Below, in pieces: positions 1-64,000 of a stretch of 64,000 nucleotides of DNA. Position 1 is the stretch's first letter, and every line of letters begins with the position of its first letter. This DNA comes from Pararhizobium sp. A13. GTDB taxonomy: Bacteria > Pseudomonadota > Alphaproteobacteria > Rhizobiales > Rhizobiaceae. The position numbers and the translations under genes are program-made. A model generated the notes under the pieces. The model was not told the origin of the DNA. It did no database searches and was given only the letters and a program-made list of their open reading frames with translations. The stretch covers positions 1,809,001-1,873,000 of the forward strand of contig NZ_CP149510.1 in assembly GCF_040126305.1 (NCBI RefSeq). The letters are read 5' to 3'.

Positions 1-702
1 CTGCATCGCCCGGTGGCCATATTCATCCGTCATCAGAGAATGATGGGCGAGGTCTTCGTCGAAAGACAGGCCGTTTTCCTCCAGTGCGCGCTGCATTCCC
101 TTCTTGCGCCGGATCGAAAACGTCAGATTGGCCGGGCCGTTGATCAATGCGATCCGCCGGTGCCCGAGCTGGATCAAGAGCCGCGTCGCGTCATAGAAGG
201 CCGCGGTGTTGTCGATATCGAGGAAGGGGTAGTCGGCCGGTTGTCCGATCGCCCGCCCATGGACGACGAAGGGGATCGACAGCGATTTCAGCATGGCAAT
301 GCGCGGATCATTGGCGCGCACATAGGCGAGGAACAGCGCGTCCACGTTGCCGCTGGCTGCCAACCGCTTGAACGTTGCTTCCTCGTCGTCGGGCGCGCTC
401 GGATTGATGACGAAATGAAAATCGTGCCGGACGGATTCTTCGCCGAGCCCGGCCAGGAATTCGCCGAAATGGACGTCGGAATCGATACCCTGGGCAATCG
501 GCATGACGAGGCCGATGGAGCCTGCCCGGCCGGTGGCCAGCCTCTGGGCCGCGCGATTCGGCCTGTACCCGGTTTCGCGCACAGCGCTCAGGACCCGCTG
601 GCGTGTTTCGGCGTTAACTTCCGGATATCCGTTAAGCGCCCGACTGACGGTCGTTTGCGACAGGCCTAACATTTCTGCGAGCTGTTTCAAATTCACATTC
701 AT
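1..702 (-). CDS. aglR: LacI-family regulator of alpha-glucoside uptake (partial, C-terminus cut by window edge)
   Basis: The minus-strand frame begins ATG at 702 and runs off the left edge. Residues 4-30 form a LacI-type helix-turn-helix (LKQLAEMLGLSQTTVSRALN), followed by the hinge and a periplasmic-binding-like sensor domain (GSIGLVMP, then FVVHGR). It is divergent from aglE and shares a 296-base regulatory region with it. LacI-family proteins of this position normally repress the neighbouring sugar operon until the sugar is bound. One of two identical operator palindromes lies 17 bases upstream of its start, which suggests autoregulation. The effector (probably an alpha-glucoside such as sucrose, maltose or trehalose) is inferred from context only. 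The last part of the effector domain is outside the window. Confidence 0.88.
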   Translation of the reverse strand, partial: MNVNLKQLAEMLGLSQTTVSRALNGYPEVNAETRQRVLSAVRETGYRPNRAAQRLATGRAGSIGLVMPIAQGIDSDVHFGEFLAGLGEESVRHDFHFVINPSAPDDEEATFKRLAASGNVDALFLAYVRANDPRIAMLKSLSIPFVVHGRAIGQPADYPFLDIDNTAAFYDATRLLIQLGHRRIALINGPANLTFSIRRKKGMQRALEENGLSFDEDLAHHSLMTDEYGHRAMQ

Positions 703-718
703 GGTCCGCGCGTCCTCC

Positions 719-730
719 CAAAGCGCTTTG
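719..730. promoter_or_regulatory. LacI-type operator, aglR-proximal
   Basis: Perfect 12-base palindrome CAAAGCGCTTTG, with the central CG typical of LacI/GalR operators. It lies just upstream of aglR and is identical to the core of the site at 921-934. Confidence 0.75.
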
Positions 731-920
731 ATTTCCGTTTGGTTTTTGCTTTCCATCCACAGCGCGCGGCGGATTTTGTATCACCGGCGGTGGCAGTCAA
801 CCAGAAAAATCCACTTCATTGCACTGCAAACATTCGCTGCGATGCACGATTTATTCGTTTTTTCGCCATTTGTGGGAAAGCCCTTGACTTCCTGCCGGTC
901 GAAATGATTTGTTAGCAAAC

Positions 921-934
921 TCAAAGCGCTTTGA
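921..934. promoter_or_regulatory. LacI-type operator, aglE-proximal
   Basis: Perfect 14-base palindrome TCAAAGCGCTTTGA, 65 bases before the aglE start. Its core equals the site at 719-730. The centres are about 203 bases apart, so a looped repressor complex is possible. Confidence 0.8.
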
Positions 935-998
935 ATTTCGAGGCGCAATGATGTTCGCCCGGCGTCAATGGGCTGGGTCTTTCTTGGGAGGAAATGAC

Positions 999-2357
999 GT
1001 GAAGAGAACATTCTTGATGGGAGTGGCAGCGATTGCGCTTGCGGCGGGTGCCGCAAATGCCGCCGAGCTGAAATTCAAGCCGGGCGAAGATTCCAAATTC
1101 AACTGGGGAAGCTACGAAGAGTTCAAGAAGGGTCATGACCTCAAGGGTCAGACGCTGACGATCTTCGGCCCCTGGCGCGGCGAAGACCAGGCGCTGGTCG
1201 AGTCGGTGCTGGATTATTTCCGCGACGCAACCGGCGTGGACGTGAAATACTCGTCCTCGGAAAACTACGAGCAGCAGATCGTCATCGATACGCAGGCAGG
1301 CAGCCCGCCGGACGTTGCCGTCCTGCCGCAGCCGGGCCTGATCGCCGATCTCGCCTCCAAGGGCTATCTGACGCCGCTCGGCGAAGAGACCCAGAAGTGG
1401 CTTCTCGACAACTACGCTGCCGGCCAGTCCTGGGTCGATCTGTCGACCTATGCGGGCAAGGATGGCAAGAAGGAACTCTACGCATTTCCCTACAAGATCG
1501 ACGTGAAGTCGCTCGTCTGGTACGTGCCGGAAAACTTCGAGGACTCGGGCTATGAAGTTCCGAAGACCATGGAAGAATTGAAGGCGCTCACCGAGAAGAT
1601 CGTTGCCGACGGCGGCACGCCCTGGTGCATCGGCCTCGGCTCCGGCGGCGCCACAGGCTGGCCGGCAACCGACTGGGTCGAGGACATGATGCTGCGTACG
1701 CAACCGGCAGATGTTTATGACAAGTGGACCACCAACGCCATTCCGTTCACCGACGCTGCAGTGACCGGCGCGATCGATGAATTCGGCTGGTTTGCAAAGA
1801 ACGACAAGAACGTCGATGGCGGTGCTGCAGCGGTCGCGTCCACCGACTTCCGCGACAGCCCCAAGGGCCTCTTCGCCTCTCCGCCGAAGTGCTATCTGCA
1901 CCATCAGGCGTCGTTCATCCCGTCCTTCTTCCCGGAAGGCACGGTTGTCGGCGAGGATGCGGACTTCTTCTACATGCCGCCTTATGCAAGCAAGGCGGAT
2001 CTCGGCAATCCGGTTCTCGGCGCCGGCACGCTCGCCATGATCACCAAGGACACGCCGGCGTCACGCGCTTTCATCGAGTTCCTGAAGACCCCGATCGCGC
2101 ATGAAGTCTGGATGGCGCAGTCGAGCTTCCTCACGCCGCTCAAGAGCGCCAACAAGGACACCTATGCCAACGGCCCGATGAAAAAGCAGGGCGAAATCCT
2201 GCTCAATGCCACGACCTTCCGCTTCGACGGTTCCGACCTGATGCCGGGCAAGATCGGTGCGGGCGCATTCTGGACCGGCATGGTCGACTATGTCGGCGGC
2301 AAGTCGTCGGCTGATGTCGCAGCGGACGTCCAGAAGGCCTGGGACGCGATCAAGTAA
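999..2357 (+). CDS. aglE: Alpha-glucoside ABC transporter substrate-binding protein
   Basis: Periplasmic solute-binding protein of the family 1 (MalE-like) type, about 452 residues. I chose the GTG at 999 because GGGAGGA lies 6 bases before it and because the protein then begins directly with a signal peptide (MKRTFLMGVAAIALAAGAANA, likely cut after ANA near residue 21). A longer in-frame start at 909 would add 30 residues, lacks that support and would run through the operator. The mature protein delivers alpha-glucosides to AglFG/AglK at the inner membrane. It is first in aglEFGAK and is followed by a 311-base structured gap, usual for binding-protein genes that need a higher transcript level. 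Confidence 0.92.
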   Translation: MKRTFLMGVAAIALAAGAANAAELKFKPGEDSKFNWGSYEEFKKGHDLKGQTLTIFGPWRGEDQALVESVLDYFRDATGVDVKYSSSENYEQQIVIDTQAGSPPDVAVLPQPGLIADLASKGYLTPLGEETQKWLLDNYAAGQSWVDLSTYAGKDGKKELYAFPYKIDVKSLVWYVPENFEDSGYEVPKTMEELKALTEKIVADGGTPWCIGLGSGGATGWPATDWVEDMMLRTQPADVYDKWTTNAIPFTDAAVTGAIDEFGWFAKNDKNVDGGAAAVASTDFRDSPKGLFASPPKCYLHHQASFIPSFFPEGTVVGEDADFFYMPPYASKADLGNPVLGAGTLAMITKDTPASRAFIEFLKTPIAHEVWMAQSSFLTPLKSANKDTYANGPMKKQGEILLNATTFRFDGSDLMPGKIGAGAFWTGMVDYVGGKSSADVAADVQKAWDAIK

Positions 2358-2370
2358 GGATCGGAGAATG

Positions 2371-2580
2371 TTGGCAGGGTGGTCGCCAGCCTGCCAAACC
2401 ATCGAACAAAACGGTGCCGGTCGTGTTCCGGCACCACATCAAAAAAAGACCGGAAGACCTGAGAGTCCGCAGCGCTCCGACATCGGGAAGGGCGGATGTC
2501 GAGAGGGGTCGAAGAAGCGTCTCTGAACGGACGCGGCCCTGCCGGGCGTGTGATGCCACGCAGGGCAACCGACCGTTCAG
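2371..2580 (+). promoter_or_regulatory. Structured aglE-aglF intercistronic region with three hairpins
   Basis: The 311-base gap after aglE holds three inverted repeats. TTGGCAGG (2371-2378) pairs with CCTGCCAA (2390-2397). GGTGCCGG (2413-2420) pairs with CCGGCACC (2428-2435). The third is nested: CTGAACGG (2523-2530) pairs with CCGTTCAG (2573-2580) around GCCCTGC (2536-2542) and GCAGGGC (2560-2566). None has a following T-run, so they are more likely RNA-stabilising or attenuating structures than complete terminators. They probably favour aglE mRNA over the downstream genes. Confidence 0.55.
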
Positions 2581-2668
2581 CCTGCCGTAGGTCTCCGTAT
2601 AGGAGATCGAGCGACACGGGCGGACAGGCCGCGCTGACGGCCATGTATTCCTGGGGAGGGAAGTTGCC

Positions 2669-3679
2669 ATGCAGCAGTTGCTTTTTGCCATCACAACGAT
2701 GGCCGCGGGAGTTCTCGCCTGCGTCGCCTATTTTTACGGGACGAACTGGATTCTTGACCGGATTTTTCCGTCGAAAGGTCTGACTGGCAAGGTTGCGTCG
2801 CGCAACCTGCGCATCACCAATGCCATCCGCCCCTGGCTCTTTCTCGGGCCGGCGATGGTGTCGCTGACCATCTACTTGATCTACCCGGTGATCGAATCCG
2901 CCTGGCTGAGCTTCCACGACAAGTCCGGCCAGGATTTCGTCGGCCTAAGCAATTTTAACTGGATGATCAATGACGGCGAATTCCGCCAGTCGATCTATAA
3001 CAATTTCCTCTGGCTGCTCGTCGTTCCGGCGGCGGCAACCTTCTTCGGGCTGATCATCGCGGCGCTGACCGATCGCATCTGGTGGGGCAATATCGCCAAG
3101 ACGCTGATCTTCATGCCAATGGCGATCTCCTTTGTCGGCGCCTCGGTCATCTGGAAGTTCATCTATGATTTCCGTCCGGAAGGCTCCGAGCAGATAGGTC
3201 TTCTGAACGCGCTTGTCGTCTATTTAGGCGGATCGCCGGAAGCCTGGATGACGCTGCCCTTCTGGAACAATTTCTTCCTGATGGTCATCCTGATCTGGAT
3301 CCAGACCGGTTTCGCCATGGTCATTCTGTCCGCGGCTCTGCGAGGCATTCCGGAAGAGACCATCGAGGCCGCCGTCATCGACGGTGCCAATGGCCTGCAG
3401 ATTTTCTTCAAGATCATGATCCCCCAGATCTGGGGCACGATCGCCGTCGTCTGGACCACCATCACCATCCTGGTGCTCAAGGTCTTCGATATCGTTCTCG
3501 CCATGACCAACGGGCAGTGGCAAAGCCAGGTTCTCGCTAACCTCATGTTCGACTGGATGTTCCGCGGGGGCGGTGACTTCGGGCGGGGTGCTGCGATCGC
3601 CGTCGTCATCATGGTGCTGGTGATCCCGATCATGATCTGGAACATCCGTAACGCTGCCAAGGAAATGGAGGGCCGCTGA
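2669..3679 (+). CDS. aglF: Alpha-glucoside ABC transporter permease
   Basis: Inner-membrane permease of the MalF/UgpA type, 336 residues. It has an N-terminal membrane segment (about 5-27), a second near 52-75, several later segments, and the cytoplasmic EAA loop (EAAVIDGANGLQIFFKI, around residues 233-250) that docks on the ATPase. ATG at 2669 is preceded by GGGGAGGGAAG. It pairs with AglG, whose start lies one base after the aglF stop, so the two are translationally linked. Confidence 0.92.
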   Translation: MQQLLFAITTMAAGVLACVAYFYGTNWILDRIFPSKGLTGKVASRNLRITNAIRPWLFLGPAMVSLTIYLIYPVIESAWLSFHDKSGQDFVGLSNFNWMINDGEFRQSIYNNFLWLLVVPAAATFFGLIIAALTDRIWWGNIAKTLIFMPMAISFVGASVIWKFIYDFRPEGSEQIGLLNALVVYLGGSPEAWMTLPFWNNFFLMVILIWIQTGFAMVILSAALRGIPEETIEAAVIDGANGLQIFFKIMIPQIWGTIAVVWTTITILVLKVFDIVLAMTNGQWQSQVLANLMFDWMFRGGGDFGRGAAIAVVIMVLVIPIMIWNIRNAAKEMEGR

Positions 3680-3680
3680 G

Positions 3681-4829
3681 ATGATTGCTTCTTCCCGCTC
3701 GCCGCTCATCTGGGTCGTCCATCTCTCGGTCCTTTTGCTGGTTCTGCTCTGGACGCTGCCGACCGCAGGCCTCCTGATCTCGTCATTGCGCGACAAGGAC
3801 CAACTTGCCGTCTCCGGCTGGTGGACCGCGCTGTCGACCTCGACGCAGAACCTCGTCTATCGCGCCCCGGGCGCCGACAAGCAGGTGGAAAAGGACGGTA
3901 AGTTCGTTATATCCGGCAATTTGCTCGAAGGCCAGTCGACCGGCCAGGTCTCTGCCTTCGGCTTCAACAGCCGAGAACCTGCGGCATTCCAGCCGGGGCA
4001 AACCACGGATCTCAGCGACGGTGAAAAACTCGTCGTGCAAGCCGATGGTACATTTGAAATCGTCTCCGACAAGGCGATGGAAGGCACGCGCGGCCAGCGG
4101 ATCTTCTATACGGCAGCCGTTCCGCCGCGTTTCACCATCGATAATTATATTGAAGTCATGCGGGCGGAAGGCATCGGCGCTTCCTTCATCAACTCGCTGA
4201 CGGTCGCCATACCCTCGACGATCATTCCGATCCTGGTCGCCGCCTTTGCGGCCTATGCGCTGGCCTGGATGAAGTTCCCCGGCCGCGCGATCCTGATCGC
4301 CGTGGTGGTCGGCCTTCTGGTCGTCCCTCTGCAGATGTCGCTGATCCCGCTGCTGAAACTGTACAACGGCGTCGGAGCCTTCCTTGGGGTGCCGGCCAAG
4401 ACCTATGTCGGCATCTGGTTGGCGCATATGGGCTTCGGCTTGCCGCTCGCCATCTATCTCTTGCGCAACTATATGGCCGGCCTGCCGCGTGAAATCATGG
4501 AGTCCGCCCGTGTGGATGGCGCCAGCGATTTCGATATCTTCGTCAAGATCATCCTACCCTTGTCCTTTCCGGCGCTCGCCTCCTTCGCGATCTTCCAGTT
4601 CCTCTGGACCTGGAACGACCTGCTGGTCGCCATGGTCTTCCTCGGCACAGGCAATGACTCGCTCGTCCTGACCGGGCGCCTGGTCAATCTGCTTGGCTCG
4701 CGCGGCGGCAACTGGGAAATCCTGACAGCGTCTGCCTTCATCACCATCATCGTACCCCTGATCGTCTTCTTCAGCCTGCAGCGCTACCTCGTACGCGGCC
4801 TGCTGGCGGGCTCGGTCAAGGGCGGTTGA
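3681..4829 (+). CDS. aglG: Alpha-glucoside ABC transporter permease, long AglG type
   Basis: MalG-type inner-membrane permease, 382 residues, about 100 longer than a usual MalG. The extra length is a soluble stretch at about residues 35-140 between the first membrane segment and the core, presumably periplasmic; this is a known property of AglG proteins. The EAA loop (ESARVDGASDFDIFVKIILP) lies about 115 residues from the C-terminus. It starts one base after the aglF stop and is followed 27 bases later by aglA. Confidence 0.92.
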   Translation: MIASSRSPLIWVVHLSVLLLVLLWTLPTAGLLISSLRDKDQLAVSGWWTALSTSTQNLVYRAPGADKQVEKDGKFVISGNLLEGQSTGQVSAFGFNSREPAAFQPGQTTDLSDGEKLVVQADGTFEIVSDKAMEGTRGQRIFYTAAVPPRFTIDNYIEVMRAEGIGASFINSLTVAIPSTIIPILVAAFAAYALAWMKFPGRAILIAVVVGLLVVPLQMSLIPLLKLYNGVGAFLGVPAKTYVGIWLAHMGFGLPLAIYLLRNYMAGLPREIMESARVDGASDFDIFVKIILPLSFPALASFAIFQFLWTWNDLLVAMVFLGTGNDSLVLTGRLVNLLGSRGGNWEILTASAFITIIVPLIVFFSLQRYLVRGLLAGSVKGG

Positions 4830-4856
4830 TCTTTCGAAAACGGGAATTGGACTGAA

Positions 4857-6521
4857 ATGAACATGAGCATGACTCCGGCGGGTGGTTCCACCCTGACGGC
4901 CGACCGCGACTGGTGGCGCGGCGCGGTGATCTATCAGATCTATCCGCGCTCCTACCAGGACTCCAATGGTGACGGCATCGGCGACCTGAAGGGCATCACC
5001 GCCCGCCTGCCGCATGTCGCCTCGCTCGGCGTCGACGCGATCTGGATCTCGCCGTTCTTCACCTCGCCGATGAGGGATTTCGGCTACGACGTGTCGAACT
5101 ACAACGGTGTCGATCCGATCTTCGGTCTGCTGTCCGATTTCGACGACCTGATCACCGAGGCGCACCGCCTCGGCATCCGGGTGATGATCGATCTCGTGCT
5201 GTCGCATACGTCGGATCAACATCCCTGGTTTGTCGAAAGTCGCTCCAGCCGCTTCAATCCGAAGGCGGACTGGTATGTCTGGTCGGAATCCAAGCCCGAC
5301 GGCACGCCGCCGAACAATTGGATGTCCATCTTCGGTGGCTCGGCCTGGCAGTGGGACCCGACGCGGCTGCAATACTACATGCACAACTTCCTGACCTCGC
5401 AGCCGGACCTCAACCTGCACAATCCGGAAGTTCAGGACGCGCTGCTTGCCGTCGAACGCTTCTGGTTGGAGCGCGGCGTCGATGGCTTCCGGCTGGATAC
5501 GATCAACTTCTATTTCCACGACAAGCAGCTGCGCGACAATCCGGCGCTGGCGCCGGAACGCCGCAATGCCAACACGGCGCCGGCGGTCAACCCGTATAAC
5601 TATCAGGAACATCTCTACGACAAGAACCAGCCGGAGAACCTGGAGTTCCTGAAGCGGTTCCGCGCCGTCATGGACGAGTATCCGGCGATCGCCGCCGTCG
5701 GCGAGGTCGGCGACAGTCAGATCGGTCTTGAGATCGCCGGACAATACACCTCCGGCAACGACAAGATGCATATGTGCTACGCCTTCGAATTCCTGTCGCC
5801 CGATCCGCTGACGCCGGCAGGCGTCGCGCAGGTGCTGCATGATTTTGCCCGTGCAGCGCCGGAAGGCTGGGCCTGCTGGGCATTTTCCAACCACGACGTG
5901 GTGCGCCATATTAGCCGCTGGGGCCTCGATGTCGCCGATCATCAGGCGCATGCGAAGTTTCTCTGCAGCCTGCTGATGACGTTGCGCGGCTCGGTCTGCA
6001 TCTATCAGGGTGAGGAACTCGCGCTGACGGAAGCCGATCTTGCCTTCGAGGATCTGCAGGATCCTTATGGCATCCAGTTCTGGCCGGACTTCAAGGGGCG
6101 CGACGGTTGCCGCACGCCGATGGTCTGGGATGGCAGCGCCGTCAATGGCGGTTTCAGCGGTGGCAAGCCGTGGTTGCCGGTGCCGCAGGAGCATCTCGCC
6201 CGCGCCGTCTCAGTGCAGCAGGCGGATCAGCGCTCGGTGCTCAATCACTACCGGCGCTTCCTAGCGTTCCGCAAGCAGCATCCCGCCTTTGCCAAGGGCG
6301 AGATAGAGTTCCGGACCTATGAGGCGCCGGTGCTCGGCTTCGAGCGCAAATTCGGCAACGAGACGATCCTGTGCCTGTTCAACATGAGCGGCGAGGCGAC
6401 GACCGTCGACCGGCCGATCGAGAAGCTCGACGTGCTCGAAGGCCATGGTTTCGAATCGCAGCTGGGTGACGAGAAGATCACGCTACCGGCGTGGAGCGGC
6501 TTTTTTGCCCGTGTCGAATAA
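4857..6521 (+). CDS. aglA: Alpha-glucosidase, GH13
   Basis: Cytoplasmic glycoside hydrolase family 13 enzyme, 554 residues, that hydrolyses imported alpha-glucosides. The N-terminal signature is YQIYPRSYQDSNGDGIGDL at about 25-43. The catalytic nucleophile is Asp214 (GFRLDT), the acid/base Glu283 (VGEVGD) and the transition-state Asp347 (FSNHDVVR), in the usual GH13 order. No signal peptide is visible, which fits hydrolysis after uptake. It lies inside the transporter operon between aglG and aglK. Whether sucrose, maltose or trehalose is preferred cannot be told from sequence. Confidence 0.93.
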   Translation: MNMSMTPAGGSTLTADRDWWRGAVIYQIYPRSYQDSNGDGIGDLKGITARLPHVASLGVDAIWISPFFTSPMRDFGYDVSNYNGVDPIFGLLSDFDDLITEAHRLGIRVMIDLVLSHTSDQHPWFVESRSSRFNPKADWYVWSESKPDGTPPNNWMSIFGGSAWQWDPTRLQYYMHNFLTSQPDLNLHNPEVQDALLAVERFWLERGVDGFRLDTINFYFHDKQLRDNPALAPERRNANTAPAVNPYNYQEHLYDKNQPENLEFLKRFRAVMDEYPAIAAVGEVGDSQIGLEIAGQYTSGNDKMHMCYAFEFLSPDPLTPAGVAQVLHDFARAAPEGWACWAFSNHDVVRHISRWGLDVADHQAHAKFLCSLLMTLRGSVCIYQGEELALTEADLAFEDLQDPYGIQFWPDFKGRDGCRTPMVWDGSAVNGGFSGGKPWLPVPQEHLARAVSVQQADQRSVLNHYRRFLAFRKQHPAFAKGEIEFRTYEAPVLGFERKFGNETILCLFNMSGEATTVDRPIEKLDVLEGHGFESQLGDEKITLPAWSGFFARVE

Positions 6522-6581
6522 TCGGATCAAGCCGGTATCCACGGGTGCCGATAAAAACGAGAGAATGAAGAGGAGGGTGGC

Positions 6582-7670
6582 ATGGCAGGTTTGCAACTGA
6601 AGGATATCCGCAAGTCCTATGGCGCGGTTGATGTCATTCACGGCATTGATCTCCAGATCAAGCAGGGCGAGTTCGTGGTTTTCGTTGGCCCCTCAGGCTG
6701 CGGCAAGTCCACGCTCTTGCGCATGATCGCCGGGCTTGAGGAAATCTCCGGTGGAGAAATGTATATCGCCGATCGCCTGGTCAACGACGTGCCGCCCTCG
6801 CAGCGCGGCATCGCCATGGTCTTCCAGTCCTACGCGCTTTATCCGCATATGACGGTCTATGACAACATGGCCTTCGGCATGCGCATCGCCAAGGAACCGA
6901 AGGAGGAGATCGACCGGCGCGTCCGCTCCGCCGCCGATATCCTGCAGCTCACCAAATATCTCGACCGCTTGCCCAAGGCGCTTTCCGGCGGCCAGCGCCA
7001 GCGCGTTGCCATCGGCCGCGCCATCTGCCGCGATCCGAAGGTGTTCCTGTTCGATGAGCCTCTGTCGAACCTGGACGCTGCCCTTCGCGTCGCGACCCGC
7101 ATCGAGATCGCCAAGCTGAATGAGGCCATGGCCGATACGACGATGATCTACGTCACCCACGACCAGGTCGAAGCGATGACGTTGGCTGACCGCATCGTCG
7201 TTCTGTCTGCCGGTCATATCGAGCAGGTCGGCCCGCCGCTCGAACTCTACGAGCGACCCGCCAACCTTTTCGTCGCCCGCTTCATCGGCTCTCCGGCGAT
7301 GAACATCATTCCGGCGAAGATCGTCGGCACTGGCGCGGAAACGACGGTCGAACTGACCGGCGGCAAGCGGGATGTTCTCGACATCGCGACCCCGGCCTCC
7401 GAAAACGGCAAGACGGCAAGTTTCGGCGTCCGCCCGGAAGACCTGCGGGTTTCGACCGGCGACAACTTTCTGTTCGAGGGTACGGTTGCGATTATCGAAG
7501 CGCTGGGCGAAGTCACCCTTCTCTATATCGAGGGGCTGGTCGCCAACGAACCGATCATCGCCAAGATACCTGGCATTCTCGCTGTCAAGCGCGGCGACAA
7601 GGTCCGGTTCACTGCCGACAAGGCCAAGCTGCATCTGTTCGACGCGAACGGCAAAAGCTATCGCGTATAA
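6582..7670 (+). CDS. aglK: Alpha-glucoside ABC transporter ATP-binding protein
   Basis: MalK/UgpC-type ATPase, 362 residues. Walker A is GPSGCGKST at 36-44, the Q-loop FQSYALYPHM at 81-90, the signature LSGGQRQRV from 134, Walker B and D-loop FLFDEPLSNLD near 156-166, and the H-loop YVTHDQ. A C-terminal TOBE/regulatory domain follows from about residue 240. ATG at 6582 is preceded by GAGGAGGG. It is the last gene of aglEFGAK and energises AglFG on the cytoplasmic face. Confidence 0.93.
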   Translation: MAGLQLKDIRKSYGAVDVIHGIDLQIKQGEFVVFVGPSGCGKSTLLRMIAGLEEISGGEMYIADRLVNDVPPSQRGIAMVFQSYALYPHMTVYDNMAFGMRIAKEPKEEIDRRVRSAADILQLTKYLDRLPKALSGGQRQRVAIGRAICRDPKVFLFDEPLSNLDAALRVATRIEIAKLNEAMADTTMIYVTHDQVEAMTLADRIVVLSAGHIEQVGPPLELYERPANLFVARFIGSPAMNIIPAKIVGTGAETTVELTGGKRDVLDIATPASENGKTASFGVRPEDLRVSTGDNFLFEGTVAIIEALGEVTLLYIEGLVANEPIIAKIPGILAVKRGDKVRFTADKAKLHLFDANGKSYRV

Positions 7671-7690
7671 GCCCTGCAGGACCTTCAAGG

Positions 7691-7724
7691 AATCCGTCCG
7701 GAATTCTTTTTCGGCCGGATTTTC
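7691..7724 (+). terminator. Probable terminator of aglEFGAK
   Basis: AATCCGTCCG (7691-7700) pairs with CGGCCGGATT (7712-7721) with one mismatch, followed by TTC. It lies 21 bases after the aglK stop. Confidence 0.55.
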
Positions 7725-7813
7725 TTGCAACCGGTACTATTTCCAGCTCCCGACTCACACTCTGTTAAATCTCCACCGCTAATCTGTTGGAAATACAGCA
7801 GGGGAGCAGATCG

Positions 7814-8221
7814 ATGCGGGGACAGGCATCCGATAAACCGACATATCTCAGCCGCGAAGAATCCTTCATGTACGATCGGGAAGCAAACTTCCCGATGGAG
7901 GAAACCCGCAACGAGGCACGCATCGAATATACCGAAAACGGTATGCTCAACTTGTCCTCGCGCCGCTGCGAACTGCTGCAAATCTCCAAAAGCAGCGCTG
8001 TTATCGGCATCGCTACGCAGTTCAAGCTGCCTCAGAATTTCTATCTCGACATCCCGAGCGCCCGCATCGGCATGATCGGCTGCATCGTCAAGCGCGTGCA
8101 TGCCAACAACATCCTCGAAGCGCGTTTCCTGCGATTGATGTCCGAGCGCGACCTCAACCGCATCTTCGTCTACAGCACCCATCCCAACCACCGGAACCGC
8201 GTGCTCGACATCTACAGCTGA
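7814..8221 (+). CDS. PilZ-like small protein
   Basis: Small cytoplasmic protein of about 135 residues. I chose ATG 7814 (GGGGAGCAG upstream); an in-frame ATG at 7868 is an alternative. The segment RNEARIEYTENGMLNLSSRR, followed by a beta-rich stretch with VIGI and IVKRVHANNILEARF, resembles a PilZ fold. However, the canonical RxxxR and (D/N)xSxxG c-di-GMP motifs are not clean, so ligand binding is doubtful. No signal peptide or membrane segment is seen. The function is unknown and its position downstream of the agl operon gives no clear hint. Confidence 0.7.
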   Translation: MRGQASDKPTYLSREESFMYDREANFPMEETRNEARIEYTENGMLNLSSRRCELLQISKSSAVIGIATQFKLPQNFYLDIPSARIGMIGCIVKRVHANNILEARFLRLMSERDLNRIFVYSTHPNHRNRVLDIYS

Positions 8222-8329
8222 TCGTTTCAATTCTGCGCGATTGGCGCGGCCGGTTGCTGCCCGCGCTTGACTCCGCTCTCAAGAGGCGGACTGATAGGCA
8301 TCGGACACGGCAAAGCGAGATGATCACTG

Positions 8330-8695
8330 ATGGAACGACCCTATCGCCTATCCTGTCATTGCGGCGATATCTGCCTTGAAGTCGATGAAGAGATTTCCGA
8401 GCTGATCGAGTGCAATTGTTCGACCTGCCGGCGCACTGGCTTCCTCCACTGGAAGGTCCCCGCCAACAAGATAACGCTGCTCAGCGAACGGCGCCGCATG
8501 TCTACCTATGTCTGGCGCTGCGTCACCGAAGGCCATCATTTCTGTCCGACATGTGGTGTTGCCCTGATGCGCACCGGCTATCCCGGCGAGCGCGTGTCGA
8601 TCAATGCCCGCTGTATCGAAGGGATCGACATTTTCGACTTGCAGATTGAGCGTTATGACGGCCGCAGCGACATGCATCCGGGTCCGTTGCCCTGA
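8330..8695 (+). CDS. GFA-family zinc-binding protein
   Basis: Protein of 121 residues with the GFA (glutathione-dependent formaldehyde-activating enzyme-like) cysteine pattern: CHCG near residue 7, CNCSTCRRTGF near residues 27-37, and FCPTCGVAL near 70. These Cys pairs bind zinc in the family. Most GFA proteins outside the Paracoccus enzyme have no proven reaction, so I make no substrate claim. It is convergent with edd, with a terminator-like hairpin between them. Confidence 0.85.
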   Translation: MERPYRLSCHCGDICLEVDEEISELIECNCSTCRRTGFLHWKVPANKITLLSERRRMSTYVWRCVTEGHHFCPTCGVALMRTGYPGERVSINARCIEGIDIFDLQIERYDGRSDMHPGPLP

Positions 8696-8713
8696 TCAAC
8701 GTCTGGAGAAGAA

Positions 8714-8738
8714 AGCCCCCGGTTTAAGGCCGAGGGCT
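8714..8738 (-). terminator. Probable terminator of zwf-pgl-edd
   Basis: AGCCCCCGG (8714-8722) pairs with CCGAGGGCT (8730-8738) with one mismatch. On the minus strand it is followed by TTCTTCTCC, just after the edd stop. Confidence 0.55.
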
Positions 8739-8745
8739 CCTGCTT

Positions 8746-10566
8746 TCAGTGGAAGAAGACGCTGGCGCCGTGTTCCGCCGCGCCGACTGCGGCCCGGAAC
8801 GGTGCGAACATTTCGCGGCCCATCCCGAACTCATTGTGGGACAGATCGGCTTCGACCGGCGCGCGGCTTTCGAGCTCCGAGGCATCGACGAGCACCTGGA
8901 TCGTGCCGTGGATGGCGTCGAGGCGAATGATGTCGCCCTCGCGGATACGGGCGATCGGCCCGCCGTCCTTGGCCTCCGGCGTCATGTGGATCGCCGAAGG
9001 AACCTTGCCGGAGGCGCCGGACATGCGACCATCGGTAACAAGCGCAACGGTCTGGCCGCGGTCCTGCAGGATGCCGAGCACCGTTGTCAGCTTGTGCAGT
9101 TCCGGCATGCCGTTGGCCTTCGGCCCCTGGAAGCGGACGACGGCAATGAAATCGCCCTCAAGCTTGCCTTCCTTGAAGGCCGTCTGCAGTTCCGACTGGT
9201 CGTGGAAGATCTTGGCTGGCGCCTCGATGACGTGGCGTTCCGGCTTGACGGCGGAAATCTTGATGACGGCCTTGCCGAGGTTGCCCGTCAACATTTTCAG
9301 GCCGCCCGTCGGCTGGAACGGATGATCGATCGTCGCCAGAACCTTCGGATCGTGGCTTTGCTCCGGTGCCGGTTCGCGGTGAACGGCGCCGTTGGCGCCG
9401 AGCTTCACGTCGATCGCATAGGCATCGAGCCCCTGGCCGAAGACGGTGCGCACGTCGTCATGCAGCAGCCCCTTCTTCAGAAGCTGACCAATCAAGTAGC
9501 CCATGCCGCCGGCGGCATGGAAATGGTTCACGTCGGCAAGTCCGTTCGGATAGACGCGGGCGAGCAGCGGGATGATGTCGGACAGCTCCGAAATATCCTG
9601 CCATGTCAGCGCGATGCCCGCCGCGCGGGCCATGGCGACGAGATGCATGGTGTGGTTGGTCGAGCCGCCGGTCGCGTGCAGGCCGACAACGCCGTTGACG
9701 ATCGAGCGTTCGTCGATCATCTCGCCGGCGGGGGTGAATTCATTGCCGAGCGCGGTGATCGCCAGAGCCCGTTTCGTTGCTTCTCTGGTCAGCGCATCGC
9801 GCAGCGGCGTACCCGGATTGATGAAGGAAGCGCCGGGCAGGTGGAAGCCCATGATCTCCATCAGCATCTGGTTGGAGTTTGCCGTGCCATAGAAGGTGCA
9901 GGTGCCGGGGCCGTGATAGGACTTCGATTCGGCTTCGAGCAATTCGTCGCGGCCAACCTTGCCTTCGGCGAACAACTGCCGCACGCGGGACTTCTCGTCA
10001 TTCGGCAGGCCGGAGGTCATCGGGCCGGCCGGAATGAAGACGGCCGGCAGATGGCCGAAGGTCATCGCGGCGATCATCAGGCCGGGCACGATCTTGTCGC
10101 AGACGCCGAGATAGACGGTCGAATCGAACATGTTGTGCGACAGGCCGATACCCGCGGCCATGGCGATCAGGTCACGGGAAAACAGCGAAAGCTCCATGCC
10201 GGGCTGGCCCTGGGTCACGCCGTCGCACATCGCCGGCACGCCGCCCGCCACTTGTGCGATGCCGCCTGCTTCATGTGCCGCCTCACGGATAAGGGCGGGG
10301 TAGGTCTCGAACGGCTGATGCGCCGACAGCATGTCGTTGTAGGACGTGATGATGCCCAGATTGGGCACAGTGTCGCCCGAAAGGGCGACCTTCTCGGAGG
10401 GGGAACAGACTGCGAAGCCGTGGGCAAGGTTACCGCAGCCGAGAACCGAGCGATGCACACCCTTCGCTGCCGCGTTGCGCACGCGATCGAGATAGGGTTC
10501 GCGGAAGGGTTTCGAACGCTCGACAATGCGGGCGGTGATGGCGGCAATGCGGGAATCAGCGGACAT
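8746..10566 (-). CDS. edd: Phosphogluconate dehydratase
   Basis: Entner-Doudoroff enzyme converting 6-phosphogluconate to 2-keto-3-deoxy-6-phosphogluconate, 606 residues, IlvD/Edd family. Fe-S cluster cysteines are visible in [25 protein letters not shown] and [12 protein letters not shown], and the C-terminal domain carries [18 protein letters not shown]. It is the last gene of the minus-strand order zwf, pgl, edd. The 194-base gap from pgl contains a rhizobial palindromic repeat. Confidence 0.96.
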
Positions 10567-10651
10567 GGCAATCCTGTTCCGGAGTCCTTACGACTCCTCT
10601 AGTCAGCATGGTTGCGGTCATCCGGGTCTTGGGACCCCGGATCGTGCGTCA

Positions 10652-10762
10652 GAGCCGAATGATTTCAGGTCGATCGACCTAAAATCTGAATCCGCCTCTA
10701 CATCAAAGAGTTAGAGCATGATGTCGTCCGAAAACCGCTTACACTTTTCGGCATCATGCTCT
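10652..10762. repeat. Rhizobial intergenic mosaic/palindromic element (RIME-like)
   Basis: Two linked palindromes. GATTTCAGGTCGA (10661-10673) pairs with TCGACCTAAAATC (10674-10686) with one mismatch. AGAGCATGATG (10713-10723) pairs with CATCATGCTCT (10752-10762) around an internal CCGAAAA...TTTTCGG stem. This GAGCATGAT...ATCATGCTC type is widespread between genes in Rhizobiales. Its right end overlaps the pgl stop codon (10761-10763). Confidence 0.75.
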
Positions 10763-11459
10763 AGGGTGCCCAGTAAATCTGAAGCGGAGACGAGGCCCGG
10801 CGCAACATCGCCCGGATCGGCATCTCCGCCTCGTCGCCGGGCGCTTCTGCCTTGGCAAGAACTTCCCTCTTGCCGTTGCCTTCGATATGGAGCACCAGAA
10901 AACGGGCGTCCTGAAGGCTGGAGAATGTGAAGGTCAGACGCGGCTCGCCCGCACCTTCGGCTTCCATCGTCATCACGCCGCGCGGCGTGGCGGGGTCGAG
11001 CGCCTCTGCAAGGCGCGAACCGCCGGGAAAGAAGGACGCGGTGTGACCATCGCCACCCATGCCGAGAATGACGACATCGAAAGGACCGCCGATACCGGCC
11101 GTCTGCGTCGAGGCAACCGCAGCCGCTTCTTCGGCGGTCGACGCAGGATAGTAGAGCGGTTCAAGCTTGGCCGCCGTGGCTGCGTTGACCAGGAGGTTTT
11201 CGCGAACCAGCTTCTCATTCGACCGGTCGCTGAAGGGATCGACGAAACGTTCGTCCACCAGCGTCACTGTTACCTTGGACCAGTCGATCGCCTTGCCGGA
11301 CAGGGCCTTGAAGAAGGCCTTCGGGGTCGAGCCGCCCGAGACGGCGATGCGGGCTTGCCCGCGCGCAGCGACGGCCGCGGACAGGGCCGATGCCACCGCG
11401 CCGGCCAGCCCTTCGGCAAGTGCCGCGCCGCTATCGAAAACATGCATCGCAGCCGTCAT
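10761..11459 (-). CDS. pgl: 6-phosphogluconolactonase
   Basis: Hydrolyses 6-phosphogluconolactone to 6-phosphogluconate, 232 residues, NagB/SugarP isomerase-like (DevB) family. Typical segments are ISGGSTPKAFFKAL near residue 40, TLVDERFVDPFSDRSNEKLVRE near 68-90, and GMGGDGHTASFFPG near 130. It lies 10 bases after zwf in the same operon. The TAG stop is supplied by the edge of the downstream palindromic repeat, so element insertion may have set the present C-terminus. Confidence 0.95.
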   Translation of the reverse strand: MTAAMHVFDSGAALAEGLAGAVASALSAAVAARGQARIAVSGGSTPKAFFKALSGKAIDWSKVTVTLVDERFVDPFSDRSNEKLVRENLLVNAATAAKLEPLYYPASTAEEAAAVASTQTAGIGGPFDVVILGMGGDGHTASFFPGGSRLAEALDPATPRGVMTMEAEGAGEPRLTFTFSSLQDARFLVLHIEGNGKREVLAKAEAPGDEAEMPIRAMLRRASSPLQIYWAP

Positions 11460-11469
11460 TTCATGGCCC

Positions 11470-12945
11470 TCAGATCACTTCATGCCAGGTGCGGCCATCG
11501 CGCTCGATCAGCGCGATCGCCTGGCTCGGGCCCCAGGTGCCGGCCGTATAGGCCTGAACCTGCTGGCCGACGGCTTCCCACGCCTTGAGGATCGGATCGA
11601 CCCACCGCCAAGCGGCCTCGACCTCGTCGCGGCGCATGAACAGCGTCTGGTTGTTGCGCACCACATCGAGCAACAGGCGCTCGTAAGCATCGGCGCTGCG
11701 GGCATTGAAGGCTTCAGCGAAGGTCATGTCGAGCGAAACGTTGCGCAGGCGCATGCCGCCCGGGCCTGGGTCCTTGATCATCAGCGACTGCTTGACGCCT
11801 TCGTCCGGCTGCAGCCGGATGATCAACTGGTTGGCAGCGATGCGGCCCGCTGCCTCGTCGAAGATCGAGTGCGGGATAGGCTTGAAGGTGATGACGATTT
11901 CCGACATGCGGCCCGCCATGCGCTTGCCCGTGCGGATGTAGAAGGGAACGCCGGCCCACCGCCAATTATCGACCTCTGCCTTGATGGCGACAAAGGTCTC
12001 CGTGTTGGAGACACCGCCTTCAAGCTCCTCGAGATAACCCCTGACCGCACCGCCGGCGGAAGCGCCCGCCTTGTACTGGCCGCGCACGGTCAGTTTCTCG
12101 ACGTTGCCGGGGGTGATCGGCTTCAGCGCGCGCAGCACCTTCAGCTTTTCGTCGCGCACGGCTTCCGCATTCATCGACGGCGGCACTTCCATGGCGACAA
12201 GGCAGAGAAGCTGCAGGATATGGTTCTGCACCATGTCGCGCAGCGCGCCGGCCTTGTCGTAATAGCCTGCGCGGCTCTCAAGGCCGACGGATTCGGCAAC
12301 CGTAATCTGGATGTGGTCGATATAGGAGGAGTTCCACAGCGGCTCATAAAGCGTGTTGGCAAAGCGCAGCGCCATCAGGTTCTGCACGGTTTCCTTGCCG
12401 AGATAGTGATCGATACGGAAGATCTGCTCTTCCTTGAACACCTTGCCTATCGTGTCGTTGAGTTCGAGCGCCGAGGCAAGGTCTCGGCCGATCGGCTTTT
12501 CGACGACGATCCGCGTCATCTTTGTAATCAGCTTGTGGTCACGGATCTTTTCCGAGATGTCGCCGAAGATGGCCGGCGCAACGGCGAGATAGAAGGCGCG
12601 GACGCGATCCTTGCCTTCATCCAGCAGGTGCTTCAGCTGGTCCCAGCCACTGTCCGACTTGGCGTCGACGGGAACGTAGAAGAGGCGATCGGTGAAAATC
12701 TTGACCTGCGCCTCGTCGTATTCGCCCTGCTTCAGATGCTCCCTGAGGGCGTCCTGGGCGAATTTTCGGTATTCCTCGTGGCTGAGCACGCTGCGCGATG
12801 CGCCAATGACGCGGGTCGGATCGCTCAGTTGGCCGTCCAGCTGGCGGTGATAGAGGGCAGGAAGCAACTTGCGCTCGGCAAGGTCGCCGGTGCCTCCGAA
12901 AACCACATAGTCAAAGGGTTCGACAGGGATGATCTGGCTGCTCAT
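11470..12945 (-). CDS. zwf: Glucose-6-phosphate 1-dehydrogenase
   Basis: First enzyme of the Entner-Doudoroff and oxidative pentose phosphate routes, 491 residues. The nucleotide-binding start is VFGGTGDLAERKLLPALY (about 14-31), and the substrate motif RIDHYLGKETVQN contains the catalytic His and Lys. It is the first gene of zwf-pgl-edd, about 3.8 kb from aglK. Glucose released by AglA could therefore, after phosphorylation, be used by this operon; no glucokinase gene is in the window. Confidence 0.97.
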   Translation of the reverse strand: MSSQIIPVEPFDYVVFGGTGDLAERKLLPALYHRQLDGQLSDPTRVIGASRSVLSHEEYRKFAQDALREHLKQGEYDEAQVKIFTDRLFYVPVDAKSDSGWDQLKHLLDEGKDRVRAFYLAVAPAIFGDISEKIRDHKLITKMTRIVVEKPIGRDLASALELNDTIGKVFKEEQIFRIDHYLGKETVQNLMALRFANTLYEPLWNSSYIDHIQITVAESVGLESRAGYYDKAGALRDMVQNHILQLLCLVAMEVPPSMNAEAVRDEKLKVLRALKPITPGNVEKLTVRGQYKAGASAGGAVRGYLEELEGGVSNTETFVAIKAEVDNWRWAGVPFYIRTGKRMAGRMSEIVITFKPIPHSIFDEAAGRIAANQLIIRLQPDEGVKQSLMIKDPGPGGMRLRNVSLDMTFAEAFNARSADAYERLLLDVVRNNQTLFMRRDEVEAAWRWVDPILKAWEAVGQQVQAYTAGTWGPSQAIALIERDGRTWHEVI

Positions 12946-12984
12946 GAGAAATCTCGATCTCGTTCTGGTCTGAGGAGTTTATAA

Positions 12985-12998
12985 TCTAATCGATTTAA
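12985..12998. promoter_or_regulatory. Possible operator upstream of zwf
   Basis: TCTAATCGATTTAA is centred on the 8-base palindrome AATCGATT (12988-12995), about 43 bases upstream of the zwf start. LacI-type regulators of central carbon genes in rhizobia (such as PckR) use palindromic sites with a central CG, so this is a candidate only. Confidence 0.3.
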
Positions 12999-13040
12999 AA
13001 GCGCTAGGGTGCGATGCAATAAAATGAAGCCGCACGGCTT

Positions 13041-14327
13041 TTAGAATTTGTCGCGCAAGGCATACCAGCTGAGCGCGAGGAACAAAAGCACGGACCGGAA
13101 CCGCGTGCCACCCGGGAATGCCGGAATGTTCAAGTCCCGAAAAAGATCGAGATCCGACCGATTGCCGATCACGAGGTCAGAGTAGAGCTTGCCACAGTAG
13201 TTTGACAGCATGACGCCATGACCGGAATAGCCGCCGATCGAGGTAACACCGGGCATGACTTCGCGCACGAAGGGCTGGCGCGGCATGGTGATGCCGACGG
13301 AGCCGCCCCAGGCATGCGTCATTTCGATGTTGGCCAGCGACGGGTAGATTTCCGTGATCTGGCGGCGGATATGGTCGGTGATATCGCGCGGATTATCGGC
13401 CGTATAGGCCTCGCGGCCGCCAAACAGCAACCGGCCGTCCCTCGACTTGCGGAAATAGCGCACGACGAAGCGCGAATCGGCAACCGCCTCGCCGCCCGGC
13501 AGCACATCCGGGAAATCGGTGAGGACCTTTGTTGCGCCGATGAAGGAACGGATCGGCATCACATGCCGCGCCGTGACCGGCTCAAGATCGCCGATATAGC
13601 CGTTGCAGGCGATCAGCGCTCTTTCCGCGCGGATATTGCCCTTGTCGGTTTCGATGGTGATCCGGCCACTGTTCTGGCTGATTTTCAGCGCCTTGGTCTT
13701 CTCGTGCAACGAGGCGCCGGCCAGGGCCGCCTGCTTCGCCAAGCCGACGAGCAGCTTCATCGGTTGGATGTGGCCGGTGCCGGTGTCGCGGATGCCGAAG
13801 AGATAGCGATCTGAGCCGAGCCGGGCGACGGTTTCGTCGCGATCCATGAAACTCTGGTGCGGATAACCGTAGTGAGATGCGGCGATCTCGACGCTGTCGC
13901 GGTAATCCTTCTCGAGGCTCTTCTTGTGGCAGACATTGAGCTGGCCCGGAACATATTCGATGTCGATGCTGTGGGTGGACGCAAAGTCGAGAAGGTATTT
14001 CTTGGCATCCTCGGCGAGATCGAACAAAGCCTTGGAGCGCTCGAAGCCCAGCGCTCCCTCAAGCTCTTCCGGCGACCAGCGTTGGCCGGTGCCGAGCTGC
14101 CCGCCGTTACGGCCGGAGGCGCCGTCGCCGAAGCGGCAGGCGTCGATCAGAGTGACGCCAACCCCTTTCAGCGCGAGATTGTAGGCGGCCTGCAGACCGG
14201 TGAAGCCGCCGCCCACGATCGCGACGTCGGTCTCTACCGAACCGAAAAGGGCTGGATATTCCGGCCGTTCAGGCACGGCGTCTTCATACCAGGAAATCCC
14301 CGGCGAGATCGGGCTTTGCCAAGGCAT
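13041..14327 (-). CDS. puuB: FAD-dependent oxidoreductase, gamma-glutamylputrescine oxidase type
   Basis: DAO-family flavoprotein of about 428 residues. The FAD-binding Rossmann motif is DVAIVGGGFTGLQAAYNLAL near residues 33-52, followed by GASGRNGGQ, characteristic of the PuuB/OrdL group. ATG 14327 is preferred because GGAAAGG lies 8 bases upstream; a GTG at 14333 is in frame but too close to that site. It is 16 bases after the glutamine-synthetase-like gene in one operon, which supports oxidation of gamma-glutamylputrescine. Another glutamylated amine is possible. Confidence 0.8.
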   Translation of the reverse strand: MPWQSPISPGISWYEDAVPERPEYPALFGSVETDVAIVGGGFTGLQAAYNLALKGVGVTLIDACRFGDGASGRNGGQLGTGQRWSPEELEGALGFERSKALFDLAEDAKKYLLDFASTHSIDIEYVPGQLNVCHKKSLEKDYRDSVEIAASHYGYPHQSFMDRDETVARLGSDRYLFGIRDTGTGHIQPMKLLVGLAKQAALAGASLHEKTKALKISQNSGRITIETDKGNIRAERALIACNGYIGDLEPVTARHVMPIRSFIGATKVLTDFPDVLPGGEAVADSRFVVRYFRKSRDGRLLFGGREAYTADNPRDITDHIRRQITEIYPSLANIEMTHAWGGSVGITMPRQPFVREVMPGVTSIGGYSGHGVMLSNYCGKLYSDLVIGNRSDLDLFRDLNIPAFPGGTRFRSVLLFLALSWYALRDKF

Positions 14328-14343
14328 GGCCACACCTTTCCGG

Positions 14344-15780
14344 TCAGACGTTGAGAAGCAGGAATTCGCGTTCCCAGGGGCTGATCACCTGCATGAAGGT
14401 TTCGAATTCGCCGCGCTTCACGCCGGCATAGATGGCGATGAATTCAGGGCTGAAGACTTCGGCGAAGGCCGGCTCCGATTCAAGCAGCGAAATGGCCTCC
14501 AGCAGGCCGCGCGGCAGGTCGATCGTCCCGTCGTTCACCGTGTCGTCCGACGGTGCCGATGGTTCCAGCCCTTCAACGATGCCAAGATAACCGCAGCCGA
14601 GCGAGGCGGCGAGTGCGAGATAGGGGTTGGCATCCGAACTCGGCAGCCGATTTTCGACGCGCCGGGCAACCGGTTCCGAAACCGGCACGCGGAAGGCCGT
14701 GGTGCGGTTGTCATAGCCCCAGGCATTGTTGACCGGCGCCGACATGTCCGGTGTCAAACGGCGATAGGAGTTCACATAAGGCGCCATCATCGACAGCGCT
14801 TTCGGGACATATTTCTGCATGCCGCCGATGAAGGAGAAGAATTCCTTCGACGCCGAACCGTCGGTATTGGAAAACAGGTTGCGCCCCGTATTGATCTCGA
14901 TGACCGACTGATGGATGTGCATGGCGGACCCGGCCTGTCCCTGCATCGGCTTGGCCATGAAGGTCGCGTAGATGCCATGCTTCAACGCCGCCTCGCGGAT
15001 CGTCCGCTTGAACATGAAGACCTGGTCGGCAAGCTCGATCGGATCGCCATGGCGAAGGTTGATTTCGAGCTGCGCCGGGCCTTCCTCATGGATCAGCGTG
15101 TCGATCTCCAACCCCTGCTTTTCCGAGAAATGGTAGATGTCGTCGATCAGTTCGTCGAATTCGTTGACACCGGCGATGGAGTATCCCTGTCCGCTGAGGA
15201 TCGCGCGGCCTGAGCGTCCCGTCGGCGGTTTCAGCGGATAATCGGGGTCTTCGTTCTTGGCGACCAAATAGAATTCGATTTCCGGCGCCACCACCGGGTT
15301 CCAGCCTTTCTTGTGGTAGAGGTCCAGCACATGCTTCAGCACGTTGCGCGGCGTATAGGGTACATTCTCGCCCTTCGATCCAGCGATGTCGCAGATGACT
15401 TGCGCCGTCGGGTCGCTTTCCCAAGGAACGATCGAAAGGGTCGAGAGGTCGGGCACCAGCTTGATGTCACTGTCGCGGGAATCGTAGCGGAAGTCGCCCG
15501 TTTCCTCCGGATATTCACCCGAAATTGTATGGCGGTAAATCGCCGACGGCAGGGCGAGCGAGGTGTTCGAGGTGAATTTTGAGGACGGCATCATCTTGCC
15601 GCGCGGTACGCCGGCGATATCGGGGGTGATGCACTCGATGTCCTCGATGCCGCGGATTCTCAACCAGTCGGTGGCTTCCTTCCAGGTCTTGACTCCTCGG
15701 GCAGATTGCAGGGCGGGCGGTATTTTCGAAGTCTTGCTGATCTTTGCTGTTTGTTGGGTAATGCTTCTTCTGGCAGGCAT
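14344..15780 (-). CDS. puuA: Glutamine synthetase family protein, gamma-glutamylputrescine synthetase type
   Basis: Type I GlnA-fold ligase, 478 residues. It has an N-terminal beta-grasp segment (ECITPDIAGVPRGKMM near 50-65) and a catalytic domain with VVAPEIEFYLV, EEGPAQLEINLRHGD, AMHIHQS and NPYLALAASL. Such non-GlnA members ligate glutamate to amines. Co-transcription with puuB and the potFGHI polyamine transporter 10 kb away favour putrescine as the amine. The ATG at 15780 has only a weak upstream GGTGA. Activity on another polyamine or ethanolamine cannot be excluded. Confidence 0.82.
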   Translation of the reverse strand: MPARRSITQQTAKISKTSKIPPALQSARGVKTWKEATDWLRIRGIEDIECITPDIAGVPRGKMMPSSKFTSNTSLALPSAIYRHTISGEYPEETGDFRYDSRDSDIKLVPDLSTLSIVPWESDPTAQVICDIAGSKGENVPYTPRNVLKHVLDLYHKKGWNPVVAPEIEFYLVAKNEDPDYPLKPPTGRSGRAILSGQGYSIAGVNEFDELIDDIYHFSEKQGLEIDTLIHEEGPAQLEINLRHGDPIELADQVFMFKRTIREAALKHGIYATFMAKPMQGQAGSAMHIHQSVIEINTGRNLFSNTDGSASKEFFSFIGGMQKYVPKALSMMAPYVNSYRRLTPDMSAPVNNAWGYDNRTTAFRVPVSEPVARRVENRLPSSDANPYLALAASLGCGYLGIVEGLEPSAPSDDTVNDGTIDLPRGLLEAISLLESEPAFAEVFSPEFIAIYAGVKRGEFETFMQVISPWEREFLLLNV

Positions 15781-15954
15781 AAATCACCGGTTTCGAGTTC
15801 GGATGGGTCATCATAGCCGGAGTTTGGCAATTGGCTAGGGCGAAAACCGGGACTTTCCCTCCCGTGCAGGCTGTATTTGCGAACCCCACAGAAGGTGAGT
15901 GATTGACTTTCAAGCCACCGCCCGGGAAAGGAAGACGAAACAGGACCGGATGCC

Positions 15955-17139
15955 TTGGCTGAACAATATGACGTGGTGATAATCGGCGCTGGTGCCGCCG
16001 GCATGATGGCGGCGATCGAAGCGGGCAAGCGCGGCCGCCGGGTGCTGGTGCTCGACCACGCGAAGGCGCCGGGCGAAAAGATCCGCATTTCGGGCGGCGG
16101 GCGCTGCAACTTCACCAATATTCATGCAGGCCCGAAGAATTTTCTCTCGGCGAACCCGCACTTCTGCAAGTCGGCGCTGGCGCGCTACACGCCGCAGGAC
16201 TTCATCGCGCTTGTCGAACGTCACGACATCGCCTGGCATGAAAAGACACTTGGCCAGCTCTTCTGCGACGACAGCGCCAAGGACATCATCCGTATGCTGC
16301 TATCGGAAATGAAAGAAGCCGGCGCCGTGTTGCGGTTGGGGGTGCAGATACAGTCCGTCGACAAGGCACTTTCCGGCTTTCGCCTGGCAACGACGGACGG
16401 CGCGATCGATGGCACTGCCCTGATCATTGCCAGTGGCGGCAAATCGATTCCGAAAATGGGCGCGACGGGTTTTGCCTACAGAATTGCCGAGCAGTTCGAT
16501 CTGCCGCTGATCGAGACCCGCCCGGCGCTGGTGCCACTGACCCTCGATCCGGCGCAACTGGAAAGCCTGAGCGCTCTCTCCGGCGTTGCCGTCGACGCCG
16601 AGGCGCGTTCCGGCAAGACGGTGTTCGAGGAGGCTGTGCTGATCACCCATCGGGGTCTGAGCGGTCCGGCCGTTCTGCAGATTTCCTCCTATTGGCGCGA
16701 GGGTGGCGACATCCGCCTTTGTCTGCTGCCGCGCATCGATATCGCAGCACTGCTCAAAGGCGCGCGCCGCGAAAATGGCCGGCAGGCCTTGCAGACGGCA
16801 CTTGCCGAGCATCTGCCGAAGCGATTGGCGCAATTCTTCGCCGAGACCGCCGGTCTGATCAACCGTTCGCTTGCTGATCTCTCCGACAAGGTGATCGACA
16901 GTTTTTGCGCCGGCATCAAGGACTGGGCCATTACCCCCGCCGGCTCGGAAGGCTACCGCACCGCAGAGGTCACGCTCGGCGGCGTCGATACCAAGGCGCT
17001 CGATTCCCGCACGATGCAGGTGCGCGAGGTGCCTGGCCTATATTTCATAGGTGAGTGTGTCGACGTCACCGGCTGGCTCGGCGGCTATAATTTCCAATGG
17101 GCCTGGGCATCGGGCTTTTCTGCCGGGCAGGCAGTGTAG
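15955..17139 (+). CDS. BaiN/RdsA (YhiN, HI0933) family flavoprotein
   Basis: NAD(P)/FAD-dependent oxidoreductase, 394 residues. The N-terminus carries the FAD motif VVIIGAGAAGMMAAIEAGKRG. GGGRCNFTN follows near residue 47, GGKSIPKMGATGFAY near 160-175, and the C-terminal signature is GLYFIGECVDVTGWLGGYNFQWAWASG. Start TTG 15955 fits the conserved N-terminus, because no in-frame ATG or GTG precedes the Rossmann fold. Members are cytoplasmic and mostly uncharacterised. It is divergent from puuA. Confidence 0.88.
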   Translation: MAEQYDVVIIGAGAAGMMAAIEAGKRGRRVLVLDHAKAPGEKIRISGGGRCNFTNIHAGPKNFLSANPHFCKSALARYTPQDFIALVERHDIAWHEKTLGQLFCDDSAKDIIRMLLSEMKEAGAVLRLGVQIQSVDKALSGFRLATTDGAIDGTALIIASGGKSIPKMGATGFAYRIAEQFDLPLIETRPALVPLTLDPAQLESLSALSGVAVDAEARSGKTVFEEAVLITHRGLSGPAVLQISSYWREGGDIRLCLLPRIDIAALLKGARRENGRQALQTALAEHLPKRLAQFFAETAGLINRSLADLSDKVIDSFCAGIKDWAITPAGSEGYRTAEVTLGGVDTKALDSRTMQVREVPGLYFIGECVDVTGWLGGYNFQWAWASGFSAGQAV

Positions 17140-17365
17140 CCGATCCCAAAAAGGTCTCGGCTGCCTTCAGCCATTGTTAAGATATCTGGCGGAACCTGTT
17201 TCATAAGCTGCCACAATGGGCCGCAGACTGAAAAAGATGCGCTTTTCGGAAAATGTATCAGAAACGTGACATTTTTTCTCTTTTGTATGCAGTTGCAACA
17301 TGAAGCGAGCTGGTGGCCCGGATCATCCGGGTCTATCCTTGCTTTGGTCGAAAGGACATGATGCC

Positions 17366-17521
17366 ATGAACCAGTATCGCAGCCGCTCCAAAGCCCGCGC
17401 TATCGCCATCGCGAAAGCGGACGAAAGCAAAACGCGAAATGCCATGCTGATCCGCGCCGCCGTCATCGCGCTCGGTGCTCTCGCCGCACTGGCAGCGCTT
17501 CCCTCGTTCTGGTCCTTCTGA
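17366..17521 (+). CDS. Small single-pass membrane protein
   Basis: Predicted 51-residue protein from ATG 17366 (AAAGGA 9 bases upstream). The N-terminal half is charged (QYRSRSKARAIAIAKADESK), followed by one hydrophobic segment (LIRAAVIALGALAALAALP). A longer in-frame start at 17300 is possible but has no ribosome site. I do not recognise a family. The codon use looks genuine but the reading frame is short. Confidence 0.5.
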   Translation: MNQYRSRSKARAIAIAKADESKTRNAMLIRAAVIALGALAALAALPSFWSF

Positions 17522-17825
17522 AACCCAAGCGCAGCTATTGGTCGCGCACTCCACTGCGCGATTGTCCACGCCTGTATCGTCGCGTCAGGCGCGTGTGAAG
17601 CGAATAAGTCGTATTTATTCAAATATTAATTCTTCCCGTTGAAGAATGCACCACAACGGAGTCTGCCGTGATGTCGCCCATGGGGAGTGGCGGGTCATGC
17701 AATGAATGCCTGGCAGGCTGGCGGCGGAACGCCGTATGGGTTTCAGTCAAATCATCAGCTTGTTGGCGCACCGGGAAAGCCTGTCGGCTTCTGGAGGGCG
17801 GATGCAGGCGAGCCAAGGTGCGTTC

Positions 17826-20354
17826 ATGTTCATCGACAAGATTCTTGCCCGCTTCAAAATCCAGACCAAGGTGCTTCTGTTCATCCTGCCCTTCGTCGTC
17901 AGCATCTGCGCCGTCGGTATCACCGGGCTCTACGCGTCCGGATTGCTGCAGGGGCGGATGGAAATCTCCAACAGCGTGCTGCAGTCGCTGAGCGGCTTCA
18001 AGGACGTCTATGCCGGCATGAATGCTTTCCTTCAGAACACGTCGGAGGAAACCCGGCAGGCGGTTGTCGCGAAGCTGGAAGCACAGCAAGGGGTGCTCGC
18101 GGACACGCTGTCACAGGTGGTGGACGCCGAGGGGCGGCAGCAGTTGCAAGAGGCCGTGGACGGCAGCACCAAGATCGGTGAGCGGGTCGGCCAACTCTGG
18201 ACGCTCTATGAAAACGAAGTAAGCCTGCGCAAGTCCATCAGCGCGAGCCTCGGCAACCTGCTCGGCGAGCAGATGAAGGTGCTGGAGGAAGCCACCAAGA
18301 TGGAGCGCGTCGTGCGCAAGGACGAAGAGTCTGCCAAGACGCTTCTGCGCGAAGCCGAGCGCCTGACCTCCTCCAGCGATACGCTGGTGGCCTTCAATTC
18401 GAATTTCGGAAAGGCGCCCAACGCCGAAGAAAAGATCAAGGTCGCAGCCGATTCCTATGGTGCAATGACCAAGGTACTGCGCAAGATCAGTTCTGGCATG
18501 CCGCAAAACCAGAAGGCGGTCGCGGAAACTTTCAAAAAGACGATTGGCGAGATCAAGGCGCTTGTCGACAGCGGCGACAAGAGCGACGAGACGGCAGCGG
18601 CCATCGGCAAGCTGATGGCGCGCTTCCGCCAGACGAGCATCCAGCTCCACACCGCCGCGGGCCTGAAAATGCGCGAGGCGACGGCGACTTTCGGCAAGCT
18701 CGACGCGCCCCTCGTCAAGGCCGGTGCCGTGCTGACGGACACCCGCAAGCTGGTGAACTCGGTCTATTCGATCCGCATCGCGGCTGCGAGTTTCCTTGAA
18801 AAATCCGATGAGGAAGGCCGCCAACGCCTTGCCCGCGAATTCAAGGTCATGGAGGTGGATATCCAGAGCCTCGCCGGGACCGCCGGCGATCTGGAGTTCT
18901 TCTCAAAACTTGTCAACGCGCTGAAGCCCATCATCGAGAAGATGACCAGCGACAGCACGGCACTTGTCGACATCAGCCAGAAGCGTCAGGCGGAATTTAC
19001 CGCGGCAGCCGCCGAGATCGATGACATCTGGGGTCAACTCACCGCCTTTGCCGAAGGCCAGAAGACGACGGCATCGGTCGAGCGCGACAAGGCCAACCAG
19101 GTCTCCGTGTTCGCAACGGTCACCGGCATCCTGATCGCGCTTCTGGCCGGCGGCGCGCTGGTGCTGACGCTGAAGGGGCCAATCGGCCAGATCACCGCTG
19201 CGATGCGCCGCCTTGCCGACGGCGCGCTCGACACCTCGATCGATGGCGGCGCCCGCCGCGACGAGATCGGCGACATGGCCCGGGCACTGGGCATTTTCAA
19301 GGAAAACGCCCTGTCCAAGGTTCGCATCGAGGCCGAGAGCGAAGAGCAGCGCGCCCAGGCGGAAGCCGAGCGCATGCGCAACGATGCCGAAAAACGCGCA
19401 CTCGACAGCCAGATCGATTTTGCCGTCAGCCAGCTCGCAGCCGGTCTCGGTCGCTTGGCGCAGGGCGATCTCTCCCAGCAGATCGAAACGCCGTTCACCG
19501 GCCGGCTCGAGCAACTGCGCATGGACTTCAACGGCTCGCTGATCCGTCTGCAGGACACGCTTGTGCAGATCCGCAACAACGCGCTCCTGATCCAGCGCAG
19601 CGGCAACGACATGCATTCCTCTGCAGACTCGCTGTCGAAGCGCACCGAGGCGCAGGCCGCGTCGCTCGAGGAAACCGCGGCCGCCGTCGACCAGATCACC
19701 GTCACGGTGCGCTCGTCGGCCGAACGCGCCCATGAGGCAAATGTCGCGGTCACGCATACCAAGAAGAGCGCCGACAGCTCAGCGGTCGTGGTCAGCAACG
19801 CGATTGCTGCCATGGGCCGCATCGAGGACGCCTCGCGCCAGATCGAGCAGATCATCGAGGTCATCGACGAGATCGCTTTCCAGACCAACCTTCTGGCGCT
19901 CAATGCCGGCATCGAGGCGGCGCGCGCCGGCGATGCGGGCAAGGGTTTCGCGGTGGTTGCCCAAGAGGTTCGCGAACTCGCCCAACGCTCGGCGGGAGCC
20001 GCCCGTGAGATCAAGGGGCTGATCAACAAATCGACCACCGAAGTGAATTCCGGGTCGCAGCTGGTCCAGGAAACCGGTGCGGTGCTTGCCTCGATCAGCC
20101 AGCAGATCGTCTCGGTCAGCAGCCATGTCGAGATGATCGCGACCGCAAGCCGCGACCAGGCGGCTGCGCTGCACGAGGTGAACGGTTCGGTCAACCAGAT
20201 GGACCAGATGACCCAGCAGAACGCCACCATGGTGGATCAGGCAACCAGTGCCAGCCGCGAACTCGCCAATCAGGCCGACACGCTGATGATGCTCGTCGAG
20301 CAGTTCCGCCTCGAGCCGGCGAATGGCGGCCGCAAGGTCGTCCGCGCCGCCTGA
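17826..20354 (+). CDS. Methyl-accepting chemotaxis protein
   Basis: Transmembrane chemoreceptor, about 842 residues. A first membrane segment at about 14-36 ([21 protein letters not shown]) is followed by a long helical periplasmic sensor (about 40-410). A second membrane segment ([22 protein letters not shown]) leads to HAMP-like modules and the signalling hairpin tip ([31 protein letters not shown], given in the translation near 19870-19960). The C-terminus ends RKVVRAA without a CheR-binding pentapeptide. ATG 17802 with GGAGGG is an alternative start. The ligand is unknown. A strong terminator follows. Confidence 0.92.
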
Positions 20355-20375
20355 TCGGCCTCTATTTAAAGTCAG

Positions 20376-20420
20376 AAAGACCCGGCCGACGCCGAAGTGG
20401 TGCCGGCCGGGTCTTTGTTT
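20376..20420 (+). terminator. Intrinsic terminator after the chemoreceptor gene
   Basis: AAAGACCCGGCCG (20376-20388) pairs perfectly with CGGCCGGGTCTTT (20404-20416), followed by GTTTTTG. Confidence 0.88.
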
Positions 20421-20429
20421 TTGCAAGCA

Positions 20430-20633
20430 TCACTGCGACCAGCGCTGGCGAAATCTCTGTACGGCTGCCGCAAGCCTGCCGGGCAGGCGGCCTCGGTTGC
20501 GAAGTTCCTCGAACTCATGTCGCCTGCGGCCGTCTTTCGACAGCATTTCCGCCAACAGGACTATTCCTACCATCTCCGGCATTGCGCGTTTCCTTTGGGC
20601 AACAGGAGGCTGTGCCGGACCGATGTCCCGCAT
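20430..20633 (-). CDS. Doubtful small ORF
   Basis: A 67-residue frame starting MRDIGPAQPPVAQ, arginine-rich at its end. It loosely recalls DUF1127-like small proteins (RDIG) but in the wrong order, and its ribosome site is weak. It lies between the chemoreceptor terminator and the divergent LysR gene. This stretch may equally be non-coding. Confidence 0.2.
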   Translation of the reverse strand: MRDIGPAQPPVAQRKRAMPEMVGIVLLAEMLSKDGRRRHEFEELRNRGRLPGRLAAAVQRFRQRWSQ

Positions 20634-20750
20634 GCCAGCGTCCTTTGATTGGGATAGGCGGCGATCATTGGCCGCGCTTGATTTACAGCCTCAATCTATG
20701 CTTCAAAAATTGGTTTATAAACGAAAGAAACTGACGTATGTTTTTCATCG

Positions 20751-21626
20751 ATGAAAGACATTAACTGGGATGCCTATCAAACCTTTCTAGCTGTTGCCCG
20801 TCACGGCGGGCTGACCGGCGCCGCACAGGCGAGCGGCCTTAGCCCTGCCACGGTCGGCCGCCGTGTGCTCGATCTCGAACAGTCAATCGGCCGCCAGCTC
20901 TTTCAGCGCAGCCAGACCGGCTACCGCCTGACCGGCGACGGACAGGCGCTGTTCGAGCAACTGCAACCCATGGACGCCGTCGTGCGCAAGGTGGAAAACT
21001 GGCGGCAGGAGGCGCACGGCTCGGCAGTGGTGCGGCTGATGGCAGGGACCTGGGTGACCTGGCTGGTCTGCGAGAATATCCAGGCCATCTGGAGCGAACG
21101 CGACGGTTTCCGGCTCGACATGTCCGTTTCCGAGCGGCGGGCGACGCTGGCGCATCGGGAAAACGACGTCGGCGTCCGGGCGGTCATGCCGGAGGAGCCG
21201 AGCCTCACCAGCCGTCGCACCTGCGACCTCGCCTATGCCGCCTATCGCCAGCGCAATGCCCCTGATGGTCTTGCAGCGGCTTGGCTCGCAGTATCGGAGG
21301 AGGACGCAATCTCGCCCTATCTGCGCTGGCCGCATGAGCAGGTGGCGGCGTCGATCGCCGTCGTCGTCAGCCGCCCCCGTTCGCTGCTTGACCTCGCAAG
21401 AGCAGGCGCCGGGCAGGCGGTTTTACCCTGTTTCGTCGGAGATCTCGACCCTGGCCTCGAACGGGCCGGCGAGGAGTTGAAGCAGCTCCGCCACGGGCAG
21501 TGGATCGTGACGAACACCGAGGACCGCCACCGCCGCGATATCCGCACAGTTTCAGAGCGCCTGTACAGGTTGATGAAAAGCCACGCCGACCTTTTCGCCG
21601 GAAAAAGGCCGAGCCGCAGCTTTTAA
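20751..21626 (+). CDS. LysR-family transcriptional regulator
   Basis: Protein of 291 residues with an N-terminal winged helix (WDAYQTFLAVARHGGLTGAA, then SPATVGRRVLDLEQSIGRQLF) at about 5-60 and a short LysR substrate-binding domain. The variant ATVGRR instead of the usual STVSRR is typical of a subgroup that acts locally or on unlinked genes. The upstream region (20640-20750) is AT-rich. No divergent target gene is convincing, so the regulon is unknown. Confidence 0.88.
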   Translation: MKDINWDAYQTFLAVARHGGLTGAAQASGLSPATVGRRVLDLEQSIGRQLFQRSQTGYRLTGDGQALFEQLQPMDAVVRKVENWRQEAHGSAVVRLMAGTWVTWLVCENIQAIWSERDGFRLDMSVSERRATLAHRENDVGVRAVMPEEPSLTSRRTCDLAYAAYRQRNAPDGLAAAWLAVSEEDAISPYLRWPHEQVAASIAVVVSRPRSLLDLARAGAGQAVLPCFVGDLDPGLERAGEELKQLRHGQWIVTNTEDRHRRDIRTVSERLYRLMKSHADLFAGKRPSRSF

Positions 21627-21660
21627 CTCAATTGTCGGAGGAGGCCGGGTAGTGCAAAGC

Positions 21661-21695
21661 AAAATCCCGGCGGGCAAAGATCCCGCCGGGATTTT
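21661..21695. terminator. Bidirectional intrinsic terminator
   Basis: AAAATCCCGGCGGG (21661-21674) and CCCGCCGGGATTTT (21682-21695) form a perfect 14-base stem with a 7-base loop and T-runs on both strands. It serves the LysR gene (+) and the small gene at 21716 (-). Confidence 0.9.
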
Positions 21696-21715
21696 CGTGG
21701 ACAGAGGATCATGTC

Positions 21716-21955
21716 TCAGCCGCGACCCTGCGTAACGATCACCGGGATCAACAGGTCGCCCCAGTTGCCTTCGCCGCCGTGGTGCCGAGCCGAACGAACG
21801 AGCTCGACGGAAACACCGGCGTCGACCGCCTTCATGACGGCCTGGTTGAGCCGATGCAGGTCGTTGGCGACCATGCGGATCATCGCCTGCTGTTCGGGTG
21901 TCATGGCCGACGACTGCTCTTCGGCCCGTTCCTTGACGCGTGTCTGGACTGTCAT
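21716..21955 (-). CDS. Conserved small hypothetical protein downstream of aceA
   Basis: Protein of 79 residues, mostly helical (MTPEQQAMIRMVANDLHRLNQAVMKAVDAG) with a C-terminal GEGNWGDLLIPVIVTQGRG. The ATG at 21955 is preceded by AGAGGAGAA on the minus strand, a good ribosome site. It follows aceA in the same direction after an 83-base gap with a strong hairpin. I recall a comparable small gene next to aceA in S. meliloti, but its function is unknown. Confidence 0.75.
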   Translation of the reverse strand: MTVQTRVKERAEEQSSAMTPEQQAMIRMVANDLHRLNQAVMKAVDAGVSVELVRSARHHGGEGNWGDLLIPVIVTQGRG

Positions 21956-21997
21956 GGCATTTCTCCTCTGATGGGGTTCTTGATGTCTATTTCAAGG

Positions 21998-22032
21998 CCC
22001 CTCCCCAACCCTTATCCCGGGTTGGGGAGGGG
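21998..22032. terminator. Strong GC-rich hairpin between aceA and the small gene
   Basis: CCCCTCCCCAACCC (21998-22011) pairs perfectly with GGGTTGGGGAGGGG (22019-22032), with a 7-base loop. There is no T-run, so it may attenuate read-through or protect the aceA 3' end. Similar CCCTCCCC elements recur in rhizobial genomes. Confidence 0.5.
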
Positions 22033-22038
22033 GGCTCC

Positions 22039-23328
<1,290 letters not shown>

Positions 23329-23407
23329 AAATGTCCTCCTGCAATTTTTCGAACGGTATTCGACTTTGGTTCAATGCCCGTTCAATCGTCGAATTTGATG
23401 TAACTAG

Positions 23408-23548
23408 TTTTACAGTGCGCTGCACAAAGTCGCCAGAACAAAAGGATTTTTGCGGCTGCGAAAAGGGTTATCATGTCTTGTGTTTTACAAGAGGCTTCTG
23501 TAATTTTGTAAATCATGTAAATATCCAATTTTGGCGCAAAGTTGTAAA
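23408..23548. promoter_or_regulatory. Cluster of TTGTAAA-type boxes between aceA and the ScfR-like gene
   Basis: Repeated boxes lie in the divergent promoter: TTTTACAG (23408-23415), the palindrome CTTGTGTTTTACAAG (23477-23491), TTGTAAA (23506-23512), ATGTAAA (23515-23521) and TTGTAAA (23542-23548, next to the regulator's start). RamB in actinobacteria binds related TTTGCAAA-type sites. I infer these are binding sites for the neighbouring regulator. Confidence 0.5.
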
Positions 23549-23559
23549 AGGCATGACAA

Positions 23560-24969
23560 ATGGCTGAGAACAAGATTTTCGCCGGTGCTCGGGTGCGGCG
23601 CATCCGCAATGGCCTGTCGCTGACGCAGACGGCGATGGCCGAGGCACTCGGTATCTCGCCGTCCTATCTCAACCTCATCGAACGCAATCAGCGACCGCTC
23701 ACGGTGCAATTGCTGTTGAAACTCGCTTCCGTCTACAAGGTCGATCTCGACGAATTGCAGGGAGAGGCGTCCGGCAGCGTCGCGCAGTTGCGCGAGATGT
23801 TCGCCGATCCGCTGCTCGCCGGCGAGTTGCCGGGGGATCAGGAACTGATCGAGGTGGCCGAAGCAGCGCCCAACGTTGCGACCGGCATCCTCAAGCTCTA
23901 TCGCGCCTATCGGGAGCAGTCCTCACGGTTGAAGGACCTGAGTGGCCTCCTGTCGGGTCAGGGCCACATGGCCGCGCTCTCCGACGCTCGTCTGCCAATG
24001 GACGAAGTGCGTGAGGTATTCGAAAGTCGCCCGCATTATTTCGCGCGGATCGATGAGGCTGCCGAAGCATTCCACGCCCGGCTGTCACCCGGCGACGATC
24101 TCGCTGGCGCGCTGAAAGGCTGGCTGCGGAAGGAGCATGGCCTCTCGGTGCGGGCGTTGCCCGTGCATGTGATGCCGGACCTGCGCCGTCGTTTCGACCG
24201 TCACTCCATGAGGCTGTTTCTGTCGGAGAGACTGTCCGCACAGGACCAACTGCGCGAGATCGCCATGGAAGCGGCCCAGATTGCCTTTCCGGAAGCGATC
24301 GCCGTCGACCTCGATCAACTGGCATTTTCAACGGGCGAAGCCCGGCGCATCGGACGTTTCGAACTGGCGCGCTACGCCGCGCACGCGATCATGATGCCCT
24401 ATGCTGCGTTTCTTTCGGCGGCGCAACGCGCGAAATACGATCTTGATATGCTGAGCGCCCGCTTCCAGGTGTCCTTCGAGCAGGCGGCAAGCCGGCTGGT
24501 GACGCTACAGCGGCCGGGTGCTTCGGCCGTACCGTTCTTCCTGATGGAGATCGATCATGCCGGACATCGCCTGCGCAAGGCTGGCGCGCAGGGTTTTCCG
24601 CAGGCGCGGTTCGGCGGCAACTGTCCGAAGCTCAACGTCCACGCGGCGTTTGCGCAGGTCGGCCAGATCCTGGCGGATCGCATGGAAGTCTTTGGCGGCG
24701 GCGAGTTCCTGGTGATTGCCCGGACGGTCGATGGCCCCCGCGCAAGCTTTCACGAGCGCGTTCGCCGCACGGCGATCCTGGTCGGCTGCGATGCTGCGCA
24801 TGCACCGGAAATCGTCTACGGCGAGGCGCCGCTTGTGACAGTTGCCGGCGGTACGGCCTGTCGGCTTTGCGAGCGGCAAGGTTGTCTTGCGCGGGCTGAA
24901 CCGCCGGTTACCCGACCGCTCGGCCTTGATGAGATGGTGACCGGCTTGAGCGCTTTCGATTTTCAGTAA
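23560..24969 (+). CDS. XRE-family regulator of the short-chain acyl-CoA/RamB type
   Basis: Protein of 469 residues. An N-terminal Cro/CI helix-turn-helix (LSLTQTAMAEALGISPSYLN, about 18-38) is followed by an IrrE/ImmA-like domain and a C-terminal ScfR (DUF2083) domain with cysteines in CRLCERQGCLAR. Relatives (RamB, ScfR, PrpC-type regulators) sense acyl-CoA or acetate status and control aceA, aceB or propionate genes. The divergent aceA supports this role. In the family the IrrE-like domain is often catalytically degenerate, and no clear HExxH is seen here. Confidence 0.85.
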   Translation: MAENKIFAGARVRRIRNGLSLTQTAMAEALGISPSYLNLIERNQRPLTVQLLLKLASVYKVDLDELQGEASGSVAQLREMFADPLLAGELPGDQELIEVAEAAPNVATGILKLYRAYREQSSRLKDLSGLLSGQGHMAALSDARLPMDEVREVFESRPHYFARIDEAAEAFHARLSPGDDLAGALKGWLRKEHGLSVRALPVHVMPDLRRRFDRHSMRLFLSERLSAQDQLREIAMEAAQIAFPEAIAVDLDQLAFSTGEARRIGRFELARYAAHAIMMPYAAFLSAAQRAKYDLDMLSARFQVSFEQAASRLVTLQRPGASAVPFFLMEIDHAGHRLRKAGAQGFPQARFGGNCPKLNVHAAFAQVGQILADRMEVFGGGEFLVIARTVDGPRASFHERVRRTAILVGCDAAHAPEIVYGEAPLVTVAGGTACRLCERQGCLARAEPPVTRPLGLDEMVTGLSAFDFQ

Positions 24970-25331
24970 CGCACCCGATGTCGGTAGCCGCGACACACTC
25001 ATGGCGCAGCTTTCCGCAAAGCAAACTGGTGCCGGGGGAAGTCACGATCCCGCCATGGTCAAGCAATCGCAAAGGCATGAATAAGGTCCGATCCAAGGTC
25101 ATGGTCAATCCTCCCCGTGGACTATGGCGGCCGCGCTGCGGGGTGCTGAAAAGATTCAGGTTTTTGCAGCGCTTGCTAAAATTCACCCTGATGCGTTTCA
25201 TGCCTTCGCCACCGCGTAAAAGCGCTTGTGGTTGCCCGAAAACATGCCTAACTTTCGGATGCATACGGGCTCGATCGTTTGACGCGCGGCGATGGCGCGG
25301 CTGACGGGAGCTCGATAAAAAGGGGAATTCC
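24970..25331. other. Intergenic region upstream of potF
   Basis: No gene is supported. It holds a weak hairpin CTGAA-AAGA-TTCAG followed by GTTTTTG (about 25145-25165), possibly terminating the ScfR-like gene, and then the potF leader with AAAAAGGGGAATTCC before the ATG. Confidence 0.5.
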
Positions 25332-26426
25332 ATGTCGCGCAAGATTACCACTGCCTTTGCCGCGCTGATCCTGACCGGATCTGCGTCGCTTGCGACCGCG
25401 CAGGAGCGCGTCGTCAACGTCTACAACTGGTCCGATTATATCGACGCCAGCATTTTGGAGGATTTCACCAAGGAAACCGGCATCAAGGTCGTCTACGACG
25501 TTTTCGATTCCAACGAGATCCTCGAGACCAAGCTGCTTGCAGGCGGCACCGGCTACGATGTCGTCGTGCCGACGGCGACCTTCCTGCAGCGCCAGATCGC
25601 AGCCGGCGTGTTCCAGAAGCTCGACAAGTCGAAGCTGCCGAACCTGTCCAATATGTGGGACGAGATTACGACGCGCGTCGCGACCTACGATCCGGGCAAT
25701 GAATATGCCATCGACTACATGTGGGGCACGACCGGCATTGGCTACAATGTCGAGAAGGTGAAGCAGATTCTCGGCACCGACGAAAAGCCGACCTGGGATG
25801 TTCTGTTCAAGCCCGAGGTTGCCGCCAAGTTCAAGGATTGCGGCATCCATCTCCTCGATTCCCCGACCGATGTGGTGCCGAGCGTGCTTGCCTATCTCGG
25901 CCTCAACCCCGACAGCCACGCGCCGGATGATCTCGCCAAGGCGGAAGAGCTCTTGCTCCAGATTCGTCCCTATGTCCGCAAGTTCCATTCCTCCGAGTAT
26001 ATCAATGCGCTCGCCAACGGCGATATTTGCCTTGCCCTGGGCTATTCGGGCGACATTTTCCAGGCACGCGACCGTGCCGCTGAAGCCAAGGCCGGCGTGA
26101 CCGTGGATTACTCGATCCCGCCGACGGGCGCGCAGATGTGGTTCGACGTGATGGCCATTCCGGCCGATGCGCCGCATCTCGCGGAAGCGCATGAGTTCCT
26201 GAACTACATCATGAAGCCGGAAGTCATTGCCAAGGCCAGCGATTTCGTCTTCTACGCCAATGGCAACAAGGCATCGCAGCAGTTCATCAGCAAGGAAGTG
26301 ATCGAGGACACCGCGATCTATCCGCCGGCAGACGTGATGAAGAAGCTTTTCACAACGACGCCCTTCGACGCCAAATCGCAGCGCGTGTTGACGCGCATGT
26401 GGACCAAAGTGGTCACCGGCCAGTAA
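25332..26426 (+). CDS. potF: Putrescine/polyamine ABC transporter substrate-binding protein
   Basis: Periplasmic polyamine-binding protein of the PotD/PotF family, 364 residues. The signal peptide is residues 1 to about 23 (MSRKITTAFAALILTGSAS, cut near ATA-QE). The mature start VVNVYNWSDYIDASIL and the later GYDVVVPT and AIDYMWGTTGIGYN are family hallmarks; the Trp and Asp of YNWSDY and the acidic residues of WFDVMAIP line the polyamine site. ATG 25332 follows GGGGAATTCC. It heads potFGHI. The nearby puuAB suggests putrescine is the main substrate. Confidence 0.95.
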   Translation: MSRKITTAFAALILTGSASLATAQERVVNVYNWSDYIDASILEDFTKETGIKVVYDVFDSNEILETKLLAGGTGYDVVVPTATFLQRQIAAGVFQKLDKSKLPNLSNMWDEITTRVATYDPGNEYAIDYMWGTTGIGYNVEKVKQILGTDEKPTWDVLFKPEVAAKFKDCGIHLLDSPTDVVPSVLAYLGLNPDSHAPDDLAKAEELLLQIRPYVRKFHSSEYINALANGDICLALGYSGDIFQARDRAAEAKAGVTVDYSIPPTGAQMWFDVMAIPADAPHLAEAHEFLNYIMKPEVIAKASDFVFYANGNKASQQFISKEVIEDTAIYPPADVMKKLFTTTPFDAKSQRVLTRMWTKVVTGQ

Positions 26427-26435
26427 GTCGAAAAG

Positions 26436-26470
26436 AATTGCCCGGATATTAAAAAATCCGGGCAATTTTC
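26436..26470 (+). terminator. Hairpin between potF and potG (attenuating terminator)
   Basis: AATTGCCCGGAT (26436-26447) pairs with ATCCGGGCAATT (26456-26467), 12 perfect bases with an 8-base loop, followed by TTC. Partial termination here would raise potF expression over potGHI. Confidence 0.75.
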
Positions 26471-26526
26471 GTATGGGGGCGCGGACCAGACATGGCTGTG
26501 CTGTTTTGCATGTCATTCGGGGATAG

Positions 26527-27672
26527 ATGATGAAGTCACTTGGCAGTATCCGGCGTTCCTTTGCCCCTTGGGCCGATCCTGCCTCCGTGCCCTTCATTGC
26601 CGTCAAGAACGTCACCAAGAAATTCGGTGATTTCGTCGCCGTCGACAATCTGTCGCTCAATATCTATCCCCGCGAGTTCTTCGCGCTGCTTGGCGCGTCC
26701 GGTTGCGGCAAGTCGACGCTCTTGCGGATGCTGGCGGGCTTCGAGCAGCCGACATCCGGAGAAATCGTGCTTGATGGCCAAAGCCTTGCCGGCATCCCGC
26801 CCTACCGGCGTCCGGTGAACATGATGTTTCAATCCTATGCCCTGTTTCCGCATATGACGGTCGAGAACAACATCGCCTTCGGCCTGAAGCAGGACGGCAT
26901 GCCGAAGCCGCAGATCGCCGAACGCGTCGATCAGATGCTGAAGCTCGTCAAGCTCGACAAGTTCGCCAAGCGCAAACCGCATCAGTTGTCGGGTGGCCAG
27001 CGCCAGCGTGTGGCGCTGGCCCGGTCGCTCGCCAAACGGCCGAAGGTGCTGCTGCTCGACGAGCCGCTGGGCGCGCTCGACAAGAAGCTGCGCGAGGAAA
27101 CCCAGTTTGAACTGATGGACCTGCAGCAGCAGCTCGGCCTGACCTTCGTCGTCGTCACCCACGACCAGGAAGAGGCAATGACCATGGCCGACCGCATCGC
27201 CGTCATGGCGCACGGCAAGGTCATCCAGGTGGCAACGCCACCGGAAATCTACGAGGCACCGAACTCGCGTTTTGTCGCCGACTTTATCGGTGACGTGAAT
27301 ATTTTCGACGGCACGGTCGCCTCGGCCGGCAACGGCACGGTCGAGATTGCGACGCAAACCGGGTTTACGGTGCGCGTCGCGTCAAGCGATGCACCCGCTG
27401 TCGGCGCCAAGGCCGGACTTGCCATTCGTCCCGAGAAAATCCGCGTCAGCCGCGATAAGCCGGCCTGCGCTCCCCTGAATGCGGCCCAGGGCGAGATCTG
27501 GGATATCGGCTACCTGGGCGACATGACTATTTTTCATGTGCGCCTGAAGGACGGCAAGGTGATCAAGGCGTCATCGCTGAACGCCGTGCGCGCGGTCGAG
27601 GATCCGCTTGGCTATGACCAGCAGGTCTGGATTTCCTTCGATGAGAACGCCGGCGTCGTGCTGAAGGATTGA
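26527..27672 (+). CDS. potG: Polyamine ABC transporter ATP-binding protein
   Basis: PotA/PotG-type ATPase, 381 residues. Walker A is GASGCGKST at 56-64, the Q-loop FQSYALFPHM, the signature LSGGQRQRVALARSL, Walker B VLLLDEPLGALD and the H-loop VVTHDQEEAM, followed by a TOBE domain. Two ATGs lie in tandem (26527 and 26530); the second is better spaced from GGGGA. It couples to PotH/PotI at the inner membrane. potH follows after 4 bases. Confidence 0.94.
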   Translation: MMKSLGSIRRSFAPWADPASVPFIAVKNVTKKFGDFVAVDNLSLNIYPREFFALLGASGCGKSTLLRMLAGFEQPTSGEIVLDGQSLAGIPPYRRPVNMMFQSYALFPHMTVENNIAFGLKQDGMPKPQIAERVDQMLKLVKLDKFAKRKPHQLSGGQRQRVALARSLAKRPKVLLLDEPLGALDKKLREETQFELMDLQQQLGLTFVVVTHDQEEAMTMADRIAVMAHGKVIQVATPPEIYEAPNSRFVADFIGDVNIFDGTVASAGNGTVEIATQTGFTVRVASSDAPAVGAKAGLAIRPEKIRVSRDKPACAPLNAAQGEIWDIGYLGDMTIFHVRLKDGKVIKASSLNAVRAVEDPLGYDQQVWISFDENAGVVLKD

Positions 27673-27676
27673 GACC

Positions 27677-28588
27677 ATGTCAAAATTCGGATCGGCAATC
27701 TTCAACCGGCTGGTGATCATCATCCCCTATGCCTGGCTGACAATCTTCTTCCTTGCGCCCTTCTTCATCGTTCTGAGGATATCGCTGTCGGAAACCGCTA
27801 TCGCGATGCCGCCTTATCTGCCGGTCTTCAATTTGGTGGATGGGGTTTCGGGCATCGTGGACAAGCTCGGCGAGTTGTCGATTGCCAACTACGTGTTTCT
27901 CGCCGGGGATGCGCTCTATACCAATGCCTATATTTCGAGCCTGAAGATCGCCGTTATCTCGACCATCGCGACACTGATGATTGCCTATCCCATCGCCTAC
28001 GGCATGGCAAAGGCGCCGAACTCGATCCGTCCGACGCTGCTGATGCTGGTCATCCTGCCGTTCTGGACGAGCTTCCTGATCCGCGTCTACGCATGGATTG
28101 CGATCTTGAAGCCGGAAGGCCTGTTGAATCAGCTGCTGCTGACGCTCGGTGTGATCGACCAGCCGCTGATCATCCTCAATACCAATTGGGCAATCTATAT
28201 CGGTATAGTCTATTCCTATCTGCCCTTCATGGTGCTGCCGATCTACTCGTCGCTGGAAAAGATGGACCACAGCCTGACGGAAGCGGCGCAAGACCTCGGC
28301 TGCACGCCGATCCGGGCGTTCTGGCGCGTGACGTTCCCGCTCTCGATGCCCGGCGTGATCGCCGGCTGTATGCTCGTCTTCATCCCGGCGGTCGGCGAAT
28401 TCGTCATCCCGGACCTGCTTGGCGGGTCGGAGACGCTGATGATCGGCAAGACGCTCTGGAACGAGTTCAACGCCAATCGTGACTGGCCGGTTTCCGCAGC
28501 GGTGGCAACGATCCTGCTTCTCATCCTCGTGGTGCCGATCATGTTTTTCCAGCACGCGCAGGCCAAAGCCGATGGCGAGGGGAGGTAA
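27677..28588 (+). CDS. potH: Polyamine ABC transporter permease
   Basis: Inner-membrane permease of the PotB/PotH type, 303 residues, with about six hydrophobic segments starting near residue 15 (IIIPYAWLTIFFLAPFFIVL). The EAA loop is EAAQDLGCTPIRAFWRVTFP near 200-219. It is translationally close to potG (4 bases) and potI (2 bases). Confidence 0.93.
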   Translation: MSKFGSAIFNRLVIIIPYAWLTIFFLAPFFIVLRISLSETAIAMPPYLPVFNLVDGVSGIVDKLGELSIANYVFLAGDALYTNAYISSLKIAVISTIATLMIAYPIAYGMAKAPNSIRPTLLMLVILPFWTSFLIRVYAWIAILKPEGLLNQLLLTLGVIDQPLIILNTNWAIYIGIVYSYLPFMVLPIYSSLEKMDHSLTEAAQDLGCTPIRAFWRVTFPLSMPGVIAGCMLVFIPAVGEFVIPDLLGGSETLMIGKTLWNEFNANRDWPVSAAVATILLLILVVPIMFFQHAQAKADGEGR

Positions 28589-28590
28589 TC

Positions 28591-29406
28591 ATGGTCAAGT
28601 GGTCGCGCTTCAACATCGCCTCGATCGTTTTCGGCTTCGCCTTCCTCTATTTACCGATCGTTCTCCTCATCATCTTCTCGTTCAACGAATCGAAACTGGT
28701 GACCGTCTGGGCGGGGTTCTCGACCAAGTGGTATGTCCAGCTCCTTCATAACCAGGCGCTGCTCGATGCAGCCTGGGTTACGGTGCGGGTCGGCCTGATT
28801 TCCGCAACCGTGGCAACGGTGCTCGGCACGCTCGCCGCCCTTGCCATGACGCGCTACACCCGATTTCACGGCCGCATGCTGTTTTCCGGCATGATCTATG
28901 CGCCGCTCGTCATGCCGGAGGTCATTACCGGCCTGTCGATGCTGCTGCTCTTCGTCGCCGTTGGCCTCGATCGTGGCTTCTGGACGCTGACGCTGGCGCA
29001 CATCACCTTCACCATGTGCTTCGTCGCCGTTGTCGTGCAATCCCGTTTGCTAAGCTTCGACCGGTCGATCGAGGAAGCCGCGATGGACCTCGGCGCCACC
29101 CCTGTCGCCACCTTCCTGCAGGTGACCTTGCCGGTCATCGCGCCGGCCGTCTTTTCCGGCTGGGTCCTCGCTTTCACGCTGTCGCTGGACGATTTGGTGA
29201 TCTCGAACTTCACCTCCGGCCCGGGAGCCACCACGCTGCCGATGAAGATCTACAGCCAAGTACGGCTGGGTGTGACACCGGAAATCAACGCAGTCTGCAC
29301 CATCCTGATCGGCATTGTCGCCATGGGCGTGCTCATCGCTTCCGTCGTCTCGCGGCGTCGGGAAATCCAGCGGGTCAAGGATGAGCAGGCGGCCTTCGCC
29401 TTGTGA
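28591..29406 (+). CDS. potI: Polyamine ABC transporter permease
   Basis: Inner-membrane permease of the PotC/PotI type, 271 residues, with six predicted membrane segments and the EAA loop EEAAMDLGATPVATFLQVTL near 160-180. It is the last gene of potFGHI and is preceded by GAGGGGAGGTAATC. It is convergent with the DUF6460 gene, with only 13 bases between stops and no terminator visible. Confidence 0.93.
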   Translation: MVKWSRFNIASIVFGFAFLYLPIVLLIIFSFNESKLVTVWAGFSTKWYVQLLHNQALLDAAWVTVRVGLISATVATVLGTLAALAMTRYTRFHGRMLFSGMIYAPLVMPEVITGLSMLLLFVAVGLDRGFWTLTLAHITFTMCFVAVVVQSRLLSFDRSIEEAAMDLGATPVATFLQVTLPVIAPAVFSGWVLAFTLSLDDLVISNFTSGPGATTLPMKIYSQVRLGVTPEINAVCTILIGIVAMGVLIASVVSRRREIQRVKDEQAAFAL

Positions 29407-29419
29407 TGTCCAAGAGCCC

Positions 29420-29686
29420 TCAGTCGCGCTCGCGCTCCCTTTCGCGCGGCGGCAGGAAGACATAGGTCAAGAGCCAGACGGGCAGCACGATCATCGAGCC
29501 GAGCAGGATGTTTGGCAGTGCCCAGTCGGTCAGGCGCAGAAGGTAGGTCCACAGAATCTCCGGCGTCAGCCCCGCCTGCTGCAGGATTTGCTCGGAAGAG
29601 ATGTTGAAGAGCGAGAGCGCGGCGCCCGTCAGAAGCGATGCCAAGACGATCTTGAACAGGGCGGCAAGAAAACGCAGCACGGACAC
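29420..29686 (-). CDS. DUF6460 small membrane protein
   Basis: Protein of 88 residues with two hydrophobic segments (about 3-25 and 52-80, the latter LPNILLGSMIVLPVWLLTYVFLPP) and a charged tail RERERERD. It resembles the DUF6460 family found in Rhizobiales, with a central LFNISSEQILQQAGLTPE segment. The function is unknown. It lies 64 bases downstream of the AsmA-like gene on the same strand. Confidence 0.75.
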   Translation of the reverse strand: MSVLRFLAALFKIVLASLLTGAALSLFNISSEQILQQAGLTPEILWTYLLRLTDWALPNILLGSMIVLPVWLLTYVFLPPRERERERD

Positions 29687-29750
29687 ATCTCCTGTGGGCT
29701 GATTCGGCAGCTTATTTTAGAATGCCCTGTGGCAATGTCGATGTGATGGA

Positions 29751-31610
29751 CTATTGAAGGGCAGGGATCGTCGTGAGCGGTGAGATGATTGCATTCGGCC
29801 AGGAGCCACCAACAAAGAAGCGAACCGGCGGTAATGTCGTATCGTCGGGTCGGATGGCGCCGGCAAGCGCCAGGCTACCACTGCGGTAGGGAATGAGCCC
29901 CGCAAGGGACAGGGTTCGTCCTTCGCCGCGAATATCCGCCTTCGTCAGCTCGGCAACGCCTCCGCGCAGCTTTGCAATGATGTCTGCGGTGGTAAACGCG
30001 AAAGAACCGTCGCCGGCCTGATTGATGTTGAAGAAACCGCCCTGGGCCGTCAGCCGTTCGAATTCCGGTCCGTTGAACTGTGTCAGTGAACCGTTGGCCG
30101 CGGAATAGCGGATCTCTCCCGAAACGCCACCCATTGTCATCGCCGGCAGCGGCTCGGTGGTCGCAAGATCGACGCTGAGCACGCCCCGCCCCAGCGGCAG
30201 CGGCCCTTGCAGGCCGAGCCCGACAGCAACAGGGGTGAGATCGGCATTCTTCAGCGAAAACTGTAGCTGGCCGCCATCGACACCGTCTTTCGCAAGGGCG
30301 ATGCGGCCGCTGAACGAGCCGCCGGAATAGATACCGTCGCCGATATCCAGGGAGGCCCGGCCGTTGTTTGCGATGACGCCAGCCGCGATATCGGTGAACA
30401 CAATCGCGCCGTAGCTTGCTTCCTGGGCCGAAAGCCGGAGATCGAGATTGATCCGCTTGAGTAACGACATGTCCGGCGCGCCGGTAGATTTGGATGCCGG
30501 GTGCGCCGGCCAGAAGGAAGCGAGAAGAGACGTCAGATCGAGCCGTTCGAACGCAAGCGTGCCATCGATGCGCGGGCTGCGCTGCTTACGCCACGCAACG
30601 TCGAGAACACCAGTGGCGCTCGTTCCGTTCAGCGAAAGAGAGAGATTGTCCATCTTCAACGTCTCGGCGGACATTGTCACACTGGTGTCGATGGAGATGG
30701 TTCCCGTCGATGGCGCCAGCGGCGTGACCGCGCCATGCCAGCTCATCAGTGTTGGAAGGGAATTCGCCGTAAGCTGCAGTTGCCCCGAGGCGAAGGGATG
30801 GATGGAGGCGTTGCCGGTGCCGTCGAAACTGAAGCTCAGCGGAGCGGAGGCGAATGATGTCTGGATTGCGCTGTTTTGCCCCGAAAGCAGCCTCATCGGC
30901 TCATCGCAGACGAAGGACCACTCGACCCTTTCGCCATTCATCAAAGCCGAAAGACTTGCGCTGATCCGCGCAGCCGGCGCTGGCCATTGGATCGAACCGG
31001 AAACATTGCTCACCCGATAGACGCTGGCAGTGATGCGGTCGCTCAGTTCAAGCGTGCCGTTTTCGATCTCGATGTCGCCAATCGGGGTGTTGCGCGCCGA
31101 TGATGGCGTCGTCGACGACGCATTGGCGACGGCGTCGGCCATCCAGCCGGCCCGTCGCCAATTGAGGCTTCCGTCTATCCTGCGCTCTATTTTGAAGACC
31201 GGGTTGAGCAGGCGGAAGTCGTAGAAGACCGGCGTGCCACGCAAGGCGGCAAGAAGATCGAACCCGGCAGCGATGGCGTCGGCTTTCGCCAGCAGTTCCG
31301 GGGAAGCGGTATCGCCGCCCTCGAAGGTCACCGTGTGCAGCGTCAAAGCCGGATGCGGCCAGAATCTGATATCCGGATCGCCGACGATGCTGGCGCGCGC
31401 GCCGGTCCACGAGGAAAGCGCCCGCTCCATATTGAGCTTGACGCTGGCCGTGGAGACGAACAGCGGCAGGGCGACCTTGAATAGCACGGTGAGAACAAGC
31501 GCGCTGATGGCCAGCCAGGCAAGCGTCCGCGATACAAGCAACCTGCGTAGTCCTGCTTTGATGCCGGCGATATCATGGAATTGCTTCATTGCCCTGCGGT
31601 GCACTTTCAT
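29751..31610 (-). CDS. AsmA-family envelope protein
   Basis: Protein of 619 residues with one N-terminal membrane anchor (about 30-52, LAWLAISALVLTVLFKVALPLFV) and a large periplasmic AsmA-like region (VGDPDIRFWPHPALTLHTV near 90-110; a C-terminal AsmA_2-type repeat region). AsmA-like proteins are bridge-type beta proteins linked to phospholipid transport or outer-membrane assembly. A second in-frame ATG at 31589 has a better-placed AGGG. It is divergent from the acetoacetyl-CoA synthetase gene. Confidence 0.8.
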   Translation of the reverse strand: MKVHRRAMKQFHDIAGIKAGLRRLLVSRTLAWLAISALVLTVLFKVALPLFVSTASVKLNMERALSSWTGARASIVGDPDIRFWPHPALTLHTVTFEGGDTASPELLAKADAIAAGFDLLAALRGTPVFYDFRLLNPVFKIERRIDGSLNWRRAGWMADAVANASSTTPSSARNTPIGDIEIENGTLELSDRITASVYRVSNVSGSIQWPAPAARISASLSALMNGERVEWSFVCDEPMRLLSGQNSAIQTSFASAPLSFSFDGTGNASIHPFASGQLQLTANSLPTLMSWHGAVTPLAPSTGTISIDTSVTMSAETLKMDNLSLSLNGTSATGVLDVAWRKQRSPRIDGTLAFERLDLTSLLASFWPAHPASKSTGAPDMSLLKRINLDLRLSAQEASYGAIVFTDIAAGVIANNGRASLDIGDGIYSGGSFSGRIALAKDGVDGGQLQFSLKNADLTPVAVGLGLQGPLPLGRGVLSVDLATTEPLPAMTMGGVSGEIRYSAANGSLTQFNGPEFERLTAQGGFFNINQAGDGSFAFTTADIIAKLRGGVAELTKADIRGEGRTLSLAGLIPYRSGSLALAGAIRPDDTTLPPVRFFVGGSWPNAIISPLTTIPALQ

Positions 31611-31764
31611 ACGGTCTGAAGGGCCGATGGATAGGCTTTCACCGGAGAGAAATCAAACGATTGAAACGGAGAAATGTCGCAACTGCCACAGTCATCATTT
31701 GCGCGGTCTGTTTATCTTGCGTCGCAGCATGATATAGAGGCTGGCTTGGGTAGCGGAGGAAAGC

Positions 31765-33717
<1,953 letters not shown>

Positions 33718-33819
33718 CCGGCCGCGTTAAGGATTTCCCGCCCGCCGAATTAACCAAAGCTTATGTCTTTGCCGCGAATGCTTAAAATTTGCGGATACGG
33801 CGGAAAGGTTTTGTTTACG

Positions 33820-33969
33820 AATGGCAGCGCATGGTGCACTCAACTTGAGGTTACCCGATGTCAGGGTTGCTTTCGGCAGAGATGCCGGCACGGACCTGAC
33901 GTCACTACTTCTCGAGCACCTGTTTAGCATTCAACTTATCGAGGCAGCTTCTTAGCTGCCTCTTTTTTT
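33820..33969 (+). ncRNA. Candidate small RNA ending in a strong terminator
   Basis: A perfect terminator hairpin, GAGGCAGCT (33941-33949) with AGCTGCCTC (33954-33962) and then seven Ts, stands about 220 bases after acsA2. The following gene is on the other strand, so it closes a separate transcript. A 44-codon frame (33821-33955) overlaps, but it is rich in codons rare here (AGG, TTA, AGA, CTA) and its stop lies in the hairpin loop. I therefore favour an untranslated RNA. The 5' end is a guess. Confidence 0.5.
33941..33969 (+). terminator. Intrinsic terminator of the candidate sRNA
   Basis: Perfect 9-base stem with a 4-base loop (TCTT) followed by TTTTTTT. Confidence 0.88.
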
Positions 33970-34215
33970 ATCCGCTATTCCGGTGTTTAAGTAGTTGTCG
34001 CTAATTTGCGCTGTTCGGTAGAAAACGACCACCGTCGGCCGTTTGTCGGACAGGAGGTGACGAACAAACCAATATGTCCAACGATCGCAAAGGGTGGCTT
34101 GAGAACTTCCCCGACCGATCGAGTTAACCGCCATACCACCACCACCCGGACGTGGCGTGAAGTTGCCGCCGAAATACCGTGAGCCTGAATGCCGGTGACA
34201 GTTGCCGTGCAATCG
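33970..34215. other. Unassigned stretch downstream of the sensor kinase gene
   Basis: No family is recognised. A minus-strand frame (33952-34212, 86 residues, with WTYWFVRHLLSDKRP) starts beside the kinase stop, and a plus-strand AGGAGGTGA (about 34051) precedes only very short frames. It may be a gene remnant. Confidence 0.3.
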
Positions 34216-37200
34216 CTAATTTGCCAGCACCCGCTGCGACGGGAAGGAAATCTCCACCAGCGTGCCTTCGTTCGGCGCCGAACTGATCGAGAACTGGGCC
34301 CGGTTGGCTTCCGCCATGGCCTTCGTCAGCGGCAGGCCGAGGCCGGTGCCGTCGCCGCGCTTGCGCACGCCGGTCGTTACCTGCCGGAAGGGCTTCATCG
34401 CCTGCTCGAGCTCGGTGCGGGTCATACCGACGCCGGTATCGCGGATGCGCAGGATGACGCTTCCATTGGCCTCATAGGCCGTCGAGACGACGATCTGGCC
34501 GCCCGACGGCGTGAAACGGATGGCATTCGACAGGATATTGAGGGCGATCTGCTTGATCGAGCGGTTGTCGGCGACCACGTTCGGGACAGAGCCCGAAAGC
34601 GACGTGCGGATGATCACCCGCTGGCTGTTGGCCTGTGGCTGGACCAGGGCGACCGCCTCCGAGACAGCGTCATTGATTTCGACTGCGGTGAATTCGAGAT
34701 CCATCTCGCCGGCTTCGATCTTGGAAATGTCGAGCAGGTCATTGACGATGTCGAGCACATGGCGGCCGGAGCGGCCAATGTCGCTGGCATATTCGACGTA
34801 GCGGGGATTGCCGATCGGGCCGAAATGCTCGCTCGCCATCATGTCGGAAAAGCCGATGATAGCATTCAACGGCGTGCGGATCTCATGGCTGACGCGGGCG
34901 AGAAAATCGCTCTTGTGGGCATTCGCGGTCTCGGCTGCGCGCTTGGCATTGCGCAGCTCCTCTTCCGTCCGCTTCCATTGGGTGATGTCGCGGATGACGG
35001 CGCAGAAGCCGTTGGAGGAGGAGAGGCGGCCCATGGTCATGAACAGCGGGATGAAACCGCCGGACGCCTCGCGGCCGATCACTTCGCGGCCGTCATTGAG
35101 TACGCTGGCGACGCCATGGCCGGACAGGCCCGACAGATAGTCGAGCACTGCCTTCTGGCTCTCATGGGCAAACAACATGGCAAAGGGCTTGCCGCGGACT
35201 TCGCCGTCATCATAGTTGAACAGCGCGCTCGCCGAGCGGTTCAACGAGCGGATTTCGCCGTCCGCGCCGACAACGACGACGCCGTCCGTCGCGGTTTCGA
35301 GGATCGAGTGCAGTTCTTCGGTCTCCATGCGCAGAGCCTGGATTTCCGGGTTCCTGTCAGCCTCTGGCGCCGTGTCTTCCGGCGAGGCTTCGGTTGCGAC
35401 TGGTGTTGCCGGCGCAGGCACCGCCGAGAGCGCCATCATCAGGGCGCTCTTGTCTTCCCAGCGGATCGATTGCAATCGCGCCGTCACAGCGACCAGATTG
35501 CCGTCATTGCGGATGACCATCAAGGCGCCGTCCGGCGCGTCGAGGAGACCGTCCTCGTCGCCGGCGAAGAGAGCATCGATCCCGCCTTCTTCCCGCAATT
35601 CGTCCAGGTCGCAATAGCCGGTAAGCTTGAGGAACTCGGAGTTGGCATGAAACAGATCGTCGCCGCTGTGAACCAGAAGGGCAATCGGCAAATTGTCGAG
35701 GAGCTCCGGCGTCAGGCTGCTGTTGCTGCTGGTGCGCGGCGGCACGATCGCGGTGAGCGTTTCGGGCAGGGCGGTTTCGTTGGCGGGGGTCGCAGCGCTG
35801 CCGATATCCGCAAAATCGTCCTTGTCGATGTTGTCAGCCTTCAGCAGTGCTGTCTCTTCGACGGGGTTGGCGCTCACCGGATCATCGGCGACGGCTTCAT
35901 CGCTCGCCGGGACATCGTCGTTCGTGCGCTTGCCGAAGGTTCCGCCTAACTGACGCGCGATCTCGCGGAAAGCGGCCTGCTCGCTGCGGCTCAAAGATTC
36001 GGCACCCGGCGGCCGGTGGTCGTTGAGTTCAATCACCTTGTCGGACGCGCGGCGCCCCGGCGTCTCGACGAGCTTCAATGCCGGAACTTCACCACGAAAA
36101 GGATCTTCCGGCGGAAGCTCTGCCGCAGGCTGCTCGTCTTCCAGTCCGGCAAACAGGTCTTCCTCGTCGGAATGTTCCGGTTCGGCTTCGGCAGCAAGAT
36201 CAGGGGGGGACTGGACAGTTTCGACGCCGTCGTCGGTGCCGTCGCCCGCGATCCCGTCATCGACGATGGTTTCGTCCGGGATCGAGCCGTTTGCGGCGCG
36301 TGCCTGATCGCCGTGACCATCGTCCACGTCCGCGGCATCAACGGCTGCGCCATCAATTTCTCTGGGCGCGTTCTCGTCGACGGAGCAAGCCGCCGGCTCG
36401 CCGAACGTCAGGCCCATGACCTGTTCGTCCTCGACCGCATCTGCCACGCGAACGATGCCGAAGCCGCGGAAGCCGTCGAACTCACGATTGCGCGAATAGG
36501 TCGGAAGGGCCGCGAGATCCACGGGAACCTGCAGGCTTGTGCCTTCGACCGGCCAGAAAATGGTCTTGCCCGACCAGGTATCGCGCCGCTTCAGCAATTC
36601 GCCGATCGTGTTGCCGGGATCGAGATGGTACCGCGCCGCCAGCTCGGTGAAGCGCTGGCCGCCGACATCGGCGGACTTCGGCCCGACTGCGGTCGCGAAC
36701 TCCTCGGAAATCTCGCTGAAACGACCGTCGGAATCGATTTTCCAAACGAAACGCACGGCCCGGCTGTTCGGATTGAAGACGAAGCCTTGCGCGGCGTCGG
36801 CCGTGCTCGCCTCGTCCCGACATGCCTCTTCCGATGCGCTTTCGACCGGCGCTATGACAGCCTCCTCGTCCAGAGGTGCTTCTTCCGGTACGTCCTGCTC
36901 CGTCTCGGCGGTCGGTTCGTCCGCGACTGTCAAGCTCGGTTGTTCGGCAAGGTCCTCGGCCTCGGCGGCAATGGCTTCGCCGATCTCGGTGAGGTCGTCT
37001 CCTTTCACCGTGTTAGCAGTTGACAGTTGAGGCTGCGGTTCGTCAGCATGAGTGCCTGCTGCTTCCGATACGGTGTCGCGAGATGCTGTGTCAGCGTCGT
37101 TGGAAGGCTGTTCGGTCTCTTCGGTAGAAACGAGCGTATCCGTAAGGGCGGCCTCATTTTCCGTTTCCCGCACCGAAAGATCATCGGCAGGCGTTTCCAG

Positions 37201-38106
37201 CAGCGCTCCGGTCGATAAGGCATCGGCACCCTCTGCCTCGGGCGCCTCCAGCGAATCGGTGAAGCTTTCGTTTTCCGCCAGGATTTCCTCGATCGCTTCG
37301 ATCTCGTCGATAACATCGTCCGGCAAGCGTGCTGCCGAAAGAAGCGGGGCGGCTGCCACGGACGGCGCGGTGTCTCCCGTGGCTACGTTGACGCCATTTT
37401 CCTCGATCTCGCGGAAATCCGCGCCCGCGTCGAGATTGCCGAGAATAGTCTCGACAGCAAAAAGCAGGTGCAGGGCAGGGTTTTCAGAAAGTTTGCCGAT
37501 CGCCGCCGGCAGATGGCCCTTGCCGGTCGGGACCGGGCGCTTGAGCAGCCAGTCGCTGTCGCGGGCAACGGCGGTGACCAGCGTACGGCAGGTCTGCGGC
37601 GTCATGGAGAGAGCATGGAAGCCGGGGGAGGCGGCGAGAAGCGTACCTTCACTATCGAGGACCGCCATATGCGTGTCGGGATCGTCGAAGCCGGAGATCA
37701 TCCGGGCGGCGCGTTCTTCCGCTGACAGCGGCTTGCCGGCGCGGGGGGCTGTAAAAAGGATTGCGGTTTCGCCGGGCCGCACGGTGATCATCTCCACCGC
37801 GGCGTTGACCGGAACGCGCTGGAAGCCCGAGGCGATGCGCATGAGAAACGACCGTTTGTCGCCGCTGCGTTCGAGCTGCCGGGCTGCCGTCTCCATCTGG
37901 CGATAGGCGGCGTCGTTGCGGTTGGCGCCGCTGTCGATGAAGTCATAGATCGACGGCAGGCCGAACAGGAAGGCGCCCTCGCCATTCGACCACAGCACCT
38001 GGCTCATGTCTGGCGAAAACAAAACGGCCGCGTCGCCCCTCGCAAAATGCTCCCGCACCCGCTCATGAACGGCGATGTCGATGAAGGGATACGATTTTGC
38101 GGGCAT
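34216..38106 (-). CDS. PAS-domain sensor histidine kinase, PleC/DivJ homologue (PdhS) type
   Basis: Protein of 1296 residues without clear membrane segments. The N-terminal third has PAS-like features (FARGDAAVLFSPDMSQVLWS). The middle (about 260-480 and 590-760) is very acidic and low in complexity. A PAS domain (ILETATDGVVVVGADGEIRSLN) lies near 925-1040, then HisKA with the phospho-His in RVSHEIRTPLNAIIGFSDMM (near 1068), then HATPase_c (NILSNAIRF, DTGVGM, GTGLGLPL). The H-box and the following EHFGPIGNPRYVEYA match the PleC/DivJ family, which acts on DivK to control the cell cycle in alphaproteobacteria. A DivK link is inferred; no response regulator is adjacent. Confidence 0.85.
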   Translation of the reverse strand: MPAKSYPFIDIAVHERVREHFARGDAAVLFSPDMSQVLWSNGEGAFLFGLPSIYDFIDSGANRNDAAYRQMETAARQLERSGDKRSFLMRIASGFQRVPVNAAVEMITVRPGETAILFTAPRAGKPLSAEERAARMISGFDDPDTHMAVLDSEGTLLAASPGFHALSMTPQTCRTLVTAVARDSDWLLKRPVPTGKGHLPAAIGKLSENPALHLLFAVETILGNLDAGADFREIEENGVNVATGDTAPSVAAAPLLSAARLPDDVIDEIEAIEEILAENESFTDSLEAPEAEGADALSTGALLETPADDLSVRETENEAALTDTLVSTEETEQPSNDADTASRDTVSEAAGTHADEPQPQLSTANTVKGDDLTEIGEAIAAEAEDLAEQPSLTVADEPTAETEQDVPEEAPLDEEAVIAPVESASEEACRDEASTADAAQGFVFNPNSRAVRFVWKIDSDGRFSEISEEFATAVGPKSADVGGQRFTELAARYHLDPGNTIGELLKRRDTWSGKTIFWPVEGTSLQVPVDLAALPTYSRNREFDGFRGFGIVRVADAVEDEQVMGLTFGEPAACSVDENAPREIDGAAVDAADVDDGHGDQARAANGSIPDETIVDDGIAGDGTDDGVETVQSPPDLAAEAEPEHSDEEDLFAGLEDEQPAAELPPEDPFRGEVPALKLVETPGRRASDKVIELNDHRPPGAESLSRSEQAAFREIARQLGGTFGKRTNDDVPASDEAVADDPVSANPVEETALLKADNIDKDDFADIGSAATPANETALPETLTAIVPPRTSSNSSLTPELLDNLPIALLVHSGDDLFHANSEFLKLTGYCDLDELREEGGIDALFAGDEDGLLDAPDGALMVIRNDGNLVAVTARLQSIRWEDKSALMMALSAVPAPATPVATEASPEDTAPEADRNPEIQALRMETEELHSILETATDGVVVVGADGEIRSLNRSASALFNYDDGEVRGKPFAMLFAHESQKAVLDYLSGLSGHGVASVLNDGREVIGREASGGFIPLFMTMGRLSSSNGFCAVIRDITQWKRTEEELRNAKRAAETANAHKSDFLARVSHEIRTPLNAIIGFSDMMASEHFGPIGNPRYVEYASDIGRSGRHVLDIVNDLLDISKIEAGEMDLEFTAVEINDAVSEAVALVQPQANSQRVIIRTSLSGSVPNVVADNRSIKQIALNILSNAIRFTPSGGQIVVSTAYEANGSVILRIRDTGVGMTRTELEQAMKPFRQVTTGVRKRGDGTGLGLPLTKAMAEANRAQFSISSAPNEGTLVEISFPSQRVLAN

Positions 38107-38244
38107 CGGCTGACCTGGTTTAAAACCGTCACACGGACGGGATTGTTAACAGTGTATTAATACCCGGCGGGGCGGCAGGGGTCTAGCTTGCACGCCGTCG
38201 GGCACATGTCTTTCGCCGCGGAAGGTTAATGTCGGTCGATTTTG

Positions 38245-38280
38245 ATTTGTGCGATGCACAAATATATTGCAATGCACAAC
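38245..38280. promoter_or_regulatory. PhaR/AniA-type operator upstream of phaP
   Basis: ATTTGTGCGATGCACAAAT (38245-38263) is a perfect inverted repeat with 3-base spacing, followed by a partial copy TTGCAATGCACAA (38267-38279). The Paracoccus PHB regulator PhaR binds TGC-N3/4-GCA sites before phaP, so PhaR repression is likely. Confidence 0.6.
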
Positions 38281-38350
38281 GAAATCGCCTATATAGACAT
38301 CATCTGAAACGGGTGCCTCATGAGAGGGCCCAAACCAAGGAGCGCTGATC

Positions 38351-38800
38351 ATGGCTACCAAGAAAACAGAAGATGCCTTTTCGCTGGCTGCATTCGACCC
38401 GACAAAGGTGACCGAGACCTTCCGCGATTTCGCGGAAAAGGGTGCCGCCCAGTCGAAGGAAGCCTATGCGAAGGTGAAGACCGCCGCCGAAGACGCGACG
38501 AAGACCGTTGAAGCAACGCTCGAAAGCGCCCAGTCCGGCACGGTCGAACTCGGCCTCAAGGCGATCGAAGCCCTGCGCACCAATGCCGAGAACTCGCTCT
38601 CGCATCTGGAAGCGCTGCTCGGCGTCAAGTCCGTTTCCGAATTCTTCGAATTGCAGACTGCCTTCATTCGCAAGCAGGCAGAGCTTGCCGTTGAGCAGGC
38701 GAAGTCGATGCAGGAAGCCACCCGCAAGGTTGCCGAAAACGTCACGAAGCCCGGCAAGGATGCCGCCGAAAAGGTCATCTCCGGCTTCAAGAAAAACTGA
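38351..38800 (+). CDS. phaP: Phasin (PHB granule protein)
   Basis: Phasin_2-family protein, 149 residues, amphipathic and helical throughout. AAFDPTKVTETFRDFAEKG at about 13-31 and the Ala/Lys/Glu-rich repeats (QSKEAYAKVKTAAEDATKT) coat polyhydroxybutyrate granules. The C-terminus VISGFKKN is typical. ATG 38351 follows AAGGAGCGCTGATC. It is monocistronic, with a PhaR-like operator before it and a strong terminator after it. Confidence 0.93.
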   Translation: MATKKTEDAFSLAAFDPTKVTETFRDFAEKGAAQSKEAYAKVKTAAEDATKTVEATLESAQSGTVELGLKAIEALRTNAENSLSHLEALLGVKSVSEFFELQTAFIRKQAELAVEQAKSMQEATRKVAENVTKPGKDAAEKVISGFKKN

Positions 38801-38841
38801 TTTTCGCCAGTGCCGGTTTGCCGGTTCGGCTCAATCAAGAG

Positions 38842-38869
38842 AACCGGGTGATCCGTCACCCGGTTTTTT
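38842..38869 (+). terminator. Intrinsic terminator of phaP
   Basis: AACCGGGTGA (38842-38851) pairs with TCACCCGGTT (38856-38865), followed by a T-run. Confidence 0.9.
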
Positions 38870-38967
38870 CACATCAAACGGCAAGTTATGTCTTGCAAAA
38901 AATACGGACTGCCCGTATTTGACCCGGAAAGCGGCACCGGACAAAGTTTCGTGTGTCACTCTTATGT

Positions 38968-39044
38968 GCGGTTGTAGCTCAGTTGGTTAGAGCGCAGGTT
39001 TGTGGCACCTGAGGTCGGAGGTTCGAGACCCCCCAACCGTACCA
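38968..39044 (+). tRNA. tRNA-His (anticodon GTG)
   Basis: A 77-base cloverleaf. Acceptor GCGGTTG pairs with CAACCGT, the D-arm is AGCTCAGTTGGTTAGAGC, and the anticodon stem CAGGT/ACCTG has loop TTGTGGC. The T-arm contains GGTTCGAGACC, and CCA is encoded at 39042-39044. The discriminator base is A and the base before the acceptor is T, so there is no encoded G-1; this departs from the usual tRNA-His identity as in other alphaproteobacteria. Confidence 0.96.
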
Positions 39045-39540
39045 TTTTCTTTTAGCGATATCAGTCACTTACGTGATGTTGCTGTAGCTAATGAGTCCTA
39101 ATTTCAAGTCCGTTGTATGATCCATACCGTCGCCCTACCGAGTGCTACGGGTCAGACAGGGCAAGGCTTTGTCCACAGAATGTCATTTCATGCCGTCGAA
39201 TCGCTTTGCAGGCGGGATGATACCGCCTGATCCCAGTCCGGCCTGCATGTCGACCTCCACAAGCCGTGATCCCGCTGGACGCGCTGCCGGCGAGCTGGCT
39301 CTCCTCTCGCTCGGTATCGCATCAACCCTTGAGAACTGTATGGCTGCCGGCGCACAGGCGGTAGCCGAGGGCCGCGAACCCCGCGCAGCTCACAAATATG
39401 CTTGTGAACTTGAAGCAGCCCGCGAACTTGGCCGCGTAGCAATTCGTGCCGTTCGCCATGTCTGTTGGACTTGCGCACCCCCATCTGAAGGAAAGCCGAC
39501 AATTTCGATGAAGGAACGCCCTCGGTCCGGGCCAATTGGT
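39045..39540. other. Gene-poor stretch after tRNA-His
   Basis: No frame here reads like a known protein; open frames on both strands have atypical composition. It lies directly 3' of a tRNA, a common integration position, but I see no integrase and no second copy of the tRNA 3' end. It may be degenerate DNA. Confidence 0.4.
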
Positions 39541-39541
39541 C

Positions 39542-39570
39542 AAAAAAGGCCCGGCACCAAGGTGCCGGGC
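39542..39570 (-). terminator. Terminator downstream of the nitrate transporter gene
   Basis: GCCCGGCACC (39549-39558) and GGTGCCGGGC (39561-39570) form a stem followed on the minus strand by TTTTTTG. It lies 120 bases after the narK-like stop. Confidence 0.75.
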
Positions 39571-39689
39571 AGTGAGCAGGGTTTTGGCAATCCCTGCGGG
39601 GAAACGAATTGCTTGCTCGATCAACACGCGGCCATGGGGTCTGCCGGGACCGTGAAGGTGATCCGGCTACGGCGCCCCTTGGGGAGCAA

Positions 39690-40961
39690 CTATCGGGCAA
39701 AGGCGCCGGCCGACATGCCCTCACCGGCGTGCCGCTTGCTTTGGCGGATCGAGGTGTTCATCCAGATCAACGAAACCGCCACGATCGCGAAGAGCAGCAT
39801 GAAACAGCTAGACCAGAGACCAGTCACGTCTTTGAGGAAGCCGAAGGCGATCGGCAGGATGAAGCCGCCGAGGCCTCCCATCATGCCCACCACGCCGCCG
39901 ACGGCGCCGACATGGGCGGGGTAATAGGCGGGAATGTGCTTGTAGACGGCTGCTTTGCCTAGGCTCATGCAGAAGCCGAGCACGAAGATCACGCCGACGA
40001 AGACGATCGGAGTGACGATCGGCATGCCAACTCCAGCCCCACCCGCGGGCACGGAAAGAATGAGCGTTGTGACTGCCGCCACGGCGAACATGGCATACAT
40101 GATCTTGCGCGCGCCGATCTTGTCGGAAAGGGCGCCGCCATAGGCGCGGAAGATGCTGCCGGGGATCGAATAGGCCGCCGCAATCATGCCCGCCGTCTCG
40201 ATGCGAAAATCGTAGACGCCGACGAGGTAACGCGGCAGCCAAAGGGCGAGCGCCACGAAGCCCCCGAAAGCGAAGAAGTAGTAGAGAGCGAAACGCCAGA
40301 CCTGGATGTTCTTGAGCGGTTCGAATTCGCTGAGGAAGCGCTTACGCGACCCGCCGCAATTGCGGCGAACGCTGAACTGTGGGTCGTCTTCAGTCGTGAA
40401 CCAGAAGACAACCGCGGTCAGCAAGAGCACGCCAGCCCAGACTTCAGCGACGACCTGCCAGCCGAAGGGAACCAGAAGCAGCGGCGCAAGGAACTTGGTC
40501 AACGCCGCGCCGACATTGCCGGCGCCGAACACACCAAGCGCGGTGCCCTGCTTTTCCGGCGGGAAGAAGGGCGACACATAAGCGACACCGACAGCAAAGG
40601 AGCCACCGGCTAAGCCGACGCCGAGGCCGGCGAGCAGCATCTGAGGATAGGTGGTCGCATGAGCGAGCAGGAAGGTGGCAAGTGCCGCCGCCAGCATGGT
40701 GACGGTGTAGACGAGCCGACCGCCATAGCGGTTGGTCCAGATACCGAGGACGATGCGGATCAGCGAGCCGGTGAGGATCGGCATGCCGATCAGCAGGCCG
40801 AATTGCACTTCGCTGAGGCCAAGCTCCTCTTTGATGCGCACGCCGATGATTGAAAAAATCGTCCACACGGCAAAACAGATGGTGAAGGCACCCGTGGAGA
40901 CCCACAGGGCACGGGCCTGCTCCTTTGCAGATATCTTCTGGGTCTGGTGAAGAACGGACAT
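39690..40961 (-). CDS. narK: NNP-family nitrate/nitrite transporter (MFS)
   Basis: Major facilitator of about 423 residues with 12 predicted membrane segments. The start MSVLHQTQKISAKEQARALWVS leads into the first helix. The nitrate-signature-like glycine-rich helices are AGLGVGLAGGSFAVGVAYVSPF and GAVGGVVGMMGGLGGFILP, with conserved RIVLGIWTNRYGGRLVY. ATG 40961 has GGGAGAAGCA upstream; an in-frame start 10 codons earlier is less likely. No nitrate reductase gene is in the window, so NarK-type exchange versus assimilatory uptake (NasA) is open. Confidence 0.87.
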   Translation of the reverse strand: MSVLHQTQKISAKEQARALWVSTGAFTICFAVWTIFSIIGVRIKEELGLSEVQFGLLIGMPILTGSLIRIVLGIWTNRYGGRLVYTVTMLAAALATFLLAHATTYPQMLLAGLGVGLAGGSFAVGVAYVSPFFPPEKQGTALGVFGAGNVGAALTKFLAPLLLVPFGWQVVAEVWAGVLLLTAVVFWFTTEDDPQFSVRRNCGGSRKRFLSEFEPLKNIQVWRFALYYFFAFGGFVALALWLPRYLVGVYDFRIETAGMIAAAYSIPGSIFRAYGGALSDKIGARKIMYAMFAVAAVTTLILSVPAGGAGVGMPIVTPIVFVGVIFVLGFCMSLGKAAVYKHIPAYYPAHVGAVGGVVGMMGGLGGFILPIAFGFLKDVTGLWSSCFMLLFAIVAVSLIWMNTSIRQSKRHAGEGMSAGAFAR

Positions 40962-41873
40962 TGCTTCTCCCGGCGCGTCGCACTGCGCCATTCAATCGTT
41001 GATGCTGGAAATGCCACGAACAACGCTCGCTCATCAGCGATCAGCGCGTCGATCTTGTTTGGCAACTTTGCTTCTGACGCGCGACATTGGGCGTCACCGG
41101 CGGTCTCTGCTCGGGCTTGTCACTATGAAGGCAAGCGACGTGCCAGATGGAGAAAATTTGATCTCGATGTAAATTCAAATATTTAGCCAGACAGTCTTTA
41201 ATCGGGCTTTGTAAGGTGGCCAAATAATAGCCTATTTCGGCGGCATTGCTCAATTAGTTGCGGCGTCTAGACACCATGACTGAGGCGGTTCAGCTGACCG
41301 CGCTCAGCAAGGAGCTGCGGGGTTGATCCACCTCGGCGCGGTTTCCGAGGCAAAGTAGGTTGTTTCCCGCCAGCAGCGTCCAATCGCACAATCTCGCATG
41401 GGCGAAGATTCTCCGCTGAAACGCTTCGTCGCGTGTCTCCTGGTGGAGGAACGAATAGCTTTCTGGAGCCCGTACTCGGCGCCAACGACCCAGGCCACCG
41501 CCGAATATGCGTCACGAGCACTGAGAATGACCCCGGTGACGAGGTCGCAAGCGTGCAGCTTGCTATTGATCGCGAAGTTACACAACGCGAGCATCCTGGG
41601 CGAGTCCGGCGTCTCCAGAGGAAGGCCAAACATGCTTCGGCAGGGGTGGCCGCTTCTGCCCAACTGATGGCCCAAAGAGTCCCAGCCTGTCGCCCTTCGA
41701 GTGAGTTGCAAGACGTCTCAGAGACGCTTCTGGTCGCCGTTGGGCAACAAACCCTGGTGTGCATGGCGAGGCGACAAGGCGCTCCAGACCAGTGATACAG
41801 CAGCGGCATGTATTGCCAAATGCAGGTAGGCCGCTTTCTGGATGAACCTCGCCCAAACGCTTCTGGATGAGGA
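40962..41873. other. 912-base region without a convincing gene
   Basis: Overlapping frames on both strands (for example 41267-41809 and 41304-41711 on minus, 41433-41795 on plus) have similar length and none reads as a known family. This is what decayed coding DNA looks like. The part next to narK (40962-41260) is AT-richer and probably carries its promoter. Confidence 0.4.
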
Positions 41874-42929
41874 TCACTTGAACTGTAAGGGAATCGCTAT
41901 GCCGCGTTTTGCCGCTTCTGCGGCCAGACGCGCGAGCGTGCCGGCGGCAATCGGAATTCCGTCCTCGATCCGTTTTTCCGCCAGGTCAAAACCGCGCTCC
42001 CCGGGCAATCGGACTTGGTCGACGCCCTCTGCCGGCGACAGGGACCGGATTGCGCCGGCAAGCTGTTCGATTTCGTCTTCGAACGGGATGTCCAATCCGA
42101 ATGCTCTCGGATCGATCGCGATAACCAGGCCGTTGAAGCCTGCGTCCCGCTTTTCCTTAAGGGCAACGGAGATGAGCGGATTGCCGCCGAGAAGGCTGAC
42201 GAGCACCTCAATCATCAGCGATAGGCCTGATCCCTTGGGTCCAGCCATGGGTAGCACGGCTTTGACCTGCGCCGGGTCGGTCGTCGCAACGCCGTTGGTA
42301 TCGACTCCCCAATCCGAGGGAATGGGCTTTCCTGCATCCCTGGCGGCCATAACCTTGCCAAGCGCCACGGCAGCCGTCGACATGTCGAGAAGGATGGGGC
42401 GATCCCGGTTGTTGCCGGGCGCGGCGATCGACAGGGGATTGGTCGAAACGCCTTCGCCCCGGGATCCGTGATAGACCATCAAAGGCTTGGACGCCGACAT
42501 GACGATGCCGATCATGCCGGCCTTTGCTACTCTCTCGGCGAAATAGCCGACCGCCCCGGCATGGCTGGTGCGCATGATGGAACAAAGGCCGATTCCGAAT
42601 TTCCCAGCAAGACCCACCGCTTTGTCAGCCGCCAGGGCCATGCCGGCGGCCCCCGGTGCACGATCGCCGTCGATAACGGCGATTGCCCCGAACTCACGTG
42701 CGAGCGCCGGTTTGGCATCACCCTTGACGATCCCGAGTTCGGCCATTTCGATATAACGCGGGATACGCAGCACGCCATGGGAATCGGCGCCGCGCAGATT
42801 GGCCCAGACCAGCAGTTCTGCGGTCTGGCGGGCGTAATCCGGCCTGAAGCCGCCCGCTTCCAGAAGAGAGGCGGAAAAGGCTTCAAGTGCATGCCGCGGG
42901 ATCAATTTTCTCGCCGGGGCCGCGTTCAT
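41874..42929 (-). CDS. Malate/L-lactate dehydrogenase (Ldh_2) family oxidoreductase
   Basis: NAD(P)-dependent dehydrogenase of the Ldh_2/YlbC family, 351 residues, cytoplasmic, oxidising or reducing 2-hydroxy/2-keto acids. Family marks are ANLRGADSHGVLRIPRY near 45-60 (catalytic His), ADKAVGLAGKFGIGLCSIMRTSHAG, MSASKPLMVYHGSRGEGVSTNPLSIAAP and GPKGSGLSLMIEVL. Its start overlaps the hydrolase stop by 4 bases (ATGA). It is the last gene of the FAH-dioxygenase-hydrolase arm, so it may reduce a keto-acid product of ring cleavage; the substrate is unknown. Confidence 0.88.
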   Translation of the reverse strand: MNAAPARKLIPRHALEAFSASLLEAGGFRPDYARQTAELLVWANLRGADSHGVLRIPRYIEMAELGIVKGDAKPALAREFGAIAVIDGDRAPGAAGMALAADKAVGLAGKFGIGLCSIMRTSHAGAVGYFAERVAKAGMIGIVMSASKPLMVYHGSRGEGVSTNPLSIAAPGNNRDRPILLDMSTAAVALGKVMAARDAGKPIPSDWGVDTNGVATTDPAQVKAVLPMAGPKGSGLSLMIEVLVSLLGGNPLISVALKEKRDAGFNGLVIAIDPRAFGLDIPFEDEIEQLAGAIRSLSPAEGVDQVRLPGERGFDLAEKRIEDGIPIAAGTLARLAAEAAKRGIAIPLQFK

Positions 42930-43813
42930 GACGCACCGCCGAGCGGAGACGGGAAGAATTTGTCGAGCCAGCCCTTGACCATCATTTTCGTGCGCGGCGC
43001 GTCGTTGGGTGCGAGCGGGAAATGCGCGGTCGTGTCGATCAGCATCAGTTCGCTCGGCTGGCCCGCCTTCTCGAACATCCGGATGGATTCGATGGTCGGC
43101 GTGATGATGTCATTTGCCGTGTGGAACAGAAGGAGCGGGCGCGGCGCGATATTGGCCACCACATCGTCAGCGCGGAAGTTATACATGGACCAGGCGGTTT
43201 CCACCGGAATTTCCATGATCGCCTTGGGCGAGAGGTTCTTGCGCAGATGTTCGGGGATCGGCACGGCGTCGAAGCGCGACATCCACAGGCTTTCACCGGT
43301 TTCCTGCTTGTGCTTGCGGCCGTTTTCAAGAATGCCGATGAACTTTTCCCAGGATTCCTGGGTGGGATGCTGGCCGCGGAACTTGCGCTCGCCATTGCCC
43401 CAGCCGCAGGAGGAAAGGCAGCAGGCAAAGCGGTCGTCGACACCGGAGGCATAGACCGACACCGCGGCGCCGAAGCTGTGGCCCGTGATGCCGATGCGCT
43501 TCGGATCGACTTCCTCGCGCTCGGCGAGGAAGGTCAGCGCGTTCTTGGCGTCGGCCACCTGGTCGAAGCAGCGAACCTGGGCGCGTTCACCCTCGCTTTC
43601 GCCGCATGAGCGGAAATCGAACCGCAGCGCGACATAGCCGAACGCTTCCATCATCTCGGCCTGGATCTGCGCGTGGCTTTCATCCTTCGAGCCGACAAAG
43701 CCGTGGCAGACGATAAAGGCCGGTAGCGTCTGGCCAGGCTTGCGTCCGTCCGGAACATGAAGAACGGCCGAAAGTTTCAGGCCATCGGACATGAAGGTCA
43801 GTTTTTCCTGCAT
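42926..43813 (-). CDS. Alpha/beta hydrolase
   Basis: Protein of 295 residues with the alpha/beta hydrolase fold. The oxyanion segment is CHGFVGSKDESHAQ near 37-50, the nucleophile Ser in GITGHSFGAAVS (near 126), a late Asp in HTANDIITPTIE, and the His in DTTAHFPL (near 268). It resembles short-chain esterase and acyl-peptidase-like hydrolases more than the BphD C-C hydrolases. It lies 21 bases after the extradiol dioxygenase gene and overlaps the Ldh_2 gene, so it probably hydrolyses an ester or a ring-cleavage product in the same pathway. Confidence 0.85.
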   Translation of the reverse strand: MQEKLTFMSDGLKLSAVLHVPDGRKPGQTLPAFIVCHGFVGSKDESHAQIQAEMMEAFGYVALRFDFRSCGESEGERAQVRCFDQVADAKNALTFLAEREEVDPKRIGITGHSFGAAVSVYASGVDDRFACCLSSCGWGNGERKFRGQHPTQESWEKFIGILENGRKHKQETGESLWMSRFDAVPIPEHLRKNLSPKAIMEIPVETAWSMYNFRADDVVANIAPRPLLLFHTANDIITPTIESIRMFEKAGQPSELMLIDTTAHFPLAPNDAPRTKMMVKGWLDKFFPSPLGGAS

Positions 43814-43834
43814 AGTCTTATACCTCGGTCTGGA

Positions 43835-44740
43835 TCAGACGATCTTGGCGAAGGGATGGAAATATTCGCGCCATTCGAGCGGCGCGGGCGTGCCCCAGAC
43901 ATTCATGTCGCGGACATTGCCCGGGCGGTCGAGATTGGTGATGACATTGGGGGTGAAGTCGGCGTCATCGGCGATATGGGCCATCACGCCCGAGCACTCG
44001 ATCATCATGCCGCTGGCATCGGTGTAATAGGCATAAGTGTTGTCGCCGGGGCGATGGCGGCCGGGGCCCCACATCAGCTGCCGGTCGAACCGGTCGAGAA
44101 TGTCGCCGAGGCGCAGATACTGGTTGAATTCCAGGAACTCGAAGGACACGTGATGCAGGCCGGCGGCGGCGCCCTTGACCAATCCCAAGACGTGGTGCTG
44201 GCGATTGCCGCCATACATCCAGCCCAAGGCGTCATTGACCATGCGTTCTGACAACCGCATGCCGCCGATCGCTTCGAGCTGGGCGCGGGTGACTTCCGGA
44301 TTCGGGGTGATCAGGTTGATGTGATCGATCCGGTTCGGGCCGACGCCTCTTGTCGGATAGCGCCGGCCATAGGTCTTGTTACGGATCGGGGTGTGTATTT
44401 CAAAGCGCAGCCCTTCCGGCGTCGCGAAGGTCACGCCTTGGGCGATGCAGTCGAGGCTCGGTTCGTGAGACAGTATCCGGCAACCGGCGCCTTTGACGCG
44501 GGATGCTGCCTCAGCCACCAGCTCCGGCGTCAGCGCCTCCAGCCCGATCGTATGGGCAGAGTTTTCGGTTGCATGAACCAGAACGAGTTCCGCGGCCCGC
44601 CCGTTCGAACTCAACCAGGTTTGGCTGGTGTCTTGATGCGTGACGTGCAGGCCGAGAATTTCGGTTGCATCACGAATAACAGCCTCTGGATCGGTGACAT
44701 TGACCTTCATGTGCCCGACGGCGTGCACGATGTGCGTCAT
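43835..44740 (-). CDS. Extradiol ring-cleavage dioxygenase (VOC family, catechol 2,3-dioxygenase-like)
   Basis: Two-domain type I extradiol dioxygenase, 301 residues. The likely Fe(II) ligands are His140 (RIDHINL), His196 or His197 (LHHVSFEF) and Glu248 (MMIECSG), the 2-His-1-carboxylate set, with Tyr in NTYAYYTD near 236-239. ATG 44740 is chosen because GGGAGGAAATC precedes it; the 18-residue upstream extension has no such site. It is predicted to open a catechol-type ring next to the diol. It has its own TTTCGAAA palindrome upstream and precedes the hydrolase and Ldh_2 genes. Confidence 0.88.
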   Translation of the reverse strand: MTHIVHAVGHMKVNVTDPEAVIRDATEILGLHVTHQDTSQTWLSSNGRAAELVLVHATENSAHTIGLEALTPELVAEAASRVKGAGCRILSHEPSLDCIAQGVTFATPEGLRFEIHTPIRNKTYGRRYPTRGVGPNRIDHINLITPNPEVTRAQLEAIGGMRLSERMVNDALGWMYGGNRQHHVLGLVKGAAAGLHHVSFEFLEFNQYLRLGDILDRFDRQLMWGPGRHRPGDNTYAYYTDASGMMIECSGVMAHIADDADFTPNVITNLDRPGNVRDMNVWGTPAPLEWREYFHPFAKIV

Positions 44741-44813
44741 GATTTCCTCCCTTGAATGCACTGAAGATAGGCTCTTACCGTTCTGATATCGCAAATATCC
44801 GACAATCGCAACA

Positions 44814-44843
44814 TATTTCGAAATAAAATAAAATATCGAAATT
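44814..44843. promoter_or_regulatory. TTTCGAAA palindrome upstream of the dioxygenase gene
   Basis: TATTTCGAAATA (44814-44825) is a perfect 12-base palindrome, followed by an imperfect copy AATATCGAAATT (44832-44843). It belongs to the motif set of the adjacent GntR regulator. Confidence 0.6.
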
Positions 44844-45690
44844 ATAACCAGACGTCGCTCTCGGCCGCCACGTCGTTGCGGAGCGTTCCAATTTTCTCGA
44901 TCTCCACCTCAACGACATCGCCGACACTCAGGAAGACGGGCGGCTTGCGCGTTGAGCCGAACCCCGATGGTGTGCCGGTGACGATGACGTCGCCTGGCTC
45001 GAGAACGGTGAATTGGCTGATGTAGGAAATCAGAAAGGGGATGGAAAAGATCAGCCGGCTGGTGTTGTTGCTCTGCCTGACTTCCCCGTTCACCCGCGTC
45101 GTCAGGGCGAGCCCGGTCGGGTCAGGCAAGTCGTCTGTCGACACCATCCATGGTCCGAAGCCTGCGGTCCTGACGAAATTTTTCCCCGGCGTGAACTGGG
45201 TCGAGTGCTTCTGCCAGTCGCGCACGCTGCCGTCGTTGAAACAGGCATAACCGGCGACGTGAGAAAGTGCATCTGCCTTGGCGATCCGCCGGCCCGTACG
45301 CCCGATGATGACGGCCAATTCGCCCTCGTAGTCGAACTTGTCCGAAATGTCCGGTTTCGGCAGTGGCTCTCCGTGTCCCGTCTGTGATGCAGCGAAGCGG
45401 GAGAAGAGCAGTGGAAACCCTGGCTCGTCTCTCTCCTCTTCACCGGGCTCACGATAGTTGGTGGCGACGCACAGAACCTTTGAGGGACTGGGGATGATCG
45501 GAAGATAGCGGATTGCATCGAGCGTAAAGTCGGGCTCAAGACCCGTTTCCGACCCGAGGCGCGAAAAATTTGCTGCGATGTAGGCGGCGAGGTCCGGCAG
45601 GCCGCTCCGTTTCCCGAGGTCCGCGACGGCATCGTTCACGATGCAGCCGTAGCGCGCCTGCCCGTTGTGCATGAAACTCAAGTAGCGCAA
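44842..45690 (-). CDS. Fumarylacetoacetate hydrolase (FAH) family protein
   Basis: Protein of about 282 residues. Start TTG 45690 (MRYLSFMHNGQARYG) is chosen because GGAGG lies 6 bases upstream and the result matches family length; the frame stays open further but would run through a 16-base palindrome. Metal-binding acidic residues are in KFDYEGELAVIIG near 108-120, followed by GYACFNDGSVRDWQ and the C-terminal GDVIVTGTPSGFG. FAH proteins cleave or hydrate/isomerise 2-keto acids made by meta cleavage, which fits the dioxygenase just downstream. Confidence 0.88.
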   Translation of the reverse strand: MRYLSFMHNGQARYGCIVNDAVADLGKRSGLPDLAAYIAANFSRLGSETGLEPDFTLDAIRYLPIIPSPSKVLCVATNYREPGEEERDEPGFPLLFSRFAASQTGHGEPLPKPDISDKFDYEGELAVIIGRTGRRIAKADALSHVAGYACFNDGSVRDWQKHSTQFTPGKNFVRTAGFGPWMVSTDDLPDPTGLALTTRVNGEVRQSNNTSRLIFSIPFLISYISQFTVLEPGDVIVTGTPSGFGSTRKPPVFLSVGDVVEVEIEKIGTLRNDVAAESDVWL

Positions 45691-45701
45691 ACTGGGCCTC
45701 C

Positions 45702-45717
45702 ATATTTTCGAAAATAT
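45702..45717. promoter_or_regulatory. Perfect 16-base palindrome upstream of the FAH gene
   Basis: ATATTTTCGAAAATAT overlaps the region just 5' of the FAH ribosome site. It is the best copy of the cluster's shared motif and is well placed for repression. Confidence 0.7.
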
Positions 45718-45802
45718 ACGGATTATCGTAAACATCGGCCGCAAACGCATGGCAAGGCAAAAATCCGGTGCGATGACAAAAAATTTCAACAACATTGATT
45801 TT

Positions 45803-45810
45803 TTTCGAAA
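45803..45810. promoter_or_regulatory. TTTCGAAA motif upstream of the GntR gene
   Basis: TTTCGAAA within a T-rich tract (TTTTTTCGAAATTTTTT, 45800-45816), 64 bases before the GntR start. It suggests autoregulation. Confidence 0.5.
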
Positions 45811-45874
45811 TTTTTTGTACTTAAGCGTGACAACTTTCGTGCAGAGCGCGTGTCGGCGACTTAAGGAGAAGCAC

Positions 45875-46609
45875 TTGGAAACTCAGAAGACGGGTGGAGA
45901 AACAAGAGCCGGCGACGTGCTGCAGCGCATGCGGCTGGACATCATCAATTGTGTCTTGAAACCGGGCGAGAAGCTGCGCTTCGAGGCGCTCAAGACCATG
46001 TACAACGTGAGTTTTTCCACGCTCCGTGAAGCGCTGTCGCGGCTGGCAGCGGAAAGCCTGGTCGTTTCGGAGGGGCAGCGCGGCTTCATGGTCGCGCCCG
46101 TTTCGATCGCCGATCTCAATGATTTGACGGATGTACGTGTTCTCGTCGAGCGCGAGGCGTTGGCCAAGGCGATCGGCAATGGCGACGATCGCTGGGAAGC
46201 CAATATCCTGTCGACCTATCACCGCATGGACAAGCTGCAGCAGCGTCTGGGCCGGGAATACTATCTCTCGGAGGAATGGAGCGCCGTGCACGGCGAATTC
46301 CATTATTCTCTGGTTGCGGCGTGCAGGTCGCCGGTGCTGCTCGAAATACGAAGCAAGTTGTTCGAGCGCGCGCATCGCTACCGGCGTATGTCCTCCCAGT
46401 TTCGCACCCAGTGGCGCGAGAAGGGCGCCGAGCACAAGATGATCGCGGACGCGGCTCTGGATCGCGATGTGGAGAGCGCGCTTCGACTGATCGACCGTCA
46501 TATCCGCGAGACGAGCGAGAATGTCATCGAGCATGCCGGCCATCTTTTCCCCGATCGCAAGACGGGGCTTCCCTTCAAATCCAAACGTTTCGAAGACGCA
46601 GCCCAATAA
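45875..46609 (+). CDS. GntR-family regulator with FCD domain
   Basis: FadR-subfamily regulator, about 244 residues. Start TTG 45875 is supported by AAGGAGAA 4 bases upstream; a longer frame from 45749 would run through the operator. The winged helix lies near 20-75 (RLDIINCVLKPGEKLRFEAL, STLREALSRLAAESLV). The all-helical FCD ligand domain follows, with metal/acid-binding positions in EWSAVHGEFHYSL and EHKMIADAALDRD. It is flanked by both arms of the catabolic cluster, whose promoters share TTTCGAAA palindromes, so it is the probable local repressor. The effector is unknown. Confidence 0.88.
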   Translation: METQKTGGETRAGDVLQRMRLDIINCVLKPGEKLRFEALKTMYNVSFSTLREALSRLAAESLVVSEGQRGFMVAPVSIADLNDLTDVRVLVEREALAKAIGNGDDRWEANILSTYHRMDKLQQRLGREYYLSEEWSAVHGEFHYSLVAACRSPVLLEIRSKLFERAHRYRRMSSQFRTQWREKGAEHKMIADAALDRDVESALRLIDRHIRETSENVIEHAGHLFPDRKTGLPFKSKRFEDAAQ

Positions 46610-46773
46610 GAAAGCGCCTCGCGATTCCGCGGCTGGTTGAAGCTCCAAACCCAGGCGAACAGGGTCGGGGCCGATACTCCTATTGTCGAACAGGAGCGAT
46701 GATCGGGGGGCTTTTCGCAATTCTGAAAAAGTGGGCCATCGTCAGATGAATCGCAAATTTTACGAAAACAGTT

Positions 46774-46789
46774 GAAATTTCGAAAATTC
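46774..46789. promoter_or_regulatory. TTTCGAAA palindrome upstream of the dehydrogenase gene
   Basis: GAAATTTCGAAAATTC is a 16-base inverted repeat with one mismatched pair, 82 bases before the dehydrogenase start. It is the fourth copy of the cluster motif. Confidence 0.6.
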
Positions 46790-46870
46790 TCGGTTACGAA
46801 AACACTCAGGCGGAGGAGCGCCAGATCCAATCCCAGGGTCTTTTTGGTTTTCGTATAGGAGGAGGAATTC

Positions 46871-47986
46871 ATGTCCATTCCGCAGACAATGACCGCTGCG
46901 CGTATGCACAGCGTCGGCGGCGAGTTGAAACTCGAAACGCTCGAGACCCCGAAACCCGGCGACATGGATGTGCTGGTCCGCGTAAGAGCCTGCGGCATCG
47001 TGCCCAATCTCGGCAACATCCTGGCCAACTGGACGACGTGGTTTCCGCACATGCCGCTGCCGCCGCTTCCTGCCGTCTTCGGCCTCGATCCGGCGGGTGA
47101 AGTTGCGGCGGTCGGCCGGCAAGTGCACGGATTGAAGCCCGGTGACCGGGTCTATGTGAACCCGGGCAGAAGCTGCGGATCATGCCGTCACTGCCGTCGT
47201 GGAGACTCCATCTCCTGCAAGCACTATGCGTTTCAGGGATATTTTGGCTTCTCCGAACATGCCATGCAAACCTTTGCGGACTATCCGATTGGCGGCCTGA
47301 GCGAATACATGGTCGCGCCCGTTTCCGCGATCGTGAAGATCCCGGAAAATATGGCCTACGACCAGGCCGCCCGCCTCGGCTATCTCGGCACGGCTTATTC
47401 GGCGCTCCGGAAGGTCAATGCGGGTCCAGGCGATACAATTCTTGTCAACGGCCTGAGCGGAACACTTGGCATTGGGGCTGCAATCTTTGGCCTGGCCATG
47501 GGCGTCAACAAGATCCTTGGCACCGGGCGCGACAAGAAGCTTCTGGAAGAGATCAAGGCGCTGGCGCCAAATCGCATCGAGGTCTTCTCCATCGACGACG
47601 GTAGTGTCACCGATTTCGCGATGACGCACACGGATGGCGAAGGCGTTGACGCCTTTCTTGACTGCCTCGGTCCGGGCGGGCTGCACGAAACGTTCCTGCA
47701 GGGCCTGCATAGTCTGCGCCGTGGCGGTATCGCCGTCGATATCGGCGCAATTGCTGGTCCCGTGAGCATCGACGTTCACCGCTTGATGGATCGCAATCAA
47801 CGCCTTTACGGGTCGGCGTGGCTCACCACGGCCGAAGGCCAGGAGATGGCTGACATGGTTGCTTCCGGCGTTGTCGATCTGTCTATTTTGGAAACGCAGA
47901 GCTATCCGCTTTCAGAGGTCAACAAGGCGATTTCCGGCATCGCCCAGCGCCACGGCGGCTTCTCGAACTACGTAATCTGCCCCTGA
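46871..47986 (+). CDS. Zinc-type alcohol dehydrogenase (MDR family) with altered catalytic site
   Basis: Medium-chain dehydrogenase, 371 residues. Cys41 (RACGIV) matches the first catalytic-zinc ligand, and Cys102, 105, 108 and 116 form the structural-zinc lobe. The usual GHE that follows is replaced by GLD (VFGLDPAGEV near 70-79), so the catalytic zinc site is abnormal. The nucleotide fold is near NGLSGTLGIGAAIFGLAMG. ATG 46871 follows GGAGGAGG. It is the first gene of the plus-strand arm, with a GntR-type palindrome upstream, and may act on an alcohol or aldehyde of the pathway. Confidence 0.88.
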   Translation: MSIPQTMTAARMHSVGGELKLETLETPKPGDMDVLVRVRACGIVPNLGNILANWTTWFPHMPLPPLPAVFGLDPAGEVAAVGRQVHGLKPGDRVYVNPGRSCGSCRHCRRGDSISCKHYAFQGYFGFSEHAMQTFADYPIGGLSEYMVAPVSAIVKIPENMAYDQAARLGYLGTAYSALRKVNAGPGDTILVNGLSGTLGIGAAIFGLAMGVNKILGTGRDKKLLEEIKALAPNRIEVFSIDDGSVTDFAMTHTDGEGVDAFLDCLGPGGLHETFLQGLHSLRRGGIAVDIGAIAGPVSIDVHRLMDRNQRLYGSAWLTTAEGQEMADMVASGVVDLSILETQSYPLSEVNKAISGIAQRHGGFSNYVICP

Positions 47987-48003
47987 GTTTCAAAAAAGCC
48001 GTC

Positions 48004-48028
48004 GGGGTTGCCTTTGGTGGGCAACCCC
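48004..48028 (+). promoter_or_regulatory. Hairpin between dehydrogenase and cupin genes
   Basis: GGGGTTGCC (48004-48012) pairs perfectly with GGCAACCCC (48020-48028), loop 7. There is no T-run, so partial attenuation or mRNA processing is possible. Confidence 0.45.
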
Positions 48029-48059
48029 ATCCAAATGACCGATGACGTGGGAGGATGTC

Positions 48060-48599
48060 ATGACTTTCAGACGCGTGGTAACCGCAAAAAATTCTGCCGG
48101 CAAAACCATTGTTGTCAGCGATGGGGTGTCACCCCGCGAGCTGGCGCTCCGGCACACGCCTGGCTTCATTTCCGCGCCGATCTGGTCTGTAGGGAGCGTT
48201 CCGACGCTGCCGTATGACGGCAAGGATCCGATGGCAGACAACGGAACCTTGCTCCAGCCGGCCGGCGGCTCGACCTTCCTCGTCGTCACGTTCCCGCCGG
48301 ACTCGGTGATGATGTCGACCGACTTCCGGCCGGAGCTTGCCGGCCCGGAACATCTTGCCGCGGCTCCCGGTATCGCGGAAACGTTCGAAATGGAAAATCC
48401 CGGCATGCACACCACGCCGACACTGGACTACGGTATTGTCCTCAGCGGCAGGGTGACCCTGGAGCTCGATGATGGCGCGACCGTCAATCTGAATGCGGGA
48501 GACACATTCGTCCAGCACGGCGCGCGCCACGCCTGGCGCAATCCGAGCAGTGGGCCCACAACGGTGGCTTTTGTGCTGATCGGCGCCCAGACCCGGTAA
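48060..48599 (+). CDS. Cupin-domain protein
   Basis: Protein of 179 residues. ATG 48060 is preferred (GGGAGGA upstream) over an in-frame ATG 6 codons earlier. The C-terminal half is a single cupin barrel: MHTTPTLDYGIVLSGRVTL (motif 1) and GDTFVQHGARHAWRN (motif 2), with His residues that could hold a metal. The N-terminal half (VVTAKNSAGKTIVVSDG) is a beta-rich lead typical of a rhizobial/actinobacterial cupin group. It could be an isomerase, a dioxygenase-like enzyme or a small-molecule binder; the reaction is unknown. It follows the dehydrogenase gene in the GntR-controlled arm. Confidence 0.8.
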   Translation: MTFRRVVTAKNSAGKTIVVSDGVSPRELALRHTPGFISAPIWSVGSVPTLPYDGKDPMADNGTLLQPAGGSTFLVVTFPPDSVMMSTDFRPELAGPEHLAAAPGIAETFEMENPGMHTTPTLDYGIVLSGRVTLELDDGATVNLNAGDTFVQHGARHAWRNPSSGPTTVAFVLIGAQTR

Positions 48600-48679
48600 A
48601 CGCCCGGCTTTGCCAATTGCGGGGCACTAGGCCAAGCCTGATATCGACCAAAGCAGCGCGGCCAATCTTTTCTCGAAGA

Positions 48680-49624
48680 TCAGCCGCGGTCAGGAAGCGT
48701 TTCTGCGTCACTGACCCGGTCGGACACAACTTCGCGGGCGACGTCGGCCAATAGCTGCCGGGCCCAGCGATGCAGCCCGGAGCGGTGCGTGCGCTCCGTC
48801 CAATAGATGTCGATCTCGATCGGCGTATGGATCGGGAAGCTGCGGACGGCGAGCGTATCCTGATAGGCGCTGGCGAGCCGGTTCGGAATTGTTGCAACCA
48901 GATCCGTTCCGACGATCATCAGCTCCAGACTGTCGTGGCTCGGAAGCGTCAACTGCGGCTTCAACGCAATATCGCGAGCCCTCAGGGCTTCGAAATAGAG
49001 CGCCTGCCATTGGCCGTTGTGCGTGATGGCCACATGAGCGGCCTCCCGGTAGCGCGCGAGCGTCAATTCTCCGTCTGCCAACGGATTCTTCCGGTCCATG
49101 ACGCAGGAATAGTGGTCGACAAACAATCGCCGACGGAAGTAGCCTTCGCCCAGGATGCGCACGGGCCCGAGCACGATGTCGGCGATATTTTCCTTGAGCT
49201 GCTGTTTTCCGTTTACGGCCGATTCCAGAATGTTGAGAAGGGCGTTGGGGGCTTCCTGGCGCATGGCTTTCAGGAAGGCCGGCACCAGAAGAAAACGTTC
49301 ATGGTGATTGCAGGACAGCGTCACCGAGCCTTCCGCTGTCATGGGATCGAATTCGGAAGGGACGGCAATCGCAAGCATGCGGTTGACGATCTCACGCGCC
49401 TGCGAAACGAGTTCGCCGCATTTTTCCGTTCCGGTGATCTGGTTGCCCTGCCGCACGAACAGGGGGTCGCCGAATGCCTTCCGCAGCCGCTCGATTGTAT
49501 AGCTCGCGGTGGACTGGCTGACGCCGAGATGCGCCGCTGCCGCGGAGAAGGACCCCGTGTCGTGCACGGTGACAAGCAGTTGCAGTGATCTGATGTCAAT
49601 CTGCGCCAGCTCTTCCGGGATCAC
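48680..49624 (-). CDS. LysR-family regulator, divergent from the P450 operon
   Basis: NodD/NahR-like LysR regulator of about 314 residues. GTG 49624 is chosen because AGGAGAGG lies 4 bases upstream; the ATG at 49660 would put the 21-base palindrome inside the coding region. The winged helix is near 10-65 (LQLLVTVHDTGSFSAAAAHLG, STASYTIERLRKAFGDPLF), then a PBP2-type ligand domain. The HTH and FVRQGNQITGT resemble regulators of aromatic degradation. It probably activates the P450-ferredoxin-reductase genes. Confidence 0.88.
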   Translation of the reverse strand: MIPEELAQIDIRSLQLLVTVHDTGSFSAAAAHLGVSQSTASYTIERLRKAFGDPLFVRQGNQITGTEKCGELVSQAREIVNRMLAIAVPSEFDPMTAEGSVTLSCNHHERFLLVPAFLKAMRQEAPNALLNILESAVNGKQQLKENIADIVLGPVRILGEGYFRRRLFVDHYSCVMDRKNPLADGELTLARYREAAHVAITHNGQWQALYFEALRARDIALKPQLTLPSHDSLELMIVGTDLVATIPNRLASAYQDTLAVRSFPIHTPIEIDIYWTERTHRSGLHRWARQLLADVAREVVSDRVSDAETLPDRG

Positions 49625-49637
49625 TTTGCCTCTCCTA

Positions 49638-49658
49638 GTCATCGAAATATTCGATGAC
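49638..49658. promoter_or_regulatory. LysR-type operator between the regulator and the P450 gene
   Basis: Perfect 9-base inverted repeat GTCATCGAA (49638-49646) and TTCGATGAC (49650-49658), spaced by 3. It contains a T-N11-A LysR box (49642-49654), lies 14 bases upstream of the LysR start and about 80 upstream of the P450 start. Confidence 0.7.
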
Positions 49659-49736
49659 ATCCATCGTATCCATCCAATTGTCAGAATGGAAGTGCGGTAT
49701 TACGATTCATGAAAGTTCATTGCTTGGGAGGGCAAT

Positions 49737-50945
49737 ATGGGAGTGCAAGCCACCATTGAGGAGACCCCGTCAGCCGTACCGGCCATTTCGGACGTGACGT
49801 TTGCCGAGTTGTTGAGCGACCCCTATCCCACTTTCAAGCGTGCCCGCGAACTGGCTGCCATCGTCCGGATCGAGGCCGCCAATATCATGATCGCTACGCG
49901 CTATGAGGACATCATGGCGATGGAGCGCGACGCAGAAACATTCTCCTCTGTCAATCCGCAGTCGCTGGTCAACAAGGTCATGGGCCATACGATGATGCGC
50001 AAGGATGGCGAGGCGCATGCCCGCGAACGCAAGGCGGTCGAACCGGCTTTGCGCCCCGGAGCGGTCAAATCCTGCTGGGCGCCAAAGCTTGAAGCCATTC
50101 TTGACGACGTGATGGCCGGCTTCGAGACAAACGGTGAGGCCGACCTCTTCACCGCGCTCGCAGCCCCCATGGCAGGCCGGGCGCTGGCGGCAGTCCTCGG
50201 TTTTCTCGATGTCGATTGGCAGACCATGGCGCTCTGGTCACAGTCGCTCATCGACGGCGCGGGCAACTATTCCGGCGATCCGGAAATTTCCCGCAAGGCA
50301 GCCGAGGCCGCCGGCGGCGTGGAACAGGCGATCGACGGCGCGCTCCCCTATCACCGGGAAAATCCGAATATGTCGGTTCTTTCCTCGATGATCCATGCGG
50401 ATGATCCCCATACGATCGATCAGATCTACGCCAACATCAAGGTGGCGGTTGGCGGCGGCTTGAACGAGCCGCGCGATTCCATCCTGACCCTTGTTCTCGG
50501 TCTGCTGGAAAATCCCGACCAGCTCGAGAGGGTCAAGGCCGACCCCAATCTCTGGCCGGTGGCGTTCGAGGAGTCCGTCCGCTGGATCTCGCCGATCGGC
50601 ATGTATCCGCGCCGCGTGACGCGCGACGTCATCTTTTCCGGCGTGCAGCTGCGGGCCGGTGACCAGATCGGCCTTTGCGTTGGTGCGGCCAACCGCGACG
50701 ACAGCCGTTTCGAGGATCCGGACCGTTTCAACGTCTTCCGCGAAAAGAAGTCGCATCTCGCCTTCGGCGCCGGGCCGCATTTCTGTGCCGGAACCTGGGT
50801 TGCGCGCCACATGGTCGGCCGTCTCGTCGTGCCGAGACTGTTCGAGCGGCTCAAGAATTTGCGGCTGCGCGACCGCGCCGATGTGCATATCCAGGGCTGG
50901 GTTTTCCGCGGCCCGACCACGCTCCCGGTCGCCTGGGACGTCTAA
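49737..50945 (+). CDS. Cytochrome P450
   Basis: Soluble bacterial P450, 402 residues. The heme-binding loop is FGAGPHFCAG with the thiolate Cys350, the K-helix ExxR is Glu279-Arg282 (EESVRW), and the I-helix stretch is GGGLNEPRD at 239-247. The last departs from the normal (A/G)Gx(D/E)T: no acid-threonine pair is visible, as in some terpene and aromatic-ether P450s. ATG 49737 follows GGGAGGG. Ferredoxin and reductase genes follow directly, giving a complete class I electron chain. The substrate is unknown; the cluster suggests an aromatic or cyclic compound made into a diol or demethylated. Confidence 0.93.
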   Translation: MGVQATIEETPSAVPAISDVTFAELLSDPYPTFKRARELAAIVRIEAANIMIATRYEDIMAMERDAETFSSVNPQSLVNKVMGHTMMRKDGEAHARERKAVEPALRPGAVKSCWAPKLEAILDDVMAGFETNGEADLFTALAAPMAGRALAAVLGFLDVDWQTMALWSQSLIDGAGNYSGDPEISRKAAEAAGGVEQAIDGALPYHRENPNMSVLSSMIHADDPHTIDQIYANIKVAVGGGLNEPRDSILTLVLGLLENPDQLERVKADPNLWPVAFEESVRWISPIGMYPRRVTRDVIFSGVQLRAGDQIGLCVGAANRDDSRFEDPDRFNVFREKKSHLAFGAGPHFCAGTWVARHMVGRLVVPRLFERLKNLRLRDRADVHIQGWVFRGPTTLPVAWDV

Positions 50946-50957
50946 CAGGAGGATATC

Positions 50958-51278
50958 ATGCCCAACATCACATTCATCCTTCCCGATGGGAAGGAACAAT
51001 CCTGCACGGCCAGAGAAGGCCTGAGCCTCATGGAAGTCGCACTCCAGAATGCGGTGCCCGGCATCATCGCCGAATGCAACGGTTCGGCAGCCTGCGCCAC
51101 CTGTCACATCATCCTCGATGATGCGTTGGCATCCTTGGTTCATCCGATCAGCGAGCATGAGAACGACATGCTGGACTTTACCGCCGCCCCGCGCGCACCC
51201 GGCAGCCGCCTGAGCTGTCAGATCAAGGTGGACGGGCGCCTGGACGGTGCAACCGTCCGCATTCCAGCCGAGATGTAA
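50958..51278 (+). CDS. 2Fe-2S ferredoxin (putidaredoxin/adrenodoxin type)
   Basis: Protein of 106 residues with cluster ligands Cys40, Cys46, Cys49 and Cys87 (spacing 5, 2 and 37), as in adrenodoxin-type ferredoxins that serve P450s. ATG 50958 follows AGGAGGATATC, 12 bases after the P450 stop. It carries electrons from the adjacent FAD reductase to the P450. Confidence 0.95.
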   Translation: MPNITFILPDGKEQSCTAREGLSLMEVALQNAVPGIIAECNGSAACATCHIILDDALASLVHPISEHENDMLDFTAAPRAPGSRLSCQIKVDGRLDGATVRIPAEM

Positions 51279-51282
51279 GCTG

Positions 51283-52431
51283 ATGATCAAGAAGATAGTC
51301 ATCGTCGGTGCGGGGCAGGCGGGTTTGGCCGCAGCCGCAAAGCTGCGCCAGGAAGGTTTTCAAGGCTCGATCACCATGCTTGGCGACGAGAACGCGATGC
51401 CGTATCAGCGCCCGCCGCTCAGCAAGGCCTATCTCCTGGGACAGATCGAGGCAGAGCGTCTGTTTTTTCGGAACAACGATTTCTTCCACCAGCAGAACAT
51501 CGGCATTTCTCAGAATGAGCCGGCGTTGGAGATCGACAGGGCTGCAAAAGACGTGGTGACCGCACATGGCCGGCATGGCTACGACCAGCTCATCCTCGCG
51601 ACAGGCGCCGGCCCGATCAAGCTGCCTACCTCTATGGCCGAGGGTATCGGCAATATCTTCTACCTCCGCAACAAGGCTGATGCGGATCGTTTGCGCCCCA
51701 TTCTGAGGGAAGGCGCGCGGCTTCTCGTCGTCGGCGGCGGTTATATCGGCCTCGAGGTTGCAGCGGCCGCGCGGCAGGTCGGAGCCGAGGTGACGCTTGT
51801 AGAGATGGCACCGCGCATTCTCAACCGGGTCGCAGCCGAGCCGACCGCGTCGTATTTTCGCCGCTTGCACAGCTCCCAGGGCGTCGACATCCGCGAAGGC
51901 ACCGGGCTGGCCGGGCTCAAGCCGGACGGTGCAGCCATCATGGCCACATTGGCGGACGGGCCAAAGCTCACCATCGATGCGGTCGTGGTCGGCATCGGCG
52001 TGCGCCCGAATGCGGCACTTGCCGAGGCGGCAGGACTGGCAACCGACGGCGGTATCGTCGTGGACGAATTCGGCAAGAGCTCCGATCCCTCGATCTGGGC
52101 CGCCGGCGACTGCGCATCCTTTTCCTATGAGGGCGAAAGAACCCGCATCGAATCCGTGCCGCATGCCATCGACCAGGCCGAACATGTCGCCCGCAATATT
52201 CTCGGGGCCGAGCTGCCCTATTGTCCCCGGCCCTGGTTCTGGTCGGATCAATATTCGACCAAATTGCAGATTGCCGGCTTCAACCGCGGTTATGATCGCG
52301 CGACCGTCTCCCACGGCATTGCCGAAGGCAGCATGACCGTTTCCTATTTTCAGAAAGAACGGCTGATCGCGGTCGACTGCCTCAACGATGCACGCAGCTT
52401 CATGCTGGCAAAACGTCAGCTTGGCCTCTGA
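51283..52431 (+). CDS. FAD-dependent ferredoxin reductase (putidaredoxin reductase type)
   Basis: Protein of 382 residues. FAD motif IVIVGAGQAGLAAAAKLRQEG at 5-25, NAD motif LLVVGGGYIGLEVAAAAR near 148-165, and WAAGDCASF near 275-283, followed by the reductase C-terminal domain. It starts 4 bases after the ferredoxin stop, so translation is coupled; an earlier in-frame start at 51247 would overlap the ferredoxin gene. It transfers NAD(P)H electrons to the ferredoxin. Confidence 0.93.
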   Translation: MIKKIVIVGAGQAGLAAAAKLRQEGFQGSITMLGDENAMPYQRPPLSKAYLLGQIEAERLFFRNNDFFHQQNIGISQNEPALEIDRAAKDVVTAHGRHGYDQLILATGAGPIKLPTSMAEGIGNIFYLRNKADADRLRPILREGARLLVVGGGYIGLEVAAAARQVGAEVTLVEMAPRILNRVAAEPTASYFRRLHSSQGVDIREGTGLAGLKPDGAAIMATLADGPKLTIDAVVVGIGVRPNAALAEAAGLATDGGIVVDEFGKSSDPSIWAAGDCASFSYEGERTRIESVPHAIDQAEHVARNILGAELPYCPRPWFWSDQYSTKLQIAGFNRGYDRATVSHGIAEGSMTVSYFQKERLIAVDCLNDARSFMLAKRQLGL

Positions 52432-52507
52432 TCCCGTGTTCAAGGTTCAGCCATTGCCGCAATGTCGAACCGTTAGTCCGCCAAGGCTTCAATTCTAGTC
52501 AGCCCGC

Positions 52508-52536
52508 GTCTGGGCCGGTCCATTGGCCGGCCAGAC
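52508..52536. terminator. Hairpin between convergent reductase and gcdH genes
   Basis: GTCTGG (52508-52513) plus CCGG (52515-52518) pair with CCGG (52527-52530) plus CCAGAC (52531-52536), with one bulged G. There is no T-run, so its role as a terminator is uncertain. Confidence 0.35.
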
Positions 52537-52588
52537 GTACAGGTTGCACCGTTTGCAGTTCAAGGAGAGGTCGTGCCCGCGCCGCCCG

Positions 52589-53800
52589 TCAGAAAAACGC
52601 CTGGATGCCGGTCTGCGCGCGGCCGAGGATCAGGGCATGGACGTCATGCGTGCCCTCATAGGTGTTGACCGTTTCCAGGTTCTGCGCGTGGCGCATGACA
52701 TGGTACTCGATCTGAATGCCGTTGCCGCCGTGCATGTCGCGGGCCTGGCGCGCGATATCGAGCGCCTTGCCGCAGTTGTTGCGCTTGACGATCGAGATCA
52801 TTTCCGGTGCGAATGTGTGCTCGTCCATCAGGCGCCCGACGCGCAAGCTCCCCTGCAGGCCGAGGGCGATTTCCGTCTGCATGTCGGCGAGCTTCTTCTG
52901 GTAGAGCTGCGTGCCAGCCAGCGGCTTGCCGAACTGGATGCGGTCGAGGCCATATTGGCGGGCGCGCAACCAGCAGTCCTCGGCGGCGCCGAGCACGCCC
53001 CACGAAATACCGTAGCGGGCTCGGTTCAAGCAGCCGAAGGGACCGGCAAGGCCGGAGACGCCGGGCAGCAGTGCATCTTCTCCGACCTCGACGCCGTCCA
53101 GCACGATCTCGCCGGTGATCGAGGCGCGCAGCGACAGCTTGCCGCCGATCTTCGGTGCTGACAGGCCCTTCATGCCCTTTTCGAGGATGAAGCCGCGAAT
53201 CTTGCCGTCATGTGCTTCCGACTTGGCCCAGACGACGAACACATCGGCGATCGGCGCGTTCGAAATCCACATCTTGGAGCCGCGCAGGCGGTAACCGCCG
53301 TCGATTTTCTCGGCGCGGGTCTTCATGCCGCCGGGATCGGAACCGGCATCCGGTTCGGTCAGGCCGAAGCAGCCGATGAGCTCGCCCGACACGAGGCCAG
53401 GCAGGTATTTGTCACGCTGAGCCTCGGAGCCATAGGCATAGATCGGATACATCACGAGCGAGGACTGGACGCTCATCATCGAGCGGTAGCCGGAATCGAT
53501 GCGCTCGACTTCGCGCGCGACGAGACCATAGGCGACATAGTTGGCGTTGGCCGCGCCATACTTCTCCGGCAGCGTCACGCCAAGCAGGCCGGCCTTGCCC
53601 ATGAGCCGAAAGAGCTCGGGATCGGTGTGCTCATTGAGATAAGCTTCCTGGACGCGCGGCAGCAGTTCGGCCTCAGCGAAAGCCGCGGCGGAGTCGCGGA
53701 TCATCCGCTCTTCGTCGGAAAGCTGGTCGTCAAGCAGGAACGGGTCGTTCCAGGCAAATGTGCTGGTTTGGGAAGCGCTTTTAGCATGGTTGGCGGACAC
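52589..53800 (-). CDS. gcdH: Glutaryl-CoA dehydrogenase
   Basis: Acyl-CoA dehydrogenase of 403 residues that oxidatively decarboxylates glutaryl-CoA to crotonyl-CoA (lysine, tryptophan or benzoate-type catabolism). GcdH-type marks are [54 protein letters not shown] and the C-terminal [15 protein letters not shown] with the catalytic Glu. It is divergent from a LysR gene in the position of GcdR/GcvA-like regulators. No electron-transfer flavoprotein gene is adjacent. Confidence 0.93.
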
Positions 53801-53836
53801 GGATTTTCCCTCGGAAAAGAGTGTAAAGTGGCTTGC

Positions 53837-53906
53837 CTATGTACATAGCGATTGCTGTTTGCGGCGAAAAACCCTATCTAGACGTAACTTCATGCATAAA
53901 ATGCAT
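53837..53906. promoter_or_regulatory. Palindromes between gcdH and its LysR regulator
   Basis: CTATGTACATAG (53837-53848) is a perfect 12-base palindrome. ATGCATAAAATGCAT (53892-53906) is an inverted repeat spaced by 3, just before the LysR start. Both are candidate LysR sites. Confidence 0.5.
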
Positions 53907-53914
53907 AGGCTAAC

Positions 53915-54829
53915 ATGCGCCCGCGCCGTTTTCTTCCTTCGATAAGTCTCCTGTCCGCCTTCGAAGCCGTGTTGCGAACCGGCTCAACCGCTGCTGCAGC
54001 GCGCGAACTCGATCTGACGCAGAGCACTGTGAGCCGTCTGATCCAGCATCTGGAACAACAATTGGGGCGGCCGCTGTTCGAGCGTCACAAGCAAAAACTC
54101 ATTCCGACGGCGGCTGCACAGGCCTATGGCCGGGACGTCACCCGCGCGCTCGACCTCATCCAGCGGGGCAGCATGGAATTCGCGGCCAATCCGGGCGGGG
54201 GGTCTCTGTCCCTTGCGATCCTGCCGGCCTTCGGCACCCGATGGCTCGCGCCACGGCTCGGGGATTTCCTCGTTCACCACCCCGGCGTCACCGTCAATCT
54301 CGCAACCCGCCTCAAGCGGTTCAATTTTGCCGCCGAGAGCTTTGACGCTGCTATTCATTTCGGCACCGACGACTGGCGCGACGCTGGCCATATGAAGCTG
54401 TTCGAAGAACGGCTGACCGCCTGCATATCGCCAACGCTGCTCGCCCGGCATCCGGTTGACAGCGCCCGTGATTTGGCCGGATTGCCGTTGCTGCAGTTGG
54501 AAACAAGACATGATGCCTGGAGAACCTGGTTTGCTGCGCAAGGCATCGAACCGCCGAATATCGCAGGCATGTTGTTCGACCAATTTGCGACGATGACACA
54601 AGCCGCGATTGTCGGGCTGGGCGTGGCCCTTCTTCCGGACTATCTCGCCGAGATCGAACTCAAGGAGGGGCGCCTTGTGCCACTTCTCAGGAGATCGGTC
54701 CGGGGCTCCGGCTCCTACTGGTTGGTCTGGCCGCAATCGCGCGCCAACTATCCGCCGCTCAGCGCATTTCGCACATGGCTCGCCGCGGAAGTCTCTACTG
54801 ATCAGACGGAACCGTGGAGACTTCAATAG
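53915..54829 (+). CDS. LysR-family regulator, GcvA-like, probably of gcdH
   Basis: Protein of 304 residues. It opens MRPRRFLPSISLLSAFEAVL with the winged helix to about residue 70 (LTQSTVSRLIQHLEQQLGRPLFER). The ligand domain has the GcvA-like start (LSLAILPAFGTRWLAPRL). The divergent layout with gcdH and the palindromes between them make it the likely regulator of glutaryl-CoA oxidation. Confidence 0.88.
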   Translation: MRPRRFLPSISLLSAFEAVLRTGSTAAAARELDLTQSTVSRLIQHLEQQLGRPLFERHKQKLIPTAAAQAYGRDVTRALDLIQRGSMEFAANPGGGSLSLAILPAFGTRWLAPRLGDFLVHHPGVTVNLATRLKRFNFAAESFDAAIHFGTDDWRDAGHMKLFEERLTACISPTLLARHPVDSARDLAGLPLLQLETRHDAWRTWFAAQGIEPPNIAGMLFDQFATMTQAAIVGLGVALLPDYLAEIELKEGRLVPLLRRSVRGSGSYWLVWPQSRANYPPLSAFRTWLAAEVSTDQTEPWRLQ

Positions 54830-54907
54830 TCTGGAGCGGGCCGGACGATCCTTCTCGGTGAGGTGGACATTTCAGCTGGCGGCACGTCCTGGCAACAGTC
54901 GCGGACA

Positions 54908-55000
54908 TCATTGCCTGTCATAAACCGGCGGTTTCAGTTCATCGACGATATGTTCGACGGTGACGATCGAGCGTCTGGCAGCTGACCTGCCATGGAACTT
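54908..55000 (-). pseudogene. Possible relic of a CoA-transferase subunit A gene
   Basis: A short minus-strand frame between stops reads SAARRSIVTVEHIVDELKPP. This resembles the (A)ARRTIVTVEEIVDE segment of class I CoA-transferase alpha subunits. There is no start, no glycine-rich CoA site and no neighbour subunit, so if real it is a small remnant. The rest of 54830-55127 shows nothing recognisable. Confidence 0.3.
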
Positions 55001-55127
55001 TCACCCAGCGGCGATTAGAGCCTCAGCGGTTTTCGATCCGCCCCCGTTGAAATAATCCATTTTGAAGTAAGCTCTGGGCATTGTGACGTGCTACCCGATT
55101 TTGGGCCAGCGGGGGCAACAGAACCGT

Positions 55128-56009
55128 TCAAACGAAAATGCGGTGCTCCGCGGTCACCAGTTCCTGAAGGAAATCGGCGACGGTGCGGACGCGCACGAGA
55201 TCGCGGGCACTTTCGTGGTAGGTCGTCCAGTAGGCGCGGCGGATCGTCGTCTCCGGCAGGATGCGGATCAGTTCGGGATATTGCCGGGCGATATAATTGT
55301 GCAGGATGCCGACCCCGGCACTGGAGCGAACCGCCTCGGTCTGGCCGGTTGCGCTGGAAATTTCGAAGGATGCATCCCAACTGCGCATAACCTCGCCGGT
55401 GAAATTGAGCGAGGCCGTGAAGATCAAGTCCTCGACATAGCCTATGCGACGATGGCTCTTCAGGTCCTCGATGGTCTCGAGTGTTCCGTTGGCGGCGAGA
55501 TACTCTTGCGAGGCGTAGAGCCCGAGCGTGTAGTCGGTTAGCTTCGAGGAGATCAACCGGCCCTGTTCCGGGCGTTCCAGCGTGATAGCGATGTCGGCCT
55601 CGCGCTGCGACAGCGAGAAGGAGCGGGGGACAGGCACGAGCTGGATACGCAGTTCCGGAAAGCGCGCCGTCAACCGGCCAAGGCGCGGAGCAAGGAACGA
55701 GACGCCGAAACCGTCTGGCGCGCCGACACGCACCGTACCGGCGATCGCCGTGTCGATCCGGCCGATCTGCGCCTGCGCGGCCAGCATTTCGGTCTCCATC
55801 CGCTCGGCGGCGTGCACGAAGATCTCACCTTCGGCCGTCAGGTCGCAGCCGTTCGTGCGGCGGATCAGCAGCCGCGTCTTCAGTGATTCCTCCAGCGCCG
55901 TCACCCGCCTGCTCAGCGTCGCGTGATTGACGCCGAGCCGCTTCGAGGCGGCGAGGATCTGGCCGGTTCGGGCCACGGCCAGGAACATGCGCACGTCGTC
56001 CCAGTTCAT
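55128..56009 (-). CDS. LysR-family regulator upstream of mmsA
   Basis: Protein of about 293 residues. ATG 56009 (MNWDDVRMFLAVARTGQILA) is chosen because GAGGAATGCAGC precedes it and the helix-turn-helix then starts normally; a 16-residue extension to 56057 overlaps the upstream gene. Winged helix NHATLSRRVTALEESLKTRL, then VGAPDGFGVSFLAPRL. It lies 10 bases after the ABM-family gene in one transcript, divergent from mmsA, and probably regulates mmsA. Confidence 0.88.
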   Translation of the reverse strand: MNWDDVRMFLAVARTGQILAASKRLGVNHATLSRRVTALEESLKTRLLIRRTNGCDLTAEGEIFVHAAERMETEMLAAQAQIGRIDTAIAGTVRVGAPDGFGVSFLAPRLGRLTARFPELRIQLVPVPRSFSLSQREADIAITLERPEQGRLISSKLTDYTLGLYASQEYLAANGTLETIEDLKSHRRIGYVEDLIFTASLNFTGEVMRSWDASFEISSATGQTEAVRSSAGVGILHNYIARQYPELIRILPETTIRRAYWTTYHESARDLVRVRTVADFLQELVTAEHRIFV

Positions 56010-56019
56010 GCTGCATTCC

Positions 56020-56337
56020 TCATTTGGCGCACATGACGATGGGGTCCACCTCGACAAGATCGAGAGATTTCACCATGCCGCCAGTCAGCGTCTTGTATTT
56101 GAGAAAATGCGGTGATTGAAGATGGGCTTCGTAATCCTGCTGGCTGGCATAGACTTCAAGGATGCGAATTCTCTCAGGATTGCCATTGACCGAGACGGCA
56201 TGCAGCATGAGGACGCCCGGTTCTTTCGCAACGGAGGTTTCGACCTCCTCTGCCAAGAGGGCAGTATAGGCCTCGATCCGGGCCGGATCGATTTCCAGTT
56301 CCGCCATCCTCACGATCCACTCAGTACGGGCGTTCAT
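56020..56337 (-). CDS. Antibiotic biosynthesis monooxygenase (ABM) domain protein
   Basis: Small ferredoxin-like protein of 105 residues. ATG 56337 (MNARTEWIVRMAELEID) follows GGAGGTCTCCGCA. Family features are LEIDPARIEAYTALLAEEVETSVAKEPGVL and RIRILEVYASQQDYEAHLQSPHF, the YgiN/quinol-monooxygenase pattern. Such proteins act on quinols or small aromatic molecules, often as dimers; the substrate is unknown here. It is co-transcribed with the LysR gene and divergent from mmsA. Confidence 0.85.
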   Translation of the reverse strand: MNARTEWIVRMAELEIDPARIEAYTALLAEEVETSVAKEPGVLMLHAVSVNGNPERIRILEVYASQQDYEAHLQSPHFLKYKTLTGGMVKSLDLVEVDPIVMCAK

Positions 56338-56375
56338 TGCGGAGACCTCCATGCTTGTGGGACGACATCAATTTC

Positions 56376-56414
56376 TGCACAACGGTTCCTGAATATCGCG
56401 CGTTGATTTGTGCA
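56376..56414. promoter_or_regulatory. Inverted repeat in the mmsA divergent promoter
   Basis: TGCACAA (56376-56382) and TTGTGCA (56408-56414) are exact inverted copies, about 50 bases before mmsA. This is a candidate LysR site. Confidence 0.45.
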
Positions 56415-56462
56415 TATTGTAGTGCGACACTCTCGCCATAATCAAGATCAGGAGGATCACCC

Positions 56463-57959
56463 ATGTATGAGATTGGTCATTTCATTGGCGGTAAGCGCGT
56501 TGCCGGCACCAGCGGCCGCACGAGCAACGTCTACAATCCGGCAACCGGCGAAGTTCAGGCCACCGTGGCGCTTGCAAGCGACGCGGAGATGGATGCAGCC
56601 GTGCAGAACGCCAAGGCTGCACAGCCGAAGTGGGCCGCGACCAACCCGCAGCGCCGGGCCCGCGTCTTCATGAAGTTCGTTCAGCTTCTGAACGAGAACA
56701 TGAACGAACTGGCCGAAATGCTCTCCAGGGAGCATGGCAAGACGATCGAAGACGCCAAGGGTGACGTTATCCGCGGCCTGGAAGTCTGCGAGTTCGTCAT
56801 CGGCATTCCGCACCTCGCCAAGAGCGAGTTCACCGAAGGCGCCGGCCCGAACATCGACATGTATTCGATCCGCCAGGCCGTCGGCATCGGCGCCGGCATC
56901 ACGCCCTTCAACTTTCCGGCCATGATTCCGATGTGGATGTTCGCGCCGGCGATCGCCTGCGGCAATGCCTTCATCCTGAAGCCGTCCGAGCGGGATCCGT
57001 CCGTGCCGATCCGCCTTGCCGAACTGATGATCGAAGCGGGTCTGCCTGCCGGCATCCTCAATGTCGTCAACGGCGACAAGGGCGCGGTCGACGCGATCCT
57101 GACGCATCCGGACATCTCCGCCGTCTCCTTCGTCGGCTCGACGCCGATCGCCCGCTACGTCTATGGCACGGCTGCGATGAACGGCAAACGCGCCCAGTGC
57201 TTCGGCGGCGCCAAGAACCACATGATCATCATGCCGGATGCCGATATGGATCAAGCCGCCAACGCCCTGATGGGCGCAGGCTACGGTTCGGCCGGCGAGC
57301 GCTGCATGGCGATCTCGGTTGCCGTCCCGGTCGGCGAGGACACCGCCAACCGCCTGATCGAAAAGCTGACCCCGATGGTCGAGAGCCTGCGCATCGGCCC
57401 CTATACCGACGAGAAGGCCGACATGGGCCCGGTCGTCACCAAGGAAGCCCATGAGCGCATTCTGGGCCTCATCAACAAGGGTGTCGAACAAGGCGCCAAG
57501 CTCGTCGTCGATGGCCGCGATTTCAAGCTTCAGGGCTATGAAAACGGCCATTTCATCGGCGGCTGCCTGTTCGACAACGTCACGCCGGACATGGACATCT
57601 ACAAGACCGAAATCTTCGGACCGGTTCTCTCCGTCGTTCGTGCCAAGAACTACGAAGAAGCCCTCGACCTGCCGATGAAGCATGAATACGGCAACGGCGT
57701 TGCGATCTACACCCGCGACGGCGACGCGGCCCGCGATTTCGCAAGCCGCATCAATATCGGCATGGTCGGCGTCAACGTTCCGATCCCGGTTCCGCTCGCC
57801 TATCACTCCTTCGGTGGCTGGAAGTCCTCCTCCTTCGGCGACCTCAACCAGCACGGCACGGACTCGATTAAGTTCTGGACCCGCACGAAGACGGTCACAA
57901 GCCGCTGGCCGTCGGGCATCAAGGACGGTGCCGAATTCGTCATGCCGACGATGAAGTAA
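56463..57959 (+). CDS. mmsA: Methylmalonate-semialdehyde dehydrogenase (CoA-acylating)
   Basis: Aldehyde dehydrogenase of 498 residues, converting (methyl)malonate semialdehyde plus CoA to propionyl- or acetyl-CoA in valine and inositol catabolism. Marks are ITPFNFPAMIPMWMFAPAIA, LKPSERDPSVP, FVGSTPIARYVY and the nucleophile Cys281 in SAGERCMAIS; the loop lacks the general-base Glu of hydrolytic ALDHs, as in MmsA. ATG 56463 follows AGGAGGATCACCC. In rhizobia a paralogue serves inositol use (iolA). It is monocistronic with a strong terminator. Confidence 0.95.
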   Translation: MYEIGHFIGGKRVAGTSGRTSNVYNPATGEVQATVALASDAEMDAAVQNAKAAQPKWAATNPQRRARVFMKFVQLLNENMNELAEMLSREHGKTIEDAKGDVIRGLEVCEFVIGIPHLAKSEFTEGAGPNIDMYSIRQAVGIGAGITPFNFPAMIPMWMFAPAIACGNAFILKPSERDPSVPIRLAELMIEAGLPAGILNVVNGDKGAVDAILTHPDISAVSFVGSTPIARYVYGTAAMNGKRAQCFGGAKNHMIIMPDADMDQAANALMGAGYGSAGERCMAISVAVPVGEDTANRLIEKLTPMVESLRIGPYTDEKADMGPVVTKEAHERILGLINKGVEQGAKLVVDGRDFKLQGYENGHFIGGCLFDNVTPDMDIYKTEIFGPVLSVVRAKNYEEALDLPMKHEYGNGVAIYTRDGDAARDFASRINIGMVGVNVPIPVPLAYHSFGGWKSSSFGDLNQHGTDSIKFWTRTKTVTSRWPSGIKDGAEFVMPTMK

Positions 57960-57984
57960 GCTTCATCCCCATCCTCCACAAACT

Positions 57985-58012
57985 GGGCCTCCTCAAAGGA
58001 GGCCCTTTTTTG
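57985..58012 (+). terminator. Intrinsic terminator of mmsA
   Basis: GGGCCTCCT (57985-57993) pairs perfectly with AGGAGGCCC (57997-58005), followed by TTTTTTG. Confidence 0.92.
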
Positions 58013-58136
58013 TTGTGATCGCTTCAGATGGTTGACCTGTGGTGGTAGCCGTTTAAGAGTTGCGCCGATGGGCGAATATCGGGGGATAGTCGGCCGTTCC
58101 TTGATCTGCACGCAATGATTATGGAGAGGGGCGACT

Positions 58137-59228
58137 ATGAGCGCGATCGAAACGGCACCCTTGCCGAGCGAATCACAAAACTTTCAACGGCTGTCATTTA
58201 CCGGAACCGCCAAAGAGTATTTCGGCATCTGGATCGTCAATATCCTTCTGACGATCGTCACACTCGGCATCTATTCCGCCTGGGCGAAGGTTCGGCGCAA
58301 CCGTTATTTCTACGGCAATACGGTGCTGCTCGGCCGTGCCTTCGAATATCACGCCAAGGGCAAGCAGATCTTCATTGGCCGGCTGATCGTCTTCGCTTAC
58401 CTGATTGTTTACAATATTCTGCTGACAGCGTTCCCGATCGCCGGCATCGCGCTGGCCGTTGTCGTTCTCTTTTTCTTTCCCTGGCTGATCATGCGCGGCC
58501 TGCGCTTCAGCGCCCGGGTGACCAGCTATCGCAACGTCCGTTTCGATTTCACCGGCAAGATGGGCGGCGCCTTCGTCGCCTTCATGGCCGGCCCGGTCAT
58601 GGCCTTCCTGTCGCTCGGCATTCTTGCGCCGCTCGCCAGCCGCTGGATGTATCGCTACATGGGCAACAATCTGCGTTATGGCAGCCGCGCATTCGTCACC
58701 GATCCGCGATTGGCGCCGATCTACCAGACCTGGTTCTTTTCTGCGCTGATCATCGTTCTTGGAATGCTGATCGTTGGCGTCGCGGTTCTTGCCAATGTCT
58801 CCGTCATCGTCGCGCTGATCGATAATCCGGATGTCATCTCGCCCGAGATGAACGCCTCGCTCTTTCTTGTGGGTGTCGTCAGCTATCTCGCCGTGCTTCT
58901 CTCCTTCGGCATTGCAGCTCTGTTCTATCGTGCCGGCGTGCGCAACATCGCCTGGTCCTCGACTGTTTTCGATGACAGGCATATGCTCAAAAGCAATCTG
59001 TCGCGGTTTCGTTATGTGTGGATCGCAATCTCCAATGTTATCATCACCATTCTGACCCTGGGCTTGATGCGGCCCTGGGCGGCGGTGCGCCTGGCACGTT
59101 ATGTCAATGAACATACGGCAATCCGTTTCGATGGCGACGTCGGCGAAATCCTGGCCGCGGTCGAGCAGGAAGGCACCGCCGTCGGCGCCGAGTTCATGGA
59201 GTTCGAGGGCTTCGATTTTGGCTTCTGA
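58137..59228 (+). CDS. DUF898 (YjgN-type) membrane protein
   Basis: Inner-membrane protein of 363 residues with about eight hydrophobic segments. DUF898 repeats are visible twice: FTGTAKEYFGIWIVNILLTIVTLGIYSAWAKVRRNRYFYGNT at about 20-62, and YVWIAISNVIITILTLGLMRPWAAVRLARY near 295-325. ATG 58137 follows GGAGAGGGGCG. Its end overlaps the start of the M48 protease gene by 11 bases, so the two are translationally coupled and probably act together in envelope quality control. The exact role is unknown. Confidence 0.88.
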   Translation: MSAIETAPLPSESQNFQRLSFTGTAKEYFGIWIVNILLTIVTLGIYSAWAKVRRNRYFYGNTVLLGRAFEYHAKGKQIFIGRLIVFAYLIVYNILLTAFPIAGIALAVVVLFFFPWLIMRGLRFSARVTSYRNVRFDFTGKMGGAFVAFMAGPVMAFLSLGILAPLASRWMYRYMGNNLRYGSRAFVTDPRLAPIYQTWFFSALIIVLGMLIVGVAVLANVSVIVALIDNPDVISPEMNASLFLVGVVSYLAVLLSFGIAALFYRAGVRNIAWSSTVFDDRHMLKSNLSRFRYVWIAISNVIITILTLGLMRPWAAVRLARYVNEHTAIRFDGDVGEILAAVEQEGTAVGAEFMEFEGFDFGF

Positions 59229-60288
59229 TGACCTGCCGATCTGCAGCGGCGATTGGCATCCGCGGAATTCCAGCCGGTCCGTCCCGGTCCGTCTGCTCGC
59301 AAAGGATGGGCAGATCGCGGCGGTTGCGGAAGAGGGCGAAGCATCGCTCGCTTTCGCCGCCTTTCCAGCCCTCGCCATTTCCGCGCGGGTTGGTTCGATC
59401 CCCCGCCGCATCGAGTTTCCCGATGGTTCGCTGTTTGAAACCGCCGATAACGATGCGATCGATCGTTTGCTGCTTGCGAAAGGGCGCAGGCGCGCAGGCC
59501 TGGTACATGGGCTCGAGCGGTTTCATCCACGCTTGCTGCTCTTCGTTGCCGCCGTTTTCGTTCTGTCTGGCCTGGTCTACCGTTACGCGCTGCCGGTTCT
59601 GGTCGAAGTTGCCGTTGCTGTCACGCCGCCGGTCGTGCCGCGGTTAATGTCTGTCAGCACGCTAGAGACGCTGGATCGCACGGTGCTCGACGAAACAAAG
59701 CTGGAGGAGGCGAAGAGGGGCGCGATTTCCGAAGGTTTCGCCCGAATCGCGGCACAGTCCGGGCGTGGCGCCTCCGCCTATACATTGAACTTCCGGGAAG
59801 GTGGGGCGATCGGTCCGAATGCCTTCGCGCTGCCGGATGGAACGCTGATCATTACCGACGAACTGGTTGAACTTGCCGGCGACGACACCGAAATGCTGAT
59901 CGGTGTGCTGGCGCACGAAATCGGCCATGTCGAACTGGAACACAGCCTCCGGCAGATCTACCGCGCCGCCGGTATGGCCGGCCTGATCATGCTGATCGCC
60001 GGCGACGTGGGTGACAGCGTCGAGGATCTGCTCGTTCAGGGCGGTGGTCTGGTGGCGCTCTCCTATTCCCGGGCGGCGGAAACCGCAGCCGACCGCCATT
60101 CGGTCGAACTGATGGAAAAGGCCGGATACGACCCCGCCGCCATCGCCCGGTTCTTCGAAATCCTCGAGAAAAAGCTCGGTGATACGTCGGGCACAAATAT
60201 CCTGTCGACACATCCGGGCACCCCGGAACGCAAGCAGGTGATCCTCGATTACCAGGCGACGTTGCGTCAAAAGCAGACGGCGAACTAG
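59218..60288 (+). CDS. M48-family membrane metalloprotease
   Basis: Protein of 356 residues with a non-protease N-terminal domain (1-95), one membrane segment (about 105-135) and an M48 catalytic domain. Zinc motif HEIGH lies at 233-237 with the third ligand Glu in SRAAETAADRHSVELM. Start TTG 59218 has GAGGG 8 bases upstream and overlaps the DUF898 stop; the longer frame to 59101 lies inside that gene. The topology (domain facing the periplasm) resembles BepA/LoiP-like proteases, but the domain order is that of the DUF898-linked group. Confidence 0.85.
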   Translation: MASDDLPICSGDWHPRNSSRSVPVRLLAKDGQIAAVAEEGEASLAFAAFPALAISARVGSIPRRIEFPDGSLFETADNDAIDRLLLAKGRRRAGLVHGLERFHPRLLLFVAAVFVLSGLVYRYALPVLVEVAVAVTPPVVPRLMSVSTLETLDRTVLDETKLEEAKRGAISEGFARIAAQSGRGASAYTLNFREGGAIGPNAFALPDGTLIITDELVELAGDDTEMLIGVLAHEIGHVELEHSLRQIYRAAGMAGLIMLIAGDVGDSVEDLLVQGGGLVALSYSRAAETAADRHSVELMEKAGYDPAAIARFFEILEKKLGDTSGTNILSTHPGTPERKQVILDYQATLRQKQTAN

Positions 60289-60355
60289 GGTGGCGCCGGG
60301 ATGTGGACAGTCGATCGGACATTGACGATGATCACTTCAAGGTGTTTTTCTGCTT

Positions 60356-60372
60356 TTTGGAATTGTTCCAAA
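60356..60372. promoter_or_regulatory. Irr-type (ICE-like) palindrome upstream of rirA
   Basis: TTTGGAATTGTTCCAAA is a perfect 7-base inverted repeat with 3-base spacing, 142 bases upstream of rirA. It resembles the rhizobial iron control element bound by Irr. Irr repression of rirA under low iron is known in Agrobacterium. Confidence 0.55.
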
Positions 60373-60514
60373 CTGCCATCCGTTCTATATGAGGATTACA
60401 GTCATGAAATCACCGGCAGAGTCGCCGCCATAGCTTGTGATTTTCGACGTGCTGGTGGGGCTCTGCGGTTCGCTTGAACCGAGGGGCGTAGAAATTTAAA
60501 GCTTGGAGCAAAGA

Positions 60515-60976
60515 ATGCGCCTGACGAAGCAAACGAACTACGCAGTCCGCATGCTGATGTACTGCGCTGCCAACGATGGCCATTTGAGCCGCATTCCGGA
60601 AATCGCCAAGGCTTATGGCGTGTCCGAACTCTTTCTGTTCAAGATTCTGCAGCCACTGAACAAGGCCGGCCTTGTCGAGACGGTGAGGGGCCGTAACGGC
60701 GGCGTACGCCTGCCCAAGCCCGCCGCCGAGATCAGCCTCTTCGACATCGTCAAGGTGACCGAGGACAGCTTTGCCATGGCGGAGTGCTTCGAGGCGGGTG
60801 AGATCGATTGTCCGCTCGTAGACAGTTGCGGCCTGAACGCGGCCTTGCGCAAGGCGTTGAACGCCTTCTTCGAGGTCCTGCAGCAATATTCGATCGACGA
60901 CCTGGTGAAGGCCCGGCCACAGATCAACTTCCTGCTCGGCCTCGACCAGATCACACATCCGAAAACCGCTGCTTGA
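60515..60976 (+). CDS. rirA: Rrf2-family iron-responsive regulator
   Basis: RirA, 153 residues from ATG 60515 (GGAGCAAAG upstream). The Rrf2 winged helix (MRLTKQTNYAVRMLMYCAAN, SRIPEIAKAYGVSELFLFKI) is followed by Cys91, Cys99 and Cys105, which hold the Fe-S cluster that senses iron. With iron present it represses siderophore and iron-uptake genes in rhizobia. It lies alone before a terminator. Confidence 0.96.
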   Translation: MRLTKQTNYAVRMLMYCAANDGHLSRIPEIAKAYGVSELFLFKILQPLNKAGLVETVRGRNGGVRLPKPAAEISLFDIVKVTEDSFAMAECFEAGEIDCPLVDSCGLNAALRKALNAFFEVLQQYSIDDLVKARPQINFLLGLDQITHPKTAA

Positions 60977-60994
60977 GGCTGTCTCTGCTGCATC

Positions 60995-61020
60995 AAAAGC
61001 TCGGTTTATCCGGGCTTTTT
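60995..61020. terminator. Terminator between rirA and the receiver gene
   Basis: AAAAGCTCGG (60995-61004) pairs with CCGGGCTTTT (61010-61019) with one G-T pair, followed by T on plus; the minus strand also ends in TTTT. Confidence 0.75.
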
Positions 61021-61027
61021 GCTGGCC

Positions 61028-61417
61028 CTATTTCCTTGTCACATATTCCCTGAGGATGAACTCGATCGCAGTCGGATCGAGTTCCGCCTTGTCGATACGG
61101 AAATCGGCGCCATATTCCTCGAACTTCTGGAAATAGGGGTCGGCGAGGGATGAGGAAATCACCCCGATCGGCCCGATGAAACCCTGTTGGCGCATGGCCG
61201 GCACGGTTTCGCGAAAATCTGCCTGTGGCTGCAGCCGGTTGTCCATCAGCACCATGGATACGGGTTTCCCGGACCTGATGAAGTCGAGGGCCGCATCGAT
61301 CGTTTCGCAATAGTGCAGACGGATTTCCGCGCTCGAAACCCTTTTCATCAAGCCGCGCATGATCAAATTTTCGGCCGGATCATCGTCAACGAGCAGGATG
61401 TGAATTGGTTCAGTCAT
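61028..61417 (-). CDS. Single-domain response regulator
   Basis: CheY-like receiver of 129 residues with no output domain. Acidic pocket DDD at 11-13 (HILLVDDDP), phospho-acceptor Asp59 (VLMDNRLQ), Ser in VISSS and Lys in RIDKAEL. It follows the LuxR gene on the same strand after 76 bases. The partner kinase is unknown; it may relay to the large kinase or act in another pathway. Confidence 0.88.
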   Translation of the reverse strand: MTEPIHILLVDDDPAENLIMRGLMKRVSSAEIRLHYCETIDAALDFIRSGKPVSMVLMDNRLQPQADFRETVPAMRQQGFIGPIGVISSSLADPYFQKFEEYGADFRIDKAELDPTAIEFILREYVTRK

Positions 61418-61493
61418 GAGGATCTGCTGTTCCGCTTGGTGGAATGGCTGATGAAGGAGACCGGCGCTGCAGGCCCCGGTTGCGATCTGGATA

Positions 61494-62204
61494 TCACTGT
61501 ATGATCTGCTCCCGTATCGCTTTGGCCACCATCTGGGTTCGGTTGACCACGTCGAGTTTCTTCAGGATCGTCGCCGTGTGCGAGTTGACCGTGTGTTCGG
61601 AGACGGAGACGATCAAGGCGATCTCGCTTGCAGTTTTGCCATGCGAGATCCAGCGCAGTATTTCGGTTTCCCTCGGCGTTAAGCCCAGGCCCGCCTTGTT
61701 CGAGAGGACCAGCCGGTAAAAATAGTCGAACGCGCAGACCGCGTCATAGCAGAGCTCGAAATGCGCCTGCTGGTCTATGTCCTCACAATCGCCGAGAAAC
61801 AGGACCGCGTAGCGCGCGCCGTTCAGGCCGGTTACCGGCACGCAGATCAGCATTTCGAAGCCGAGCTGGTCCACCAAATTGCCGCCTCGACCGAGATGGG
61901 GGTCGTCGGCTTTCCATATGGAAGGAATGGCTGACGCATGCAGGCTCTTGTAGGCGACGGAATCGCCGAAGCGATGACGCTTGTCATACTCCTCTGCAAG
62001 GCCGGACGGCAGGTCATGCAGTGCAAGCCGGTTTGACAGCATGCAGGCGTCACCTTCGTTTCCGAGTTGCAGGATGCCGAAATGGTCGAAGCCGAAACGC
62101 AGCGACATCGTATGGAAAATTCGAAAGAAATCGACCCGATTGAGAGCTTTCTCCAAATCGTTGTCGAAGTCGTATCGCCGGTGGTTTTTCAGAAGGGTTG
62201 CCAC
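61494..62204 (-). CDS. LuxR-family regulator with autoinducer-binding-like domain (LuxR solo)
   Basis: Protein of 236 residues. The N-terminal autoinducer-binding-like domain spans about 20-160, and the LuxR helix-turn-helix is at the C-terminus (LTPRETEILRWISHGKTASEIA, then VSEHTVNSHTATILKKLDV). By eye, the Tyr, Asp and Trp of the AHL pocket have counterparts (EEY, FGDS, SIW), but the residues matching TraR Trp57 and Pro71 look changed. No luxI gene is near. It may sense a non-AHL signal or plant compound. Confidence 0.87.
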   Translation of the reverse strand: MATLLKNHRRYDFDNDLEKALNRVDFFRIFHTMSLRFGFDHFGILQLGNEGDACMLSNRLALHDLPSGLAEEYDKRHRFGDSVAYKSLHASAIPSIWKADDPHLGRGGNLVDQLGFEMLICVPVTGLNGARYAVLFLGDCEDIDQQAHFELCYDAVCAFDYFYRLVLSNKAGLGLTPRETEILRWISHGKTASEIALIVSVSEHTVNSHTATILKKLDVVNRTQMVAKAIREQIIQ

Positions 62205-62689
62205 GACGCCGCCGTCCCCAGTGTCCCGCGAGATGAGTGTAACGCGCAGATCACTTTACGCAACTGGCAGTTCAGCGAAAAAGGCAGTTGTCAGCGGTTT
62301 TGAAGCATCACGATCCGGAGATCGGTCGGAAGAGGGAGAACTGCATATGGTCGCCTCGCCTATCCCCGCCTGGCAGACTTCGGCATGGCAGTCCTCCCTA
62401 CCCCGCACAGGGGTCATGGCATGATGGCGACCTGATCGCTATCCGTGTAATTTGGGATTGACATTGACGGTAAAACGAAATCGATTCGATCAACGAGGCT
62501 GGCGACGTAAAGAAAGTCGTGGATAGCGCCTTCGTTGTCATATCCGGAAGAATTTTCCAATTGGACAATTTTTTTTGGACGCTTATTGCAATGCCCGATC
62601 AAATGTCGTTCCATCCGGCCTTGACCGGAAGCAATGGCGTTCTGCGTCAGAAAAATATGAGAACAAGAACAAAACTGGGAAACAAGCTC
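62205..62689. other. Intergenic region between the LuxR gene and dppA
   Basis: No gene is supported. It contains TTGACA-like sequence (62458-62463) that could be part of the dppA promoter, the small palindrome TCCAATTGGA (about 62556-62565) and an AT-rich leader. Confidence 0.4.
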
Positions 62690-64000
62690 ATGAAAAAGCT
62701 CTCTACTCTCCTTGCTGCAACCGCAATCGTCACTTTGATGGCCGGTTCTGCATGGTCGAAGACGTTGGTTTATTGCTCCGAAGCATCGCCGGAAGGCTTC
62801 GATCCGGGCCTTTATACGGGTGGTCAGACTTTCGACGCGTCGTCGCGCACGGTCTACAACCGCCTGGTGGAGTTCAAGCATGGCTCGACGGAGCTCGAAC
62901 CCGGCCTCGCTGAAAGCTATGAAGTATCTGCCGACGGCACCGAATACACTTTCAAGCTGCGCCCTGGCGTCAAGTTCCAGACGACCGAATTCTTCACGCC
63001 GACACGCGAATTCAATGCCGACGACGTCATCTTCTCGTTCGAGCGCCAGTACAAGGTCGACAACCCCTGGAACAAGTATGTTGCCGGCGCTTCCTGGGAA
63101 TATTTCTCGGGCATGGGTTTCCCGGACCTGATCGATTCAATCACGAAGGTCGATGACCTGACGGTCAAGTTCAAGCTGAAGCGCGCCGAAGCGCCGTTCC
63201 TCGCAAACCTCGGCATGGATTTCGCCTCGATCCTGTCGAAGGAGTATGCAGACAAGCTCGCCGCCGACGGCAAGATGGAACTGATGAACCAGCAGCCGCT
63301 TGGGACCGGTCCGTTCACCTTCGTCGCCTACCAGACGGACGCCGCGATCCGCTACAAGGCCAACCCGGATTACTGGGCCGGCAAGGAAAAGATCGACGAC
63401 CTCGTTTTCGCCATCACCACCGATGCCGCAATCCGCGCGCAGAAGCTGAAGGCTGGCGAGTGCCACGTCATGCCTTATCCGAATGCAGCCGACGTTGCCG
63501 AGCTGAAGAAGGACGAGAACCTGACGGTTCTGGAGCAGGAAGGCCTGAACGTTTCCTACCTCGCCTACAACACGCTCGTTGCGCCGTTCGACAAGGCTGA
63601 AGTGCGCAAGGCGCTCAACATGGCCGTCAACAAGCAGGCCATCGTCGATGCCGTGTTCCAGGGTGCCGCAAAGGTCGCCAAGAACCCGATCCCGCCGACA
63701 ATGTGGTCCTACAACGACGCTGTTGAAGACGACAAGTATGATCCGGAAGCGGCAAAGAAGATGCTTGAAGACGCTGGCGTCAAGGATCTCAAGATGAAGA
63801 TCTGGGCCATGCCGGTCGCCCGTCCGTACATGCTGAACGCGCGCCGCGCAGCCGAACTGATGCAGTCCGATCTGGCCGCCATCGGTGTAACCGCCGAGAT
63901 CGTCTCGTACGAATGGGCCGAGTACCTGAAGCTCTCCTCCGCCAAGGACCGCGATGGTGCGGCCATCCTCGGCTGGACCGGCGACAACGGTGATCCGGAT
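62690..64000 (+). CDS. dppA: Dipeptide/oligopeptide ABC transporter substrate-binding protein (partial, 3' end cut)
   Basis: SBP family 5 protein, 437 codons visible with no stop before the window end. The signal peptide is MKKLSTLLAATAIVTLMAGSAWS (residues 1-23). The mature start KTLVYCSEASPEGFDPGLYTGG is typical of DppA, followed by YEVSADGTEYTFKLRPGVKF and QQPLGTGPFTFVAYQ. ATG 62690 follows CTGGGAAACAAGCTC. It probably heads a dppABCDF operon beyond the window, for dipeptides and perhaps 5-aminolevulinic acid or heme. Confidence 0.93.
   Translation, partial: MKKLSTLLAATAIVTLMAGSAWSKTLVYCSEASPEGFDPGLYTGGQTFDASSRTVYNRLVEFKHGSTELEPGLAESYEVSADGTEYTFKLRPGVKFQTTEFFTPTREFNADDVIFSFERQYKVDNPWNKYVAGASWEYFSGMGFPDLIDSITKVDDLTVKFKLKRAEAPFLANLGMDFASILSKEYADKLAADGKMELMNQQPLGTGPFTFVAYQTDAAIRYKANPDYWAGKEKIDDLVFAITTDAAIRAQKLKAGECHVMPYPNAADVAELKKDENLTVLEQEGLNVSYLAYNTLVAPFDKAEVRKALNMAVNKQAIVDAVFQGAAKVAKNPIPPTMWSYNDAVEDDKYDPEAAKKMLEDAGVKDLKMKIWAMPVARPYMLNARRAAELMQSDLAAIGVTAEIVSYEWAEYLKLSSAKDRDGAAILGWTGDNGDPD

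Follow-up and report, generated by a model that had tools for sequence, protein, structure and literature searches.

A candidate accessory catabolic island for O-methylated plant aromatics in Pararhizobium sp. A13

When a cytochrome P450 system and a set of ring-cleavage genes, each with its own regulator, lie side by side, do they form one catabolic pathway, and what would that pathway degrade? The question is raised by positions 41874–52431 of the window, a stretch of 64,000 nucleotides from Pararhizobium sp. A13 (Table 1). Every gene named there in a preliminary description was found among the ORFs, and the families were scored with Pfam (Ldh_2, alpha/beta hydrolase, VOC, FAH, GntR-FCD, zinc-type dehydrogenase, cupin, LysR, P450, and FAD reductase), the ferredoxin being matched by NCBIfam below its cutoff. 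The statement that a ring-hydroxylating Rieske dioxygenase is absent also held for the ten block proteins profiled with Pfam, and the fifteen window proteins scanned included no Rieske oxygenase and no pyruvate aldolase. The proposed limits do enclose these genes, but the block is larger, because a glutaryl-CoA-dehydrogenase (GcdH)-like gene and a second LysR gene (52589–54829) belong to the same accessory stretch. The starts in the ORF list were overlong, and ribosome-binding sites suggest the shorter FAH, dioxygenase, and GntR frames given in Table 1; in the annotated relative GLR17, the dioxygenase is of equal length, GntR differs by +1 codon, and FAH by +8 codons. Relatives of the FAD reductase start near position 51283. 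The block is accessory DNA adjoining tRNA-His, and the same insertion site holds different DNA in two genomes of the same genus. The gene arrangement is beyond chance, since the same genes recur jointly in other genera.

Table 1. Genes and predicted regulatory sites of the block (window coordinates).
Feature	Position	Strand	Basis or occurrence
Ldh_2 family dehydrogenase	41874..42929	-	PF02615, 330 bits; adjoins core in 74/78 loci
Alpha/beta hydrolase	42926..43813	-	In 76/78 loci
Type I (VOC) extradiol ring-cleavage dioxygenase	43835..44740	-	PF00903
Fumarylacetoacetate-hydrolase (FAH) family protein	44842..45690	-	PF01557, 226 bits; TTG start with GGAGG
GntR operator 1 (predicted), palindrome ATTTTCGAAAAT	45704..45715	.	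One of two ATTTTCGAAAWT sites genome-wide
Degenerate third GntR-type site, upstream of GntR	45801..45812	+	2 mismatches
GntR-FCD regulator (putative) of ring-cleavage arm	45875..46609	+	PF07729, PF00392; 65/78 loci
GntR operator 2 (predicted), upstream of zinc-type dehydrogenase	46776..46787	.	Genome and locus scans
Zinc-type (MDR) dehydrogenase	46871..47986	+	PF08240, PF00107; 30/78 loci
Cupin	48042..48599	+	PF07883; 29/78 loci
LysR regulator (putative) of P450 arm	48680..49660	-	Pfam; in 16/17 P450-bearing loci
LysR box (predicted), GTCATCGA-N5-TCGATGAC	49638..49658	.	Exact site unique in genome
Promoter element ATCGTATCCATCCAATTG	49663..49680	+	Identical in 11/11 aligned rhizobial loci
Cytochrome P450, proposed aromatic O-demethylase	49737..50945	+	PF00067; best PDB match 6g71, E 2.7e-96
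2Fe-2S ferredoxin	50958..51278	+	NCBIfam fdx_isc, 55 bits, below cutoff 132
FAD ferredoxin reductase	51247..52431	+	PF07992, PF14759; HcaD-type 321 bits, cutoff 450
Glutaryl-CoA-dehydrogenase-like enzyme	52589..53800	-	One of three genome copies; within accessory stretch
LysR (GcvA-like) regulator, divergent from GcdH-like gene	53915..54829	+	Profile scan

On balance, we lean toward reading the block as a single accessory island that catabolizes an O-methylated aromatic from plants, in which O-demethylation by the P450 would be followed by ring opening and breakdown to pyruvate and an acid. The ferredoxin and reductase would feed electrons to the P450, which would remove a methyl group from the plant aromatic to yield a catechol, and the type I extradiol dioxygenase would then cleave the ring beside its hydroxyl groups. 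Conversion of the cleaved product to pyruvate and a carboxylic acid would fall to the alpha/beta hydrolase, the FAH enzyme, and both dehydrogenases; the acid is most likely glutarate, which the adjacent GcdH-like enzyme would burn via glutaryl-CoA.

The distribution of the two arms among genomes bears most directly on whether they act together. The search for conserved co-occurrence proposed in the preliminary description revealed a P450 gene 1.5 to 11 kb from the dioxygenase gene in all 12 of the plasmids with a close dioxygenase (≥68%), and the linkage was seen again in Mesorhizobium and Bradyrhizobium; across four genera, the gene order is rearranged and the arms stay together. These patterns of genomic linkage indicate that the two arms belong together in rhizobia. 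We also compared 78 genome loci with the ring-cleavage core, counting genes by tblastn with identity thresholds that we set for each family; 22 of these loci are <20 kb, cut by contig ends, and were kept in the denominators, and two (L066 and L078) coincide with L026 and L027. A P450 accompanied the core in 17 loci, a 3-hydroxyphenylpropionate-type hydroxylase in 20, and a folate-type O-demethylase in three, with at least one of these three activating enzymes in only 28 of the 78. The core extends to Rhodobacterales and Acetobacteraceae, and it is older and wider than its linkage with the P450; a distance correlation would also be yielded by shared species history. Separate occurrence of the arms in relatives together with induction by unrelated compounds had been put forward at the outset as evidence against a joint pathway, and half of this was borne out: 61 of the 78 core loci have no P450 inside 10 kb flanks, and eight Sinorhizobium plasmids carry the P450 arm without a dioxygenase match (E 1e-20).

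These unlinked cases, together with the separate regulators and operators of the arms and the other DNA found at the insertion site, are also what would be expected if two unrelated pathways, one for detoxification by the P450 and the other for meta cleavage, each with its own inducer, had met at one insertion hotspot. We consider this unlikely, because the arms remain together through the rearrangements described above, because both Sinorhizobium loci that were opened (NGR234 and CCGM7) carry GntR next to their P450 arm, and because another O-demethylase replaces the P450 at the same position in one locus.

This exchange for the folate-type enzyme (at L026) is the best evidence for O-demethylation as the probable role of the P450. 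The enzyme scored 566 of 800 bits for NF047633 and 538 of 580 bits for NF047885, missing both cutoffs for a syringate/vanillate THF O-demethylase (DesA/LigM), and it is called only DesA/LigM-type because its scores are close to, yet below, these values. The nearest named solved relative of the P450 is GcoA, an aromatic O-demethylase; two unnamed P450 entries rank above it, the best with 40% identity. The nearest solved structure, 6g71, has the I-helix segment GGGLNEPRD and the heme Cys region in common with the P450, yet only 156 of 387 aligned residues are identical (40.3%). CYP families are drawn at a minimum of about 40% identity, the value to set this against for a presumed CYP1232-type membership. 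Like 8u09, 6g71 is titled only cytochrome P450 in the search output; it is presumably Arthrobacter CYP1232A24 of the papaverine route, with a homovanillate/papaverine role. A literature search requiring combined terms, which an enzyme name alone would escape, returned no paper naming the 6g71 enzyme; a genome announcement was met in the search for a papaverine link (PMC4440947). Papaverine is not claimed as a substrate, the link resting on the presumed identity of 6g71. That the P450 instead hydroxylates or N-demethylates its substrate, with the remaining pathway as proposed, is the least probable reading. In its favor, some 40% identity with the closest solved structure does not settle the reaction, and the P450 may be the sole ring-activating enzyme here, given that its own genome gave no MhpA match at E 1e-30 (an empty result that proves nothing by itself). 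Against it, the named PDB entries closest to the P450 and its replacement by the DesA-type enzyme both point to O-demethylation.

In the ring-cleavage arm, the dioxygenase has conserved catalytic residues, with the 2-His-1-carboxylate metal site and the two-domain VOC fold of type I extradiol enzymes. It scored 90.2 bits against the HpaD equivalog TIGR02295 (cutoff 321.4) and 88 bits against the catechol 2,3-dioxygenase equivalog TIGR03211 (cutoff 320.2). Its Trp220, invariant in the 11 rows of the alignment, aligns with Arg243 of HPCD, a residue that presumably has a functional role there, as do Arg292 and Trp304. The predicted structures of the dioxygenase and the hydrolase were of mid-confidence (pLDDT 73.6 and 72.0), and several extradiol families tied in the structural comparison with the dioxygenase model; the models did not discriminate among substrates. 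The alpha/beta hydrolase, strongly conserved (66–94% identity in 24 chosen relatives), is a candidate C–C hydrolase of the ring-cleavage product; its nearest solved structures include 7qjm and many esterases, and it may act as a C–C hydrolase or as an esterase. The FAH protein, for which the best NCBIfam model was 2,4-didehydro-3-deoxy-L-rhamnonate hydrolase (168 bits, cutoff 500), may hydrolyze a 2,4-dioxo acid or act as a hydratase/decarboxylase. The coding sequence of its companion FAH gene, located on the second replicon, is split between two frames. The Ldh_2 dehydrogenase is proposed to oxidize or reduce a keto-acid intermediate.

The two arms appear to be controlled separately. Only two ATTTTCGAAAWT sites exist in the 6.36 Mb genome, both in this block, and the GntR operator with at most one mismatch occurs in 66 of all 78 related loci (permuted controls, 0 to 2), with a few sites falling within genes (L032:7570, L042:12385, and L099:15144). 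Sites with 0 or 1 mismatch alone were used because the pattern at ≤2 mismatches was not above chance in the stretch (4 found versus 2.3 expected; 18 of 100 shuffles as high). The degenerate third site falls in a block conserved in seven aligned loci, the promoter alignments comprising 11 and 7 hand-chosen loci. The P450 promoter carries a different operator: the LysR box is present with ≤2 mismatches in 11 aligned loci, and the loci aligned or scanned showed no GntR-type site at the P450 promoter of Rhizobium. A one-mismatch LysR-like site at C1:1740361, within a CheA-like gene, was dropped. The element ATCGTATCCATCCAATTG, for which 0.02 matches per window are expected by chance at ≤3 mismatches, has one mismatch in L034, and scans of Mesorhizobium and Bradyrhizobium loci did not detect it. 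We infer that GntR binds its operators and controls the ring-cleavage arm, and that LysR does likewise for the P450 arm. Of the original suggestion that the P450 hydroxylates or demethylates a compound to a catechol before meta cleavage, demethylation followed by meta cleavage is the best-supported form, with the arms linked in rhizobia but their regulators and operators separate.

An exit of glutarate via glutaryl-CoA is proposed only, because just 4 of the 17 loci that carry the P450 have GcdH or its CoA-transferase (CaiB) close by. The protein at 52589–53800 is called GcdH-like because it scored 200 bits against the cutoff of 470 of NF045552, a model that covers one lineage (its name ends in Des). 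Its pairing with LysR recurs in S. sojae, GLR17, and CB3090, and the S. sojae CoA-transferase partner of GcdH scored 531 of 750 bits for succinate-glutarate CoA-transferase. GcdH-like genes adjoin the core in 11 of the 78 loci, in eight lineages, whereas the eight Mesorhizobium-type P450 loci have neither GcdH nor CaiB nearby and carry a LigK-type aldolase gene instead. Genes for a CoA-transferase, a 3-hydroxybutyryl-CoA dehydrogenase, and ETF are located on the second replicon, and their products would complete glutarate use. More tentatively, and as a possibility rather than an expectation, the locus may represent a so far undescribed aerobic pathway, wide in Alphaproteobacteria, in which a carboxyalkyl catechol (e.g., dihydrocaffeate), formed from O-methylated phenylpropanoids via interchangeable P450, folate-dependent, or flavin enzymes, would be cleaved by a new extradiol clade, and the product deformylated. 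Oxidation would then give a 2,4-dioxo acid, from which FAH would release pyruvate and glutarate without an aldolase, with exit of the latter via glutaryl-CoA.

Degradation of a methylated flavonoid or isoflavonoid, in which the dioxygenase and the hydrolase would work like those of A-ring cleavage in the fde (Herbaspirillum) and ifc (Variovorax) systems, is decidedly unlikely. By description, these systems resemble the block in combining a glyoxalase-type dioxygenase, an alpha/beta hydrolase, and cupins, together with a flavin monooxygenase, and their hydrolase is weakly similar to 2,6-dihydroxypseudooxynicotine hydrolase, as is that of the block (2jbw, 28 bits), but the block has a bacterial P450 system and none is described in the accessible portion of that report (PMC11069340). 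Many plasmid carriers are legume isolates, which suits this reading. Against it, the recurrent glutaryl-CoA genes would seem to have no obvious use in flavonoid cleavage, and the core is present in Rhodobacterales and Acetobacteraceae, which are not known as legume symbionts.

Returning to the O-demethylation island, the block occurs on large plasmids of isolates from legumes, among them bean, pea, lentil, and soybean, and may therefore enable rhizobia to grow on methoxylated compounds of roots or to detoxify them. If this is true, a three-component P450 O-demethylase would be useful for lignin monomers, an extradiol clade without an assigned substrate and a conserved GntR operator would gain a name, and the locus would provide a test case for swapping upper pathways onto one lower pathway. 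In a root-exudate transcriptome of Rhizobium phaseoli, aromatic genes were induced, the available main text naming no dioxygenase, P450, fumarylacetoacetate, transhydrogenase, or ferredoxin (PMC8581550).

Among known systems, homoprotocatechuate degradation (hpa) shares the dioxygenase fold and metal site, and the FAH partner resembles HpaG, but the HpaD score and the replacement of Arg243 by Trp220 set the block enzyme apart. The tetralin (thn) genes of Sphingopyxis granuli TFA similarly join extradiol cleavage to a CaiB CoA-transferase, glutaryl-CoA dehydrogenase, and flavoprotein subunits; as described, however, the first step of thn is catalyzed by a ring dioxygenase complex, and its products are pimelic semialdehyde and pyruvate (PMC6563040), whereas the fifteen scanned proteins include no Rieske oxygenase or pyruvate aldolase. 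The P450 system falls outside the two-component GcoAB class, in which one reductase, a 2Fe-2S/FAD/NADH fusion, serves the P450 (PMC6021390), because its ferredoxin and FAD reductase genes are separate. The closest parallel in logic is Rhodococcus agcAB/aphAB/aphC, in which a P450 O-demethylase and a flavin hydroxylase both lead to a catechol, which undergoes extradiol cleavage and ends as pyruvate and an acyl-CoA, and the genes lie on a putative genomic island (PMC13101465, PMC6710988). The initial view of the block as the best candidate for a new pathway therefore gives way, and it probably represents a known kind of route whose enzymes are here largely uncharacterized. The agc P450 has a single reductase partner, whereas that of the block has both a ferredoxin and a reductase; the block dioxygenase is only 17–19% identical to AphC (7q2a) in the structural alignment and does not qualify as its ortholog, and the lower enzymes and regulators differ, the exit of the block appearing to be glutaryl-CoA.

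Gene calls and profile searches confirmed all eleven genes named in the preliminary description, arranged in a GntR-side and a LysR-side block. For the FAH, dioxygenase, and GntR genes, reading of the start regions gave shorter ORFs from starts with good ribosome-binding sites. The cluster is accessory. At E 1e-60, neither the P450 nor the dioxygenase had a match in three same-genus genomes, all of which kept the flanking genes, a kinase gene to the left and the gene at 58137 to the right. From tRNA-His to the right-hand LysR gene, the window spans 16.1 kb, compared with 2.0 kb in the same-genus genome G234, where none of the cluster genes lie in between; the other two genomes, G175 and G103, carry other DNA at this site. 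The variable stretch also takes in a glutaryl-CoA dehydrogenase (GcdH)-like gene and its regulator. tRNA-His thus marks a variable site, and a search downstream of it revealed no second copy of 14 or more bases from the tRNA end. A further gene of the stretch encodes a NarK-like MFS transporter (212 bits, against a cutoff of 312).

Positions and strands of the cluster and its surroundings in the window
Feature	Genes	Position	Strand
tRNA-His		38968–39044	
Variable site		~39100–55100	
NarK-like transporter		39690–40991	
Cluster	eleven genes	41874–52431	
GntR-side block, minus part	Ldh_2, alpha/beta hydrolase, extradiol dioxygenase, FAH		-
GntR-side block, plus part	GntR, zinc-type dehydrogenase, cupin		+
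LysR-side block	LysR		-
LysR-side block	P450, ferredoxin, reductase		+
Right-hand LysR gene		55128	

Relatives of the dioxygenase were located at 78 loci by scanning named genomes, and the genes of these loci were counted with tblastn. The dioxygenase was accompanied by the hydrolase in 76, Ldh_2 in 74, GntR in 65, and FAH in 55 loci, and less frequently by the zinc-type dehydrogenase (30) and the cupin (29). The ring-activating enzyme beside this core varied: a P450 occurred in 17 loci (16 with LysR), an MhpA-type hydroxylase in 20, and a DesA/LigM-type demethylase in three, so that 28 loci had at least one of these front ends and the remaining 50 had none within the flanks examined. A TctC-type transporter receptor gene was present in 31 of the 50 loci without a front end, whereas only four of the 28 with one contained it. 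An FMN-reductase-like gene often lay between the dioxygenase and the hydrolase (L094, L101–L103, and L105–L115), and many of these loci carried tripartite tricarboxylate transporter genes.

The co-occurrence of the two arms, which had been proposed to form one route from P450 hydroxylation or demethylation to meta cleavage, held on plasmids with a close dioxygenase but not across all core loci, given the 17 of 78 with a P450. All 12 plasmid records with a dioxygenase of at least 68% identity contained the P450, at gaps of 1.5 to 11 kb, and 12 of 14 with a P450 of at least 74% identity contained the dioxygenase, the two without it being from Rhizobium phaseoli. No dioxygenase match was obtained in eight Sinorhizobium records whose P450 has about 67% identity; in the two of them that were opened, a GntR gene (67–74%) nevertheless adjoins the P450 arm. 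Over 23 taxa, distances correlated between the P450 and the dioxygenase (r 0.91) and between the P450 and the hydrolase (r 0.97), values that shared ancestry alone could yield. P450 relatives at 50% identity or less had other gene surroundings. In R. phaseoli R630 (L041), the cluster looks decayed: the dioxygenase, GntR, LysR, P450, and ferredoxin were found, the hydrolase and Ldh_2 were not, and the reductase matched partly. Plasmids of Rhodococcus opacus and R. pyridinivorans (L038 and L039) hold a related P450, ferredoxin, and reductase together, beside FAH, carboxymuconolactone decarboxylase-like, and hydrolase genes, and L038 also has a protocatechuate-dioxygenase-like gene. Pyridine nucleotide transhydrogenase genes adjoin the cluster in several Rhizobium strains (L032, at 16922–19952; L033, L044, L048, and L118).

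Copies of the palindrome ATTTTCGAAA(A/T)T precede FAH/GntR and the zinc-type dehydrogenase, and these are its only exact occurrences in the 6.36 Mb genome, in which the reversed control had no match. When up to one mismatch was allowed, 66 of the 78 loci contained it, 65 of them no farther than 400 bases from the 5′ end of a core gene; permuting the palindrome in four ways without changing its composition gave 0, 0, 0, and 2 loci. It was present in all 17 P450 loci; the 12 loci without it include Leisingera L080 and several Bradyrhizobium (about 57% dioxygenase identity). The palindrome accompanies FAH and the dehydrogenase where these have separated (L048 and L118), precedes the transhydrogenase genes in Rhizobium GLR17, and is located between the GcdH and dioxygenase genes of Bradyrhizobium SRL28. 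The P450 promoter carries another palindrome as well as an element of 18 bases that is the same in all 11 rhizobial loci aligned. The arms are linked, but because this palindrome differs from the GntR-type one, they appear to be separately switched.

The P450 best matched 6g71 in the PDB (E 2.7e-96; 156 of 387 residues identical), which we take to be CYP1232A24, an enzyme demethylating methoxylated phenylacetates. Then came 8u09, GcoA entries, some of them named aromatic O-demethylase, and 9ia1, after which scores dropped. Many P450s share an acid–alcohol pair in the I helix; at this position, the window P450 and the three PDB matches compared have E-P. In Mesorhizobium L-8-3, a DesA/LigM-type demethylase occupies the P450 slot of other mesorhizobia, adjoining the same LysR gene. 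This swap of two unrelated demethylases is the strongest pointer to the P450 reaction, and we therefore propose the P450 as a putative demethylase.

The dioxygenase has a type I extradiol fold by structure comparison and, in alignment, a complete metal site and equivalents of H200, H248, and Y257 of homoprotocatechuate 2,3-dioxygenase (HPCD), whose functional roles we presume from that enzyme. It fell below every curated NCBIfam equivalog cutoff tested. HPCD Arg292 and Trp304 correspond to the invariant R273 and W286, and the position of Arg243 is the invariant Trp220. In HPCD, these residues presumably bind the carboxylate of the substrate; a catechol bearing a carboxyalkyl side chain would fit such a site. 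The top family of the FAH protein was 2,4-dioxo-acid hydrolase, a reading that fits without being proved, because its 168 bits lie below the cutoff of 500 and the HpaG decarboxylase model scored almost the same (167 bits).

The gene content, linkage, operators, catalytic residues, and fold were observed directly; beyond them, a route can be proposed in which the P450 would demethylate the substrate, the dioxygenase would cleave the ring, hydrolysis and oxidation would follow, and FAH would split the product into pyruvate and a dicarboxylate. With a propanoate side chain, a dihydrocaffeate-like catechol minus formate would give, by carbon count, pyruvate and glutarate, which would account for the exit genes. 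GcdH-like genes occurred in 11 of the 78 loci, in eight lineages (Rhizobiales R129_N, Bradyrhizobium, Antarcticirhabdus, Microvirga, Leisingera, a Rhodobacterales strain, Hoeflea, and Pacificibacter), and GcdH or a CoA-transferase in 21. The genome itself has three GcdH copies in 6.36 Mb, and by simple arithmetic a random 20 kb stretch would hold one in about 1% of cases. On its second replicon (L127, 470000–489900), LysR, GcdH, CaiB (CoA-transferase), HBDH, and Etf genes occur with a branched-chain-type ABC transporter and a cupin; a similar transporter and cupin (71–83% identity) follow the P450 arm by a few kb in Rhizobium sp. Pop5. Compared with Pop5, a second FAH-family gene in L127 is split over two reading frames, through decay or assembly error.

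Counting against a glutarate exit, GcdH or CaiB lay in the flanks of only four of the 17 P450-bearing loci, and eight Mesorhizobium-type ones had neither within their flanks. These eight have a LigK-type aldolase gene downstream, one tested member of which scored above the curated cutoff. Since this gene is present where GcdH and CaiB were not found, an aldolase exit is possible in these loci. In the Mesorhizobium-type loci L066–L069, L071, L072, and L075–L077, the core is followed downstream by a further zinc-type dehydrogenase, an Amidohydro_2 protein, and the LigK-type aldolase, in most cases with a TetR gene. For the glutarate exit, the tetralin pathway offers a described precedent, in which CaiB, GcdH, and flavoproteins accompany an extradiol cleavage step (PMC6563040).

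A literature search of titles and abstract openings, with most subscription journals outside its coverage, found no description of the cluster in rhizobia. In architecture, the cluster corresponds to agc/aph of Rhodococcus, where the products of a P450 and of a flavin hydroxylase enter a single extradiol pathway encoded on a putative genomic island (PMC13101465, PMC6710988). Because the proteins differ, we count the rhizobial cluster as a new variant within the agc/aph-type architecture.
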